Source of the DNA: Chiridota heheva
Taxonomy: Eukaryota > Echinodermata > Holothuroidea > Apodida > Chiridotidae
Direction of reading: 5' to 3'
Assembly (NCBI GenBank): GCA_020152595.1
Contig: JAIGNY010000589.1
Coordinates: forward strand, 1,215,001 to 1,279,000
DNA length: 64,000 nt
The translations under genes were made by a program, and so were the position numbers. Below, in pieces: positions 1 through 64,000 of the stretch. The notes beneath the pieces were generated by a model. That model was not told where the DNA came from, did not search any database, and saw nothing but the letters and a program-made list of their open reading frames with translations. The stretch's first letter is position 1, and the number at the start of each line of letters is the position of its first letter.

Positions 1-1233
1 TGGTGGGTTGGTGGAAGGTGATGCATTGTTGTGCCTCGCACATAATGGGACATGTCATTTAAAGGTCAGAGATTTAGTAATTGATATAAAATGTTATATT
101 TCATGTCATGTTTCCTGAAGAAGAAAAAAACATTAGATCATTTTACAAATTATATGTGGCAGAGGCGATAAGGTCAGCAACTCCGTGGATTGCCATCTTG
201 TTTCATCTTTACACCAAACCTATATATTTTTTAATCCCAAGCTTCTTTTGTAGCGATGTCTATTGGTGAAAGAGCTGCAAGTGAATTATTTCTCTAAAAT
301 ACCTCATGTTTCATTCCGTCTCATTTCCGACCAATTTTGTACCGCTCTTTTCTCTTGGTTTTGGAGATTTAGGCTCTCTAACAGTCTAAGCAAATTTCGA
401 CCGATAAACGTCTAATAAACGTGTTTAAATTACTCTTTTAGTATTGGTTGAAAGAGTATTAAACATTCATGCAAAATGTGATGATGTACTAGGCTGTACA
501 TGACTGTTTTATCTTTAAAAAGACAGGGCGAACATCTCAAAATCTGTATATTATTCTTTGAATGTCTTTCCTTCTTAGTCACTGAAAATGACAGGAAATT
601 CAAATCCCACCTAATTTTTACTAGAGGCATGGCAAAGGCTCTAACACGTTCGATCAGATTTTGCTGCATACCTTCTAAGTAATTAAAACGTTCAACATAT
701 AAAAAGCAAATGTTTACCAAAGAAAATAACAAAGCCCCCCAGTAATACATCACAAAATTTGCATACGATATGATAAATGATGCCCGAAATGTAAAAGCGC
801 TGTAAAATGGCCATTGCCTAACCAATTTGTATGGTATGTTTTTGCTATACTAAGATGTTTAATTGTGTAATGAATTTAGCTATGTTATGTTGCCTCTGCA
901 CGCCCATATTCCTTAGCTTTCAAATGATTGAATTGGGTGAACTTTTATCGAGGTCTTCTTTTCGCTAAGAAGAGTTGAAGAAGATTAAATCTCTCTGTTA
1001 CAATGACCAAAAGCGAATACATTATCCTTTATACGGACTAATGGGTCAGTAATTCCAACCACTGTTTTTTTTCTTTTATCACTGAAGCGCTTGGATGGCT
1101 TTCGTGCCTTTACACACCCTGCAACTTTCCTTGCTCCAATAATTTGATGCAAAACACGCTTGGAATGCCCGTCAAATAATCACCCGCTTATAATTCATAA
1201 GGCAAAGCAATTCCTTGAGCACAGATAACAGCT
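1..1233. other. Upstream flank, no recognised feature
   Basis: AT-rich DNA upstream of the first exon. It probably holds the promoter and 5' UTR of the calmodulin-like gene, but only a weak TATA-like site at 1188 can be pointed to. The open frames at 430-825 and 500-682 have no coding character. Confidence 0.4.
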
Positions 1234-1236
1234 ATG
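1234..1236 (+). CDS. Exon 1 of calmodulin-like gene (ATG only)
   Basis: The coding part is just ATG, followed directly by the donor GTGAGT. It joins in phase 0 to the exon at 5428. It was chosen because that exon has no in-frame ATG of its own and calmodulin genes commonly split after the initiator. A weak TATA-like TTATAATT lies at 1188. No transcript evidence is available, so another upstream first exon is possible. Confidence 0.6.
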
Positions 1237-4200
1237 GTGAGTTTGTGTTTCTAATGCTATATTATCATCGATATATTTTCATTAATGTAGGTGATTATCA
1301 CTTAACTTTTTAAAGGAATATTTCCCTGAAAAAACAAATTGGTGTAAAAATCATGAGTTTTGTATTTCAAAGATTTTATTAGTGTGTGGAAAAGTGACCT
1401 CGCAATGTACATGTGATGTCAATAAAGGCAAATTCAAGACAATTTTGTGTGTATTCACAGATTTTGTTCTTTTACTTATAAAGTGTAAGGTACATGAGCA
1501 GATGAGCAGATTGGAAAAACATGTTTATGTAAAGTTCATGTTCTATCCCAAGTATATTGAAAATAAAACATTCCAATAATTTAAAAGAGACTATATATTT
1601 CTAAGAACTACATGATATCCCGAGGTTTTTGTAACATACTAAGTGTGTGTGTGTGTGAGGGGGGAAGGGGTGTGAATTCCCCTCCGCTCCTTATGATCCC
1701 TCTCCCCCCTCCCCAAGTGGTGAGATTTTTCCCTGGAAAATATCCCTATGAAAGGAATATATAGATAATACATAATAAATTAAGATCGTCAACTCAACAG
1801 GTTAGGTAGCATTGAGTAACAGACTCGGGAAATCACCTTCAATTTTCGAAAAATTTCACTCTTTTTGGGAATTTTTTTTCATTTTGTGGAAATTTCCTTC
1901 AAATTTCCTCAATTTTCCTTCCTTTCAGTGAAATTCTCGGGAAATTCTCATTATTTTCTGGATTTTTTTTTTTTCTCGAAGAATTCCCTTCCTTTTTTAG
2001 GAAATTTGCTTTTATTTTGGGAGAAATTTGCTTATTTTCGTGATTTTTTTTTTCATTTTCGGGAAATTTTTCTTCAATTTTCCTTCATTTTGGGGGAAAT
2101 TTCTTTCATTTTGGGAAATATTTCTGCAATGTTTCTTCATTTTCGGGAAATTTGCTTCAATTATTGGAAAATTTCCTTCATTTTCTTCAATTTTGTTGAT
2201 GATTTTTTTAATTTTGGGGAATTTCCTTATTTTTCCGAGAAATTTTGCTTTCATTTTTGGAAAATTTGCTTCATTTCTAAGATATAAGCATGATCTTTAC
2301 ACCAATTGTGTCTTTATTAGTGCTCCGTCACATGTATGAAAATGAAAATTCACGAGAATATATTTTTTAAAGAATTTAAGAAACTTCATGAATAATTGTT
2401 CAAAACGTACATCTACTAGCTGTATAGTATCATAGTAAGTAACGTAAACTCGTATTTCAGCAATTTAGAACGTTTTCAATTGCAAAATGTAACATTCAGT
2501 AACGGATCGATCACGGCTTAGAAAAATCGGTTAATCCTTATTCGAACAGATCAGTGAGCATCCTCGCTGACCCACAGAACCCTTGTTTCCATTCTATCCG
2601 CTCTCCTTCCTTCACCAACCTCTTTAATCTCAACCAACACATTCCTCCACCTTTTGGTATCTGGATGCACTACCTCCCCATAGCCAAATTCACTGCATTT
2701 TCTCTATATCAGGGGCACACTATCCCTCCCACCCCACCTGGGTCATACCTCCTCACCAACAAACCGAAATCTTCCTAGGCCTCACATCCTACACGAAAGC
2801 TCTTCACAACCCAACCTTTTTCCGCTCCTAATAGTGCCAACTCAGTAGACACTTCCACGACTACTCCGCCCCGCTTCGTCATCTTCTTTGACTCCGAATC
2901 AGTTCTTACAGGCATCCTTAACATGCTCTGGTCTAATCCACTTATCTTACAAATCTTAAACAATTTTTTTTTCTTTTTCTCTCTCTTCCTCTGGGAAGAA
3001 AATTATCTTCTTCTAAATCCCCAGTTACGTCTGTATCCCAGGGCCAACAAAGTAGCCAACAACGCTCTGTCGAACCATATTTCATCAATCCTTATTCCTC
3101 ACTCTGACTTTCGCTTCAACATTTCCAGGTACATCAGAGAGACCTGGCAAGACTCCTGCAATCTTGAGACTAGTTACAAACTCCCACACTATCAATCCCA
3201 AAGTAAGGATCAACCCTCCCTTACAAAGTCGTAATCGTAGAGAGGACGTTGTCATCACCCGCATACATATTGGTCACTCCTTTCTCACCCAGCTACCTCC
3301 TATCAGGCTCTCCCAAACCTCTCTGCCCTACTTGCAATACCGAGCTCTCAATCAAGCATATTCTCTTAAGATGTTCTGTATACCTCAACTCCAGATCATT
3401 CCATTCTCCTCCACCTCCATTTCTGATCTCTTCAAGAACAATACCTCCTCCAACATTATCACCTTCCTCCACAATAGCAACTTATTCCACCTGATCTAAT
3501 CATTAGTCTCACGTTCCCCATTTTCTTCCTATCCTTCTTTCCTTTTTATTACCTTTATTTACACCTTTATTTTCATTATATATTTTTTTGTATCTCCTTC
3601 CTATTCCCTTTCTCTCTCCCATTCAGCTCCGTCCTAACTCTTGCACCTTGATTTTTCAACACCCTCTTAGTACATTTGACTCTGATTGTCGCGGTACAGT
3701 TAAACATCAATAAACCAAACCAAACCAAAAAATCGAACAAATGAGAACATGTTAAGTTAATGAGTCAGAAAAGTACAATAATGCAAACAGGGCTTTTTAA
3801 ACTATTAAAACAATTTTCACTTGTGATGAAAATAGCCATATTTTCCTTCGAAATTGATTAAAAACTGTCCAATTTTGCATTTATTACAATCTTCAAACTG
3901 AGTATTCTACTCGGAACTTATACTTATTATAATCTGCCAATTGATTAGCAACTTGAAAATGGCATCGTTAGACAGTGAAACCCTAAAGTAAAAGCAGCGC
4001 AACACGGGGTATTTTAATAAGAAAAACGTACGGTATATGAGATAAATGTACCCCTTGAAAGTAACTTTTTTCCTCCAAATCAAACGTTGCTGGGCTGGCA
4101 AATGGCCCATCACAGTAAAAAACGTCTGCGCGTGGGTAAAAAATAAGAAAATTTAGAATCATAAATCACATAAATTTCCGACAATGGGACAAATGAACCA

Positions 4201-7200
4201 ACAAATTCCTTTCATACATGTCGCAGCGGATGATCTATCCCCCTCCACCAAGTGACCCCTGAAGTTACACCATTAATTTTTGTATAAATAGATAAATGAT
4301 ATATTAGCTCAATTGCTTAAAACTTTAGTAAGATGAATGAAAATAGCTATAATTTAATTCGAAATCGATTAAAAACTGTCCAATTTTGCAATTATTACAA
4401 TCTTCAAACTGAGTATTCTACTCGGAACTTATACTTTTTATAATAAGAAATAAAAGCAAAATTGTATTGATGTTGATATACATCTACTAGGCCTATGCCA
4501 ACAACAAGCATGCATGGTACCTCTAGGTCAAAGTTGGTGAAAATGAGTTACCCACATAAGCAGTTAAGGGGAGATGTAAGCCGCATGCATGCCTGTATCA
4601 AGAAGTAAAGTCAATTTCATTTACATTCTCATGTAACCTGTAAGTGGCATAGCAGTGAAATCTTACCACATTATCGTACTTACGTTATGGTCTGATATAC
4701 TTGCTATGTACTGAAATTATTAGTCCAGTAGCATGCCTATTAATGGAAACATAAATGTTCCTATTAATGGGAACATTTTGCTACATGGAAGCCGCCATTT
4801 TATGATATTTTCTATGATACTTTGCAATCCTAACGTTAAAGCCTTATGCAATCTTACATTTTTCAAATTTAAAATACGTCTGGGGAAAATATCTTTGATA
4901 GGGGAAACGTAAAACTTTTAAAAATACTTTCACAACTGACATGGCAACAACTTTTCCACTTTCGTTTGATATGTTCACCATACCGTTTTCGAAAAATTAA
5001 ATAAATAGACAATATAGATAGGCTGTTAGGCGCGAAACGGCCATTTTGAAAATTCAAATGTTTTTCAACACAATGATTTGTAATATTTCAAGTACATGAA
5101 TTAGAAACTATGACATTCTGTTGCAACATCTGAACACTATGGCTGCATGATTTCAATATTCTCGTGTGTTATGAATGTTCATATTAATAGGCATGCTTCC
5201 GGACCAATAATGAAACAAATACAAGGTGATTAAGTGTGTGCAAATAAGAAAATAAGCACTATTTCTATTTGATCCGCCATAACTCGAAAACGAATACTTT
5301 TTTTTTCTTCAAAATTCAAAAAATACTCAAAATTGAATAAACTAATTGTAGCTGTTGATACAGCAGTCATACCTTGGTAATGGCACTGCTCTTTGCTTTT
5401 CCTTTTCTCTCCTTCAATAATACTCAGGCCAATGCATCATATGCTGACCAACTGACAGAGGGAGAAATCAATGGTAAGTAATACATATGAAAGTTTGACC
5501 AATTATACACAGTTTACGTTTAAATACGCACATAGCGAAAAACTCTGCTCAGTGGCCGGTGTAAAAGTAATTTTTGCCCCCCCCCCTCCCAGTAAATTTT
5601 GGCCCCGCCCTTATTTCCTAGGAAATTTCCCCCCCCCCCTCCCAGAAAATTAAACCGTAGCCATCCAGTGAATTTGGTTCTCCCTCATAGTAAAAACGGT
5701 CCGCTAGAAAATTTGGGCCCTGGCCCTTCTTTCCTATGAAATATGGAGACAACAACTTGTCCCCCTTTTGCAAGAAAAAGCCGTTCTTCTCCCTTCACAC
5801 TAAATCTCACTGCCGTTTTGCGTCAAGCACGCCTTTTTTTCTTTAGTGTATTAGCTTATCACTTATCACTTTTTAGCTTATCATTTCAGTACACAAAATT
5901 AATTGAAGGAACCGTACAGACACACCAGTAAATTACCTAGTAAAATCAGTTCGAATGGAACCAAATTCACTAGACATTCCTTAGCAAATAAGGTCCGAGG
6001 GGCCCAAATTTACGGGGGAGGGGGGAGGGGGAATTTACTATCACACCGGAAAAAAGGGAAGCACCCACATCCGAACTCACCCCAAAAACACCAAAAACGC
6101 TCGGAAATTAATGTATAACAAATACTTTAATATGGGATATCTCTCATTCTCTCATCCCCCATGCTCCATGCACGTGCCTGTATCTTGAATGTTACAACCC
6201 AAAATAGATGACGTCATGATGCTTGTTGCAAACAATGGTTAAACCATCAAAGCTACAAGCATTACTTATATCTGAATGAGACACTACTACTTGAATAGAA
6301 TTTTAACAGTTGCTTGACTGTTTGATATCACCAATCCTCGAAACCAGGGTGTATAGGAAGCTCTGTGTGGGGTACATGCTTCCCAAGTTCATAAGTTATA
6401 TACATATCCCTTAGTCTGTAGATAATTAAAGAATTAGTTCAGTAAAGCATGTCCATTTTACAATGAAAGAGGACTTCAAACTAAATAAATATGTGAAGAA
6501 AGCGTTCATCAATCTCATCTACCTACTGTGGTGTAGCGGTTATCATACCTGTCTACAGACCACGAGGCCCCGGGTTCAAGCCTGGGTTGGGTAGACACGC
6601 CAGAGTACCATAACTGGCGTGGTCGTGGACATTGACTTGGTAATCGATGTTATGTCTGTCCGTACGTCGTGCCTGTGTTCTCGTCCAGGTCGTATTAAGC
6701 GTTTCGTGATAGCATTGTTACTATCATAACCAAAGTTCACTCGTCGTCGTCGGCATTCATCAATCTTATTCCGTTAAGGAGATATTCAAGTTTAAAGCTC
6801 TGTCTTATCTTGTGTAAAAATGACTGGTGTAGTAAGTCTATATGTGTCTTCATCCTCACATTCTTAACAATTGTTAATGTATTTTAAACAGTTACTCAAT
6901 TTTTTCACTATTTAACTTATTTTTCTTCGAACTTTTTTCAAGTGGTATATTGTATATACCCTTCCTAGATTCAGTTTTACTACTTTTTTGACATAGCCCA
7001 TGGATTTTAAGCCACAAAATCACAGTGCAAAATATGATAGAATACATAGAGACTTCGAGGAATCTGAGGCTATGACATCACATCTAGTCGGATTTCAGTC
7101 GTTTCTACACAAATGATCCCAAACTGTAAACTTAGATATCTCCTTCACGGAAGAAAAAAAAGATTTTTGAATAGTTTCTTCACCATTTTGCTTCTTTTGA

Positions 7201-10200
7201 AGTCCTCTTTCATATAAGATGGACATGAAACTGCTATGCAAGTTACAAGCTCAGATATATTTAAGCGACTACTTAACTTACCCCCCCCCCTTCCACCCCT
7301 CCTCTCCCTCCGCACATAACTGGCTCATGTACTCAAGTTTGAGTCGTGCCTTTATTCGGGCAGAACTTGGCAAAAGGGGCACTTTAATTTTATGAAAGGA
7401 GCACTTTTCCAACTAGGGCACAATCTTCCCTTACATGAGACTGACAACAGACGGTCAGCAATTTAGGGGGAGCTTCATTTTGAAAGGGACACTTTTGTAA
7501 TAATTATATACTTTTAAATTATTTTTTTATACAAAACATGCGCAAATTCTGCCATGCAGTACATTGCACCTTTGGCAGTAATTGGGAGCACTTTTCATTT
7601 TCAAAAGAGGCACTTTTGTCATTTTTCGACGTTAAAGTAATCCTTGAGCAGTTAAAAGATTCCCAAAGCATGGGGGAGGGGGTCAGAAGGATTATCTGTC
7701 ATAGAGGGGCAAGAAACAACATTTTCCGGTTTAGAACAATTAGAACAATCCCAATGTTAAATTTTGCTTTCACCAAACGTTGCAATTCATTGGGGAATCT
7801 GCCATCAAACAGGGTATACCTTCTGAAGTTTACTTTTTGATGAGTAATCTATTTAACAATTTCCGAATTTACTCTACAACACCCTAAATACGCTTCTGGA
7901 CATTGGCGGCGATTCCGGGGGACAGAGGACATACCCCAATAATTTTGTTTCCCCCTAAAAAATGAAGCCTTATATAAAGCATATATGGATGGCTACACTA
8001 CTGTCTGGGCTCACCCCTGCCCCCAATGTTGAAAAGAAATTGCCGCCACCGCTACTGGATGCAAGATACATCTCCCTCCCTGATCTCTTATTTGTTTAGA
8101 ACGTGTTTAAAGAGTGTTTCCTTTATATTCTTTGTTTTCAGAAATAAAGCTGGGATTTGCTAAATTCGATGAATATGACGATGGCACGATCCCAACAAAG
8201 AAACTCACCGAAGTCATGAAATCCTTGGGACAAAATCTATGTGAATCGGAAATAAATAAGTTAACTAATGAACTTGATGAGGACGGTAAGTGTCAGCAGG
8301 GGGTGATATCAGGTGCAGAATCCAGACTCTCTCGTTCGAAGAATCTCTACCCCTGCCGGGGATTAATTTGCCAATTTGTCGGGGTGATACTATAGAAAAA
8401 TATTGTATGAAAGTAGTAACATATTTTTCGAATTCATCCCCTTGTCGGAATGCTATATCCCTTCCCACTGGACAAATTCTTGCACCATGCATCACTGGGT
8501 GTCAAGCTCGGGCCGTTGAAAATAAAATACATAGCCCTATAGCAAGGGCTGATCCATAGGGAGGGGGGGGGTGGTGTCCGGGGTCATGACCTCATATGCG
8601 AGCTTCTTTTACCTTCAATAATTTCTCGAAAACAGAAATATTTATATAAAAAATTGCAAGATGATTTGTAACAAGCACCATTCGGCATTTCGGGGACATG
8701 CGGTGGACCCTTTTTGAAGATACATCTGTACATTATCTCCATGAATCCGGTGAAAATATATTTTAAAACTAGAATATTAGCACTCTCTAGAGCGCATACC
8801 TGCGCCCCGTTGCAATTCCAACATGCTTATTTTAGAGTTCATTTGATCCCCATACCCAACGTGCCCAATGTAATCTACCCCAGAAATCCTAGGCCCACCA
8901 AAATTCATCCCCAAGTTTTGATCTGTAATGAACATTTGCAATCTGAACACTTGGAAGATTTTTTTCTGACTGGATTTCTTCCAAGGCCATACCATTGTTT
9001 TCAGTTTTATTCAAGAAAAGCATCATTGTTTGAGCTCTATTCAGCTAAGATTCACCTTCCATCGTTTTCCATTCATGCCAGAAACCAATTGTTTCATTTC
9101 ATTGATTCTAGAAAACATTTGTTGTAAGTCTCTTTGAGTCCAGAAAATTGATTGTTTGGATCTTCATTCTGAGCGCAAAGTCATTGTTTAGCACATTCCA
9201 TTGGAAAGTTTCAACTTCGTCTTGACATCTTAGTCTTGACAGATCTCATCCTAAAACATCCCCACCCCTCAATTTCTGCCCTTTCCCTATTACAATTAGT
9301 CCCACGTTTTAATCATTTCTTCATAAAACATTGACAAAACCATACACCAAATTTATTCAAAATCCTATCACCAGTTGTGGAGATATCTTGATGTCAGACA
9401 AATTCACCTTAAATATCCCCACCCCTCCATTTTCACCCTTCCCCTGTTGCAACATATCTCACATTTTAATCACTTCTTCCTTAAGCAGCAGCAAAACCAC
9501 ACACTTAATTTAATTCAAATCCAATTGTCAGTTTTGGAGATATCTTGATGACAGACAAACAAACCGAGGCAAAAACATGTCCCCACCCCTCATTTCTACC
9601 CTTCCCTTGTTCCAATGCCTACAATAATCACTTCTTCCTTACGCAGTAGCAAAACCACACACCTAATCTAATTCAAATCCAATCAACAGTTCTGGAGATA
9701 TCTTGATGACAGACAAACACACCGAGGCAAAAACATGTCCCCACTCCTCATTTCTACCCTTCCCCTGTTCCAATGTCTCAAATTGTAATCACTTCTTTCT
9801 TAAGCAGTAACAAAACCACACACCAATATTAAGAAGGCAATAAGTCCTTTCAATTTCGTTCTCTTCATTACTTCCGCCATCGAAGTTGAACGAAGGTCAT
9901 CAGGTTATGTTTTTGCCTTTGAAAATTTGTTTGTCTGCTTGTGTGTCATCAAAATATCTCAAGAACTGATGATTGGATTTGGATCAAATTTGGCGAGCGG
10001 TTTTGTTACTGATTAAGGAAGAAGAGGTAATAATTAAAGATATATTGGGGAAGGGTGCAAATGGGGGGGGGGGGCATGTTTTCGTCCTGTTTGTCTGTCA
10101 TCAAGATATCCCAAGAACTGATAATTGGATTTGAATTAAATTTGATTCAAGAGCATTTAGAAGTGTCATTAAACCCCTGCAAAATCAAACTGGATCATTA

Positions 10201-13200
10201 TTTTCAACCAGTTTCTGAGAAGTCACTTGAATTTATTCAATTTTCCTCTCTGAAAGTTGAATATGCATGTTTTTGACCCAGTAAATTTTGTGCCCCCTTT
10301 CCGCCCCACCCTTCTAAATAATGAAAGTCAAATGAATTGATTTTTAAGAGTCAGATTTCATATTAAAATTTCCTTTATTTTCGTGAAATTTGCTTAAATT
10401 TTCGTGCAATTTCTTTGTATTTATTTGTTTTTAATTTTCGAACAATTTCTATCAATTTTGGAAAATTTCTTTCAATTTTCGTAAAATATCCTTTATTTTT
10501 GCGAAATTTGCTTCAATTTTTTGTGCAATTTTTATCATTTTCGGGAAACTTTTTTTCAAATTTCGAGAAGCTATTTTTCATTTCCGTCATTTTTGTGCAG
10601 TTTTTTTTTCTTCAAATTTTGGGAAATTTTCTTTTAATTTTCAAGAATTTTGGCCAATATTTGCAAAGTTTTCTTCAAAATTCAAGTTTATCTTGAAAGT
10701 TTTCTTTAAAAGTCAAGTTTATCTTGAAAACAAAATGCACCCTTTAATATATAGTGGCCCACTCGCTCTACAGCTCTACACGTATTTGTACATGCCTATA
10801 GTGTATCGATCACACACACCATCAAATTTAGGACCATTTTCACGACTTGACTTAAGACCCTCTTTGAAAATCCTGGATCCACCCTTGTTTGGGTGAAAAA
10901 TATACTTTATTATTGTGCTCCGCTTGACTCTGTCCCACATGCCATCCCACCCTGTCCCACATGCCATCCCACCCTCATCCCAATTTCTCCATCTACTAAT
11001 CATCATGCCATTTTCTACCCAACATTCTTTCCTCTAACTTTCATCTCCTCATCCTATCCCAATAATCCTACTCCTTATCTGTGCACCTGCCCCCTCATCT
11101 GTGTACCTGCCCACTCATCTGTGCACCTGCCCCCTCATCTGTTCACCTGCCCCGGCATCACCAATTTCTCTCCCACGTAAAGCAAATATCCTGCCTGGTC
11201 CAATCCACTTACTCTCAAGCTTACATGCCCCATTAACCGCCCCCACCCCACATGAACCTTCAGACAGAAGAAAACATACGTATCAGAGTTTAATCAAGTT
11301 ACTGTCTATAGGCTGCTATACTAATCTTCGTGTAAGACATATATTTCTTCAAAGGAATCTTTCATGATGTTACGTGAACTACTATTCTAAATTTTTCCCA
11401 TAGCCAATGGATTGATTGAGTTCCCCAATTTTCTAGAGGCGTTAGCGAGGTGCATTATTGAAACCAGGCGTAGAGAGGATATCAAGGAGGCATTCGCTGT
11501 GTTTGACAGGGACGGAAGTGGAACTATTGAGTGAGTCTTCTTATTCACGTAAGGTACAAAAACCCAAGAGAACTAGAATTTTGGCACTCTGTAGAGTGCG
11601 TACCTCCGCCCGTTTAATAATTCCAGCATGTCTAAAACATTTTAAGTTCAACCTCATCACCAATAGGCCTACAATCTATCTCAGAAATCCTACCATTAAT
11701 TTGTATCCCCAAATCTCTTCCCCACTTCTAAATTCTTATCAGTATTTGTCATTTGCAATATAAATACTTCAGGCTTACAGTATCCAGGTATCTACCCTCA
11801 AGGGTGGATTCAGAGAGTCGGGGCCATGGTCCCCTGATATTTTCACGATTATATCTTTTTACCCTGAATGAGATAATTCTTAGTCACGGTTTATGCAAAT
11901 GTTCTTTAATTTTCGGGAAATTTCATTCGATCTTTGAGAAATATTCCTTCATGGTGTGCAATTTTCCGAAAATTTCCTTTATTTTGGGGCTCTTTTTCTT
12001 GATTTTTGATCAATTTTTTTTCAATTTTAGGGAAATTTCCTTCAATATTTGTGATATCTTTTTCAATGTTTGCGAAATTTCTTTCATTCTCGTGCAATTT
12101 TGAAAAATTTCTCGTTTGGGGCAATTTTCGGTTTCGGTTTCTTTCAAATTCCTTCAATGTTTGGGATACCTCTGTCAAATTTGAGGAAACATCTTTAATT
12201 CCCGTGCCATTTTCTTCCATGTTCGGCTTCCACTCCTGTCTACCTTGATTGTTTCAGTTTCATTCCGGCTTAGCAATCATTGTTTCTTTTCAGACAAGAT
12301 TCACATTCCATCCTTTTCCATTCCATTCTTTTTCATTCAGGCCTTGAAAAACATTTAATTTTATTTCCTTTGATACCCAACCACAGTAGATTTGAGTTTC
12401 TTTAGAGTGTAGAAAATGGATTGTTTGGAAATCCTTTCAGAGCTTGAATTCAATGTTCAGCACATTCCATTAGAAAGTTTTAATTAGAAGACTTGTGAGA
12501 TCTCATCCAAAAACATCCACACCCCTCCATTTGTGCACTTCCCATATCCCAATATGTCTCAATTTTTAATCCCCTCTTCCTTCTGCAGCAAACACAATCA
12601 AAATTTAATCCAAATCCAATCCTCACTTCTTGAGATATGTTGACGGCAAAAAAATCCCCAAAACAGACAACAAACGGAGCGATTAAGTCCTCTTCAAATG
12701 GGTAAAGACAAAATAATCTATCAATATCTTATTCCGTTTGGGAGATATTTTAAACTTCTCTCTTATGTAGAAATAAATGGTGTGGAAAGTCTACTCAGTA
12801 TACTGTATTTCAAATTTACTTTCAGAATTTCTGGCTTTTAGTTCTCGTGTTTCTCTCAATTTCCCTCTGTATTCTTTCCTTCCTACCTCTGGAATAATCT
12901 TACCTCTCAAACACAAATTGACACTCGCTGTCGTGGTGCCATTAAGTCCTCTACAAACAAACAAACAAACATAATTTTGTTTCACAACAATTCCTTATGG
13001 TCCTTTATAGTTATAGTTTCTCTATTATATTATAGTTTCTCTATTATGTTATAGTTTCTCTATTATGTTATAGTTTCTCTATTATGTTATAGTTTCTCTA
13101 TTATGTTATAGTTTCTCTATTATGTTATAGTTTCTCTATTATGTTATAGTTTCTCTATTATGTTATAGTTTCTCTATTAGGTTATAGTTTCTCTATTAGG

Positions 13201-15045
13201 TTATAGTTTCTCTATTAGGTTATAGTTTCTCTATTAGGTTATAGTTTCTCTATTAGGTTATAGTTTCTCTATTAGGTTAGTGTTTCTCTATTAGGTTAGT
13301 GTTTCTCTATTAGGTTAGTGTTTCTCTATTAGGTTAGTGTTTCTCTATTAGGTTATAGTTTCTCTATTAGGTTATAGTTTCTCTATTAGGTTATAGTTTC
13401 TCTATTAGGTTATAGTTTCTCTATTAGGTTATAGTTTCTCTATTAGGTTATAGTTTCTCTATTAGGTTAGTGTTTCTCTATAAGGTTAGTGTTTCTCTAT
13501 TAGGTTATAGTTTCTCTATTAGGTTATAGTTTCTCTATTAGGTTATAGTTTCTCTATTAGATTATAGTTTCTCTATTAGATTATAGTTTCTCTATTAGGT
13601 TATAGATTCTCTATTAGATTATAGTTTCTCTATTAGATTATAGTTTCTCTATTAGGTTAGCTTCAATAGCTTCCTGACATATCCAATGGTTTTCAAACCA
13701 CAATCTGCAGATCTGGAAATATGCAAGAAAATACATACAAACTTTAAGGAATGTGATGATGTACCATCACAACTTGCCTGGTTTCAGTCGTTTATACATA
13801 AATGAGACCGAGCTTTTAACTTTTAACTTAAATATATTCCGTAATAGAATAAAATGTGGTAGTTTCATCACTGTTTAGTTTCTAACTCTATAAAGTGTCC
13901 ATTCAGATCAAATGAACCAGCTTTATATCCAAACTGGCGCTTCAATCATGTATATCTTGCATTGTAATTGTTTGTCTCTTAGTGTGATTTGATGTCCCCT
14001 CAATTTCGGTAGACATTAAATTGTGTTTAATTTGTGGCCCCTTCTGTTCTCCCCTCCATCATCCCCCCCACTTCCCTCCCCCTCCCCCTCCCCCTCCCCC
14101 TTCTTCACACACACACACTTTCTGTAGGCAAATCCCAACCATGCGTAGGCTTACACGCTTATCTGTCATCCAGCAACTCCTCAAATATTCAGTAAGGACA
14201 TTCTGTCAATCATCAGGTTCGTCATTTCCTGGGATAGGGAATCCCGCCCTCCCCCAAAACACACACTTTTAAGAGGGTAGTAAAAAAAATACACTGCTTG
14301 AAAGAATGTTATCCCCAATTTTCATGAGAATTGTCAATCATGGTCACGTGTCTGAAGGAACGCTTATGAATCAAAGATAGCTTAGGGGCATGGCCACAAT
14401 TATCGATCATGGAAATATTGACCTTCATGATTTGATGATTGCTTGTCATCGATGATTTTAGCAATCCCATGTTTTGTAAATTTATTTATCAGCTCTCGAG
14501 AAATTATAAACATTTTTCGCAAAATCGGTGACCGAAAATTGGAGGCGACAGCGAAAGAAATATTTGCAGAGGCCGATATTGATCAGAATGGCGTCATCAA
14601 TTACGAAGGTACGTTTTCAAAAGTGTGCACTCCATAGCGAGCGTTACCAGCAGGGCGGTAATTCTCCTTCACAAATTGGAGGAGGAGGGGAGGGGTGGGG
14701 GTGGGGACATGGGGTCAAGCGTTTCTTCCACAAAGTAGGGTGACAGTGATGTATATATTTTTTATTTTGCCCGAAAAAGGACAAATCGCACAGGAATTAC
14801 AGCCCTGATCACCAGCGCCACAATTTTGGGGGCAGTCTCACTTGGGTGGGTAATCTGGTGAATAAGTCTTGTTAGAAACAGTGATAAACAGTTTGCAGTC
14901 AGACCATGTGATGAAAAATATTGTCCCTCACACTCACCCCACCCCTCTCATAGCCACATTTATTTCAGGTGAAAAAGTGTCATAATGAAGCACTATTGCA
15001 TGCTTTTTTCCTTCAGAATTTGCGAACCTTCTGGTTGCAGAGTAA
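1234..15045 (+). CDS. Calmodulin-like EF-hand protein, six exons
   Basis: Predicted exons are 1234-1236, 5428-5473, 8142-8285, 11404-11530, 14493-14608 and 15017-15045; all junctions are GT-AG and phases agree (0,1,1,2,1), giving 154 aa against 149 for calmodulin. The ATG followed at once by GTGAGT is the classic calmodulin-gene first exon. Four EF hands are visible: loop 1 at residues 26-37 (DEYDDGTIPTKK), loop 2 at 62-73 (DEDANGLIEFPN), loop 3 at 99-110 (DRDGSGTIDSRE) and loop 4 at 135-146 (DIDQNGVINYEE). Loops 3 and 4 have the acidic residue at position 12; loops 1 (Lys) and 2 (Asn) do not, and loop 1 has Tyr at position 3. The C-lobe should therefore bind calcium and the N-lobe poorly (inference from the EF-hand rule). 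It could be a calmodulin, troponin-C or centrin relative; the ADQLTEGEI start favours calmodulin. It faces D2HGDH tail to tail. Confidence 0.85.
1830..2285. repeat. Degenerate GGAAATTTCC-type tract, locus 1
   Basis: About a dozen imperfect units of roughly 30-40 bp, each with a core like GGGAAATTTCCTTCATTTT. It lies in intron 1 of the calmodulin-like gene. The open frames here are by-products of the T-rich repeat. The same kind of tract recurs at 10360-10700 and 11885-12250. Confidence 0.75.
2540..3735 (+). mobile_element. Non-LTR retrotransposon 3' end (I-type, RNase H region)
   Basis: A 5'-truncated, frame-broken LINE. Around 2871-2965 it reads like an RNase H segment (VIFFDSESVLTGIL), then ANKVANNAL near 3050. 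A C-terminal Cys/His motif (CPTCNTELSIKHILLRC) is read in the frame at 3249-3494. The 3' end is a short conserved tail ending TCGCGGTACAGTTAAACATC followed by a CAAAC-rich repeat (3675-3730). RNase H plus this Cys/His end is typical of the I superclade. It sits in intron 1 of the calmodulin-like gene in sense orientation. Related 3' ends occur at 12915, 17195, 25205, 30106 and 41922. Confidence 0.8.
3822..4442. repeat. Direct repeat pair of about 112 bp
   Basis: 3822-3933 and 4331-4442 are near-identical and share the stretch around AAACTGTCCAATTTTGCA through CTCGGAACTTATACTT. They are separated by about 400 bp of unremarkable AT-rich sequence. Confidence 0.8.
4716..5211. mobile_element. MITE with inverted termini of about 35 bp
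   Basis: The left end starts ATTATTAGTCC and contains GCATGCCTATTAAT. The right end carries ATTAATAGGCATGC and ends GGACCAATAAT, the imperfect reverse complement. The roughly 495-bp element has no coding capacity. A possible 3-bp target duplication (GAA) flanks it; the family is unknown. Confidence 0.65.
5428..5473 (+). CDS. Exon 2 of calmodulin-like gene
   Basis: It encodes ANASYADQLTEGEIN plus the first base of the next codon. The acceptor is ACTCAG and the donor GTAAGT. ADQLTEGEI matches the start of calmodulin. Confidence 0.85.
5568..6040. repeat. Foldback element with C-tract and G-tract arms
   Basis: The left arm (polyC with AGTAAATTTTGGCCCC) pairs imperfectly with the right arm (GGGGCCCAAATTTAC with polyG). 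An inner pair GTGAATTTGGTTC / GAACCAAATTCAC is perfect. It lies in intron 2 of the calmodulin-like gene. Confidence 0.6.
6450..7226. mobile_element. Non-autonomous element with long inverted repeats, interrupted by a SINE
   Basis: The left end (CATGTCCATTTTACAATGAA, then GAGGACTTCAAA) is the inverted match of the right end (TTTGAAGTCCTCTTTCAT ... GATGGACATG). The similarity extends inward past GGAGATAT..AAGTTTA and GTGTA.AAA.GACTG, giving arms of about 170 bp once the SINE at 6516-6755 is ignored. Related pieces occur at 12690-13903, 19590-20690 and 39590-40600. Confidence 0.7.
6516..6755 (+). mobile_element. tRNA-derived SINE
   Basis: The head is tRNA-like, with an A-box-like TGGTGTAGCGG and a B-box-like GGGTTCAAGCC. 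The body is about 170 bp and ends in a short CGT repeat. A perfect 11-bp target duplication, TTCATCAATCT, flanks it at 6505-6515 and 6756-6766. It inserted into one arm of the element at 6450-7226, so it is the younger of the two. Confidence 0.85.
7227..8141. other. Intron 2 remainder, no recognised feature
   Basis: AT-rich intron DNA with C-runs near 7282 and the exon 3 acceptor at its end. No repeat or coding signal is recognised. Confidence 0.4.
8142..8285 (+). CDS. Exon 3 of calmodulin-like gene (EF hand 1)
   Basis: The acceptor is TTTTCAG and the donor GTAAGT. It encodes residues 17-64: EF hand 1, the linker helix (KLTEVMKSLGQNL) and the first residues of loop 2. Confidence 0.9.
9230..10140. 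repeat. 157-bp tandem repeat with an inverted flank
   Basis: About four imperfect units of roughly 157 bp run from 9230 to 9830, marked by AGATATCTTGATG at 9381, 9538 and 9696 and by CCCCACCCCTC. From about 9880 to 10140 the same sequence appears inverted twice (AAGATATC.CAAGAACTGAT.ATTGGATTTG), so the locus can fold back. A degenerate single unit lies at 12470-12660. It is in intron 3 of the calmodulin-like gene. Confidence 0.75.
10360..10700. repeat. Degenerate GGAAATTTCC-type tract, locus 2
   Basis: T-rich imperfect repeat with cores such as GAAATTTGCTT and GGGAAATTTTC. It is the same kind of tract as at 1830-2285. Confidence 0.7.
10915..11160. repeat. C-rich repeats including a 20-bp minisatellite
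   Basis: CTGTCCCACATGCCATCCCACC is duplicated near 10930. A 20-bp unit close to CATCTGTGCACCTGCCCCCT is repeated about five times at 11060-11155. A related sequence lies at 18490. It is intronic; the open frames here reflect low complexity. Confidence 0.7.
11404..11530 (+). CDS. Exon 4 of calmodulin-like gene (EF hands 2 and 3)
   Basis: The acceptor is TTTTTCCCATAG and the donor GTGAGT. It carries the rest of loop 2, the central linker, and loop 3 through its ninth position. The final two bases form a split Asp codon with exon 5. Confidence 0.9.
11885..12250. repeat. Degenerate GGAAATTTCC-type tract, locus 3
   Basis: Repeated cores such as AGGGAAATTTCCTTCAAT and CGGGAAATTTCATTC, in intron 4 of the calmodulin-like gene. 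Confidence 0.7.
12690..13903. mobile_element. Second member of the long-inverted-repeat family, expanded by a minisatellite
   Basis: The left part (AAGTCCTCTTCAAATGGGTA, TATCTTATTCCGTTTGGGAG) and right part (GATGATGTACCATCACAACT, GTTTCAGTCGTTTATACATAAATGAGAC) resemble the arms of the element at 6450-7226. Between them sit a LINE 3' end with a CAAA tail (12900-12970) and the 19-bp minisatellite. Confidence 0.5.
13009..13659. repeat. 19-bp minisatellite, about 34 copies
   Basis: The unit is close to TAGTTTCTCTATTATGTTA. Variants occur in blocks: ATTATG units first, then ATTAGG units, a block with GTTAGTG, ATTAGG again, a short second GTTAGTG block, and finally ATTAGATTA units. It lies in intron 4 of the calmodulin-like gene. 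Confidence 0.95.
14493..14608 (+). CDS. Exon 5 of calmodulin-like gene (EF hands 3 and 4)
   Basis: The acceptor is TTTATCAG and the donor GTACGT. It completes loop 3 with its position-12 Glu and encodes the helix IINIFRKIG and most of loop 4. Confidence 0.9.
15017..15045 (+). CDS. Exon 6 of calmodulin-like gene (C-terminus)
   Basis: The acceptor is CCTTCAG. It encodes EFANLLVAE followed by TAA, completing loop 4 and the last helix. No clear AATAAA signal is seen in the next few hundred bases. Confidence 0.85.
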
Positions 15046-15670
15046 GGGATCAAGACTAATGTGCACGCCTGCAGCACCAGTGGACGGGGCAAACAGTGGG
15101 GAACACTGCAAGAGAATGCTGTCAAAAGTTCCTGTAAAATATGAAAATGAACAAAAGTGTACAGAGATTAATACTCTAAGTTTTCTACATTATTGAGAAC
15201 TATATACTTCTTTGAGGATGTCATGGGAATTGCAAGGGATGCTTTTCATCGTGTAAGAGAGATTGGTTTTGGCAGACAGCCTAGTCTGGGGATGGACCCC
15301 TAAAGATATGTTATTTAATTTTGCTGAGGAAAAAAAATTGTTTTTAGCGTACAAAAATGGAAGATCTGTTTGACATAAAACATTCATGTGATCATGTTTT
15401 GTTATCAATATCTGTGGTTAAAGTGGAGGATGTTGTCAGTACCAAGATGATCAATTGGGTCGCAACTTCAGATACATGAAGAACACTACCCCTAGAACGT
15501 AGTAGTTTCTTACTGTAGGTAGTCCAGCATTTGTGTATCTGATCCCTACATTGATCAGTGGTCATGCCTGGATTTTGACGCAGGAGGCAAGAGAGGGGCA
15601 GCTTTGTTTCATAGGGAGCAATGGTCTATAGATTGGACAAAAGGTTTCACCCATAGAAAATTTTCTCCGA
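15046..15670. other. 3' flank of the calmodulin-like gene
   Basis: It probably contains the 3' UTR. There is no canonical polyadenylation signal near the stop and no recognised element. Confidence 0.4.
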
Positions 15671-16486
15671 GCAAGGGGGAAAGCGAACTCATGAGGAAAC
15701 TGCCCCCCACCCTAGTCCCACCACTGCCCTTGACAGCTTAATGTCCCGACAGAGGAATGAATGAATGCTTGCTGTCATCGCCCATGAATTCTTGATTGTG
15801 GCTTTCAACATATCATATTCATTGCAATATTACCATTCCGCAGTCTGTCACGTAATTCACAGGCTGCGGAATGGCCCTAGCAGATCCCTGGGAGACCTCA
15901 GGGGTCTGCTAGGGCCATCTGTAGTCCGTCACGTAATTCACAGACTGCAGAATTGTTAACATTATTATTCAAAACGAAATAAAAAAGAAACACCATGCAA
16001 GTTGATATAATTCTCAGCATTTCATTACATATATTCTGTTTATTTACACTTCTGTAATAATTACACTCATACCAAGGGGCAAGGGGGAAAGCGAACTCAT
16101 GAGGAAACTGCCCCCCACCCTAGTCCCACCACTGCCCTTGACAGCTTAATGTCCCGACAGAGGAATGAATGAATGCTTGCTGTCATCGCCCATGAGTTCT
16201 TGATTGTGGCTTTCAACATATCATATTCATTGCAATATTACCATTCCGCAGTCTGTCACGTAATTCACAGGCTGCGGAATGGCCCTAGCAGATCCCTGGG
16301 AGACCTCGGGGGTCTGCTAGGGCCATCAACAGTCCGTCACGTAATTCACAGACTGCAGAATTGTTAACATTATTATTCAAAACGAAATAAAAAAGAAACA
16401 CCATGCAAGTTGATATAATTCTCAGCATTTCATTATATATAATCTGTTCATTTACACTTCTGTCATAATCACACTCATACCAATAT
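15671..16486. repeat. 408-bp tandem duplication with nested hairpins
   Basis: 15671-16078 and 16079-16486 are near-identical direct copies with only scattered differences. Each carries three adjacent inverted repeats. In copy 1 these are ATTCCGCAG/CTGCGGAAT (15835-15843, 15864-15872), the 14-bp perfect ATGGCCCTAGCAGA/TCTGCTAGGGCCAT (15871-15884, 15905-15918) and CTGTAGTC/GACTGCAG (15919-15926, 15943-15950). The outer two share the loop core GTCACGTAATTCACA. It lies in the gap between the convergent genes. Confidence 0.9.
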
Positions 16487-16692
16487 AAAATATTATCATA
16501 AAATTCAATTTCAGTTTCTCTAAAAAAAAATGAATGTGCAATAAACTAAACAAAAGCGTTACACACCAAACCTTTTCTGTCCAGCTTTAAAAATTGCATA
16601 AAGAACATCTACAAATATGATTAGTACTTCTAGATATGATACTCTCACAACTTCCAGAAATACATATAGAAAAGATAATTAGTACTTCTATA

Positions 16693-16966
16693 AGTTATGT
16701 AATAAACTGCAAGTAATGTAATAACCACTGGGTTATGTAATACAAATATCTGTTATGTAATAATGCTGCATTGTCATAAAAATTGCTGTTATGTAATAAA
16801 ACCTGCTGCATTTTGTTATACAAATTTCCCATGTTTGTAATAATAAAGTTTTGAAACACGTAGTGTAATAAAGAATTTACTTTACATGTTATGTAATAAC
16901 ATGATAACCTGTCTTTATGCAAGTTCAACTGAAAATATTACATTACTCGCAGTTTATTACATAACT
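16693..16966. mobile_element. 274-bp MITE with 31-bp inverted repeats
   Basis: The left arm 16693-16723 and right arm 16936-16966 are reverse complements with one mismatch. The motif GTTATGTAATA in the arm also recurs internally at about 16733, 16753, 16789 and 16889. There is no coding capacity and no clear target duplication. Confidence 0.75.
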
Positions 16967-17149
16967 CGGTGTAACAGGACTAATGAAACTAGAACCAGCA
17001 ATAGCTATAAACTTTTGTAACACTGAACCATTTTCTTCTTTTTGCCAATACAGTAATCCCTGAATCATCTGAGGTAGTCAAAGGTAGTTCAAATAAATAG
17101 TAAATATTTTGCATGAATTTAAGCTAACTACCAAGTAGTTATCTTCCTT

Positions 17150-17275
17150 ACGAACCTTCCATCTCATCACTATCCTAACTCTTACACCATTATATAATAA
17201 CACCCTCTTGGCACATTTGACTCTGACTGTCGCGGTGCCGTTAAACATCAACAAACCAAACCAAACCAAGTAGAG
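17150..17275 (+). mobile_element. Short LINE 3' end (same family as 2540-3735)
   Basis: It shares CACCCTCTTGGCACATTTGA and TCGCGGTGCCGTTAAACATC, and ends in a CAAAC-rich tail. Only the last 125 bp or so are present. Confidence 0.8.
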
Positions 17276-17497
17276 ATTCACTGGAACTTGGTTCTGGCCG
17301 GAACATGATATTTTAAAGTTCTGGTTCCAACCAGAACCTCAGTGTAAATGTTGCACCGGAACTTCATCAATTTTTTGTTATGATATATTCTCCACAACAA
17401 TACATATTCAATGCTCAATTTAATTGCCATGTCAAAAACTGTAGTGCATAAGCTAGCAGAAAAGACAAAAACAAGAGCCAAAAACTTCAAACGTTGG

Positions 17498-17842
17498 AAT
17501 TTTGACAATAGTTTGTACAGTTTTGACAATAGTTTGTACAGTTTTGACAAGAGATTGTACAGTTTTGACAATAGTTTGTACAGTTTTGACAATAGTTTGT
17601 ACAGTTTTGACAATAGTTTGTACAGTTTTGACAATAGTTTGTACAATTTTGACAATAGTTTGTACAGTTTTGACAATAGTTTGTACAGTTTTGACAATAG
17701 TTTGTACAGTTTTGACAATAGTTTGTACAGTTTTGACAATAGTTTGTACAGTTTTGACAATAGTTTGTACAGTTTTGACAATAGTTTGTACAGTTTTGAC
17801 AATAGTTTGTACAGTTTTGACAATAGTTTGTACAGTTTTGAG
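17498..17842. repeat. 21-bp minisatellite, about 16 copies
   Basis: The unit is close to TTTTGACAATAGTTTGTACAG, with one divergent copy (GACAAGAGATTGTACAG) near 17547. Because 21 is divisible by three and the unit lacks stops in several frames, long open frames appear on both strands (17411-17890 +, 17278-17898 -). These are by-products; no gene is supported. Confidence 0.95.
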
Positions 17843-17849
17843 TTATGGC

Positions 17850-19087
17850 TGCTCAATCTTACATTAGTTTTTAATTTATGCAAAATATAACACATCAAAA
17901 TCTTTATGTAATTCTGTGAATTTCATTTCTTAATCTCAGTCACTGAAAATGGTGGGAAAGCCAGTCCTGGCTTATGAGCCTAAACTTTTATAATTTTTCA
18001 GAATAATCAGCTTAAATTTTTCAGGATAAGGAGCCTAGATTGTTTTTATCTTTTTTAGAATACTTTTTTTTTTTCTGAATCATGATCAGTCTTATATCTT
18101 ATTTTACACAGATTTTGTATCAAAATCCTTTAATTTTGTTTCAAAAACTGATTTGAAATTTAAAGATAAAAATCTGCTGCAATAATTGAATGGAACAAGA
18201 TATCAGTGCTTTCCTCACAATTTTGCTTGCTCTTTACCCCTTTACCACGCAGCGATTTCATCGCCATTTTGGGTGCCACATCTTGGACTCGCCTCCCAAG
18301 GGTGTTTTCAAAAAAGTGCTGGTAAGAGTAAGGGTTAACCACTAACCTAATCATTTATATAAACACATTGATTTGGCAGTATAAATTTCTAAAATTCATT
18401 CTGAAATATTGACTCAAATTTTTCATTCCTTATTCTAACCAGATATCACGAATAAAACAAATTTCCTCGCTGTTGATAAAACCTTTCACCCTCTGTCCCA
18501 CATGCCATTCCACCATCCTCCTCCCAACCTCCTCTCCTCACCAATTTTGTCGGCGAGGGGACAATAAAGATACCATTTAAAAACAAAATATCTCCACTGC
18601 AGTGTATTTCATATTCTTCCTATAACCGCATTTTATATACTTTTGATCAAGATTTTTAACAAATTGTCCAATTTGCAAAACTATTCATTTTGATTTTTTT
18701 TAAGAGGATGAATTATTTTTTGAATACAGAGTTGATTGAAATACTGGTTAGGCTTTGCAAGTCGATTTTTGATAATGATAAATTTAATCCCATATGATAC
18801 ACAAGTAATCATAAGTAATATGCTAACAGATTTGACCAATAGGACAAAGCTTGACATGGAATAAACTTGTTTTTAATAACATCAGAGCCTTCGAAATATC
18901 AGTGGTCATGCATGTTCAACTTGCAATAAAAAGAAAAAAAAGTTTGAGAAATTGTTCCAAAATCAAAGATATACCAAAGTTTAAATTTCTATCACATACT
19001 TCACTTATCTGTTCAGTTGCCTTTGCATGGTGAGTACAAAAATAATATTCTGATAAAAATGTATAAATGCTTCCCACTCATAGATGA
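17850..19087. other. Intergenic AT-rich DNA
   Basis: It contains the putative 3' UTR of D2HGDH near 19087 and a C-rich repeat fragment at 18480-18560 related to 10920. No gene is recognised. Confidence 0.4.
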
Positions 19088-19513
19088 TCAACTTTTATCT
19101 GGTATAGTCTTATATGGATTCATAATCCCTTTCGGATCAAAAAGTGTCTTTATTTTCTGCATTGTTAAAACTGCACTATCAGATTTACTAAAACCAATGC
19201 AGTTTCTTTTCTTTAATCCGAGGCCGTGTTCTGCACTAATGCTGCCTTGCGTGGCAGCGACCCACTCAAAAACAAACGGTTCTATCATAGCGAGAAAGTC
19301 TTTACTCAGAGTTGGCGCTACAATATTCACATGTATGTTACCGTCCGCAACATGGCCGTAGGCAGCCACGTGAGTTGCTTTGTCTCCGAGTTTCTCCCTA
19401 AGGCAAGGAACCAGGTCGTAAAACTTGTCCAAAGGAATAGAAAAGTCATACTTGTAAATGACCCCCGCCCGAACCAATGCGATAGTTATTGTCTCTCTGA
19501 TATTCCACAAAGT
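19088..19513 (-). CDS. D2HGDH: D2HGDH exon 7 (C-terminal catalytic region)
   Basis: It encodes residues 432-572 and the TGA stop at 19088-19090. It carries [12 protein letters not shown] (metal His pair) and ISAEHGLG. The acceptor is TTCATTACAG. Confidence 0.95.
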   Translation of the reverse strand, partial: TLWNIRETITIALVRAGVIYKYDFSIPLDKFYDLVPCLREKLGDKATHVAAYGHVADGNIHVNIVAPTLSKDFLAMIEPFVFEWVAATQGSISAEHGLGLKKRNCIGFSKSDSAVLTMQKIKTLFDPKGIMNPYKTIPDKS

Positions 19514-22500
19514 CTGTAATGAACAAAAAAGATGCATTGAAGGATTATTAGTACAGTGATCAGACAAGTTCAACTTATATGAAAGAGGAATTTAAATGAC
19601 ATAACAAGGTGAAAAAACTACTTAAATATCTTATTCCGTTAAAGAGATATTCGATTAAAAGTTCTGTCTCATTTGTGTAGAAATAAGTGGAGAGGAAAGT
19701 CTACTTTAGGAGGCTGGCATCCTCATCTTCACTTGCACAACAACTGAAACAGTATTTTTGAAGAAAATTTATCAACCTTTTTTGGTATCTGATATTTTTT
19801 ACTTTCTTCAGGTGGAAAACTACAGTTACTTCAACATGATCCTCTTTGATTATTTTCACCAATGGTTTGTAGCCACAAAATTGCAGGAGAAATACAGAAA
19901 AACTTTTGTGGAGAATGTGATGTCACAACTAGTCTTCTGTATTCAGTCATTTCTACAAAATAAAAGGACAATAAGAAGGAACAAAAAGATGAAGAACATG
20001 TTAAAAAAAATTATTCTTTTAAGGAGATACTCAAGTTTCATTTGAATTTTGTACAAATGACTGAAAACAGACTACAGTAATTACATTACGTGCTCCCATA
20101 CGTTTCTTAAGGAGATACTCAAGTTTCATTTGAATTTTGTACAAATGACTGAAAACAGACTACAGTAATTACATTACGTGCTCCCATACGTTTCTTAAGG
20201 AGATACTTAAGTTTCATTTGAATTTTGTACAAATGACTGAAAACAGACTACAGTAATTACATTACGTGCTCCCATACGTTTCTTAAGGAGATACTCAAGT
20301 TTCATTTGAATTTTGTACAAATGACTGAAAACAGACTACAGTAATTACATTACATGCTCCCATACATTTGAGTCTTTGCGCATTTTATCTAATCACTTTC
20401 TGAGATTTTGAAACAAATTTAACAATGGCTGCCACAAGAGTACTTGAATGCAAGAATCTAGTCATATTACTTTTATTTATCCCCCAATAAATTTTACAAA
20501 AGCAATTTCCTCAGTTAGTGTAAATTTCATGATTACTTTTCCAAAGATTACATTCAAAATTGTTCAGAAAGTGAGGATATGACATCACTCAGATGTCTAC
20601 AGTAGACTTTCTACACCAGTTATTTCATACAAACGGTGCAGCTTTTAAAATTCAATAACTCCTGAATGGAACAAGATATTTATTTAAGTAGTTTTTTGTG
20701 TTCTCAGAGAGAGGTGGAGTGGCTCGGTGGTTAAGGAGTAAAGCTCGTATTCAAAAGGTACTGGGTTGATTCCCGTCGTCAGCGCTGCATTGTGTCCTTG
20801 TGCAAGACACTTTACTCTACTTGCTTCAGTCCACTCAGCTGTAAAATGAGTACCAGCACTGCTCAGGGGGATTAATCTGCGATGGACTAGCATGCCGTAC
20901 AGGGGGAGCCATGTACTCTCATCCACATGTGACATGGAAACCAGAGATTAAGCACCGGCTCTATGAGCCTAATGGCTCAGATGGATTTACCTTTGTGCTC
21001 ATTTTTTTTTTTTTTTGGCCTCTGTCATTTAGAAACACAATTCCAGAATAAACCTTTTATGAATACTTGTAGAGCACCAACCTTCACTCTTGTAGTGTCC
21101 GTAGCAACTGTTCCATCCTGAATATAGTTTTTATTCATGGCGCCCTCTAAAAATGCATTAAGCTTCTCCTCATCGTGATCTTTGTTTGAGCCCGAGGTTT
21201 CCACAATGATATAAAATGGATACTCCTGGCCGAGTGGATTTGTTACGTCATTGTACTTTTCTTGTACCTAAATAAGAAATAAAAATAAAGGTTAAGAGAA
21301 AATACTTTAAATGGCTTCACTGCACTCAGTGGCATAACGGCTATGCACTCTAGGGTGCCAGAACACCGGGCGCCCCAACCAAGGGTATGCCTTGATAAGT
21401 GCCCATACAAAAAATAATCCCCTCTGAATTATCCTGATATCGCCCCGGTAAAGAGCCCCTAAATAATCTTACTGCCCTTCATGCCAGTTTCACCCCCACT
21501 TCAACTAAAGAATCATTTTTTTCCTCTGGCTTCGCCTGCCCTATTTTCACACTCTTACAAATAGTACCCGCATCCTACAAGTACTGCAATTAATTATAAG
21601 ATGTTCATGTATTAAAACAAATTTGAAAGTTTCAAATCATTTTCATACCATTTAGCAAATCAGATGATTGATAAGTGCTGGATAATACATAGATGAAATC
21701 AGTACCAGTTATATTACAAGAGGCATTGATGAAGCTAATGAATAACAAAGCTGCAGGCAAGGATAATATAACTGTCCAGTTGTTAAAAGCTGATATATGC
21801 ACATCAGTATTATGGCTTGACGAGCTGTTCAGAATTGTATGGGAAAAGGAAGTTATACAAAAATCTTGGAAGCAAGGACTGATAACAAAAATACCTAAGA
21901 AAGGCAATACTACTGTATGCAATAACTGGCGCAGAATAACTTTAACATCCGTTATTACCAAGGCAAAGTATTTGGAAGAGTTCTAATCGACAGAATTAGA
22001 AACAGTGTTGACAGTAAGATCAGAGATAAACAGGCTGGATTTAGAAGAGGAAGGAGTTCCACTGAGCAAATTGTCATCCTGCGCAACAATCTAGAACAGG
22101 TGGCTGAATGGCAGTCAACCATATATATCGCCTTGGTTGACTTCGAAAAGGCGTTTGAAAATAATGGCAGCCTATGGTATTCCGTAAACAATAATATGTT
22201 TGATTAAAGCGTTATATAAAGACATTGAATGTGCAGTTTATAGATGGTGGTGTAAAATCTAAATGGTTTCAAGTCAAAAGTGGTGTAAAGCAAGGTGATG
22301 TAATGTCAGGTTCTTTTTCTGATAGTGGTGGACTGGCTGATGAGGAAAACGACTGATGATAACAGGAGTGGAATTAGATGAAAGTTCATGTCAACCCTTA
22401 AGGACTTGGATTTTGCTGATGATATTGCTCTACTTTCCTCTACATATCAACACATGTAAACCAAAGTGACCAGGCTCAATCAGTATGCTTCACAAACTGG

Positions 22501-25500
22501 GCTAAGAATTAATAAGGATAAGACAGAGCTCATGACACTTAACAGCAAATGTGCAAACAAAGTTTATATCGATAGCGAACAACTAAATGAAGTAAACAAA
22601 TTCAGATACCTTGGTGCAACAGTAAGCTTACAAGGTGGTGGCGAGAAAGATATCCAAAACAGAATCTCTAAAGCAAGAGTAGCATTTATGAAGTTAAATG
22701 AGATATGGAACTCAGCACATTCTCAATATAAACAAAAATACAACTATTTAACTCTCTTGTTAAGGCTGTACTCTTGTGTGGTTGTGAGACATGGAGAGTT
22801 AATGTAGCAGATAATAAAAAACTGGATATATTTATGTTGAAATGCTACGGGAGAATTTTAAAGATCAGATGGCCATATGTAATATCTAACAATGAAATAC
22901 TGACAATCACTAAACATGACAAAATCGGCACTGAAGTAAAAAAAAAGTGGAGGTGGATTGGTCATGTGATGCGCATGAGCACTATTAAGCATTGTGTGAC
23001 AGCTATGACATGGAAACCAGAGGGGAGAAGGAAAGTTGGTCATCCAAGAATGACCTGGCGAAGGACAGTCGAGAAGGAGAGGAAAGTGATGGGATGGAGC
23101 TCGTGGACAGAAGCCAGACAAGTTGCAAATAACAGAGTTCAGGGAAGAGAGTGCATTGCAGCCTTATGGGCCAGGAGGCCTGAAGAAACTAGGTGAGGTG
23201 AGGATAAAACATATACCTTGGTAATTTAATAAGTAAAGTAGATGATCAATATGCAAGTTTAAAAGAAATATATTTGTTATAATTTATTTTCAATAGACAT
23301 GTCTCAGAATCGTACTTTCAGGCCTCAAAGCTGCTAAAAATGCATCAGCTCCAAGGACCACCGGGGGCCCTACATGACCCCCTGCATCGCTAACCTCTCA
23401 CTTTGCTAGCTTTTCAGCGCCAGGCATTCCACCTGCCTGTTATGCCACTGACTGCGCTTTGTGGACAACGAGGAAGACAAAAATGTGTAACCACAAATAA
23501 ATACTACATGTGATACAAATGAATTTTAAAAGATGCTGTATCTTCATTTAAAGTTTCACGATTTTGGCTTTTCTCAAAACCAGGTGGTTTCTATAACAAC
23601 CGACAAACTGAGTATTTTCAAACTTTTTGTTAACATACAGTAACTCGGAATGCAAGAAAGCGCATTAACCCTACCCGTACTGTGCTATCACTGTATCATT
23701 ATCGCAAGTATGTTCTATAAATAATGCTGAAAAAGAGAATGGAGGCATTGGTAAATAAAATACATTAATAAACTTGTATGTTGTTAGCGTGTAGTGTGAT
23801 TTTATTAATCCATTTTGCCCTCAATAATGCCACTTTTGACTCCTACCTCGGCCTATGTCCGAAGGCATAAACCATCTCCCACTGTACCAGGTCAGTTATC
23901 GTAGAAAAATTAAACTGTGGGCATGCAGTACAATGGTCCCACATTTACATATGGGGTGGTAAAAATACCCTTGCTAATTGCAACACATCAATAATTTGAT
24001 TTCATAATTCAGTAACATTTAGACCCTATTTAAAGCTATACTTATAATTGAAGCAAAGAAAGAAGGAAATCTTCTGAATGTCTCAGGCTGTTTTTCAAGT
24101 AGGCCTACATTCGTCTTTTTGTTGTACTTTTAATCTGACTTGGCCCATATATGCATTTGCCATTACACAATAGCTACTCCGAGGTCCCGCCGTATATGGT
24201 ATTCATCTCTTACGTCGGACTGCTTGAAGAGCCTAACATTTGAGCTTACAGTACTCATATACAGAGAAGAAAATGCCCGCTAATGAGCATGAACAGTATT
24301 GCCCCACTCCGCACCAAATCCATATTTCCTTCATCAAAATTAAAAGCTGTACTTCCAGCAATATTAATACAACTCATGGTTTGATATCACACCGAATTAC
24401 TTTGCATATCAAACCGAATTACTTTGTATTCCGTAAAAACACTATGTAGTCTTTGTTTCGGAAGGTTTTTGATCATGGCAGAATTCAGTCGTGCAATACA
24501 TTTAGCCATCAACTTTAAAAATCAAAGAATAAAATTTGGTTCTACATTGTGTTTCAAACATTTAGCAGTGATGAACAATATTTTCAGTCATTCAGTAATC
24601 GTGTGTAACGAAAAGTAACAAGTAGATATATCTGAACATTCTTTTTCTACATGCATTCCTCCAACGATGTAGAGAGATAATATTATTCATATATGTATTT
24701 TAATATGCTATTAGAGCGTCCACAAAGAATGTATACAAACTACCTACACTTCGAACCAATAAAATCATTTTTAGCTAGTCCCCAAAGCTTTAACACTTGA
24801 AACGTCCAATACACGCAACACGTAACAGCGACTGAAGTTTCCATCGTTAGCACTTACAGTAATATGCAATAAACAACGGAGCTTTTCAAAAGCTGAAGGT
24901 TACAGTAAATGGGGTCAAGAGGTTCAGTGTTTAGAAATATATTGTACACATGTAAATGTCATGGGGGATGGAATTCAAATTTTTGAGAGAATTAATGGTC
25001 ATTTTTTCTTGACGATCATATCATGAATGGCTATCATACAAAGTGACAAAAACCAAGTGGATTTTGCATTCCTGTTGTACTTTAATTATTCTGTAGCAAT
25101 TTTTCCCTCCTCAATGATTATTATTATCATACTATTTTTAGCTACATTTTTTTCCAGCAGCAAGTTGCAATTCTCCTACTCCAAAAACCTCTTAAATATG
25201 AATGTTTGTTTGATGAGGGCTTAACGGCACCACGACAACGAGGGTGAAATTGTGCGAAAAAACAAGTTTGATCTTTAACCTAGTTACTATGGCAGCACTT
25301 GTTTTAAGGAGCTGTTGACAGGAACAGGTCCCTGCTTAATCAAGGGCCTTAACCCTTACTCTCCCAGCGTCACGGTGACCGTGACAATTACGATCCATTT
25401 TCCAAAAAAATTTTTGAGTACCTTCCCAAAATCCTATAGAGCTGCAAATAAGTTCATTCAAACCAGATTGAATAGATCTTTCATAATATGGTTATTTTGT

Positions 25501-28500
25501 TTGGGGGTTAGATTGAAATTTTTTGAGTAAAATCGTTACAAAAAAGTGCATTTTTAAAAAAAACGGCCTTTTTTTGTTTTTTTAGAAAGACGAATGCCAT
25601 ATGTGAATATTTTTTCTATTTTTTTTCTTCAGGTAAAGTATAAAGATAGTTTGAATTGTTGGTTGCTACACGATTTTTACTTGCACTTGGTCAATGTTTG
25701 TGTTTTTTGGAGAAAATATGCCAAAATTTGTGATTTCGGGCCATTTTGGACCTCTTTTGATCAAAAAATCATAAAAAAAAGGCCCAAATATTGTATTGGA
25801 ATTTTTAAAATCTCTACGGATAGAGGAGAAATAGATCGTTCAGACGAACTATTACAATAACAGATGCACCCCCTCTACCTGCCTAAAAGGTCGCTGATGA
25901 TGACGTCAATTTGCGTCTTTTTTTTTCTTTCTTTTTTCTCGCACATTCGACATCACAAAATGGCGAGATACAAGTTACAACGTCGAACGTGCCTTCCGAC
26001 TCCTATGTTTTCTTCAGAATAATGATGACTCAGAGGGGTCGGAAGGTACTTCTGATGAAAAAGATGTACCAGAACTCGACCAGATTGAGGAAGAAGAGAA
26101 TATAGAGCCTGCTGAGATGGATAGTGATCTGTTCCAAATTACGGAGTTGGTGAGTGTTTTCTTCCAAAATAGCGAAAGTACTACATTGTAAATGTGTAGT
26201 AATAAAATAAGGCTTATAGAATTATAATGATAAATTAGCGGGGATTTTTTGCTTGTTACGAGAAACAAGTAAAAGGGACACTAAAATCACATATAAAAAA
26301 AAAGGATTTAGGTCCTTTCTATAATAGCCCGGATGAAACAAATGAAAGCTGAACCCCAATAATAACATTTCTAAATGGACTGAAATATATGTATTTCCCA
26401 ATGGCAAAATTGTAAATTTAGGCCTACTGAAAATGTGTATTCCCAATTTCACAAAATCCAAGTTCCATTATTTCAGGGCCAAATCACAATTTCATGGGGG
26501 AAAGTGGAGTAGGGGTCCCATGTTAGGGCAAAATACACATGTTGGGGGTGCCCCAGGCCCATTTAGAGGAAAATGCTTGTATATAGGCCTAGTACCGGTA
26601 CATTATTTTGATGCCCCATTTTTTGGGACCATGATCCTTTTTCCCTCCCCCTGGCTATGCCACTGTTGTGGTGATGACTAGATCGATAAAACAAACATTT
26701 TGGACCCCTGTATGTACCCCCGGGCTTCCCGGCTGTAAAAGTCTGTCCCCACGGTTACCACAAAATTGTGGGGCAGGTTAGAAACCACAATAACATGTTA
26801 TGCGATAACATGTTATGCATATGCTTGAAGAGGACGAGCCGCCCGCTACTAGAAACCACAATAACATGTTATGCGATAACATGTTTTGCGTATGCTTGAA
26901 GAGGACGAGCCGCCCGCTACTCCCCAACCCAAGAGGAAGAGGGACAGACCGTTGAAGATGAGCCCAGGCCCCTCTTCCAGGCCTTCCGCTGCAGTCTCGC
27001 CACCATCACCACTCAAAGAAAATCCGACTGCAGCGGAAAAAGCTGCCTTCAAAACCAGGGAGGAAAAGCGGAACGCTCGGCTGCAGGAGATACAACGGTT
27101 AAAGGTCATCCCTGCAGCCGATAAAGACTATCATCTGTGGGTAGTACTGGTGGAGAGTGACTGGGATCGACACGAGGTCTTCGGTAACTGGTTATGGGAA
27201 GACCAAACTAAAGTAAGTTGAATGAATATAGTTGCAATTCTTTTTTTCTTTTTTTAATTCTATTTGCAGCAACAAGGTATAGCAGAAGACTTTACAAATT
27301 TGGACCTTTTCGGCAAACATTTCTTATGAATTCCATGTAGAATGAACAGAAGTAAGTGTTCAATAGATAATCAGCATAGTCTATCAACATAAAAGCAGCT
27401 GTGAAGCTTGTAGTGGCTGAAATTGGGTCAGAAATAAACAAAAAAACACTTTCGTGCATAATAAATGAGGTAAATGACCTAATTTGCATATCATTTGCAT
27501 AATTTTTTATTTTATTTTTTGCAAATGATGATGTAAACATCTTGTTTTTCTGCATTCTATTAGTTTTGGACTACATAGAAGGGGAAAATGCATTTTTTTT
27601 GGAAAATTTAGTGCCATACACTATTAGATAGATTATTCACAGAATCGGAGTATAATTTTTAGGTCAAAATGTCATTTTTTTCTTCTGATTCCTAAAAATC
27701 CATGAATAGTATCAAATGAAAGGTCTTTCCAAGGACGATTCAGAAATTCTATCCATAATTTTTTGCTATTTAGCCACAAGGCACAAGCGTGTCATAAAGA
27801 TAGAATGTTTGGAGACCTAATATGCTAATTCAATGACCTAATTTGCATATTTGACTTCAGAAATATGCACATTTTTGGAAAGTTCAACATGTTAGCTTTC
27901 ATAAAAGTTGAACTTGTTTTGGTACAAATGGAACAGAAAGTGCTGAAAAAATCCTCTTTCCAAAAGTTTTAGAAATAGCTTATTCTATTTTTGGAACCTT
28001 GGGAGAGTAAGGGTTACGAGTTAATTGTGAACGGAACTAACACATATACAGTAGGGGTTTACTATAGTCATAGAGGTACAGTTAAAAAGACCATCAAGGT
28101 TTCATAAGTGCATAAATTTCAATATTTTTGCATTTCTTTGGTTGATTTTCTTCTTGGTATTCTATTAATTTTATTTGTGACATTGTAAACCTTAACCAAA
28201 AGTATTTTGTTTAGAGAAGCGGTGAAATAATGTTTTTATATTACCGATGCCCCCATGTAGTAAATGTTTCATTCTATGTGTGTACAGTATATGATATTTT
28301 AATACTCATTCATAAAATCTGAAAAACAGTTTTCATTGGATAAACATGATGTGTGTGTGTGTTAGACCTCGTGGCTTGTCCCAGGGTTGCATTTTCTTGG
28401 AAGTTGAATCCAACCAGGGATACGTTTATAGACAAACTATCTGCATTATCCCAATTGATGTTTGGATAAAAACTTGCGTAGTGGGTGATGTTTTTAAACA

Positions 28501-31500
28501 ATACATACTAGATCTTTGCTTTCCATTTTTCATTTCTTTCGCATTCAACAACATTGATACAATCATACATCAGTTAGGTACAATAAATAGAACACGTTTT
28601 CAATGACAACACACATACATTTTCCTTTAAAAATGATCTTAGGGAAGGACAGTATCAACTTTTTAGACTTTTACGGTTTTTCAGTTTTTGAAAAAAACGT
28701 AAAACCGAGTATATTTATAAACATTAATAGCCGGTTAAAACCAGAAAACCAGTATCCCATGAAACTTGACCTTCATTTACTAGTGAGGTGTAGGTATGGT
28801 GGAGGGGGTGATCAGGGGTCAATAGCTGATGTCACCATGCTGCTTAGATTGCGTCTGTATGAGATAAATGTTTGAAATATCACAGATCTCTCATCATCCT
28901 TCGCTTGATATGTATTCAAGACAACCATGGCTAAGGCCATAATTTTCATCCATGAAGGAGAAGGGGGGACGGGCTGGAGGGTGGAAGGGACGGGGGGCAG
29001 GACAGGGGATGGGGGCGGGACAGGAGGGAGGAGCAGATTCAGGAAAAATCACAAATGAGGAGAACATGTTTGTCATCCCAACTCTGCTGCTCAGAATTTC
29101 ATACTCTTTGTAAAAAGAACAATATTTGTGTATCTGTCCATTGAACCTTTAAAAGCCTTGACACTTACCTTCATACTTTCACTGTCCATCATTTCAAATG
29201 CTGACAAGACCTCACCAAGCATCTGTTTGCTGTATTTGAGTGTATCCAGCACAGCTTTAAAGTCAGAAGCTCCTGCAAAATAAAAATATATATATTTTTT
29301 TTTCTTCTTTTAATCTGATTTCCCCATCATACATATATAGCTATTCATACATCAGTAAGACTAATGTTTCAATTAACTTTTCAAATTTTGAATTTTTGAT
29401 ATCTTTATGAAGACATGATGAAAATCTGTTGCTATAGATTTTTAGTCCAAAATCCTCAAAGCGTACAAGGTTGAACAAAATAATCACTTAAAATCACTCA
29501 TCAATAAACAAACAAAACCTTCACTGTTAAATACCATTCCAATTCTAAATTATCACATCAAGCTAGACACTTTGACCACAGGGGAATAATTTTGTCCTTG
29601 TGTTGAGTATAAAAGTCAGTACAGCTGCAATGATATTTGTTTCCTATCAAGTCAGAATATGACCATGGAAAGTGAGGTGAAGTGTGTGCATTGTAGAAAT
29701 AAGAAATCCCTGGTGACATTGCTAATTGCTTGTGCTGGATTGTGGTTTCTGTTGTGAGCAATACATAACGACCCCAACAGATTTGAAATTTTGTCAGGGC
29801 TTAAGACACAAAATGTATTGTGAGGTTCAGACTTAATATTATGTAATTAATTGTTGTAGGTTCTTTTTGTTTCGTGGCACATTGACAACTCAAGTCAATA
29901 GTGTCGCAGAGGTTTTATTTTTTCTCTATTTTTGAATATAAATGCAAAGAAAATTAATTTCCCATAGTTCAATTCTTTTGTATTTTTCTCCTTATCATGG
30001 CTTTCATACTATAGGTACAGAATAAGTGTGTTTTAAGTGAGTTTCCTTAAAATATTGTCATTCATACATCATTAAGATCAATGTTTGAATTCACTAAGTT
30101 TGTTTGTTTGTTTTGATGAGGTCTTAACGGCACCATGACAACGAGGGTCAAATTGTGCCTTCACTAAGAAAAAATTCTGAAAGTTTTATAAACACACATG
30201 CTGTACTCATGTAATGCAGGTTTGGGTTATCAAACTTCATGTTGTTTTATGGCACATTGAGACTTCAAGTTAATAGTCCCACAGAGGTTTGAGGAAAAAG
30301 GTTGTTTTAGATCAAACTTAAAGAAAAAATGATGCTAGACTGTGAAAAACTTACATGTGGGCAGCAGTACCATTGAGGATGCAGAACTGTGTTTGTACAT
30401 GTATTGCATATATTAGTGATGTAAAATGCAACAGAACTGTGTTTGTACATGTATTGCATATATTAGTGATGTAAAATGCATAGTGCTGAGATGTGAATGG
30501 GGAAAAAGAATATGGAAATCAATTGGCTGGCAAATCAATCAATCAATCAATCGATGTTATCTCTATACCGCCAAAAACTAATTAAATTGCACTAGGGCGC
30601 TTAACATGAACAAGAAACTAAAGTTTGTGGGCAAGTGCAAAAGATAGTGTTTCAGCAGTGCTTTGAAAATGTTGATGGATTTTGCCTTTCTGATGTGTAC
30701 AGAGGGAATTCATCATGTGACTCTAACTCACCTGGAAGCCATTTTGCCGGGCAAGAGTTGCTGCGTTTCATGCGTCTTCACACAGATTAGTCACATCACA
30801 CGTACAACAAACATATTGCCTGCTAAGTTACCAGTTCAGCAAATTTGATTGTTTTAGATCGAGCGCGATTTTACTTCATATTTTCTAACGAATCATATAT
30901 TTAGTGGTATAAAAAGAGTAACTTTTACGTGAATGCCATCTGATTGTTCGTTATACGCAGACAAAGCCTACATACCTGGCATAAAGTACTCACTGCAAAT
31001 CCTAGTGTGGACTGAAGGTTGAAAGACGTTGCGTTGTACAGTAGAAACCCACTTCAAACGTCGATCAGATGGAAATCAAGAAAACGTCTTTTTATTCCCC
31101 GGCACACGTCTATTAGTGCAACCAACGGCACAGTAAGATTCTGGCATAACTTTATCTTACAAAAATTATCTTATGTAACAACATGCAAGCGTTTGTAAGT
31201 CTATATAAGTCTACAGCAGACCATCGTTCTAGCCCGACAAAATGGCGATGTAAACAAAGTCCCGTGACCTCATGACGTCAGCTAAAACACCCTTACAGGC
31301 ATTTAATGCCACTTCCGAGGAGCATAATAGGAAATGGCTCTGTCAGTCTCAGTCTTATGACGGGTGCGTGGCTCAAAACATAGTGGTGCAGATAAAGTGG
31401 AACAAAGGCACCCAGCTGTGGCCAGTTTGAAGATGTAGCAGGGGAAAGATGTAATCAGGTGACTGTTGGTAGAGGGGACTTATATGTAAGGAATAACACT

Positions 31501-34500
31501 TTAAAATCTATTCTTTGCCAGATAGGCAACCAATGGAGCTCAATAAATTCACTGGATATTCGGTCAATTTTTTATTCGCTGAACATTTAAAAGCCTTTTA
31601 TTTAAGCAATGTCTTACATAAGCCAGTCATCAAACTGTTACAATAGTCAATTCTAGAAATGACCAGTGTGAGCACTGCCAATTTAGTGGAATTAGGTAGG
31701 TAACAGTTTCCAAGGTTTCCAATATTTGTGAGTTGGAAATTGGCAGATTTAGTGACATTAGCTACATGACTACTCAGTCATTCCACTGTCAAACATCACC
31801 CCAAGATTGGCAGATTTAGTGACATTAGCTATATTAGCAGACATGGTCATTCCACAGTCAAACATCACCCCAAGATTGGCAGATTTAGTGACATTAGCTA
31901 CATAAGCAGACATAGTCATTCCATAATCAAACATCACCCCAAGATTGGCAGATTTAGTGACATTAGCTACAAAAGCAGACATAGTCATTCCATAATCAAA
32001 CATCACCCCAAGGTTGGCAGATTTAGTGACATTGACTACATGAGCAGACATAGTCATTCCATAATCAAACATCACCCCAAGATTGGCAGATTTAGTGACA
32101 TTAGCTACATAAGCAGACATAGTCATTCCATAATCAAACATCACCCCAAGATTGGCAGATTTAGTGACATTAGCTACATAAGCAGACATAGTCATTCCAT
32201 AATCAAACATCACCCCAAGATTGGCAGATTTAGTGACATTAGCTACAAAAGCAGACATAGTCATTCCATAATCAAACATCACCCCAAGATTGGCAGATTT
32301 AGTGACATTAGCTACATAAGCAGACATAGTCATTCCATAATCAAACATCACCCCAAAGATTGGCAGATTTAGTGACATTAGCTACATAAGCAGACATAGT
32401 CATTCCATAATCAAACATCACCCCAAGATTGGCAGATTTAGTGACATTAGCTACAAAAGCAGACATAGTCATTCCATAATCAAACATCACCCCAAGATTG
32501 GCAGATTTAGTGACATTAGCTACATAAGCAGACATAGTCATTCCATAATCAAACATCACCCCAAGATTGGCAGATTTAGTGACATTAGCTACATAAGCAG
32601 ACATAGTCATTCCATAATCAAACATCACCCCAAGATTGGTCATTCCATAATCAAACATCACCCCAGATTTTAGTGACATTAGCTACAAAAGCAGACATAG
32701 TCATTCCATAATCAAACATCACCCCAAGATTGGCAGATTTAGTGACATTAGCTACATAAGCAGACATAGTCATTCCATAATCAAACATCACCCAAGATTG
32801 GCAGATTTAGTGACATTAGCTACATAAGCAGACATAGTCATTCCATAATCAAACATCACCCCAAGAAGATTTAGTGACATTAGCTACAAAAGCAGACATA
32901 GTCATTCCATAATCAAACATCACCCCAAGATTGGCAGATTTAGTGACATTAGCTACATAAAGCAGACATAGTCATTACATAATCAAACATCACCCCAAGA
33001 TTGGCAGATTTAGTGACATTAGCTACATAAGCAGACATAGTCATTCCATAATCAAACATCACCCCAAGATTGGCAGATTTAGTGACATTAGCTACATAAG
33101 CAGACATAGTCATTCCATAATCAAACATCACCCCAAGATTGGCAGATTTAGTGACATTAGCTACATAAGCAGACATAGTCATTACATAATCAAACATCAC
33201 CCCAAGATTGGCAGATTTAGTGACATTAGCTACATAAGCAGACATAGTAATTACACAGTCAAACATCACCCCAAGATTGGCAGATTTAGTGACATTAGCT
33301 ACATGAGCAGACATATAATCAAACATCACCCCAAGATTGGCAGATTTAGTGACATTAGCTACATAAGCAGACATAGTCATTCCATAATCAAACATCACCC
33401 AAGATTGGCAAGATTGGCAGATTTAGTGACATTAGCTACATAAGCAGACATAGTCATTCCATAATCAAACATCACCCAAGTGATTGAGCAGACATAGTCA
33501 TTACATAATCAAACATCACCCCAAGATTGGCAGATTTAGTGACATTAGCTACATAAGCAGACATAGTCATTACATAATCAAACATCACCCCAAGATTGGC
33601 AGATTTAGTGACATTAGCTACATAAGCAGACATAGTCATTCCATAATCAAACATCACCCCAAGATTGGCAGATTTAGTGACATTAGCTACATAAGCAGAC
33701 ATAGTCATTCCATAATCAAACATCACCCCAAAATTGGCAGATTTAGTGACATTAGCTACATAAGCAGACATAGTCATTCCATAATCAAACATCACCCCAA
33801 GATTGGCAGATTTAGTGACATTAGCTACAAAAGCAGACATAGTCATTCCATAATCAAACATCACCCCAAGATTGGCAGATTTAGTGACATTAGCTACAAA
33901 GCAGACATAGTCATTCCATAATCAAACATCACCCCAAGATTGGCAGATTTAGTGACATTAGCTACATAAGCAGACATAGTCATTCCATAATCAAACATCA
34001 CCCCAAGATTGGCAGATTTAGTGACATTAGCTACAAAGCAGACATAGTCATTCCATAATCAAACATCACCCCAAAATTGGCAGATTTAGTGACATTAGCT
34101 ACATAAGTGCAGACATAGTCATTCCATAATCAAACATCACCCCAGATTTAGTGATTGACATAGTCATTCCATAATCAAACATCACCCCAAGATTTAGTGA
34201 CATTAGCTACATAAGCAGACATAGTCATTCCATAATCAAACATCACCCCAAATTGGCAGATTTAGTGACATTAGCTACATAAGCAGACATAGTCATTCCA
34301 TAATCAAACATCACCCCAAGATTGGCAGATTTAGTGACATTAGCTACATAAGCAGACATAGTCATTCCATAATCAAACATCACCCCAAGATTGGCAGATT
34401 TAGTGACATTAGCTACATAAGCAGACATAGTCATTACATAATCAAACATCACCCCAAGATTGGCAGATTTAGTGACATTAGCTACATAAGCAGACATAGT

Positions 34501-37500
34501 CATTCCATAATCAAACATCACCCCAAGATTGGCAGATTTAGTGACATTAGCTACATAAGCAGACATAGTCATTCCATAATCAAACATCACCCCAAGATTG
34601 GCAGATTTAGTGATTTAGTGACATAATCAAACATACATAAGCAGACATAGTCATTCCATAATCAAACATCACCCCAAGATTGGCAGATTTAGTGACATTA
34701 GCTACATAAGCAGACATAGTCATTCCATAATCAAACATCACCCCAAGATTGGCAGATTTAGTGACATTAGCTACATAAGCAGACATAGTCATTCAAACAT
34801 CACCCCAAATTCAAACATCACCCAAACAAGATTGGCAGATTTAGTGACATTAGCTAAGCAGACATAGTCATTACATAATCAAACATCACCCCAAGACAGA
34901 TTTAGTCAGCTTCAGACATAATCATAATCAAACATCACCCCAAGATTGGCAGATTTAGTGACATTAGCTACATAAGCAGACATAGTCATTCCATAATCAA
35001 ACATCACCCCAAGATTGGCAGATTTAGTGACATTAGCTACATAAGCAGACATAGTCATTCCATAATCAAACATCACCCCAAGATTGGCAGATTTAGTGAC
35101 ATTAGCTACATAAGCAGACATAGTCATTACATAATCAAACATCACCCCAAGATTGGCAGATTTAGTGACATTAGCTACATTAGCAGACATAGTCATTACA
35201 TAATCAAACATCACCCCAAGATTGGCAGATTTAGTGACATTAGCTACATAAGCAGACATAGTCATTCCATAATCAAACATCACCCCAAGATTGGCAGATT
35301 TAGTGACATTAGCTACATAAGCAGACATAGTCATTCCATAATCAAACATCACCCCAAGATTGGCAGATTTAGTGACATTAGCTACATAAGCAGACATAGT
35401 CATTCCATAATCAAACATCACCCCAAGATTGGCAGATTTAGTGACATTAGCTACATAAGCAGACATAGTCATTCCATAATCAAACATCACCCCAAGATTG
35501 GCAGATTTAGTGACATTAGCTACATAAGCAGACATAGTCATTCCATAATCAAACATCACCCCAAGATTGGCAGATTTAGTGACATTAGCTACATAAGCAG
35601 ACATAGTCATTCCATAATCAAACATCACCCCAAGATTGGCAGATTTAGTGACATTAGCTACATAAGCAGACATAGTCATTCCATAATCAAACATAGATTT
35701 AGTGACATTAGCTACATAAGCAGACATAGTCATTCCATAATCAAACATCACCCCAAGATTGGCAGATTTAGTGACATTAGCTACATAAGCAGACATAGTC
35801 ATTCCATAATCAAACATCACCCCAAGATTGGCAGATTTAGTGACATTAGCTACATAAGCAGACATAGTCATTCCATAATCAAACATCACCCCAAGATTGG
35901 CAGATTTAGTGACATTAGCTACATAAGCAGACATAGTCATTCCATAATCAAACATCACCCCAAGATTGGCAGATTTAGTGACATTAGCTACATAAGCAGA
36001 CATAGTCATTCCATAATCAAACATCACCCCAAGATTGGCAGATTTAGTGACATTAGCTACATAAGCAGACATAGTCATTCCATAATCAAACATCACCCCA
36101 AGATTGGCAGATTTAGTGACATTAGCTACATAAGCAGACATAGTCATTCCATAAAGATTGGCAGATTTAGTGACATTAGCTACATAAGCAGACATAGTCA
36201 TTCCATAATCAAACATCACCCCAAGATTGGCAGATTTAGTGACATTAGCTACATAAGCAGACATAGTCATTCCATAATCAAACATCACCCCAAGATTCAC
36301 CCCAAGATTGGCAGATTTAGTGACATTAGCTACATAAGCAGACATAGTCATTCCATAATCAAACATCACCCCAAGATTGGCAGATTTAGTGACATTAGCT
36401 ACATAAGCAGACATAGTCATTCCATAATCAAACATCACCCCAAGATTGGCAGATTTAGTGACATTAGCTACATAAGCAGACATAGTCATTCCATAATCAA
36501 ACATCACCCCAAGATTGGCAGATTTAGTGACATTAGCTACATAAGCAGACATAGTCATTCCATAATCAAACATCACCCCAAGATTGGCAGATTTAGTGAC
36601 ATTAGCTACATAAGCAGACATAGTCATTCCATTCCATAATACATAAGCAGACATAGTCATTCCATCACCCCAAGATTGGCAGATTTAGTGACATTAGCTA
36701 CATAAGCAGACATAGTCATTCCATAATCAAACATCACCCCAAGATTGGCAGATTTAGTGACATTAGCTACATAAGCAGACATAGTCATTCCATAATCAAA
36801 CATCACCCCAAGATTGGCAGATTTAGATTAAGCAGACATAGTCATTCCATAATCAAACATCACCCCAAGATTTATTTAGTGACATTAGCTACATAAGCAG
36901 ACATAGTCATTCCATAATCAAACATCACCCCAAGATTGGCAGATTTAGTGACATTAGCTACAAAAGCAGACATAGTCATTCCATAATCAAACATCACCCC
37001 AAGGTTGGCAGATTAGTGACATTGACTACATGAGCAGACATAGTCATTTCACGATCAAACATTACCCTAAAGTTCCTAACAGGGTCAGACTGAATAGGTA
37101 TGTCAACACCAGCGATATTTACAGATGGAATATTAGCCGCCTTTGCAAGCTGGGAATTTAATCCAAACACAATACGCTCCGTTTTCTCTGCATTCAGTTT
37201 CAAGGCATTGTGTATCATCCACTGCAGTACATCAGCAACACAATGCTCAAGTTTTGACACAGCAAGTTCAATCAATGTAAGTCACTGCTAATGGAATAAT
37301 ATTAGATCAAATTGTGAAAATAAGCACAAGACAACAAGAACATACAAACTCACCTAAAAATGCCAAATTAACAGACTGAGGTCTTGGAGCACAAAATATG
37401 GAAACTTTTGTAATAAGTCCAAGCGTTCCTTCTGAGCCAATGAAAAGCTGTTTTACATCGTACCCGGTGTTGTCCTTTCGCAAAGATGACAAACAGTCTA

Positions 37501-40500
37501 GCATCGTACCATCAGCCAAAACCTGATTAAAAAGAAAAATAGTTTTAATGCTGTGAAACATTATTCATAATTCTTCATAGCACAATAGAAATGCTCTTAT
37601 GAAAAGCATGACAAGTACAATGAGAGGTAGAATTTATCTTTCTTGGACACTAAAAAGTTTTACACCAGATCTGATCAAAATCCATTCATAACTTCTTAAG
37701 ATATATTGTTGAAAAATTCAGGTGAAAACTCCATCCATCTTTGATGGTGGAGCTAGTAACAATCAAGTTGAGTGCACACATCTACCATCCTGAAAATAAT
37801 GTCTACAACAAGATATGTCTTTTGCCTTCATTTATACTCAAATGTCAAGAATTCCTCATTTTAGTCTGGTGGCTATATCTTTGTGACACGTACGATTAAA
37901 GCATCAAACTTTGCACATTTATTGTTTAGGTTCTATTTAAAAATTCTGGACAGGTGTGATTTTTGAAGCCTAGGTCAAGAGTCAAACCTAAATTAGAATA
38001 TATAATTTCATTAAGATAGTGTTATTTTTCAGTTTTGACCCATGCAGAGACCTATCAAAATTTCAATGACATTTACATGTTTCCAGCCACATCAACATAA
38101 GTATATGTCGAACATATAACAAACTATATCTTTTAGGATTCCTTGTGACCAGCCGAGTAACTTGGTATCCTATAGAGGTACTCCTCATGATGTCACACAC
38201 GCTTTTACACACAGTAACTTGAAATCTTGAAGGGCAGTTTTTCGCAAGCTTTTGTTGTTTGCTCATATATGTTAATCATGTATTATAAAAAAGCAATCCT
38301 TGTTTTCTTTACAATCAGTTGAGTAATTTTACTTTTCGTTAGTTTTAACACAGTATACGCTTTTACAGACAGTAACTAAAATCTTGGAGGGCAGTTTTTA
38401 GCAAGCTTCTGTTGTTCGCTCATATATGTTTATCCTGTATTTTGAAAAAGCAATCCTTGTTTTCTTTACAATTAGTTGAGTAAATTTACTTTTCGTTAGT
38501 TTTAACACATCATACGCCTTTACGCACAGTAACTTAAAATCTTCGAGGCAGTTTTTCGCAAGCTTCTGTCATTTGCTCATATATGTTTATCATGTATTTT
38601 GAAAAAGCAATCCATGTTTTCTTTACAATCAGTTGAGTAATTTTACTTTTTGTTACTTTTAAAACAACATACGCCTTTACGCACAGTAACTTGAAATCTT
38701 CGAGGGCAGTTTTTCGCAAACTTATGTCGTTTGCTCATATATGTTTATCATGTATTTCGAAAAACAGTCGTTGTTTTCTCTACAATCTGTCAAGTAATTA
38801 TAGTTTTCGTTAGTTTTAACACAACATACAGTTATCCTGTATTATATGTGTGTGATAAAAATGAAAATACTTATGTTTTCCCTGTTGTTTTTTATCATGA
38901 CAGTGTAGTCTTTTCCCTATACATCTGCATGTTAATTTGCCCTCCAAGACAAAACAGTGACGTCATTGTAGAATACCTCTATTCACTAGGATTGGGGTAT
39001 TTTTCAGTTTTGACCCCTGTACAGTGCATCGAAAGTTCAATGACCTTTTATATTTTCCAGACATAGCCACATAATCATAGGTCAAAACATATAACAAAAA
39101 AAACCATTGTTGATTCCTTATGACAAGCCAAGTAATTTGATACGCTTTTCGACCCCGTACAGTGATCTTTTGATCTTGTTTAACCATTAGACAAAGCTGC
39201 TGGAAACTTATCGGAAAAGTTTGCATGTTATTTCAAATTTTCAAGTACAGCTATTGTTCAAGTAAACCCCTACCCCTCTTCACCCCAACCCTGCTCCCCC
39301 TTTCAATGTTGACAAAATATTTCATTAGGAAATACAGAGACATGGAAATCTACTGTCAACATTTTTACCAACATTGAGAGGGGGAACGGGGGTGTCTCAA
39401 TGAGTTTTGTCCAAGATTGTAGGCTTCAAAAATCGGGAACACCTTTGTAGAATTGTTTCATACACCCTAAACAATAATTGTGCAAAGTTTGTTCCTTTAA
39501 TCACGTGTCACAATTTTTTGGTTCAGCCATGGGACTATTTTACTGACACAAAAAACCTCTTGTATCATAGAGGGCTAAAAGATTAATTGAATTGTGAAGA
39601 ATCTGCGAAGGAAAAAATACACAGAACCATTTGATGAATGTGAGTATGTGATGTCACAACTAGTCTGATGTCAGTTGATTTTACATAATTGAGAAAGAAA
39701 TTTAAACTTAAATATCTCTCTAACATTACACTTAATTCTCGCTATAAATTTTTAGTCTTTTCACCCGCAAGAACCTCCATTTCTGTGGGTATGACTTTTA
39801 GACTGCTAGTAGCAATTAAGAAACCAACCACCGATAACCTAGTGATTTTACGCATCAGTTATTACACTTTCTTATCATACGTATGCAAACAGAAGAACAT
39901 CTTGTGAAGAGTCAGGTTATTGTGGATATGGTTACTGCAGGGCTAAGTCCAGGGCTAAGTGGATGGGCAATAGACTGGAAATTTATAGCCCAAGTTATTC
40001 ATCATGAAAAGGATATGATTTTGAACAATTTCATCACCATTTTGTTTCTTTGTTTTTAAATGTGAAGAAACTGCTAAGGAAAAAATATGCAGAACCTTTG
40101 ATGTTAGTGAGGATGTGATATCACAACTAGTTTGATTTCACTTGTTTTTACATAATTGAGAGAGAAATTTAAATTGAAATACCATATTCAAGATAACATA
40201 CTAATAGCGCCTCTGCTTTAGTAGCACCCACTCAACATTTTTTGACTGATAACATAATTTATTTGATTCATTTAAAGATTTAAAATCAATTTTTTACATT
40301 ATTTGCTTATGACACTCATGATTTATCTGTGGTGGCAGGTTGTGGTCAATGTGGGGTTAGTACAGAACCAGTTTACACAATGCAATTTAAATAGCACACT
40401 GTACTGTAACATGGCCCGGGACATGGGTGCTTCTTAGGAAAAAACTTTGGGCCTAAATTTGGTGCAATTATATTTTCCTAAGTGCCCCAGGCGCTTTTTA

Positions 40501-43500
40501 CATCAAATATGGTATCTTCCTAAAAGGATAAGATTTTGAACAATTCCTTCACCATTTTGTTTCTTTAAAGTCCTCTTTTAGATAAAATGTACTTGGTTGG
40601 CCACTGACCTAATCTTTTAAGTACAACAAATTAATATTGTGAGAAAAAATGGGTTTAAAATGAAATTCTTACAGCTTCAATTCCAAGTACACTTCCATGA
40701 AGAGAGCCATATCGAAGCAGACGAATACCGCCGGCATTTGTAGCTACGTTTCCACCAATGTGGCAGCTTCCTTTAGCACCGAGGTCAAAGGGCACCATAA
40801 AACCATGATCACCAACATAATCGTCTAATTTTTCCAGAATGCACCCGGCTTGGCAGACCAAGGTTCCTAAAGAAAGCGTAACAAAGGCGTAATTAATGTA
40901 GCACATAATAATCTAATCTAAATATTTGGCAAATTGTTTACTGTGTTTTTGTTAATGATGCATTTAGCTGAAGAGTTCATATTAATCATCAAAATTCTTA
41001 TGGTTCTGAATAAATGTGTCGAAAATCTTCCCATAAAAATTTAATGTACTATTCATTGCACAATTACATGAAGAGCACATATTGACTACATATGCTGTTG
41101 CTTAGTGCTTACTCAAGAAATCTAACAAAAAAGAAAAGAAAAAAATTCTTCCAGCAAATTCCTGCGGTTATACCCACCACAACTGTACATTTTTACTAGG
41201 TCTGGTTAGGGGTTTAGAAAATAAATGTTTATGAGAAATTGAAAAATTAACGATACGTACACCATGTTTTAAGTTTTTGCTCATTTTAAGAGTGAACTTC
41301 GCACATAAGTGAATGCATCTTTTTTGTGTATTTTTCAAATATTCATTGACTTGTTTTTCCTCCTACAGTGATAAAATGTTATTTATAAATCCTAGATAAT
41401 TACATGGTACAGATATTGGTGCTAGAAAAGTTTTGTAGCTATCTGCATTGTTAAAAAGTATTGTTAAATATTTTAGTCTTTATAAATTTGCACCCTGACT
41501 AAATTTTTTTAAATACAACCAGAAACCCAAAATTTTTAGTGGTTCTGATGTTCATTGTTGGTTGATTTTGAAGTTCTATACAAACTGGCATATAATGAAA
41601 TATCCTAAATAATACATTATTCATAAGCTATGCACAAAAAGCAATTTGATATAGAATTTTAGACTTAAGATATCACAAACGAAATAAATTTATATTATAT
41701 CTTCATGCAACAATCTGTCAGTAAAATTGTACTTCCTCTTGATGAAAGACAAACAAAAAAGGTGTTGAATCATAACTACTGTATGTACGGGAAGTGTGGA
41801 AGCTCTGTGGTAGAGTCACACACTGACAAATTCTACGGTTCTGGCGGTTATGACTGCGAGAAAAGCGAGAATTTGCGGAAAGAAATTTGTTTAATTAAAA
41901 AAAAAAACCCATAATGTTTTGTTTGTTTGTTTGATGAGGGCTTAACGGCACCACGACAACGAGGGTCAAATTGTGCCTGAGAGGTCAGATCATTCTAGAG
42001 GTAGAAAGGAAAGGAAACGGGGGGAGAATGAGAGAAATTCAAGAACAAAAAGTCAGGAAGCTGTGATCGAGAGAGGAGGTGCTTGGGTGAAACAAAAACA
42101 AAGTAGAGAGGGGGTGGAAGAGGAGATTTAAATATGGTTGTAGAGGGAAGCATGATAAAGGAAGAAATCAATTTTATCCGCAGGATTTTTCTGGAAGAAC
42201 TCAGCAATTGAGTTGTGGGGAGCGAGGGAAGCTCTGGGAAGGTTGTACAGGGGGCAAGCAAGGAGAACGTGATGGATTGTGAGGGTGCAGTGGCAATTGT
42301 TGCAGAGGGGTTGGGGAGCCAATAAGGAGGTGGAGAGAGTGAGGTGGGTGTGACCCGATTCTAAGGCGGGTAATATAAATATATTGTTTTTAAAAAATTT
42401 ACTGAGTAAGCAACAGTATATGTGGTAAATATGTGCCCTAAAAACATCCCTATGTAATTGTGTGATGAATAGTATGTGAAATTGAAAAAGATGGAAGCAT
42501 ATAAAGATAAATTTACTACCTTAATATTTCTGTCCCAAATTTTTGTGGGAAGAATTTTGACACCTTTATTCAGAACCATGGGAAATTGTATTATTATTTC
42601 CAACTCTGGTTAGAGCAGACTCATACTGTAGGTACTGAGTTTGGTTCTCACTATGGGTACCATGTTGTGTTCCTGAGCAAGACACTTCCTTTCTGATTGC
42701 TCCAGTCAACTCAGCTGTGAAATAAGTACCAGCTTGCTGGGGAGTTAACCTGTGATGGACTGGTGTCCCATCCAGGGAAGTCAGGTACTCGCACCAAGGA
42801 AACTGGAGATTAGTACCAGCCTATATGAGTCTTCATTGGTTTGAAAGGATTTAAATAACTATGTTTTGTACATGTATGTACTTCCTGAGTTTCAGGTACA
42901 GTAATAACATATTTACCAGATACAGGGTCAAAGTCCAAGATGTTATTCATAAGAGCCGTTGAGACTATGATTTCATCAAACACTGGAACACTGCCCCCAA
43001 CAAGCCCTGTGTTTCCTCCTTGAGGTACGACAGCTAGATTCCTCTCATGGCAGTAGGAGAGAATCTTTGAGACTTCCTCTGTGGTTTTTGGTTTTAAAAG
43101 TAATTTACTTGAACCTGAGAATGAAAAAAAGCAAGACAAATTTGACAAAAGTTGCAGATTGAAGTAAGGAATAGTTTATAAATTCAACTGAATTGTTATG
43201 AAGCATAGAAGGGAGGTGAGCTCATGGACCGCAGCACACTTGTTCTATTATTTAGCAACTTATGAACTTATTCCTAAACAACAACACTGTCGTTGACAAC
43301 ATTGTTACCTTTTCATCAGCCTCCCCCTCCCCCATCCCCAACAAACACAGACACACACACACACACTAAATCTCTCCAGCCTATTATTTCAATTATAGAA
43401 CCTTTGCAGCTATAAAACAAATACAAAAAAACATCAATTAGTATAAAAATTTCATTGTAGTGGCTGATGTATTATCATCTGTCACACAGTACCCAACAGT

Positions 43501-45248
43501 TGAACAAATGTCCAATTACTCAACAAAGAGAAAATTGCAAAAATCTAAAAACACGATCATGAATCAAATTTGTATTTACTTTTCTTTGTCTGAACTACAG
43601 TATGACTTACAGTACTCTCTATTTGAGTTCCACCAATAACTCTTAAAGCAATATTCCTGTGGATTTTCATTTTCATATATATGATAGAGGAATATTAAAG
43701 AAACAATTTGGCGTAAAAATCATGTTTATTATTATCATTTGTTTCGCGTTTAGGAGTTATTGCATTTCAAAAAAGGCACGAGTGTGTTGAAAAGTGACCT
43801 CACAATGTAAAACTGCACATCCATGACTAAGCTTAGGTTAAAACAAAACCATTTATTTTATTTTATCTAGTGTAAGGTTCATGAGCAAAGCATCTTCTTA
43901 TAAAGAGTATGTTATACTCTATCTCAATAAATAAACAAAAAGTGCTTCCAGTAATTTAGGAAAAAGAAATTTATTTTCAAAGAAATACATAACAATTGTC
44001 TTGGATTTGCCTTTATGACATCACACTGCACTGGTCACTTTTCCCCACACTGGTGTAATCTATGAAATGCAATAACTCCTAAATGGAAAAGATATCGACA
44101 TGATATTATTGAGGCCAAATTGTTTCTTTCCTAATCCTCTATGATACAGTACACTGTATATGAAAATGAACATCCACGGGAATATTCCTTTAACCCAAGA
44201 TAGCACCCGTGCACCATCCTTGGTTTGTATAGATGCAACATTCACTTGCTTTAAAATCTTTTAAAAACCAGGATAGTAGCAACTAGCAACAAATTAAATC
44301 AACAATATATTACAATTCAACATTTCTTTCAGGCTGTGTATTCCATCATGTCTGGTGCATTATACCATTTGCAGTATTGACAACACAGAGAGTCCAAAGT
44401 CCATTCTAATGGACCCGGTGGGTCTCCAACCAGTGCTCCACATTTGGTTAATAAAGTGGCCGTGGGCATCTTGATGTAAATACTCCAATGGAGGTCTGTT
44501 GGGACATTATAAACTTTGGTAAACCAACCAGCCAATATAAATATAATGCAAATTAATTTCAATTTGTTATACAAATTAACCCAACATACTATCAACTACT
44601 TTACTATTAACCATTCATGGCACCCCACATGTTAAAGTACAGTAGCTGTCTGTACCTACATATTAGCTGTATACAGAGAAAAATCTGGGCTTGAAAGAAT
44701 AATTGTATACTCTTCCTTCCATTTTCATATGATGCAATGTATAGGCATAATGCGTTTGAGTTTGAAGAAAATATGTACAAAATGCAAGAGCTCTGATTGG
44801 TCATACCTCTGCATATTCTCATCCAATCAACATTAGCGATGCTGAGGTCATCCTCACTCGTAACAATCCTCCCTTCTAGAAGATTCTCAAAGAAAAATAC
44901 ATCCTCCTGAGAAAGCTGCGAGAAATTGCCACGCTTTAATGACGGATACTGCTCTGAAGTTAGCGGGACTTCCCTGTCCTGTGATTGGCTAACAAATGAC
45001 GTATGGTGATGTCTGCAAGTTACACAAAAAAGCTGAAGTTCTTTTGGTTGGAAGTGATCTCCATTGAACGAACATAATCTGTTTCCAGAAAGTCTTGAAC
45101 AATTCCTTAAATTATTTGTGCTCAGTAGTTTTGCATTGCAATGAGCATCACTTGCCTTGTGTGAAAAAAATGATGACTGCTGAGGGAAGAAATATCTTCT
45201 CACAGCAATTCTTCTCACTGAATTTGAAAACTGCCTCAAAGATTGCAT
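19088..45248 (-). CDS. D2HGDH: D-2-hydroxyglutarate dehydrogenase, mitochondrial, seven exons
   Basis: FAD enzyme that oxidises D-2-hydroxyglutarate to 2-oxoglutarate in mitochondria and passes electrons to ETF. Exons on the minus strand: 45248-44807, 43114-42917, 40866-40673, 37522-37354, 29272-29169, 21267-21082 and 19513-19088. All introns are GT-AG and phases agree; the total is 1719 nt, 572 aa (human is 521 aa; the extra length is N-terminal). The N-terminus ([18 protein letters not shown]) is Arg-rich without acids, as in a mitochondrial presequence. FAD-binding motifs are QGGNTG at 179-184 and [18 protein letters not shown] at 243-260. Catalytic and metal residues align with the human enzyme at a constant offset of 51: R437, T441, K452, H485, H492, N494, E526 and H527. 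Lactate dehydrogenase D is a paralogue, but the VPLT..YP start, NVDWMR, and the [10 protein letters not shown] and SAEHGLG stretches fit D2HGDH better. The gene appears intact despite heavy intron load. Confidence 0.95.
19590..20690. mobile_element. Third member of the long-inverted-repeat family
   Basis: The left part has TATCTTATTCCGTTAAAGAG and TTGTGTAGAAATAAGTGGAG. The middle has AATGTGATGTCACAACTAGT. The right part (20560-20690) has GAGGATATGACATCACTCAG and CTTTCTACACCAGTTATTTC. It lies in D2HGDH intron 6 and contains the 88-bp tandem repeat. Confidence 0.5.
20011..20365. repeat. 88-bp tandem repeat, four copies
   Basis: Copies start at about 20021, 20109, 20198 and 20286 with AAGGAGATAC, and each ends with ACATTACGTGCTCCCATAC. 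The unit includes the GGAGATACTCAAGTTTCATT arm motif of the surrounding element, so it arose from that arm. Confidence 0.9.
20709..21016 (+). mobile_element. tRNA-derived SINE with poly(T)-like end
   Basis: The head is tRNA-like (GTGGCTCGGTGG-type A box region, GGTTGATTCCC B box near 20764). A body motif (TGTCCTTGTGCAAGACACTT, CTCAGCTGTAAAATGAGTACC) is widespread in SINEs of marine animals. It ends in a T-run at 21001-21016. A diverged second copy is at 42610-42838. Confidence 0.75.
21082..21267 (-). CDS. D2HGDH: D2HGDH exon 6
   Basis: It encodes residues 370-431 ([20 protein letters not shown], then IVETSGSN, and [12 protein letters not shown]). The acceptor is TTATTTAG. The donor GTTGGT is weak but keeps the frame. 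Confidence 0.9.
21640..23200 (+). mobile_element. Non-LTR retrotransposon reverse-transcriptase fragment
   Basis: A broken RT coding region, antisense within D2HGDH intron 5. It shows [10 protein letters not shown] (21730s), [14 protein letters not shown] (22040s), the catalytic FADD box at about 22412-22423, [10 protein letters not shown] (22600s), and a C-terminal [10 protein letters not shown] ... [14 protein letters not shown] region up to about 23196. Several stops and frame changes separate these, so it is dead. The C-terminal motif is typical of one large clade of LINEs often annotated as RTE-like; the clade is not certain. Confidence 0.85.
23200..25204. other. D2HGDH intron 5, no recognised feature
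   Basis: AT-rich intron DNA without recognisable coding or repeat structure. Open frames at 24240-24618 lack similarity I can recognise. Confidence 0.4.
25205..25260 (-). mobile_element. LINE 3' end stub, minus orientation
   Basis: TGTTTGTTTGATGAGGGCTTAACGG-type end, the reverse complement of the I-type LINE 3' tail. It is about 55 bp long and lies close to the piggyBac-like element. Confidence 0.7.
26018..27329 (+). CDS. Unknown spliced gene inside the piggyBac-like element
   Basis: Three exon-like blocks on the + strand. 26018-26149 (acceptor TCTTCAG, donor GTGAGT) encodes 44 acidic residues beginning [20 protein letters not shown]. The block ending at 27212 (donor GTAAGT), open from about 26886, is Pro/Lys/Arg-rich and then has [20 protein letters not shown]. 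27270-27329 (acceptor TATTTGCAG) joins in phase and encodes [19 protein letters not shown] and a stop. The last intron is only 57 nt. The 5' limit and the join between the first two blocks are unresolved, and a 71-bp duplication lies there. I do not recognise the protein. It may be an accessory or degenerate transposase gene, or a host gene captured by the element. Confidence 0.5.
26780..26921. repeat. 71-bp tandem duplication with palindromes
   Basis: 26780-26850 and 26851-26921 are near-identical. Each starts AGAAACCACA and carries ATAACATGTTAT, a perfect 12-bp palindrome, followed by GCG and a second copy that differs in one unit. The duplication covers the start of the second coding block of the nested gene. 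Confidence 0.9.
28018..29168. other. D2HGDH intron 5, distal part
   Basis: No gene is recognised. A G-rich stretch (28965-29030, GGGACGGGGGGCAGG-like) is the only notable composition. Confidence 0.4.
29169..29272 (-). CDS. D2HGDH: D2HGDH exon 5
   Basis: It encodes residues 335-369 ([20 protein letters not shown], then VLSAFEMMD). The acceptor is TTTTGCAG and the donor GTAAGT. It was found by translating the minus strand between the flanking exons. Confidence 0.9.
30106..30166 (-). mobile_element. LINE 3' end stub, minus orientation
   Basis: TTTGTTTGTTTTGATGAGG, then CTTAACGGCACCATGACAAC. It is the reverse complement of the same LINE 3' tail seen at 3675 and 17195. Confidence 0.75.
30382..30482. 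repeat. 50-bp tandem duplication
   Basis: CAGAACTGTGTTTGTACATG through GTGATGTAAAATGCA occurs twice in succession. It is intronic and non-coding. Confidence 0.9.
31560..37290 (-). mobile_element. LINE reverse-transcriptase fragment with internal expansion
   Basis: On the minus strand, 37290-37075 reads as the RT thumb-side region of a Jockey/CR1-like LINE ([30 protein letters not shown], then [15 protein letters not shown]). On the far side of the array, 31770-31600 reads [13 protein letters not shown] and [21 protein letters not shown], the next part of the same protein. The two flanks are therefore contiguous parts of one RT, and everything between is tandem copies of the segment joining them. 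It lies in D2HGDH intron 4 in the sense orientation. The LINE at 48739 has the homologous stretch (LGNIFDSEMSMHNFITAKCL), which supports the reading. Confidence 0.85.
31745..37075 (-). repeat. 69-bp megasatellite, about 77 copies
   Basis: The unit is 69 bp, exactly 23 codons, encoding on the minus strand a peptide that begins NLGVMFDYG and ends NVTKSA. Most units are nearly identical; common variants are ACAAAAGC for ACATAAGC and CATTACATA for CATTCCATA. Truncated or rearranged units break the register near 32630, 34130-34200, 34610, 34790-34920, 35690, 36150, 36290, 36630 and 36830. Because 69 is divisible by three the frame stays open for long stretches (longest 34912-36660, 582 codons), and one + frame is open too. 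This is a structural consequence; no promoter, splice context or start supports a protein. Confidence 0.97.
37354..37522 (-). CDS. D2HGDH: D2HGDH exon 4
   Basis: It encodes residues 279-334, with [20 protein letters not shown] and [12 protein letters not shown] closing the FAD domain. The acceptor is TAATCAG and the donor GTGAGT. It lies just upstream in the transcript of the giant repeat in intron 4. Confidence 0.95.
38160..38860. repeat. 157-bp tandem repeat, about four copies
   Basis: GGGCAGTTTTTCGCAAGCTT-type units recur with GCAAGCTT at 38244, 38401 and 38558 and GCAAACTT at 38716. Each also carries CTCATATATGTTTATC and ACTTTTCGTTAGTTTTAACA. It is in D2HGDH intron 3. Confidence 0.85.
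39590..40600. mobile_element. Fragments of the long-inverted-repeat family
   Basis: Two tandem-like pieces share GTGATGTCACAACTAGT or GTGATATCACAACTAGT, TTTACATAATTGAGA and TTTCTTTAAAGTCCTCTTT with the elements at 6450, 12690 and 19590. It is in D2HGDH intron 3. Confidence 0.5.
40673..40866 (-). CDS. D2HGDH: D2HGDH exon 3
   Basis: It encodes residues 214-278, including the flavin-contacting [18 protein letters not shown] and [14 protein letters not shown]. The acceptor is CTTTAG and the donor GTAAGA. Confidence 0.95.
40867..41920. other. D2HGDH intron 2, proximal part
   Basis: AT-rich intron sequence; no element or coding region is recognised. Confidence 0.4.
41922..42355 (-). mobile_element. 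5'-truncated I-type LINE, minus orientation
   Basis: The minus strand reads [20 protein letters not shown], the same Cys/His C-terminal motif as the LINE at 2540, followed by about 200 bp of 3' UTR. The end at 41922 is a CAAA-type tail (TTTGTTTGTTTG on the + strand). It is in D2HGDH intron 2. Confidence 0.8.
42610..42838 (+). mobile_element. Diverged SINE copy
   Basis: GTGTTCCTGAGCAAGACACT, CTCAGCTGTGAAATAAGTACC and CCTGTGATGGACTGGTGTCC align with the SINE at 20709. The tRNA head is weak (GGTTCTCAC). Confidence 0.65.
42917..43114 (-). CDS. D2HGDH: D2HGDH exon 2
   Basis: It encodes residues 148-213, the first part of the FAD-binding domain with [20 protein letters not shown]. The acceptor is CATTCTCAG and the donor GTAAAT. 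Confidence 0.95.
43115..44806. other. D2HGDH intron 1
   Basis: No gene is recognised. A short CA run is at 43348. Two stretches (43650-43830 and 44040-44200) echo the sequence near 1300-1400, suggesting another low-copy dispersed repeat. Confidence 0.4.
44807..45248 (-). CDS. D2HGDH: D2HGDH exon 1
   Basis: It encodes residues 1-147 plus one base: the mitochondrial presequence, a long poorly conserved linker, then [14 protein letters not shown] and the conserved [10 protein letters not shown]. The donor is GTATGA. The first ATG (45246-45248) was taken as start. Confidence 0.85.
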
Positions 45249-45850
45249 CTTTTTGTTTTATATAGAGGCACACTATGCAAACTTGTCTTTTATTGAGCGG
45301 CTACTTGACAATAGTGTAACTGTATGGTAGTCTGTGTGTTCCTATCAAAAAGAAAGGGACAAAGATTTATCATTATTACTTATTCTTTTATAGCGCAAAT
45401 ACTATAAAAAATTACATTTAAATACGCCTCAACAAACATTGTAGAATAATATAAAATGAAAGTGAATCATAAAAAAAAACTAAAGTTACTTGCAGTAAGA
45501 AATAAGAATTCAATATAATATCTGGCAATGCAAAAGGCAAAAATTAATTACAAGACTAAAACACTATCAGATGTAAAATACCTATTGTGTATAATATATC
45601 ATAACAGGTAAACGATTAGAAAAAAGCCTGAAGTAATTTATATAAAACAATAAGGATCGTCAGGTACGATAAAAGGAATACAAAATAAACACTGTAGATT
45701 TATATCAAATGAATTTAAATTATAAAAAGCTAAATACTTACATATGTATAAAAGCTACTTACAGTATGAAATAAAAAAAAGGATAAGATCTAACAATACA
45801 AAGGGCTAAAAACTAATTATAAGACTAACAGCAATATAAGATATAAATTT
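45249..45850. other. D2HGDH 5' flank with a repeated segment
   Basis: It presumably includes the D2HGDH promoter. Sequence at about 45480-45590 recurs imperfectly at 45760-45850 (GGATAAGATCTAACAATACA vs a similar stretch, then CTAATTATAAGACTAA). ACTTATTCTTTTATAGCGCA near 45380 resembles an inverted LINE tail. Confidence 0.4.
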
Positions 45851-46113
45851 AACCCGCTAAGTGTAGCGGAGATATTTACAAGAGTTATACTTACCTTCCA
45901 TGCTATAAATATGCAATCTGGTCCAATGACCGGATTCTAACGCACTTCTATCCGACCTAAAAAACATACTTACCAGCCCAGCCCTGACCTCCATAATACC
46001 TCTAATAACCCTCACTTAACAATCACTGAGGCCTGAACGAGAGGAGAGGCGGGCTGGGACGTATGGAATGTAAGAATAACTCTCGTAAATATCCCCTTAT
46101 GCTTAGCAGGGTA
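45851..46113. mobile_element. 263-bp MITE with inverted repeats of about 43 bp
   Basis: The left arm begins ACCCGCTAAGTGTAGCGGAG and the right arm ends TATGCTTAGCAGGGT; they are imperfect reverse complements. AAATTTA flanks both sides, consistent with a 7-8 bp target duplication. A truncated copy is at 48569-48749, and a 40-bp piece (CTTACCTTCCATGCTATAAA) recurs at 46133. Confidence 0.7.
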
Positions 46114-48568
46114 AATTTACTTCAAGCTATACCTTACCTTCCATGCTATAAATATGCAATCAGAATGCAATCGAGGAATGGAAGGGAATTCAGGTCGAAG
46201 CCCAATTTTTAAAAGGCTGGTCATAATACTCGCACTAGTTTTATCCTACTTAAAGGACTAGATTCCATATCCTCTTAAGGGTGAAAAACCTCTGAATAGG
46301 AATTACGATAAAATAGTAAACCACTCCTAGTTACAGTCAAACCGTACATGTCACTGCCCATTAGCAGTAACTGAGACAAACATTGCATGAACCCGAGTTA
46401 AAAACTCAGAAAACATGCCAATCGAAAGAGCGTTCGGACACAATATAAACATCATAGTAGTATCTAACATAATGCAATAAAACTCACTGCATTTTTCAAC
46501 AAGACTGAGCCGGCTAGTAAAACGTGATTGGGAATTAAATGTGTGTTAGTTAAAACGAATTGAAGAATTCTCAAACTGAGGAAAAATACATCAGCGCGCA
46601 ACTTCGTAAGAGCAAAAGTTAGCAGGGTAAAACACGAACTTTGTAAAGTAAGTCAAGCAAATATAAGGGAATAACTGCGGCATACCTTTTCCCAAACGGC
46701 TGCACAAATTATCCCGTGGAAGGGGCCATGCCTTGAACCTGAGAGCATACCCTGGCTGTTCCATGAACAGTGCCGACCACTTTAAGAGATTGCTTTTGGA
46801 CGATCCATCGGAGGAAAGTGCCTTGCGACACAGTACGATGAGATCTCCATAACAAAAAGAAGTACGTAATTGTTATGCTAAACATCGGCTGCGCACTTAT
46901 TAAAGCAACTTCAAAGATGCCAGACAGAGCACCATACCCCATTTTCTGGTAGGTCTGAAGGCATGAAAAGCGGCAGAACGAATGCCGGGCAAAAGATGAC
47001 AATGACCTTCTTTGGAGGGGAAGGTCTGCACTTAGTAGAGTCTGCAGAAAGCAAAAAACTTAAGCGTCAACTCCCCAAGTGGAAATGTGGGGGGTGGCTC
47101 GAGCAGAGCTTCCCCCATCTGCCTAAGACAACTTGTGTGACCCACAGGGACACAAGAAGCTAAAGAAGGTTTGTTTGTTTATCTCCCCAGTGATTGTGAG
47201 TCAGTGACCATCGACCCAACTGGAAAACTTCAGTGGATGGCTGCAATGGCTATCCTAGAGCCTCAGAAAAGCCTTGCTACGCCAAGGATTGGTGGTCAGA
47301 TGCTACACAGTCAAACGAGGTACTCTAAGACTGTGGTGCAATTTGTGGAGCCCGGAAAAGAGACAAAAGTTACCCTGACCAGAGGCTCGTACAGAAAGCC
47401 TGCAAAAGTTTTCAGCAGCTGAGGGATCCACAGTTGGCCATGCCAAATGGGCGCTACTGGTTGTACATCGCCTTGCTTAGTACCCTCGGTACCAACACAA
47501 AAGGCGGAAAGCGTAACTCACATAGTGAGTCCCTTTGAAAGTGAATGCGTCGACTCCGAAACCCGCGAGTCAGGAGGTAGGAAGCAGAGATTAGATAGCT
47601 TGCGATCATCTATGGACATGGACTGACCTACGTCCGGGAAGCCGAAAAAAGTCTAGATCGATCTGGTCATAGGTCCACTGAGGCGAGACGATAGATCCGT
47701 GATCATGTTCTCTTAGCCCAAGAGGTGAGCGACCTTAAGGCTGACATAGTTCGTCCTGCGCCAAAATGAGAGAAAGAATTCCAGAAACTCCTGGACTCTA
47801 TTTCTCTCTGTCTGAAAGAGAGAGACCACAACAGTGGTGTAAAGTCGGTCCGTATCTGAACTGCTTTGCTCAGCACTAGTGGCAAAATGTAAAAATGCCC
47901 GGCAGTATGCTGGGCGTGTCTGCACCACCACTAACATGGGTGGCCACCGTCTGAAGGTGTAAAGCGGAGGTACTGAGGTGTCTTGGAAGGGACTGCCGAA
48001 GGTCTAGCAGAAGGTTCCTCATGTGAAACTTGCACACGGGGACTACATCCACCAGACTGGCAAAGCGGACTATGAGCCTCAGCCAGTCTCTCGCCAGAGA
48101 TGTTCGCTGTGAGAGGAAGCACTATCACCTTCATGGCTAGTACCCTCTACTCTGGCGGCCATAAATGGCCTTGTGTAAAGTCCAGGATGGTCGAGGTCTC
48201 CGGGGTCTCATCAAGACGTGGATCCTAGTATTGTGTGGTTTATTCTAAGCTACATCTCAAGACAAGACGGCACTTAGCTGATCATCATAGTCTCAGAAAT
48301 AACTTACATCCGACAGACCTCTGCACGCGGTCCTTCCGACTCAGTAGCATCGAGTCAGGAACCTCCAGGGGGTAAGTCAGTATAAGCTAACAAAGTAGAC
48401 TACTGCCTCAGACCTCCGCGGCTCATATTGTCCAGCCGTGGGTTGTGGCATAAGCAGAAAAGTCTGAGAGACTATAATTAGTTATATATACAGTATATCG
48501 TCTCTTGGCGTCTGAAAAAATATATATATATATATATATTTATATATAAATATATCTATATATATATA
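46114..48568. other. Unresolved 2.4-kb region, possibly a degraded retroelement
   Basis: Higher GC than its surroundings and no long open frame. On the minus strand, short stretches such as GFGVDAFTFKGTHYVSYAF (about 47560-47500) and HLAWPTVDP vaguely recall the RNase H/C-terminal part of DIRS-type polymerases, but this is weak. An AT microsatellite lies at 48518-48565. Confidence 0.25.
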
Positions 48569-48749
48569 CCCCACTTAGCATAGCGGGGATATTCATGAGA
48601 GTTTTACTTACCTTCCATGCTATAAATATGCAATCTGGTCACATGACCTGATTCTAACACACTTGACCTCCATATAACCTCTACTAACCCTTACTTAATA
48701 TTCCACCAAGGCCTTAATGAGAGGGGAGGCGGGCATGCATGGAAGGTAT
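48569..48749. mobile_element. Truncated copy of the MITE at 45851
   Basis: It starts CCACTTAGCATAGCGGGGAT and matches the first 180 bp or so of that MITE (CTTACCTTCCATGCTATAAA, GAGAGGGGAGGCGGGC). It is cut where the LINE begins. Confidence 0.8.
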
Positions 48750-50305
48750 TTTAGTGGCTATGCACAAGAAGAAAATGACGGCCCTCGTCTCATTAGACCT
48801 CATCGCTGCATTCGATACTTTGAATCATAGTATTCTTTTGAACCGCCTGTCGACTCGTTTTGGGATCAAGAACAGTGCATTTCTCTGGCTAAAATCCTAC
48901 TTAGAGAACAGATCTCAACATGTCACAGTTAATGGTCTCAACTAGGAAGCATTATATTTTGGACATCAGTGTTCCACAAGGGTCCATATTAGGTCCTCTG
49001 TTGTTTACCTTGTACACTGCACCCCTTACTGACATCATAAAGCGCTATTCCATTGGATATCATTTCTATGCTGATGACACTCAACCTTACATTTCTTTTG
49101 ATAATTAAGATATTGCTGATCAAGTTAATTGTCTGGAAAACTGTTTAAGACATCAAGAAGTGGATGCTTACTATTTTTCTAAAACTCAATGATGATAAAA
49201 CCGAATTCATTTTGACTAGCAGTAAACTTCCCTGACACAACTGCCATCTTTATCGTTAAATGTTAACAGAGTAAGAGTAAAAATTTCATCGAAAGTGGAA
49301 AACCTTGGCAATATTTTTGATTCAGAAATGTCCATGCATAATTTCATTACTGCAAAATGTCTAAGTGCTATGTATAGTTTGCGTTCTATTGCTCAAATCC
49401 GTCACTTCTTAGATATTGATACAACTAAGACTCTTATACAGGCTCTTGTAATTTCTATGATTGATTACGCTAATAGTCTTTTAATTGGTGTAAATAAGTC
49501 GTTAATTCATCGTCTACAGGTTGTTTAGAATGCTGCTGCCAGATTAATCATGACAACTAGCTTAAGAGACCATATTACACCTATTCTGTTTACACTTCAC
49601 TGGTTGCCCATAGAATGCTGTGTGCATTTTAAAGTTTTAGTTTTTTGTTTTAATTGTTTACAAGGCACTGCTTTAAAGTATTTAATTGAACTCATTTAAC
49701 CATACAAACCAGTACGCTCTCTTAGACCCTCCAATAAAAATCTTCACCAAGTTCCCAAAACTATCAGTAAAACTGGCGATCGCTCTATTGAAGTTTTTGT
49801 CCCCAAGGAATGGAACACCCTCCCTTTATGTATAAGAAATGCTCCGTCACTTACTTCTTTTAAACGTGATTTAAAAATGCATTTTTTAAACAGTATTTCA
49901 GTGACTTACTTTAACTTTTTAAATATTATTTTTATTTGTAGTTTTTTCATTCCAGGTTTTACCTTTTAATGCATTTTAATTGTTTGATAACTTGTGTATT
50001 TCTCTTACTAGTGTTTTGTGTTTAAGATTGGTAGTTTTTACTGTTTTTTTATTAACTGTTTGATCTTATTCATGTATCTAAACTGAACGCTTAAAACTTA
50101 ATTATTTATTTTATTCCTATAGTCTACTGCTGATATTAGCTTTTGGGGGTAGTCTAGGCCTACTTTTAGGTGTTTAATCATTTCTATTTTGTTTCTTTTA
50201 TGTATTGATAAGTAATTAACTTTTTATTTTTTCATGCTCTTGTAAAGCACTTAGAGCTTTCTTTTAGAATAAGTGTTATATAAACATAATCTAATAATAA
50301 TAATA
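48739..50305 (+). mobile_element. Jockey/CR1-like LINE, 5'-truncated
   Basis: RT motifs run in order: SLDLIAAFDTLNHSILLNRL (palm), [15 protein letters not shown], the catalytic YADD box ([10 protein letters not shown], about 49067-49095), ENLGNIFDSEMSMHN and LVISMIDYANSLLIGVNKSL, then the C-terminal HWLPIECCVHFKV region. Frame shifts and stops at 48944, 49108 and 49528 show it is inactive. The 3' end (GCACTTAGAGC then a TAA-type repeat at 50291-50305) is typical of this group. It abuts a truncated MITE. Confidence 0.85.
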
Positions 50306-50823
50306 GGTGCATAAGCAGTAAAGCTTCCAACCAAGGCTTTAGCAGCTACAAAACAAATTCGTGGAACTGGTATTTATACCAATGCTGTACTGAAGCGTGA
50401 GCGAATGCGAAGTGCAGTCGTACATTCTTGATTTTTATTGCAGCTGAAAGTCTGAATAAGATAATACGAATATTATAAAACATCTAACGTTAGTGATGAA
50501 AAAAAAATGCACAGGCCCCTACCTACTTTCTTCTGCAGTTTTCTACAAATATCAATTGTGCCCAAAGATCGCGTTAGTTCTCCAGGTCAAAAGAACCAGC
50601 TGTTCCGAACCTACCAAATACGTAATGCCCCAAAATAAACAAGATCTGCATTTCGCTCATTCCAGATCATCATAAGTTGAAGGAAAGCGCGCCTGCGTAC
50701 TTTTAGTCTCATGCAACCAATGTAAAATGTATTTTTCAAGAAACGGGCAAGTTTGCGAGTCGACGTACAACACCTCTTACGTAAAAAAAAAGGCCGTGTG
50801 TTTAGTGTTCATTCTGTCATTGT

Positions 50824-50936
50824 TCAAATCAGTAGTAGCACGTGTCAAAACAGTAGTAGTACGTGTCAAAACAGTAGTAGTACGTGTCAAATCAGTAGTA
50901 GTACGTGTCAAAACAGTAGTAGTACGTGTCAAAATT
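50824..50936. repeat. 21-bp minisatellite, about five copies
   Basis: The unit is CAGTAGTAGTACGTGTCAAAA with minor variants. The open frames here on both strands are by-products. Confidence 0.9.
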
Positions 50937-51109
50937 GCCCTTTTGGGATTCCATAGATGACATATGACTGTGTACTGTAGCCAGGGAGTTGTTAAGAGCA
51001 TGTGGGCATAAGTGAGATGTTTATCTCACTAGAATAATCTCTGCTGTGCGGAAAAATCGCGAAATAAATGTCATAAGTCCAACCATGGAGGTAAAAATCC
51101 ATGGTCCAA

Positions 51110-51396
51110 CTTACAAAATGTGTTGCGTCTTCCGACCCCCCTCGCAGGTTAGTGGGTAAGGATTTGACCCCGAAACCCCATGGGGACCTTACAACTAGGC
51201 CCGGATAATTGTTTTCAGTTGGGATCGGGTCATATTTCATATAGAAATGACTTTAGGAGAGAAAGAAAAAAACTATTTAAAAAAAAATTCTCCTATTGAC
51301 TTAACACGTAGGAAAAATTGACGAAAAAAACATGTTCTACTTACAAAATGTGTTGCGTCTTTCGATCCCCCTTGCGGGTTAGTGGGTAGGGATTTG
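51110..51396. repeat. 57-bp direct repeats ahead of the capsid-like gene
   Basis: 51110-51166 and 51340-51396 are near-identical (CTTACAAAATGTGTTGCGTC ... GGTTAGTGGGTA.GGATTTG), 230 bp apart. The second ends 9 bp before the ATG at 51406 of the capsid-like frame, so it may belong to a viral promoter region or a terminal repeat. Confidence 0.85.
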
Positions 51397-51405
51397 GCAA
51401 TTCTC

Positions 51406-52610
51406 ATGGTTGATAAAACCAAACTAAATTATTTCAGCTTTCCACCTATACAAACAGCTATATTGGATAAGTATACAGAATTTGTAACCTTTGGGCGATC
51501 TCAAGCCATGAAGTCAAATAGAATTTGTACACCTGGTTTTACAGATTTGTTTCTAGATTTAAACAATACTCAGTTGTTACTCCAATGCAAGTTGGTTGAT
51601 AAATCAAATAGTAATACTGCTTTGGCTACTGCATTTCGGCATGTAATAATATAATGTCTTCCTTGTTTCAAGATATTAAAATCAAATTAAATAGCGTTGA
51701 AGTCAGTGATCAGTCCTTGCATTATCTTTACAAGACGTATATAGAAACTGTGTTGTCTTTCGATTTTGAAGCGCAAAAGACATTGTTGAAAGGGAGAGGG
51801 TGGGAGGTTGATAAACCAGATGATGACGGAACAGGTGTCGCAAAGTGGTATGCTAGTGATGTCTTCAAATCAGGTTGGAAGGAACGCGGTGCGAGAATGC
51901 GTAATAGTTCTTCTACGGCTAAATCCTTTGAAAAAATGTCTGGGTAGTGATATTTTTTAAATCTGATTTATTGCTGTCTAACAATATAAATGTAGACATT
52001 CGTATGAATTGTGCATCTGTTGATTTTGTTCTGTTGTACGGTGATGATATTACGAAAGGAAAGAATTTTGCTATATAAATTGAAAGAGCGACTCTTAAAG
52101 TAACTAGAGTAAAATTTAATACGACCAGACAACAACAAATTGAAAAGATTTGGGCCACCAATAACACGCGAATACCTTTAACGCGTTCTTATGTTTATAA
52201 CAAAACAAGTGCACAAGGTGTTAACACAGTTAGTGTACAACATTTTTTATAAGGTAAGATACCTAAGCGTGTGTTTATGGTTTTGGTTGGTGATGTAGCA
52301 TATGCAGGAGATAAACAAAAGGACCCATTTTATTTCCAACATCATAAATTGACCGAATTTAACTGAAAGCAGGCAATAAACTTATACCAAAAGATGAATT
52401 AGAAATACAGTTTGTTAATGATTCTAACCATCACGTAAAATTGTAGAACCTTGGGCCAAAATGATGCAGGCTATAGGAGTGTATGATAGTAATGGCAGTA
52501 TTAATATGTGTCCTGAAAGGTGGGCTAAGGGTTTAGTACTCTTTTTGGTTTTGATTTATCTCTGATTTTGGAAACATATAAAACCCGGCTTGATTTTATC
52601 AGTTTGAAGA
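51406..52610 (+). pseudogene. Major capsid-like protein, copy A (broken)
   Basis: The N-terminal part (51406-51654) starts MVDKTKLNYFSFPPIQTAIL and has TDLFLDLNNTQLLLQCKLVD. The next part, in another frame (51654-51947), has SLFQDIKIKLNSVEV and YKTYIETVLSFDFEA. Further pieces are IPLTRSYVYN (about 52165) and GKIPKRVFMVLVGDVAYAGD (about 52254), with the C-terminal FGFDLSLILE near 52540. The order and type of motifs match the double-jelly-roll capsid family of adintoviruses/Polintons, known in nematodes as F54H12.2-like (family knowledge, unverified by search). Frame changes near 51650 and 51945, plus several later stops, mark it as non-functional. A 190-bp insert follows at 52618-52837. Confidence 0.55.
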
Positions 52611-52617
52611 CGCCTTA

Positions 52618-52837
52618 CCCGACGTCGTTACGTCGTTGTGTTGACGTCATCATCATCAAATCATATAGAACTCAGGCACTGCCGACAAAGATTCTCCACT
52701 GCTTGCGATCATCCATGGCACCTGGAAGGACAACTCAAGAGGCTGGCCTACCACGACTTCTTTTCCATGTTTGGGTCCCAGAGAAGTTTGAAGACTTCAT
52801 CCTGCTCCCCGACGTCGTTACGTCGTTGTGTTGACGT
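52618..52837. repeat. 30-bp direct repeats flanking a 160-bp insert
   Basis: CCCGACGTCGTTACGTCGTT plus ten further bases occurs at 52618-52647 and 52808-52837. The DNA between (GGCACTGCCGACAAAGATTC ... TTTGGGTCCCAGAGAAG) resembles nothing nearby. It could be a small insertion or a duplication-type rearrangement just after capsid-like copy A. Confidence 0.8.
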
Positions 52838-53014
52838 AATGCGAATTTTATGAGGAGATTTTGATCGCCAATCGCCGAGAAGTTTTGTACAATCTTTTAC
52901 ATGCTTAGAAATAGTCTATAAAAGGCTGTGGAAACTTCTTCTGTTTTCATTGTTATGTATGTTATCTGTATAACCACACCATGGAACATTATCGAAGATA
53001 ATTTTGGACATGAT

Positions 53015-53560
53015 ATGCTTTCTATGTTTAAAAAGAGAAACACGGGTCCTTCCACGTATGATGTCGATTTGAGTGAACTGTCTTATTTTGATCTAGAACC
53101 AGCTATACAACAGTCAATAGAAAATGTTTATGAAGAACAGATTTATCATGTAAGTGGGGTACAGGGGTACGGTCCCTTGAAATGTACAATTCCTGCAGTT
53201 AGTGATAATCATTTCAGGGATTTGCACAATGTTCAATTGTATTTGAGGTTACAATTAGAAAATAATAAGGCAGGTATCAATACCGTTGATAGTTCTACCA
53301 ATGTTGCAATCGCTGCTGTGGAAGTCAACGATATTGTCGTTAATAATCAAATATTTAATAGTCTTTGAACGGTGTTTCGGTAACAGATAAGACGTTGTCT
53401 TATGCATACAAAGGTTATTTACAAACATCACTGTCAAATAGCGCTTCGTGAGAGCTTGCGACAGGTAAAGCTATAGGGTGGTATAGTTTTGGTAATAAAC
53501 GTATAGAGTCTACAGCAGGTATTATAAGTGCAGCGGCTTAACCTCCTACTTCCTACAGAG
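53015..53560 (+). pseudogene. Major capsid-like protein, copy B (N-terminal part)
   Basis: An ATG at 53015 opens a frame to 53368. It has LSELSYFDLEPAIQQSIENV and the later FRDLHNVQLYLRLQLENN, the same two-motif layout as the start of copy A. After a frame change near 53370, NGVSVTDKTLSYAYKGYLQT corresponds to the YKTYIET stretch of copy A. The rest fades by about 53560. Two diverged capsid-like genes in tandem suggest either a virus with two such proteins or two nested insertions. Confidence 0.45.
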
Positions 53561-53826
53561 CAAGATCGGAATGATTTCTTTGATGGGACAGATGTTATGG
53601 ACACCAATGTTTCTGTTAACAAATGGTTTCATCCTTCTATTGAAAATAGATGGAATATATTTGCTGAATATAAAAGAAAAAAAAGATTCAAAGCTTAAGA
53701 TGGGCTCAAATAAAAAACTCATAAAAATTGTCAATTGCTTCTGTACCGCGTGATGTTAAGTCTTTTAATTTGTCTGAAGATGTATTTGTATTCAATTTTA
53801 GGGATTTTATTGCATTGGTCCAATCA

Positions 53827-54125
<299 letters not shown>

Positions 54126-54387
54126 ATAATAGTAGGGGAAACGACAATAATAGTAGGCGAAACGACACTAATAAACGTTGGTTTAAAAAAGATTGCGCGA
54201 TAGTAAAATAGCCTCAGTAACTCAATGGAATGGTAGGCTTGGACTAGATATTAGAAAATGGTTCTTTAGTCCGATTGGTGAAAGGAGAGCCACAAGATCC
54301 GGTATATGTCTAAGTCATAGCGAGACAAATAAACTGCTTGCTACAAATTTGACCCTTTTATTCCTAGGAAATGTAAGTTGCGCCTAA
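54126..54387 (+). pseudogene. PC4/Sub1-like single-strand DNA-binding domain
   Basis: The frame at 54193-54387 reads ASVTQWNGRLGLDIRKWFFS followed by PIGERRATRSGICLS and ETNKLL. This matches the PC4/Sub1 fold pattern: a beta-strand pair, then DIR, an aromatic, a P.GE turn and GI.L. The frame has no ATG and lies one frame away from the upstream acidic stretch (ending KRWFKKD near 54190), so an original acidic-plus-PC4 protein was probably split by a frame change at an A-run. PC4 proteins bind single-stranded DNA and act in transcription and replication. In this context it is likely a viral replication or transcription factor (inference). Confidence 0.65.
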
Positions 54388-54617
54388 TCCTGTAAAAAAA
54401 AAAAAAGGTTTAATAAACCGAATCGGAAAAAAAATCATTGATAACGGAAATTCCCAGGGATCAAGTGGCGTTATAGAGCTTACCATGATTAGCAACAGTA
54501 GATGGCGGGGAAAGAAGGTGGCGGAAGTAATTGACTTAGGAGTCAGTGGTGGAAAAAATACGCGCCAAAAACATCTATAAATAGGATACCAAAAGTGGCA
54601 GATTATAATTTCAAGAA

Positions 54618-54758
54618 GATGGACCGCTCTGTTACAAAGAACTATGTTGGACAGTTTCTACCAGGAAGACGTCAAAGAGTTGTTAAGCGTAGATGGTCGC
54701 CGTACCCACAACAATTTCAAAAGACAGCATTGAAGCCAGCACAAAAGACAAATTTTTA
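54618..54758 (+). CDS. Small basic protein, 46 aa
   Basis: ATG to TAA, 46 codons, starting MDRSVTKNYVGQFLPGRRQR and continuing with VVKRRWSPYPQQFQK. It is very rich in Arg and Lys. Its place beside capsid-like genes fits a core or genome-condensing minor virion protein, but no homologue is recognised. Confidence 0.4.
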
Positions 54759-54872
54759 ATTTCGGCAAATAGTATCAAGACTACCAGGACCTGCGCCGAG
54801 GTCTTCACCCAAACCTCAATTCCCTGAGCATGCATCTTTACCGCTACCTTCAGTGTCGCCTAATCAGATGTC

Positions 54873-55830
54873 ATGATCAACGACCTCATTTTGTTGTGTC
54901 TCTCTCGATGCCTGATAAATTTCTTCATTGTAAAGCGAAGAATAACCAGCATCAATTACAAACGTCTATGGTTTCAAAGCCTCATTTTTTCCCCACCACC
55001 GAAACCTGTTTCAACGCCTGTTTCTCCGCCTCTCATAAATGCATTTGATAATTATGTCGAGAAATTTGACTGTGTGATGTTAAGGTTTTGGAAGCTATGG
55101 AACAGGGCTATTCAAAACTTTTTTCTCTGTGTAAGTGTTTAATTTTTTTATAATGTTACTAACGATAACATTTCTTCTCTTTTCAGAAAAGGCGAAGAAG
55201 TGTTAGAATTAATCGACTTTTAGGAAGATTTTCATGATAATGCTATAGATTGTGTCAATACATTTTTTCTTAAGCATGTTCCTGGGCATGATGATTATTG
55301 GAGATCCTTGCACTTTTTGAATAATATGGGATGTAATTTTCCGGTGATGGATTCTATGAGTTTTAAGGAAAAGGTCCATGCCCTAGTATTACATGTTCAC
55401 TACATTAAAGAGTGGGTCACTCAATCGGTAATGATTTGGCAAGAAAATATTTTTAGACGTTTAATGTGGCTTCAACAAATTGTACCCAAATCATCTTATG
55501 ATATGTATAGCGAGACACATGCAATTTGGAAGCATTTACCAGAGGAAAGGATGCATACTATAATTTCTACATTTTGTATGATTTCTGCAGATTTGTTGAA
55601 TGAAAGGTTGCATAAGTTGTTTTGGTTTTGTCATATTGCTGAGATATTTTTACTAGACTGGAAGGTGCGGCAAAGTCTGCGCATTCTATTATTGCGCAGG
55701 AGGTGTGTGATACATATGTGACACGGGAGGGAGATGTGAAAACAAATGAAAGATGGAAGATACATATGGTGAAAGGTATCGATTGTATGTTGGAGGTAAA
55801 AACAACAACAACCGTTAGATGATAGCATTT
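54873..55830 (+). pseudogene. Unrecognised frames, one vaguely Bcl-2-like
   Basis: Frames 54873-55142 and 55308-55721 flank a compact intron-like segment (55131-55186). The second frame is helical and Trp/His-rich (HYIKEWVTQSVMIWQENIFR). Its stretch MISADLLNERLHKLFWFCHI faintly recalls the BH1 region of Bcl-2 proteins, and some adintoviruses are reported to carry Bcl-2-like genes. The similarity is too weak to name it. Confidence 0.25.
55131..55186 (+). other. Candidate 56-nt intron
   Basis: The donor GTAAGT at 55131, a perfect TACTAAC branch-point consensus at 55157-55163, a pyrimidine tract and CAG at 55184-55186 form a textbook minimal intron. Confidence 0.5.
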
Positions 55831-55839
55831 ATGAACTTA

Positions 55840-56880
55840 AAGGAGAGGGAGTTGACTAAAAGGGCTCCATATTGGGGGGCAGCGGGGGGAAATCTCTTGA
55901 AATATACAGAACCTGGCCTGGTTGAGATGAATAATTAGGCACTAAAACAAAAAGCTCGAAGGGAAATGTTAACTGCATTTGGTTATATAATCACGGCTTT
56001 TGAAAGGGCTTGTAGGACGGGATCCTCTGGCGGATGTTATAGCATATGATACGATGGAAGCACCATTGCGCTATAGGGAGGCGCCGTGGAGAATTGTTCG
56101 AATTGACCTTTGAATCATTTTTGTATTCTTACTAGAGACGTAAGCGGGTATTGGTCTGATAAGGAGCCGGGCACAGGAGGTGAATGCTGTGATCTTTATG
56201 ACGAAGCTAATGATAAGGACAATGATGAAAGGAAAGGTGATGGCTGTTTGACATATTATAAGAATGTTATAGGCGATTTGTATGAAGAAAAATTGCCTGA
56301 AGCCGCTTTCACATTTCATGTTGATGAACGATTTCCAGGTTGTTGGAGGACGACCCTTTGGGGTTAAAGGTTAAAGTGTATGGTTTCTCTTACGTGTAGG
56401 CTATGAAGCAACTAAAGACAGAATGACAAAAACATTTGGTAAAATTTGCAGAAAACATGATCGGAATAAGGAATGTATAGGCCGTTTGTACTTCGTATAA
56501 GTATCCGAGAAGACTTAAACTGGAACGAGGGACACACCCTACGTCTCCGAGCCGTAACGGCAGTTTTTAACATAAGTAGTGAATATGGAGTACATTTGTA
56601 TCATTTTTTTGTCTTCTTTCCTTGTCTTTTTTTTATGTAGAAACAGACGCCGATTTAGAAAGAGATACTAATTCGTCCGAGCTAACGTCTAAGCCCTTAT
56701 CAACACAGCGAAATTATGAGGCTTGGGAATTGTTGGACTGAAAAATCGAAATCCTTACTTAGTCTATAATGAAAATAGTTTTGAAGAAATGATTTCCACC
56801 GTAGAATTTATTTTAGGTGTAAAGAAAGCACAAGATACACAAAAATCTTTATTGCGAGAACACGTTATGGCGGTTTAATA
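55840..56880 (+). other. Unrecognised decayed coding region
   Basis: Short frames on the same strand, including 56110-56367 (YWSDKEPGTGGECCDLYDEA; KDNDERKGDG). No family is recognised. TTTTTTATGTAG at 56630-56640 looks like a splice acceptor. The right border of the viral-like element is placed here only provisionally. Confidence 0.3.
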
Positions 56881-56884
56881 TTAT

Positions 56885-58303
56885 GATTAAACACACAACA
56901 GAAACAAACACATCATTTTCTGCATTTTTACTTCTTATTTCTATTCACACAATCATTGTAAACCGGTTTATTTCATACATGCTGTTAAGACCAAATTTGG
57001 TTTGTGTACCTGAAAGCCTTTGATGATATTTTACTTTTGCGCCCTCATTTTGTTCTTTTTGATTTTGTCATTTACTTTGTGCTGTTGTCATGGTTACACT
57101 GCGTTTTGGGTTTCTGGCTGCCAAGGTAACCTTTTTCTCGTACTGCATCAGTTTATTTTCGCCCTTTGTTTTAGGCGTTTTTGCAATGGTGCTTTGACCG
57201 CTGTGTCGGTGATGTTCAGTTTATTTTGATAATGTGAGTCCTGGAGTTACTGACAGGTTGTCAGGTATGTTATTATTTTTGTTTGAAGCAGTTTTTGATA
57301 AATAAAGTTCGGCCAGGATGTTAGGTTTGTTTCACTAATTGTGTAGGTAGTAAATCCTAGACAGTTTGCATTTAGTAACTTTGCTATCATTTACGGTCAC
57401 CTGTTGCGTCTTTAAGTTCATACATGAAATAATCCTTTTCAGTGTTATTTTTACTCAGTGAGCTTCGGTTACACGTTTTGTGTACTTAGCGGGCTGCTTG
57501 GGACTGACTACCTGTATTTGTTGTTATCGTTTGGTGCTCATTTAGCGTTGTATTTACTCTAGAGCTTAGGTCTAGCCTGCCGCTTTTCAGGCTCCGTAAC
57601 TTGTTTGTTTCTGTCCTAGGTTATGGTGCTCTATTAGAATAAGTATAGCCTATTTGTTGCTCATTCCATAGAGGCGATTTATTTGGTTTTGCGTATTTGT
57701 GTTGTTGCTATGAGTCTCTGAAGGCTTAAGTTAGTATTTTAATTTATTTTATTTTATTTTACGTATGACATGTTAAGAGTTATGTTATTCATATTTTCAG
57801 CTTGTGATGTCGACTGACTGGTTGGTTTAGCCTCTTGTTTCGGCCCTTATTGGAGGTGGGATAATTGTTTCGGTGAGAATTCATTTTACATGGTTTGTTC
57901 TCCTGTTTAAGTGGGTTTATTGAACCTGCTGGGCGAGGATTTGTAGGAATATTTTTCTTTTCTTGAAGTTGTCTAACCTACTTGGGTATGACATTTTTAC
58001 TATTGTATTTGTTATCTTTGTTAAGTCTTTTAGTAAAGTTTGACATGGCTCAGGTGTACAATGGAAGGGAAAATGTTTCACCCACCTTTGTTTTGTTAGC
58101 GCCTTTGAATGTTAGTTTTTCAATGTTGTGTAATTGCTTTGTGTTTATTGTTTTGATTATCTTTCAGTCAATCGTTCTACAAGACGCATTAAACGAGCAG
58201 TATCTCAAACAGCGCCTCCGTGTTTAATTTGTAATTTAAGAATAAGGACCACCACATTCATTGACGAAACAACTACCAGTACCTAGTTGGATATTCAACC
58301 AAG
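56885..58303 (+). other. Candidate 5' LTR and leader of the BEL/Pao element
   Basis: T/G-rich, stop-rich DNA immediately upstream of gag. A TGTTAAG near 56991 could be an LTR start, but no matching 3' LTR is inside the window and no primer-binding site can be assigned with confidence. It may also include the right end of the viral-like element. Confidence 0.3.
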
Positions 58304-59886
58304 ATGTCATCTGAGAGTAGGGAAAAGTTTCCAACAGCAAAGGGGCAAGAGTATACGATGGAGATGAAGTTCAAGGCTCTAAGAAGTGCTTGGAAAGATC
58401 TCAAAGCTGTTTCAGAGGAAATAGAGTCCCTAGTTGAAGAAAGCCCATCAAATGAAAAAGTGAAAGACGCTTATTCTAACTGGTTAAGCAAGTATGAACA
58501 TTTCATGAACATTAATGAAGAATATTCCAAATTGCTTAATGAAGAGGCTAAAGTAGAGCATTTAGATAATTGGTATGATAAAAGGATAATTTATGTCACA
58601 AATGTTAAGTCAAATGTAGAAAAGTGGTTTGCTATTAAGTCTAAGGAGTTAGGTTCTTCTTTTAAAGCTGGGTCTAAATCGGAATCAAGGTCATCGGTGT
58701 GTAGCAAAACGTCATCGATGAAACTGACTGAAATAGCTAGAGAAAAGGAATTACTTAATAAAAAACAATTATTACAGGAACGGCAGGCCTTAGAAAAGAA
58801 GCTGAAGCTGTTAGAAATAGAGATGCAGCATCAAGCAGAAGCACATAAAATTGAGAAGGAACTAGCGGAGTCCAGAGGAAGAAGCCAGGTTTTGGAAGAA
58901 ATTGAAGATCAAGAAAATAGCCAATGTCTAGATGATGAGAGTGTAGGAGAAGTCAGCAACCCAAGCAGAGGGGATGAAAGAGCTGCATTGAAGGAGGAGA
59001 AGCTAGACCTCGCAGGACAGTTGCCTGGCACTCGGAGCAACAGGACAGCAAAAAACTTGGTGAAGTCTTGATCGAAATGCAGAAACCAAAACTAGAGATT
59101 AAGAAGTTCAGTGGGGATTGCATGGAATTCAATAAGTTCATGCGACAATTCAGGTCTAGAATTGAAGGGTTGTGCTCTGACGATGAGAAGATTGCCTACT
59201 TAGAGCAGTACACTAATGGTGAAGCTCATCAAATTGTGGTTGGGTTTTCATATCTGGATGCTGCGGTTGGCTATCCGGCTGCTATTAAGGAACTGAAACG
59301 AAGATATGGGGATCCTGAGGTTATTGCTAACTCATATGTCCAGAAGGTGTTGAACTGGCCACCCATTCGTGCAGATGACCCCAAGGCTCTAGATGAGTTT
59401 GCAGTCTTTCTGAAAGAATGCGAAGCAGCTACCAAGTGTGTTGGGGGTTTGGGTGTCCTGGAATTTTCTGAAAACTTAAAACATATTCTTCAGAAGCTTC
59501 CATTCTATCTGCACGACAGATGGAGGGGTATCGTGCAAGGTCTTCGTCACAAGGGACGAAGAATTGGGTTCAACAATTTGGTCGAGTTCGTTCAGACGGA
59601 GTCAGTCAAGTTAAATGACCCAGTTTATGGCAGAAATAATTTGGTGCCAGAGAGAAAACAAAAATCAGATCATGGAAAGGCCAAGATTACCGCTGTGACC
59701 AACGTAGAAGACAGGAGTCTTAAATGCTGGAATTGCAAGGACCCTCATGTCTTTGCTAGTTGCCCAAGGCTTCATGATATGACCCTCGACGAACGGAGAG
59801 ATCTAATACGTGGTCTGAAGTTGTGTTTTAGGTGTCTTACCAAGGGCACATGTCAATTACATGCCGTGCAGCCAGTGGGGCTGTGA
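58304..59886 (+). pseudogene. BEL/Pao gag region
   Basis: 58304-59071 encodes a charged coiled-coil N-terminal part (ATG at 58304; REKELLNKKQLLQERQALEK). 59068-59886, in the next frame, carries the DUF1759-type core (KLEIKKFSGDCMEFNKFMRQ ... FVQTESVKLND) and zinc-knuckle-like cysteines (CWNCKDPHVFASC, CFRC). The two are probably one protein split by a frame change at an A-run (59050-59055). Confidence 0.85.
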
Positions 59887-60666
59887 AGTATGTAAGAGAA
59901 ACCACCACACCCTTTTACATGATTTCGCACGAGGGCGAGATCCAACCAGTAACACACAGGCATCAACTAATGCTAGGACTGCTGATCAGTCAGTCTGTGC
60001 TAATGCCACGAGTTCTAGTAGTTGCACCATGCCCATTATTCCAGTGAAGGTGACTAAGGGTTCTAAGGTTGCAGAATGTTATGCGTTTTGGACCCTGGCA
60101 GTAATGTGTCGTTCTGTACTGAAATGTTAGCACATGAGCTAAAGGCGAGTGGTAAAAAGACACTACTTAAGATGAAGACGATGGGAGCCCCCTGTAGCGT
60201 GCCCACCACAATTATTTCCGGTTTGAAGATAGAAGCAATCAGTGGAGATGGAGTTCAAGTGAATCTGCCTCCAGTGTTTACGAAGTCCAGCCTGCCTGTA
60301 GAAGAAGGTCATATTCCGATTGAAAAAGATATTGAAGCATGGGAACATTTGAGAGACCTGAATCTCCCTAGACTAAAGGATGTCCATCGCGTTGATTTGT
60401 TGATCGGCAATAATGTTCCTGCTGCTTACGCACCTGTTGATGTTAGGACGGGCCCTTTAGGTAGTCCATATGCGACTAAAACCCCTCTTGGATGGATTGC
60501 TTGGGGAGTGAAACGTGGAGGGAGTGGAGTAATATCTAGTAACTTCACTCAGGCTGATAGCAACTTAGAGAACCTATTTAGACAAAGTTTGAATTATGAC
60601 TTTCCCGAGAAAGCGGTAGATGACCGCAAAGAATGGTCTTGGGAAGATAAAAGTTTATGGAGCTAA
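59861..60666 (+). pseudogene. BEL/Pao aspartic protease region
   Basis: A last Cys/His cluster (CEVCKRNHHTLLH, about 59880) leads into the protease. LDPGSNVSFC near 60090 holds the catalytic Asp of the pepsin-like fold (DUF1758 type). RVDLLIGNNVP and TPLGWIAWG further on are typical of BEL proteases. Frame changes lie at T-run 60086-60089 and A-run 60649-60652. Confidence 0.85.
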
Positions 60667-61490
60667 TGAACAGTACCTGCCAGATGGTCAATGGTCATTA
60701 TCAAGTGAGTCTACCACTCCGAAATCAACAGCTAAGATTACCAAGTAACAAACAAATGGCGATGAAACGGCTGATGAGTCTTGAGAACAAGATGAAGAAG
60801 CTACCCAAGTTCAAAGAGGATTACATCACTTTTATGGAAAATGTGATAAGTAAAGGGTATGCTGAGGAGGTTCCAGCAGGGCAACCCGAAGAAGGGAAGG
60901 AGTGGTACATACCTCATCATGGTGTATATCACCCCCGAAAGCCAGATAAAATCAGAGTGGTGTTTGATTGTGGGTCAAGGTATTGTGGAACATCCTTAAA
61001 TGAAGTCTTGCTTGCAGGACCCAACCTGATGAACAACCTCCAAGGAGTGTTGATGAGATTTAGAGAGCATCCCGTAGCATTTTCCAGTGACATCGAATGC
61101 ATGTTTTACCAAGTTAAAGTGCCCGAGAGCCAGAGAGATCTTTTAAGATTCCTGTGGTGGCCGAAAGGAGATACAACTCAGATGCCACAGTCCTTCCGTA
61201 TGGGGGTTCATTTGTTTGGAGCTGTGTCTTCCCCATCATGTGCTATCTATAGCCTGAGGAGAGCTGCCGCAGACAACTTATGCCAGGTAAGCATACAAGC
61301 AGTGAACACGCTACTTCACAACTTCTACATGGATGACGCTCTAAAGTCTGTTGAATGTGTTGAAGATGCTGTCAAGTTAGTCAGAGAGTTGAAGTCATTG
61401 TGTAAAGGAGGAGGGTTTAACCTGACTAAATGGTCCAGTAATGAGAGAAGTCTTGAGAGATCTCTATGGAAGATAGAGCTAAGGAATTGA
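60657..61490 (+). pseudogene. BEL/Pao reverse transcriptase
   Basis: It has HGVYHPRKPDKIRVVFDCGS, SSDIECMFYQVKV and FRMGVHLFGAVSSPSCA, and the catalytic YMDD at residues 224-227 of this frame (61326-61337). The set is characteristic of BEL/Pao RT. Confidence 0.92.
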
Positions 61491-62671
61491 GGGATTTGGA
61501 CTTAGATTCTTCGCAACTTCCCACAGAACGGACCCTGGGAGTGCTCTGGAATGTAGAGACAGATGAATTCCAGTTTAAAAGCAAGATTCAGAGAACAGAT
61601 GCTACACGAAGAATGATGCTTTCAGTGGTGAGCTCGATTTATGATCCTTTGGGATTTATTGCCCCACTCATGCTACCAGCCAAGTCCATTTTGCAGGAGA
61701 TGTGTAGAACGGGAGCTGGATGGGATGATAACCCTGAAATCCAGGTGCTGGAGAGTTGGGAGCTATGGAAGACAAACATTGAAGGTTTAGAAGGGGTTAA
61801 GATTCCTCGATGTTATGGGCCAGCAGACTTTGGCAAGGTAATGTCCAGAGAGCTACATGCTTTTGCTGATGCCAGTGAAGTAGGATATGGATGTGTGATA
61901 TACCTAAGACAAACCAACTTTGAGGGAGACGTGCACTGTTCCTTCCTGTTTTCTAAGGCTAGGGTAACCCCGCTAAAGAAGATAACAGTCCCTAGGTTGG
62001 AACTTACAGCTGCTACTCTGGCGGTGAAGATGGCTGCTATGGTTCAGAAAGAACTTGATGTAAAGATTGACAGAGTTTTATATTGGACTGACAGTACAGC
62101 TGTACTAAGATACATAGCTAATGACAGGGCAAGGTACCATACCTTTGTTGCAAATCGTATACAGGTCATTAGAGAAGCATCTACTCCAGCTCAGTGGCAC
62201 CACATTGACACAAAGATGAACCCAGCAGATCTGGCATCTAGAGGGGTCAAGACAGTTGGAATGCTTAATGACAGTATTTGGTTTCGTGGTCCAGCCTTCT
62301 TGTGGAGGAGTGAAGCAGAATGGCCAAAGCAGAAGATTGATATGAGAATGGAAGATAAGGATCCAGAAGTGAAGGTTAGCTGTGCAGCTCTTCAATGCGA
62401 TGAAACTTCAATTACAGAGAATTTAGCGACAAGAATTTCTAAGTGGGAGACCTTGAAAAGAATCATGGCCTATGTCCTCGTGGCAAAGAAGAAGTTCTTG
62501 AGTTTGATTGGCAAATCAACAGGAGAATTTGAAGGTGCTCAACGACTGACTCTTAAAATGTTGGAAGAAAGTGAAGTGAAAATCATTAAAGATATCCAAA
62601 GAAAGGCATATCCAGATGAAATAGAAGCTTTGTCCAAAGAAAAGAGTGTCTCAAGGGAAGTTCGCTTTTAA
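61466..62671 (+). pseudogene. BEL/Pao RNase H region
   Basis: It starts with the RT connection (LPTERTLGVLWNVETDEF, SSIYDPLGFIAPLMLPAK). RNase H residues appear in AFADASEVGYG, VPRLELTAA, YWTDSTAVL and MNPADLASRG. It ends at a frame change at the T-run 62666-62669. Confidence 0.92.
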
Positions 62672-63908
62672 GCATGCTCCTATGCTGACTACTGACGGAG
62701 TCATTCGTGTTGGAGGTCGATTGAGCAAATCAGAATTATCCTATGACATGAAGCATCCTATGGTTCTTCCTAAATCATCGCGAGTTGCTGTCTTGATTGT
62801 GCAAGATGCACATTGTGCAGTGGGCCACTTGGGAAGGAATAGCATCCTAGCCAAAGTAAGGGAGAAATTTTGGATCTACGGAGCCAGCCAGTTGGCGAAG
62901 AAAGTGGCTAGAGACTGTGTTCGATGTCGTCTCTACCAAGCAAAACCATGTGAGCAGTTGATGGCAGACCTACCAGCAAAGAGAGTTGAGGCTGAACTTT
63001 CACCATTCACACACTGTGGTATGGACTATTTTGGCCCCTTGATGGTGCGTCGGGGGAGATCAGAAGTAAAACGCTATGGGGTGATTTTCACTTGCTTTTC
63101 TTCCCGAGCAGTACATTTGGAAGTTGCACATTCTTTGGACACAGATGCTTGTGTCAACGCTATTAGACGGTTTATGGCAAGGAGAGGTCCAATCAAGAGT
63201 ATCACATCTGACAATGGTACTAACCTAGTTGGGGCGGAGAAAGAGTTGAGGCAGTTGCTCAAGAAGGTTGACCAGACCAGGATGGCTGACACATTATGTT
63301 CAGGAGGGATTGAATGGTCCTTCAATCCACCAACGGGATCTCATTTCGGCGGTGTGTGGGAAAGAATGATAAGGACGACTCGAAAGATACTTTACAGTCT
63401 TATGAAAGAACAACCTCGCACACTTGATGATGATCTGCTCAGCACTGTACTTTGTGAGGCTGAAAACATCCTAAACAACAGACCCCTCACGACAACGTCA
63501 CCAGATCCTGATGATTTGTTACCATTGACACCGAATATGTTGATAAACCCACGAGCTAGAGTGTTGGCTTCTCCTGGGGTATTCGAGCACATAGATGTCT
63601 ATGCAAGAAAGCGTTGGAGACAAGCACAGTACCTGGTAGATGTTTTCTGGTCCCGTTGGAGAAGAGAGTATGTAGTCACTCTACAGCAACGCACCAAGTG
63701 GCAGCGACAGACGCGAAATGTGCAAGTTGGTGATGTTGTGCTAATTGTTGACAAGTCAGTTCCGAGAAACAGCTGGCCTATGGGAGTAGTTACGACAACC
63801 TTCAATGACCAGAAAGGACATGTTAGATCATGCCAAGTGAGGACCAAGACATCGATATTAGAAAGACCTGTGTCTAAGTTGTGTGTTCTTGTTGAGGCGA
63901 AATTGTAA
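62646..63908 (+). CDS. BEL/Pao integrase and C-terminal domain
   Basis: An HHCC-type zinc-binding region (DAHCAVGHLGRNS ... CVRCR) is followed by the DDE catalytic core with Asp in HCGMDYFGP, Asp in ITSDNGTN and Glu in FGGVWERM. A DUF5641-type C-terminus follows (RREYVVTLQQRTKWQ; VQVGDVVLIVD). It is open to TAA at 63906. The true protein starts upstream in the RNase H frame; 62646 is only the frame edge. Confidence 0.92.
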   Translation: MSQGKFAFKHAPMLTTDGVIRVGGRLSKSELSYDMKHPMVLPKSSRVAVLIVQDAHCAVGHLGRNSILAKVREKFWIYGASQLAKKVARDCVRCRLYQAKPCEQLMADLPAKRVEAELSPFTHCGMDYFGPLMVRRGRSEVKRYGVIFTCFSSRAVHLEVAHSLDTDACVNAIRRFMARRGPIKSITSDNGTNLVGAEKELRQLLKKVDQTRMADTLCSGGIEWSFNPPTGSHFGGVWERMIRTTRKILYSLMKEQPRTLDDDLLSTVLCEAENILNNRPLTTTSPDPDDLLPLTPNMLINPRARVLASPGVFEHIDVYARKRWRQAQYLVDVFWSRWRREYVVTLQQRTKWQRQTRNVQVGDVVLIVDKSVPRNSWPMGVVTTTFNDQKGHVRSCQVRTKTSILERPVSKLCVLVEAKL

Positions 63909-64000
63909 TTACTTGGCGGGTGTTTAAAGCGAGGTAGTAGCTTGTTGATATTTGACATTTCGAGTCACTCATTCGAAATTTGATCTTTGTACCTTTTCGG
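63909..64000 (+). other. Start of the 3' end of BEL/Pao, cut by window
   Basis: TTGGCGGG (63913-63920) followed by TGTTTAAAGCGAGG could be the polypurine tract and 3' LTR start. The rest is outside the window, so this cannot be tested here. Confidence 0.35.

Follow-up and report, generated by a model that had tools for sequence, protein, structure and literature searches.

We consider it rather likely that the 69-bp tandem array in the window (the whole 64-kb stretch of Chiridota heheva DNA that was analysed) belongs to a family of VNTR-like minisatellites at several loci, all derived from a single non-LTR retrotransposon family, and sequence comparisons suggest that its arrays were seeded at about the time of insertion and then grew locally. 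The array lies inside a 5'-truncated LINE insertion in intron 4 of D2HGDH, and the same segment of the reverse transcriptase (RT) occurs in tandem in other copies of the LINE whose host flanks differ from those in the window. Many of the insertions probably came with a seed duplication, or acquired it at insertion, and this seed grew at each site; births of new arrays also seem to occur. The features of the window and the sizes of the other arrays are summarized in Table 1.

Table 1. Features around the D2HGDH array (positions in the window) and unit counts of the arrays at other loci
Feature	Position	Strand	Basis	Units
D2HGDH coding exon 4	37352..37522	minus	homologs	
LINE RT part 5' of array	37076..37271	minus	homology to LINE RT	
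69-bp minisatellite array	31739..37075	minus	TRF and independent decomposition	
5' edge units U1 and U2, diagnostic variants	36938..37074	minus	decomposition	
582-codon open frame in array	34912..36660	minus	ORF list	
3' edge units	31742..31877	minus	decomposition	
LINE RT part 3' of array	31305..31738	minus	homology to LINE RT	
Insertion within LINE	30719..31304	minus	broken THAP domain 31150-30971	
LINE 3' end, ATTG/GATT tail repeat	30540..30718	minus	sequence	
D2HGDH coding exon 5	29166..29279	minus	homologs	
Array L009				13
Array L010 (C1883)				20
Array L011 (C1615)				32
Array L012				10
Array L013				10
Array L014				4
Array L015				13 of 56 bp
Array L016				7 hits: two 69-bp units (second cut short), rest 25-bp repeats
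Array L017				6
Array L018				5
Array L019				2
Array L020				2
Array L021				14 of 52 bp

A period of 69 was found by TRF over 31739-37067, split into several overlapping rows, and the decomposition gave 87 rows with 5333 aligned bases, equivalent to 77.3 units of 69 bp, in agreement with the original prediction of a 69-bp unit in about 77 copies. Seventy of these rows reach at least 60 of the 69 columns and 37 are exact copies of the consensus; the 5333 bases contain 53 mismatches to it (1.0%), and the identity between units is 0.98 (mean distance 0.011). The periodicity is imperfect, with 36 phase breaks, and mild microhomology was found at the 25 gapless breaks among them (1.52 bp vs 0.75 expected; P = 0.0016). 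By eye, the junction of the 69-bp unit, between GCC and AACCTTGGGG, joins sites with only AA in common, and at the 25-bp junction AATG is common to both joined sites. Variants were shared between adjacent rows more often than in shuffles (6 vs 1.84; P = 0.012), sharing at lags 2 to 6 was not above that of shuffled rows, and the variant pair of units U1 and U2 was found again 4991 bp away, at 32084-31947, with 141 bp matching exactly. The recurring pair and the sharing between adjacent rows can both be accounted for by segmental duplication inside the array. Among the loci compared, no other array is as large and none has units as alike, and its unit consensus is 0.69-0.93 identical to those of other loci. 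The single-strand DNA fold of three units was no better than that of shuffles (z = 0.38); in the viral contigs searched, an exact 30-mer of the unit did not occur and the RT alignment found no locus.

The LINE carrying the array is 5'-truncated at ATTGATTGA (37276-37268), which matches the element's own 3' tail repeat, and it ends in this repeat on the 3' side. As the original prediction had it, RT sequence lies on both sides of the array. When the two parts were joined as a query, six RT relatives were found among 20 protein-search candidates (one of them, P0002, is a record from Amphiura filiformis), and three of the six are 59-61% identical over 99-100% of the query; the RVT_1 profile itself reached only E = 0.086. 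By the look of the RT, the element may be of the CR1/L2-like clade. Between its RT part 3' of the array and its tail lies an insertion with a broken THAP domain (PF05485, E = 2.8e-7), which is absent where the LINE 3' part and tail abut (for example in L010, L012, L017 and L019). A short inverted GCCATTTTG is seen near the ends of this insertion (31246 and 30738).

On homology, the array unit is a single 23-codon RT-coding segment of the LINE. The 23-residue segment is present once in all six RT relatives, followed by NFQL in P0001-P0003 and P0005, and among near-complete units the one at 31877-31809 scores nearest to the RT of these relatives. In single-copy relatives within the genome (L030, L031, L041 and L042 among them), a single 69-bp unit directly joins the 5' flank to the 3' flank. 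A protein search of the genome, with 150 of 6744 candidates scored, gave 151 matches; among its first 24 rows, 20 cover residues <=3 to >=133 (17 of these 20 without stops, most of them from more distant families), and each spans 393-399 nt, which leaves room for one unit only. A second LINE in the window, at about 48700-50150 on the plus strand, also has the segment once. LINEs of the family lacking the unit between the two flanks would have told against the origin from a LINE RT segment; the relatives carry one copy between the same flanks, so this part of the original prediction is right.

The host gene was identified by the human D2HGDH structure 6lpn, which matches the exon neighbouring the array (E = 7.2e-26), and homologs from one sea cucumber, two acorn worms and one starfish served to place seven coding exons. 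The relative of highest identity is that of Apostichopus japonicus (66% over 99%), followed by Ptychodera, Glandiceps and one further record (64%); the top match by score is a Nelumbo record (54% over 72%). The array sits between coding exons 4 and 5, in sense orientation as read from the sequence, and by arithmetic takes up about 66% of the fourth coding intron (about 8.07 kb), close to the two thirds of intron 4 first proposed; the numbering follows coding exons, and a non-coding first exon would shift it.

A search of the genome (1.10 Gb, 3744 contigs) with the array DNA gave matches on many contigs; the search scored the best candidates only, so the copy counts of the family are lower bounds. 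Twenty places were chosen from these matches and fetched, 13 with several units and seven with one. The 13 loci carry arrays of the RT segment with 2 to about 32 copies (Table 1; several of the counts include partial or overlapping hits) and periods of 69, 58, 56, 55, 52 and 25 bp. With the window there are 14 loci with arrays from the same transposon segment, ten of them with the 69-bp unit, and this contradicts the unique birth in D2HGDH that had been proposed. The host DNA of the window, about 0.5 kb on each side, had no same-strand match to the 13 array loci (E <= 1e-5). At the edge of the C1615 array there is an AT dinucleotide run of about 930 bp (L011:2978-3908, LINE strand).

We also searched with the 5' flank, which is blind to the array, and examined 30 of the 31 matches as cut-out loci. 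The near family (71-100% identical) comprised 21 rows: seven arrays (the window, C1297, C1010, C1435, C1883, C348 and C3496), 13 with a single unit (partial in L032, L046 and L047, and with no 3' flank seen in L046) and one unclear case (L048). The C1883 array lies beyond an insertion of about 3.7 kb (L010:322-3990) and was seen in L010; the insertion splits the first unit, and its ends look inverted by eye. In the more distant family (L050-L058), none of nine loci had an array; eight of them had one unit, and L055 gave no unit hit. In the other 20 near-family loci, the repeats that TRF found inside the LINE lay mostly at the unit, with 18-bp arrays also in the LINE 3' part of L036 and L040, 48- and 28-bp arrays in L040, small 13- and 25-bp rows in L036, and, in L030 and L046, repeats that reach the LINE part at its 5' edge. 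A segment of the LINE 3' part is itself in tandem in L061 (C1767:1391500-1392750), with five full copies and one partial copy spaced about 137-148 bp.

The age of the first duplication was compared with that of the insertion. At nine loci with 69-bp units, half the distance between first and last units has a mean of 0.067, compared with 0.072 for the terminal branch of the LINE flanks, a ratio of 0.94 (95% 0.68-1.25); with half of the mean distance between these flanks and those of other copies as the reference, the ratio was 0.77. In the window, half the distance between the edge units is 0.114 (66 columns; an indel cluster in the last unit may inflate this value) vs 0.082 for the insertion branch. 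First duplication and insertion thus look similar in age, and a strict start from one copy after insertion, as originally proposed, is not supported. Since the edge units differ so much and the units on average so little (0.011), the array appears to combine an old start with a recent bulk expansion.

Arrays of 69, 25 and 18 bp are common to L013 and L016 at the same LINE positions, the 18-bp array lying in the LINE 3' part (L016:4412-5501 with 60 copies and L013:4989-5254 with 15, LINE strand). In the tree the two loci form a sister pair (99/96), and no match was found between their host flanks, so that retrotransposition of an array-bearing element would best explain the shared arrays, with gene conversion also possible. 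In the tree as a whole, the array copies are not a clade: nine array/single changes were counted vs a shuffled mean of 8.3 when the doubtful L028 was taken as single, and eight without L028. In the AU test, an array clade received P = 0.013 for all arrays and P = 0.059 for the 69-bp arrays only, on a copy tree that is star-like, with bootstrap not settled and L035 and L041 left out. Across loci, first and last units did not group by position: of 36 pairs, 16 were for such grouping and 17 against it (P = 0.19 in a flip test). The 52-bp unit of L021 includes 18 bp seen in no other fetched copy (a 14-base piece of it was absent from all other loci in the set compared), and for this reason the array was probably born locally; the extra 18 bp are taken as host DNA.

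In the reading that we favour, the 69-bp duplication would have arisen around the insertion of the array-bearing copies. In most cases it would already have been present in the source element or have formed during target-primed reverse transcription. At each site the copy number would later have changed by unequal exchange and slippage, and shorter sub-periods would have come from local deletion or from new duplications at short matches. The edge-unit ages near insertion age, together with the shared arrays of L013 and L016, point to a seed at or before insertion in many copies. One source duplication without losses would predict a clade of array copies, and their scatter in the tree counts against it. 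A minisatellite that disperses itself is possible, and we put this forward tentatively: the source LINE would already have held tandem RT thumb copies in frame (69 bp being 23 codons and, in one branch, 18 bp being 6 codons) and would have been copied in the tandem state, in cis or in trans, seeding each site, with the D2HGDH array as the extreme outgrowth of one seed. It is rather doubtful that the RT segment is instead a hotspot, duplicated anew via short matches long after each insertion. The variety of junction classes speaks for such recurrent births (69; 55 in L017 and L018; 56 in L015; 25 bp in L012, L013, L016 and L018; and the 52-bp class of L021 with its private 18 bp), as do the scatter of arrays in the tree, the lack of positional signal in the edge units and the separate array of another LINE segment at C1767. 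Births at random times would, however, be expected to give duplications near half the age of the insertions, not the observed ratio near one; the 69-bp unit is found at ten loci, L013 and L016 have three arrays in common, and the periods of 55, 56 and 58 may have come from 69 by deletion.

Uniqueness, assembly artefact and coding selection were rejected as explanations of the window array. Growth in place from one unit to 77 as a single event in D2HGDH would account for the LINE flanks on both sides and for units that are 98% alike on average, but with 13 other array loci, and edge units somewhat more diverged than a late first duplication would leave them, it is very improbable. An artefact inflating the copy number or scrambling the units is extremely improbable: the breaks are somewhat clustered (spacing CV 1.25 vs 0.96; P = 0.033), but the array is internal to a 1.47-Mb contig, one pair of variant units is found twice in the same order, 4991 bp apart, and arrays of the same segment are found in 13 other contigs. 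That the array encodes a repetitive protein, or is kept for this or another function, is hardly credible. The open frame of 582 codons is there as predicted, and the longest stretch of constant frame exceeds chance (P = 0.0019 with uniform breaks; P = 0.029 and 0.0065 in two shuffles keeping the observed spacings). Against this, the opposite strand is about equally open (577 codons), two of the six frames of the 69-bp unit lack stops, as two or more do in 35% of shuffled 69-mers, 24 of the 36 phase breaks shift the frame, the two thirds expected by chance, and synonymous changes (12 of 53, 23%) are close to the 22% expected without selection. The importance attached to the frame-preserving length thus finds no support, and we judge the 582-codon frame to be incidental, the outcome of repeating a 69-bp unit that has no stop in that frame. 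The three breaks within the longest constant-frame block (-12, +15 and +15) are all in frame, and we read it as a young homogeneous block and not as coding, with a small doubt. When a 255-codon stretch of the array was used as a protein query, none of the 7992 candidates scored matched at E <= 0.001, although repetitive queries may score low. Pfam matches of the array ORF (six unrelated families, none passing by a single stretch) and of three units (seven families, all below curated cut-offs, the best being C8-3_MUC4 at E = 1.6e-4) were rejected as repeat artefacts. No cellular function of the array is indicated.

With a head-to-tail unit of 69 bp, within the range of 10-100 bp, that is homologous to a transposon and has the rest of it on both sides, the array is a TE-derived minisatellite. 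In the size classes given in PMC3389668, satellites have units over 100 bp, so the original label 'megasatellite' is unfit; classical satellite DNA, characterized in PMC6947457 by long, mainly heterochromatic arrays, was likewise rejected for a 5.3-kb intronic array of this unit. The original prediction called such a birth from a coding transposon segment unusual, but TE-derived repeats, including those from LINE ORFs, are in print as far as the cited accounts go, and the present family is a well-preserved further case of a kind already known. The chicken HinfI (SCR1) satellite, described as derived from the 3' UTR and partial ORF2 of the CR1 LINE (PMC9659126), is similarly a tandem repeat that includes part of a LINE ORF2, whereas here a 69-bp RT-coding piece forms arrays inside separate LINE copies. 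PROsat of Phodopus roborovskii and Pvc 20 of Phoca, for which the same account names L1 ORF2 as source, share the relation to LINE ORF2 but are described as satellites, whereas the present minisatellites are still embedded in recognisable LINE copies. Expansion of a TE segment into a VNTR family is also recorded, from a SINE and (GGCAGA)n (PMC6947457, PMC9659126) and not, as here, from LINE RT codons. In human, 7,276 TE-derived repeats, 23% of minisatellites and satellites, are reported, and the mechanisms postulated in that account explain only 6% of the TE-derived tandem repeats (PMC3389668). The present arrays resemble them in birth inside a TE followed by local duplication, and differ in that numerous copies of a single LINE family use the same segment, ten of the 14 loci sharing the 69-bp unit. 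A literature search for expansions within TE coding regions, or for recurrent expansions, found none. How a minisatellite began can usually no longer be traced; in this genome the unexpanded segment exists side by side with two-copy forms, arrays of middle size and an array of 77 copies, all within copies of one LINE that are still recognisable and whose flanks can be dated, so that the timing of the first duplication relative to insertion can be asked, and the family also lets one ask whether retrotransposition can spread tandem arrays.

The 64-kb window is a minisatellite-rich region. Other tandem arrays in it include those at 13010-13659 (19 bp), 17500-17841 (21 bp), 20019-20369 (88 bp), 38195-38829 (157 bp) and 53826-54123 (6 bp), and a BEL/Pao-type element at 58304-63908 on the plus strand has ORFs with DUF1759, Peptidase_A17 (Pao), integrase H2C2 and DUF5641.
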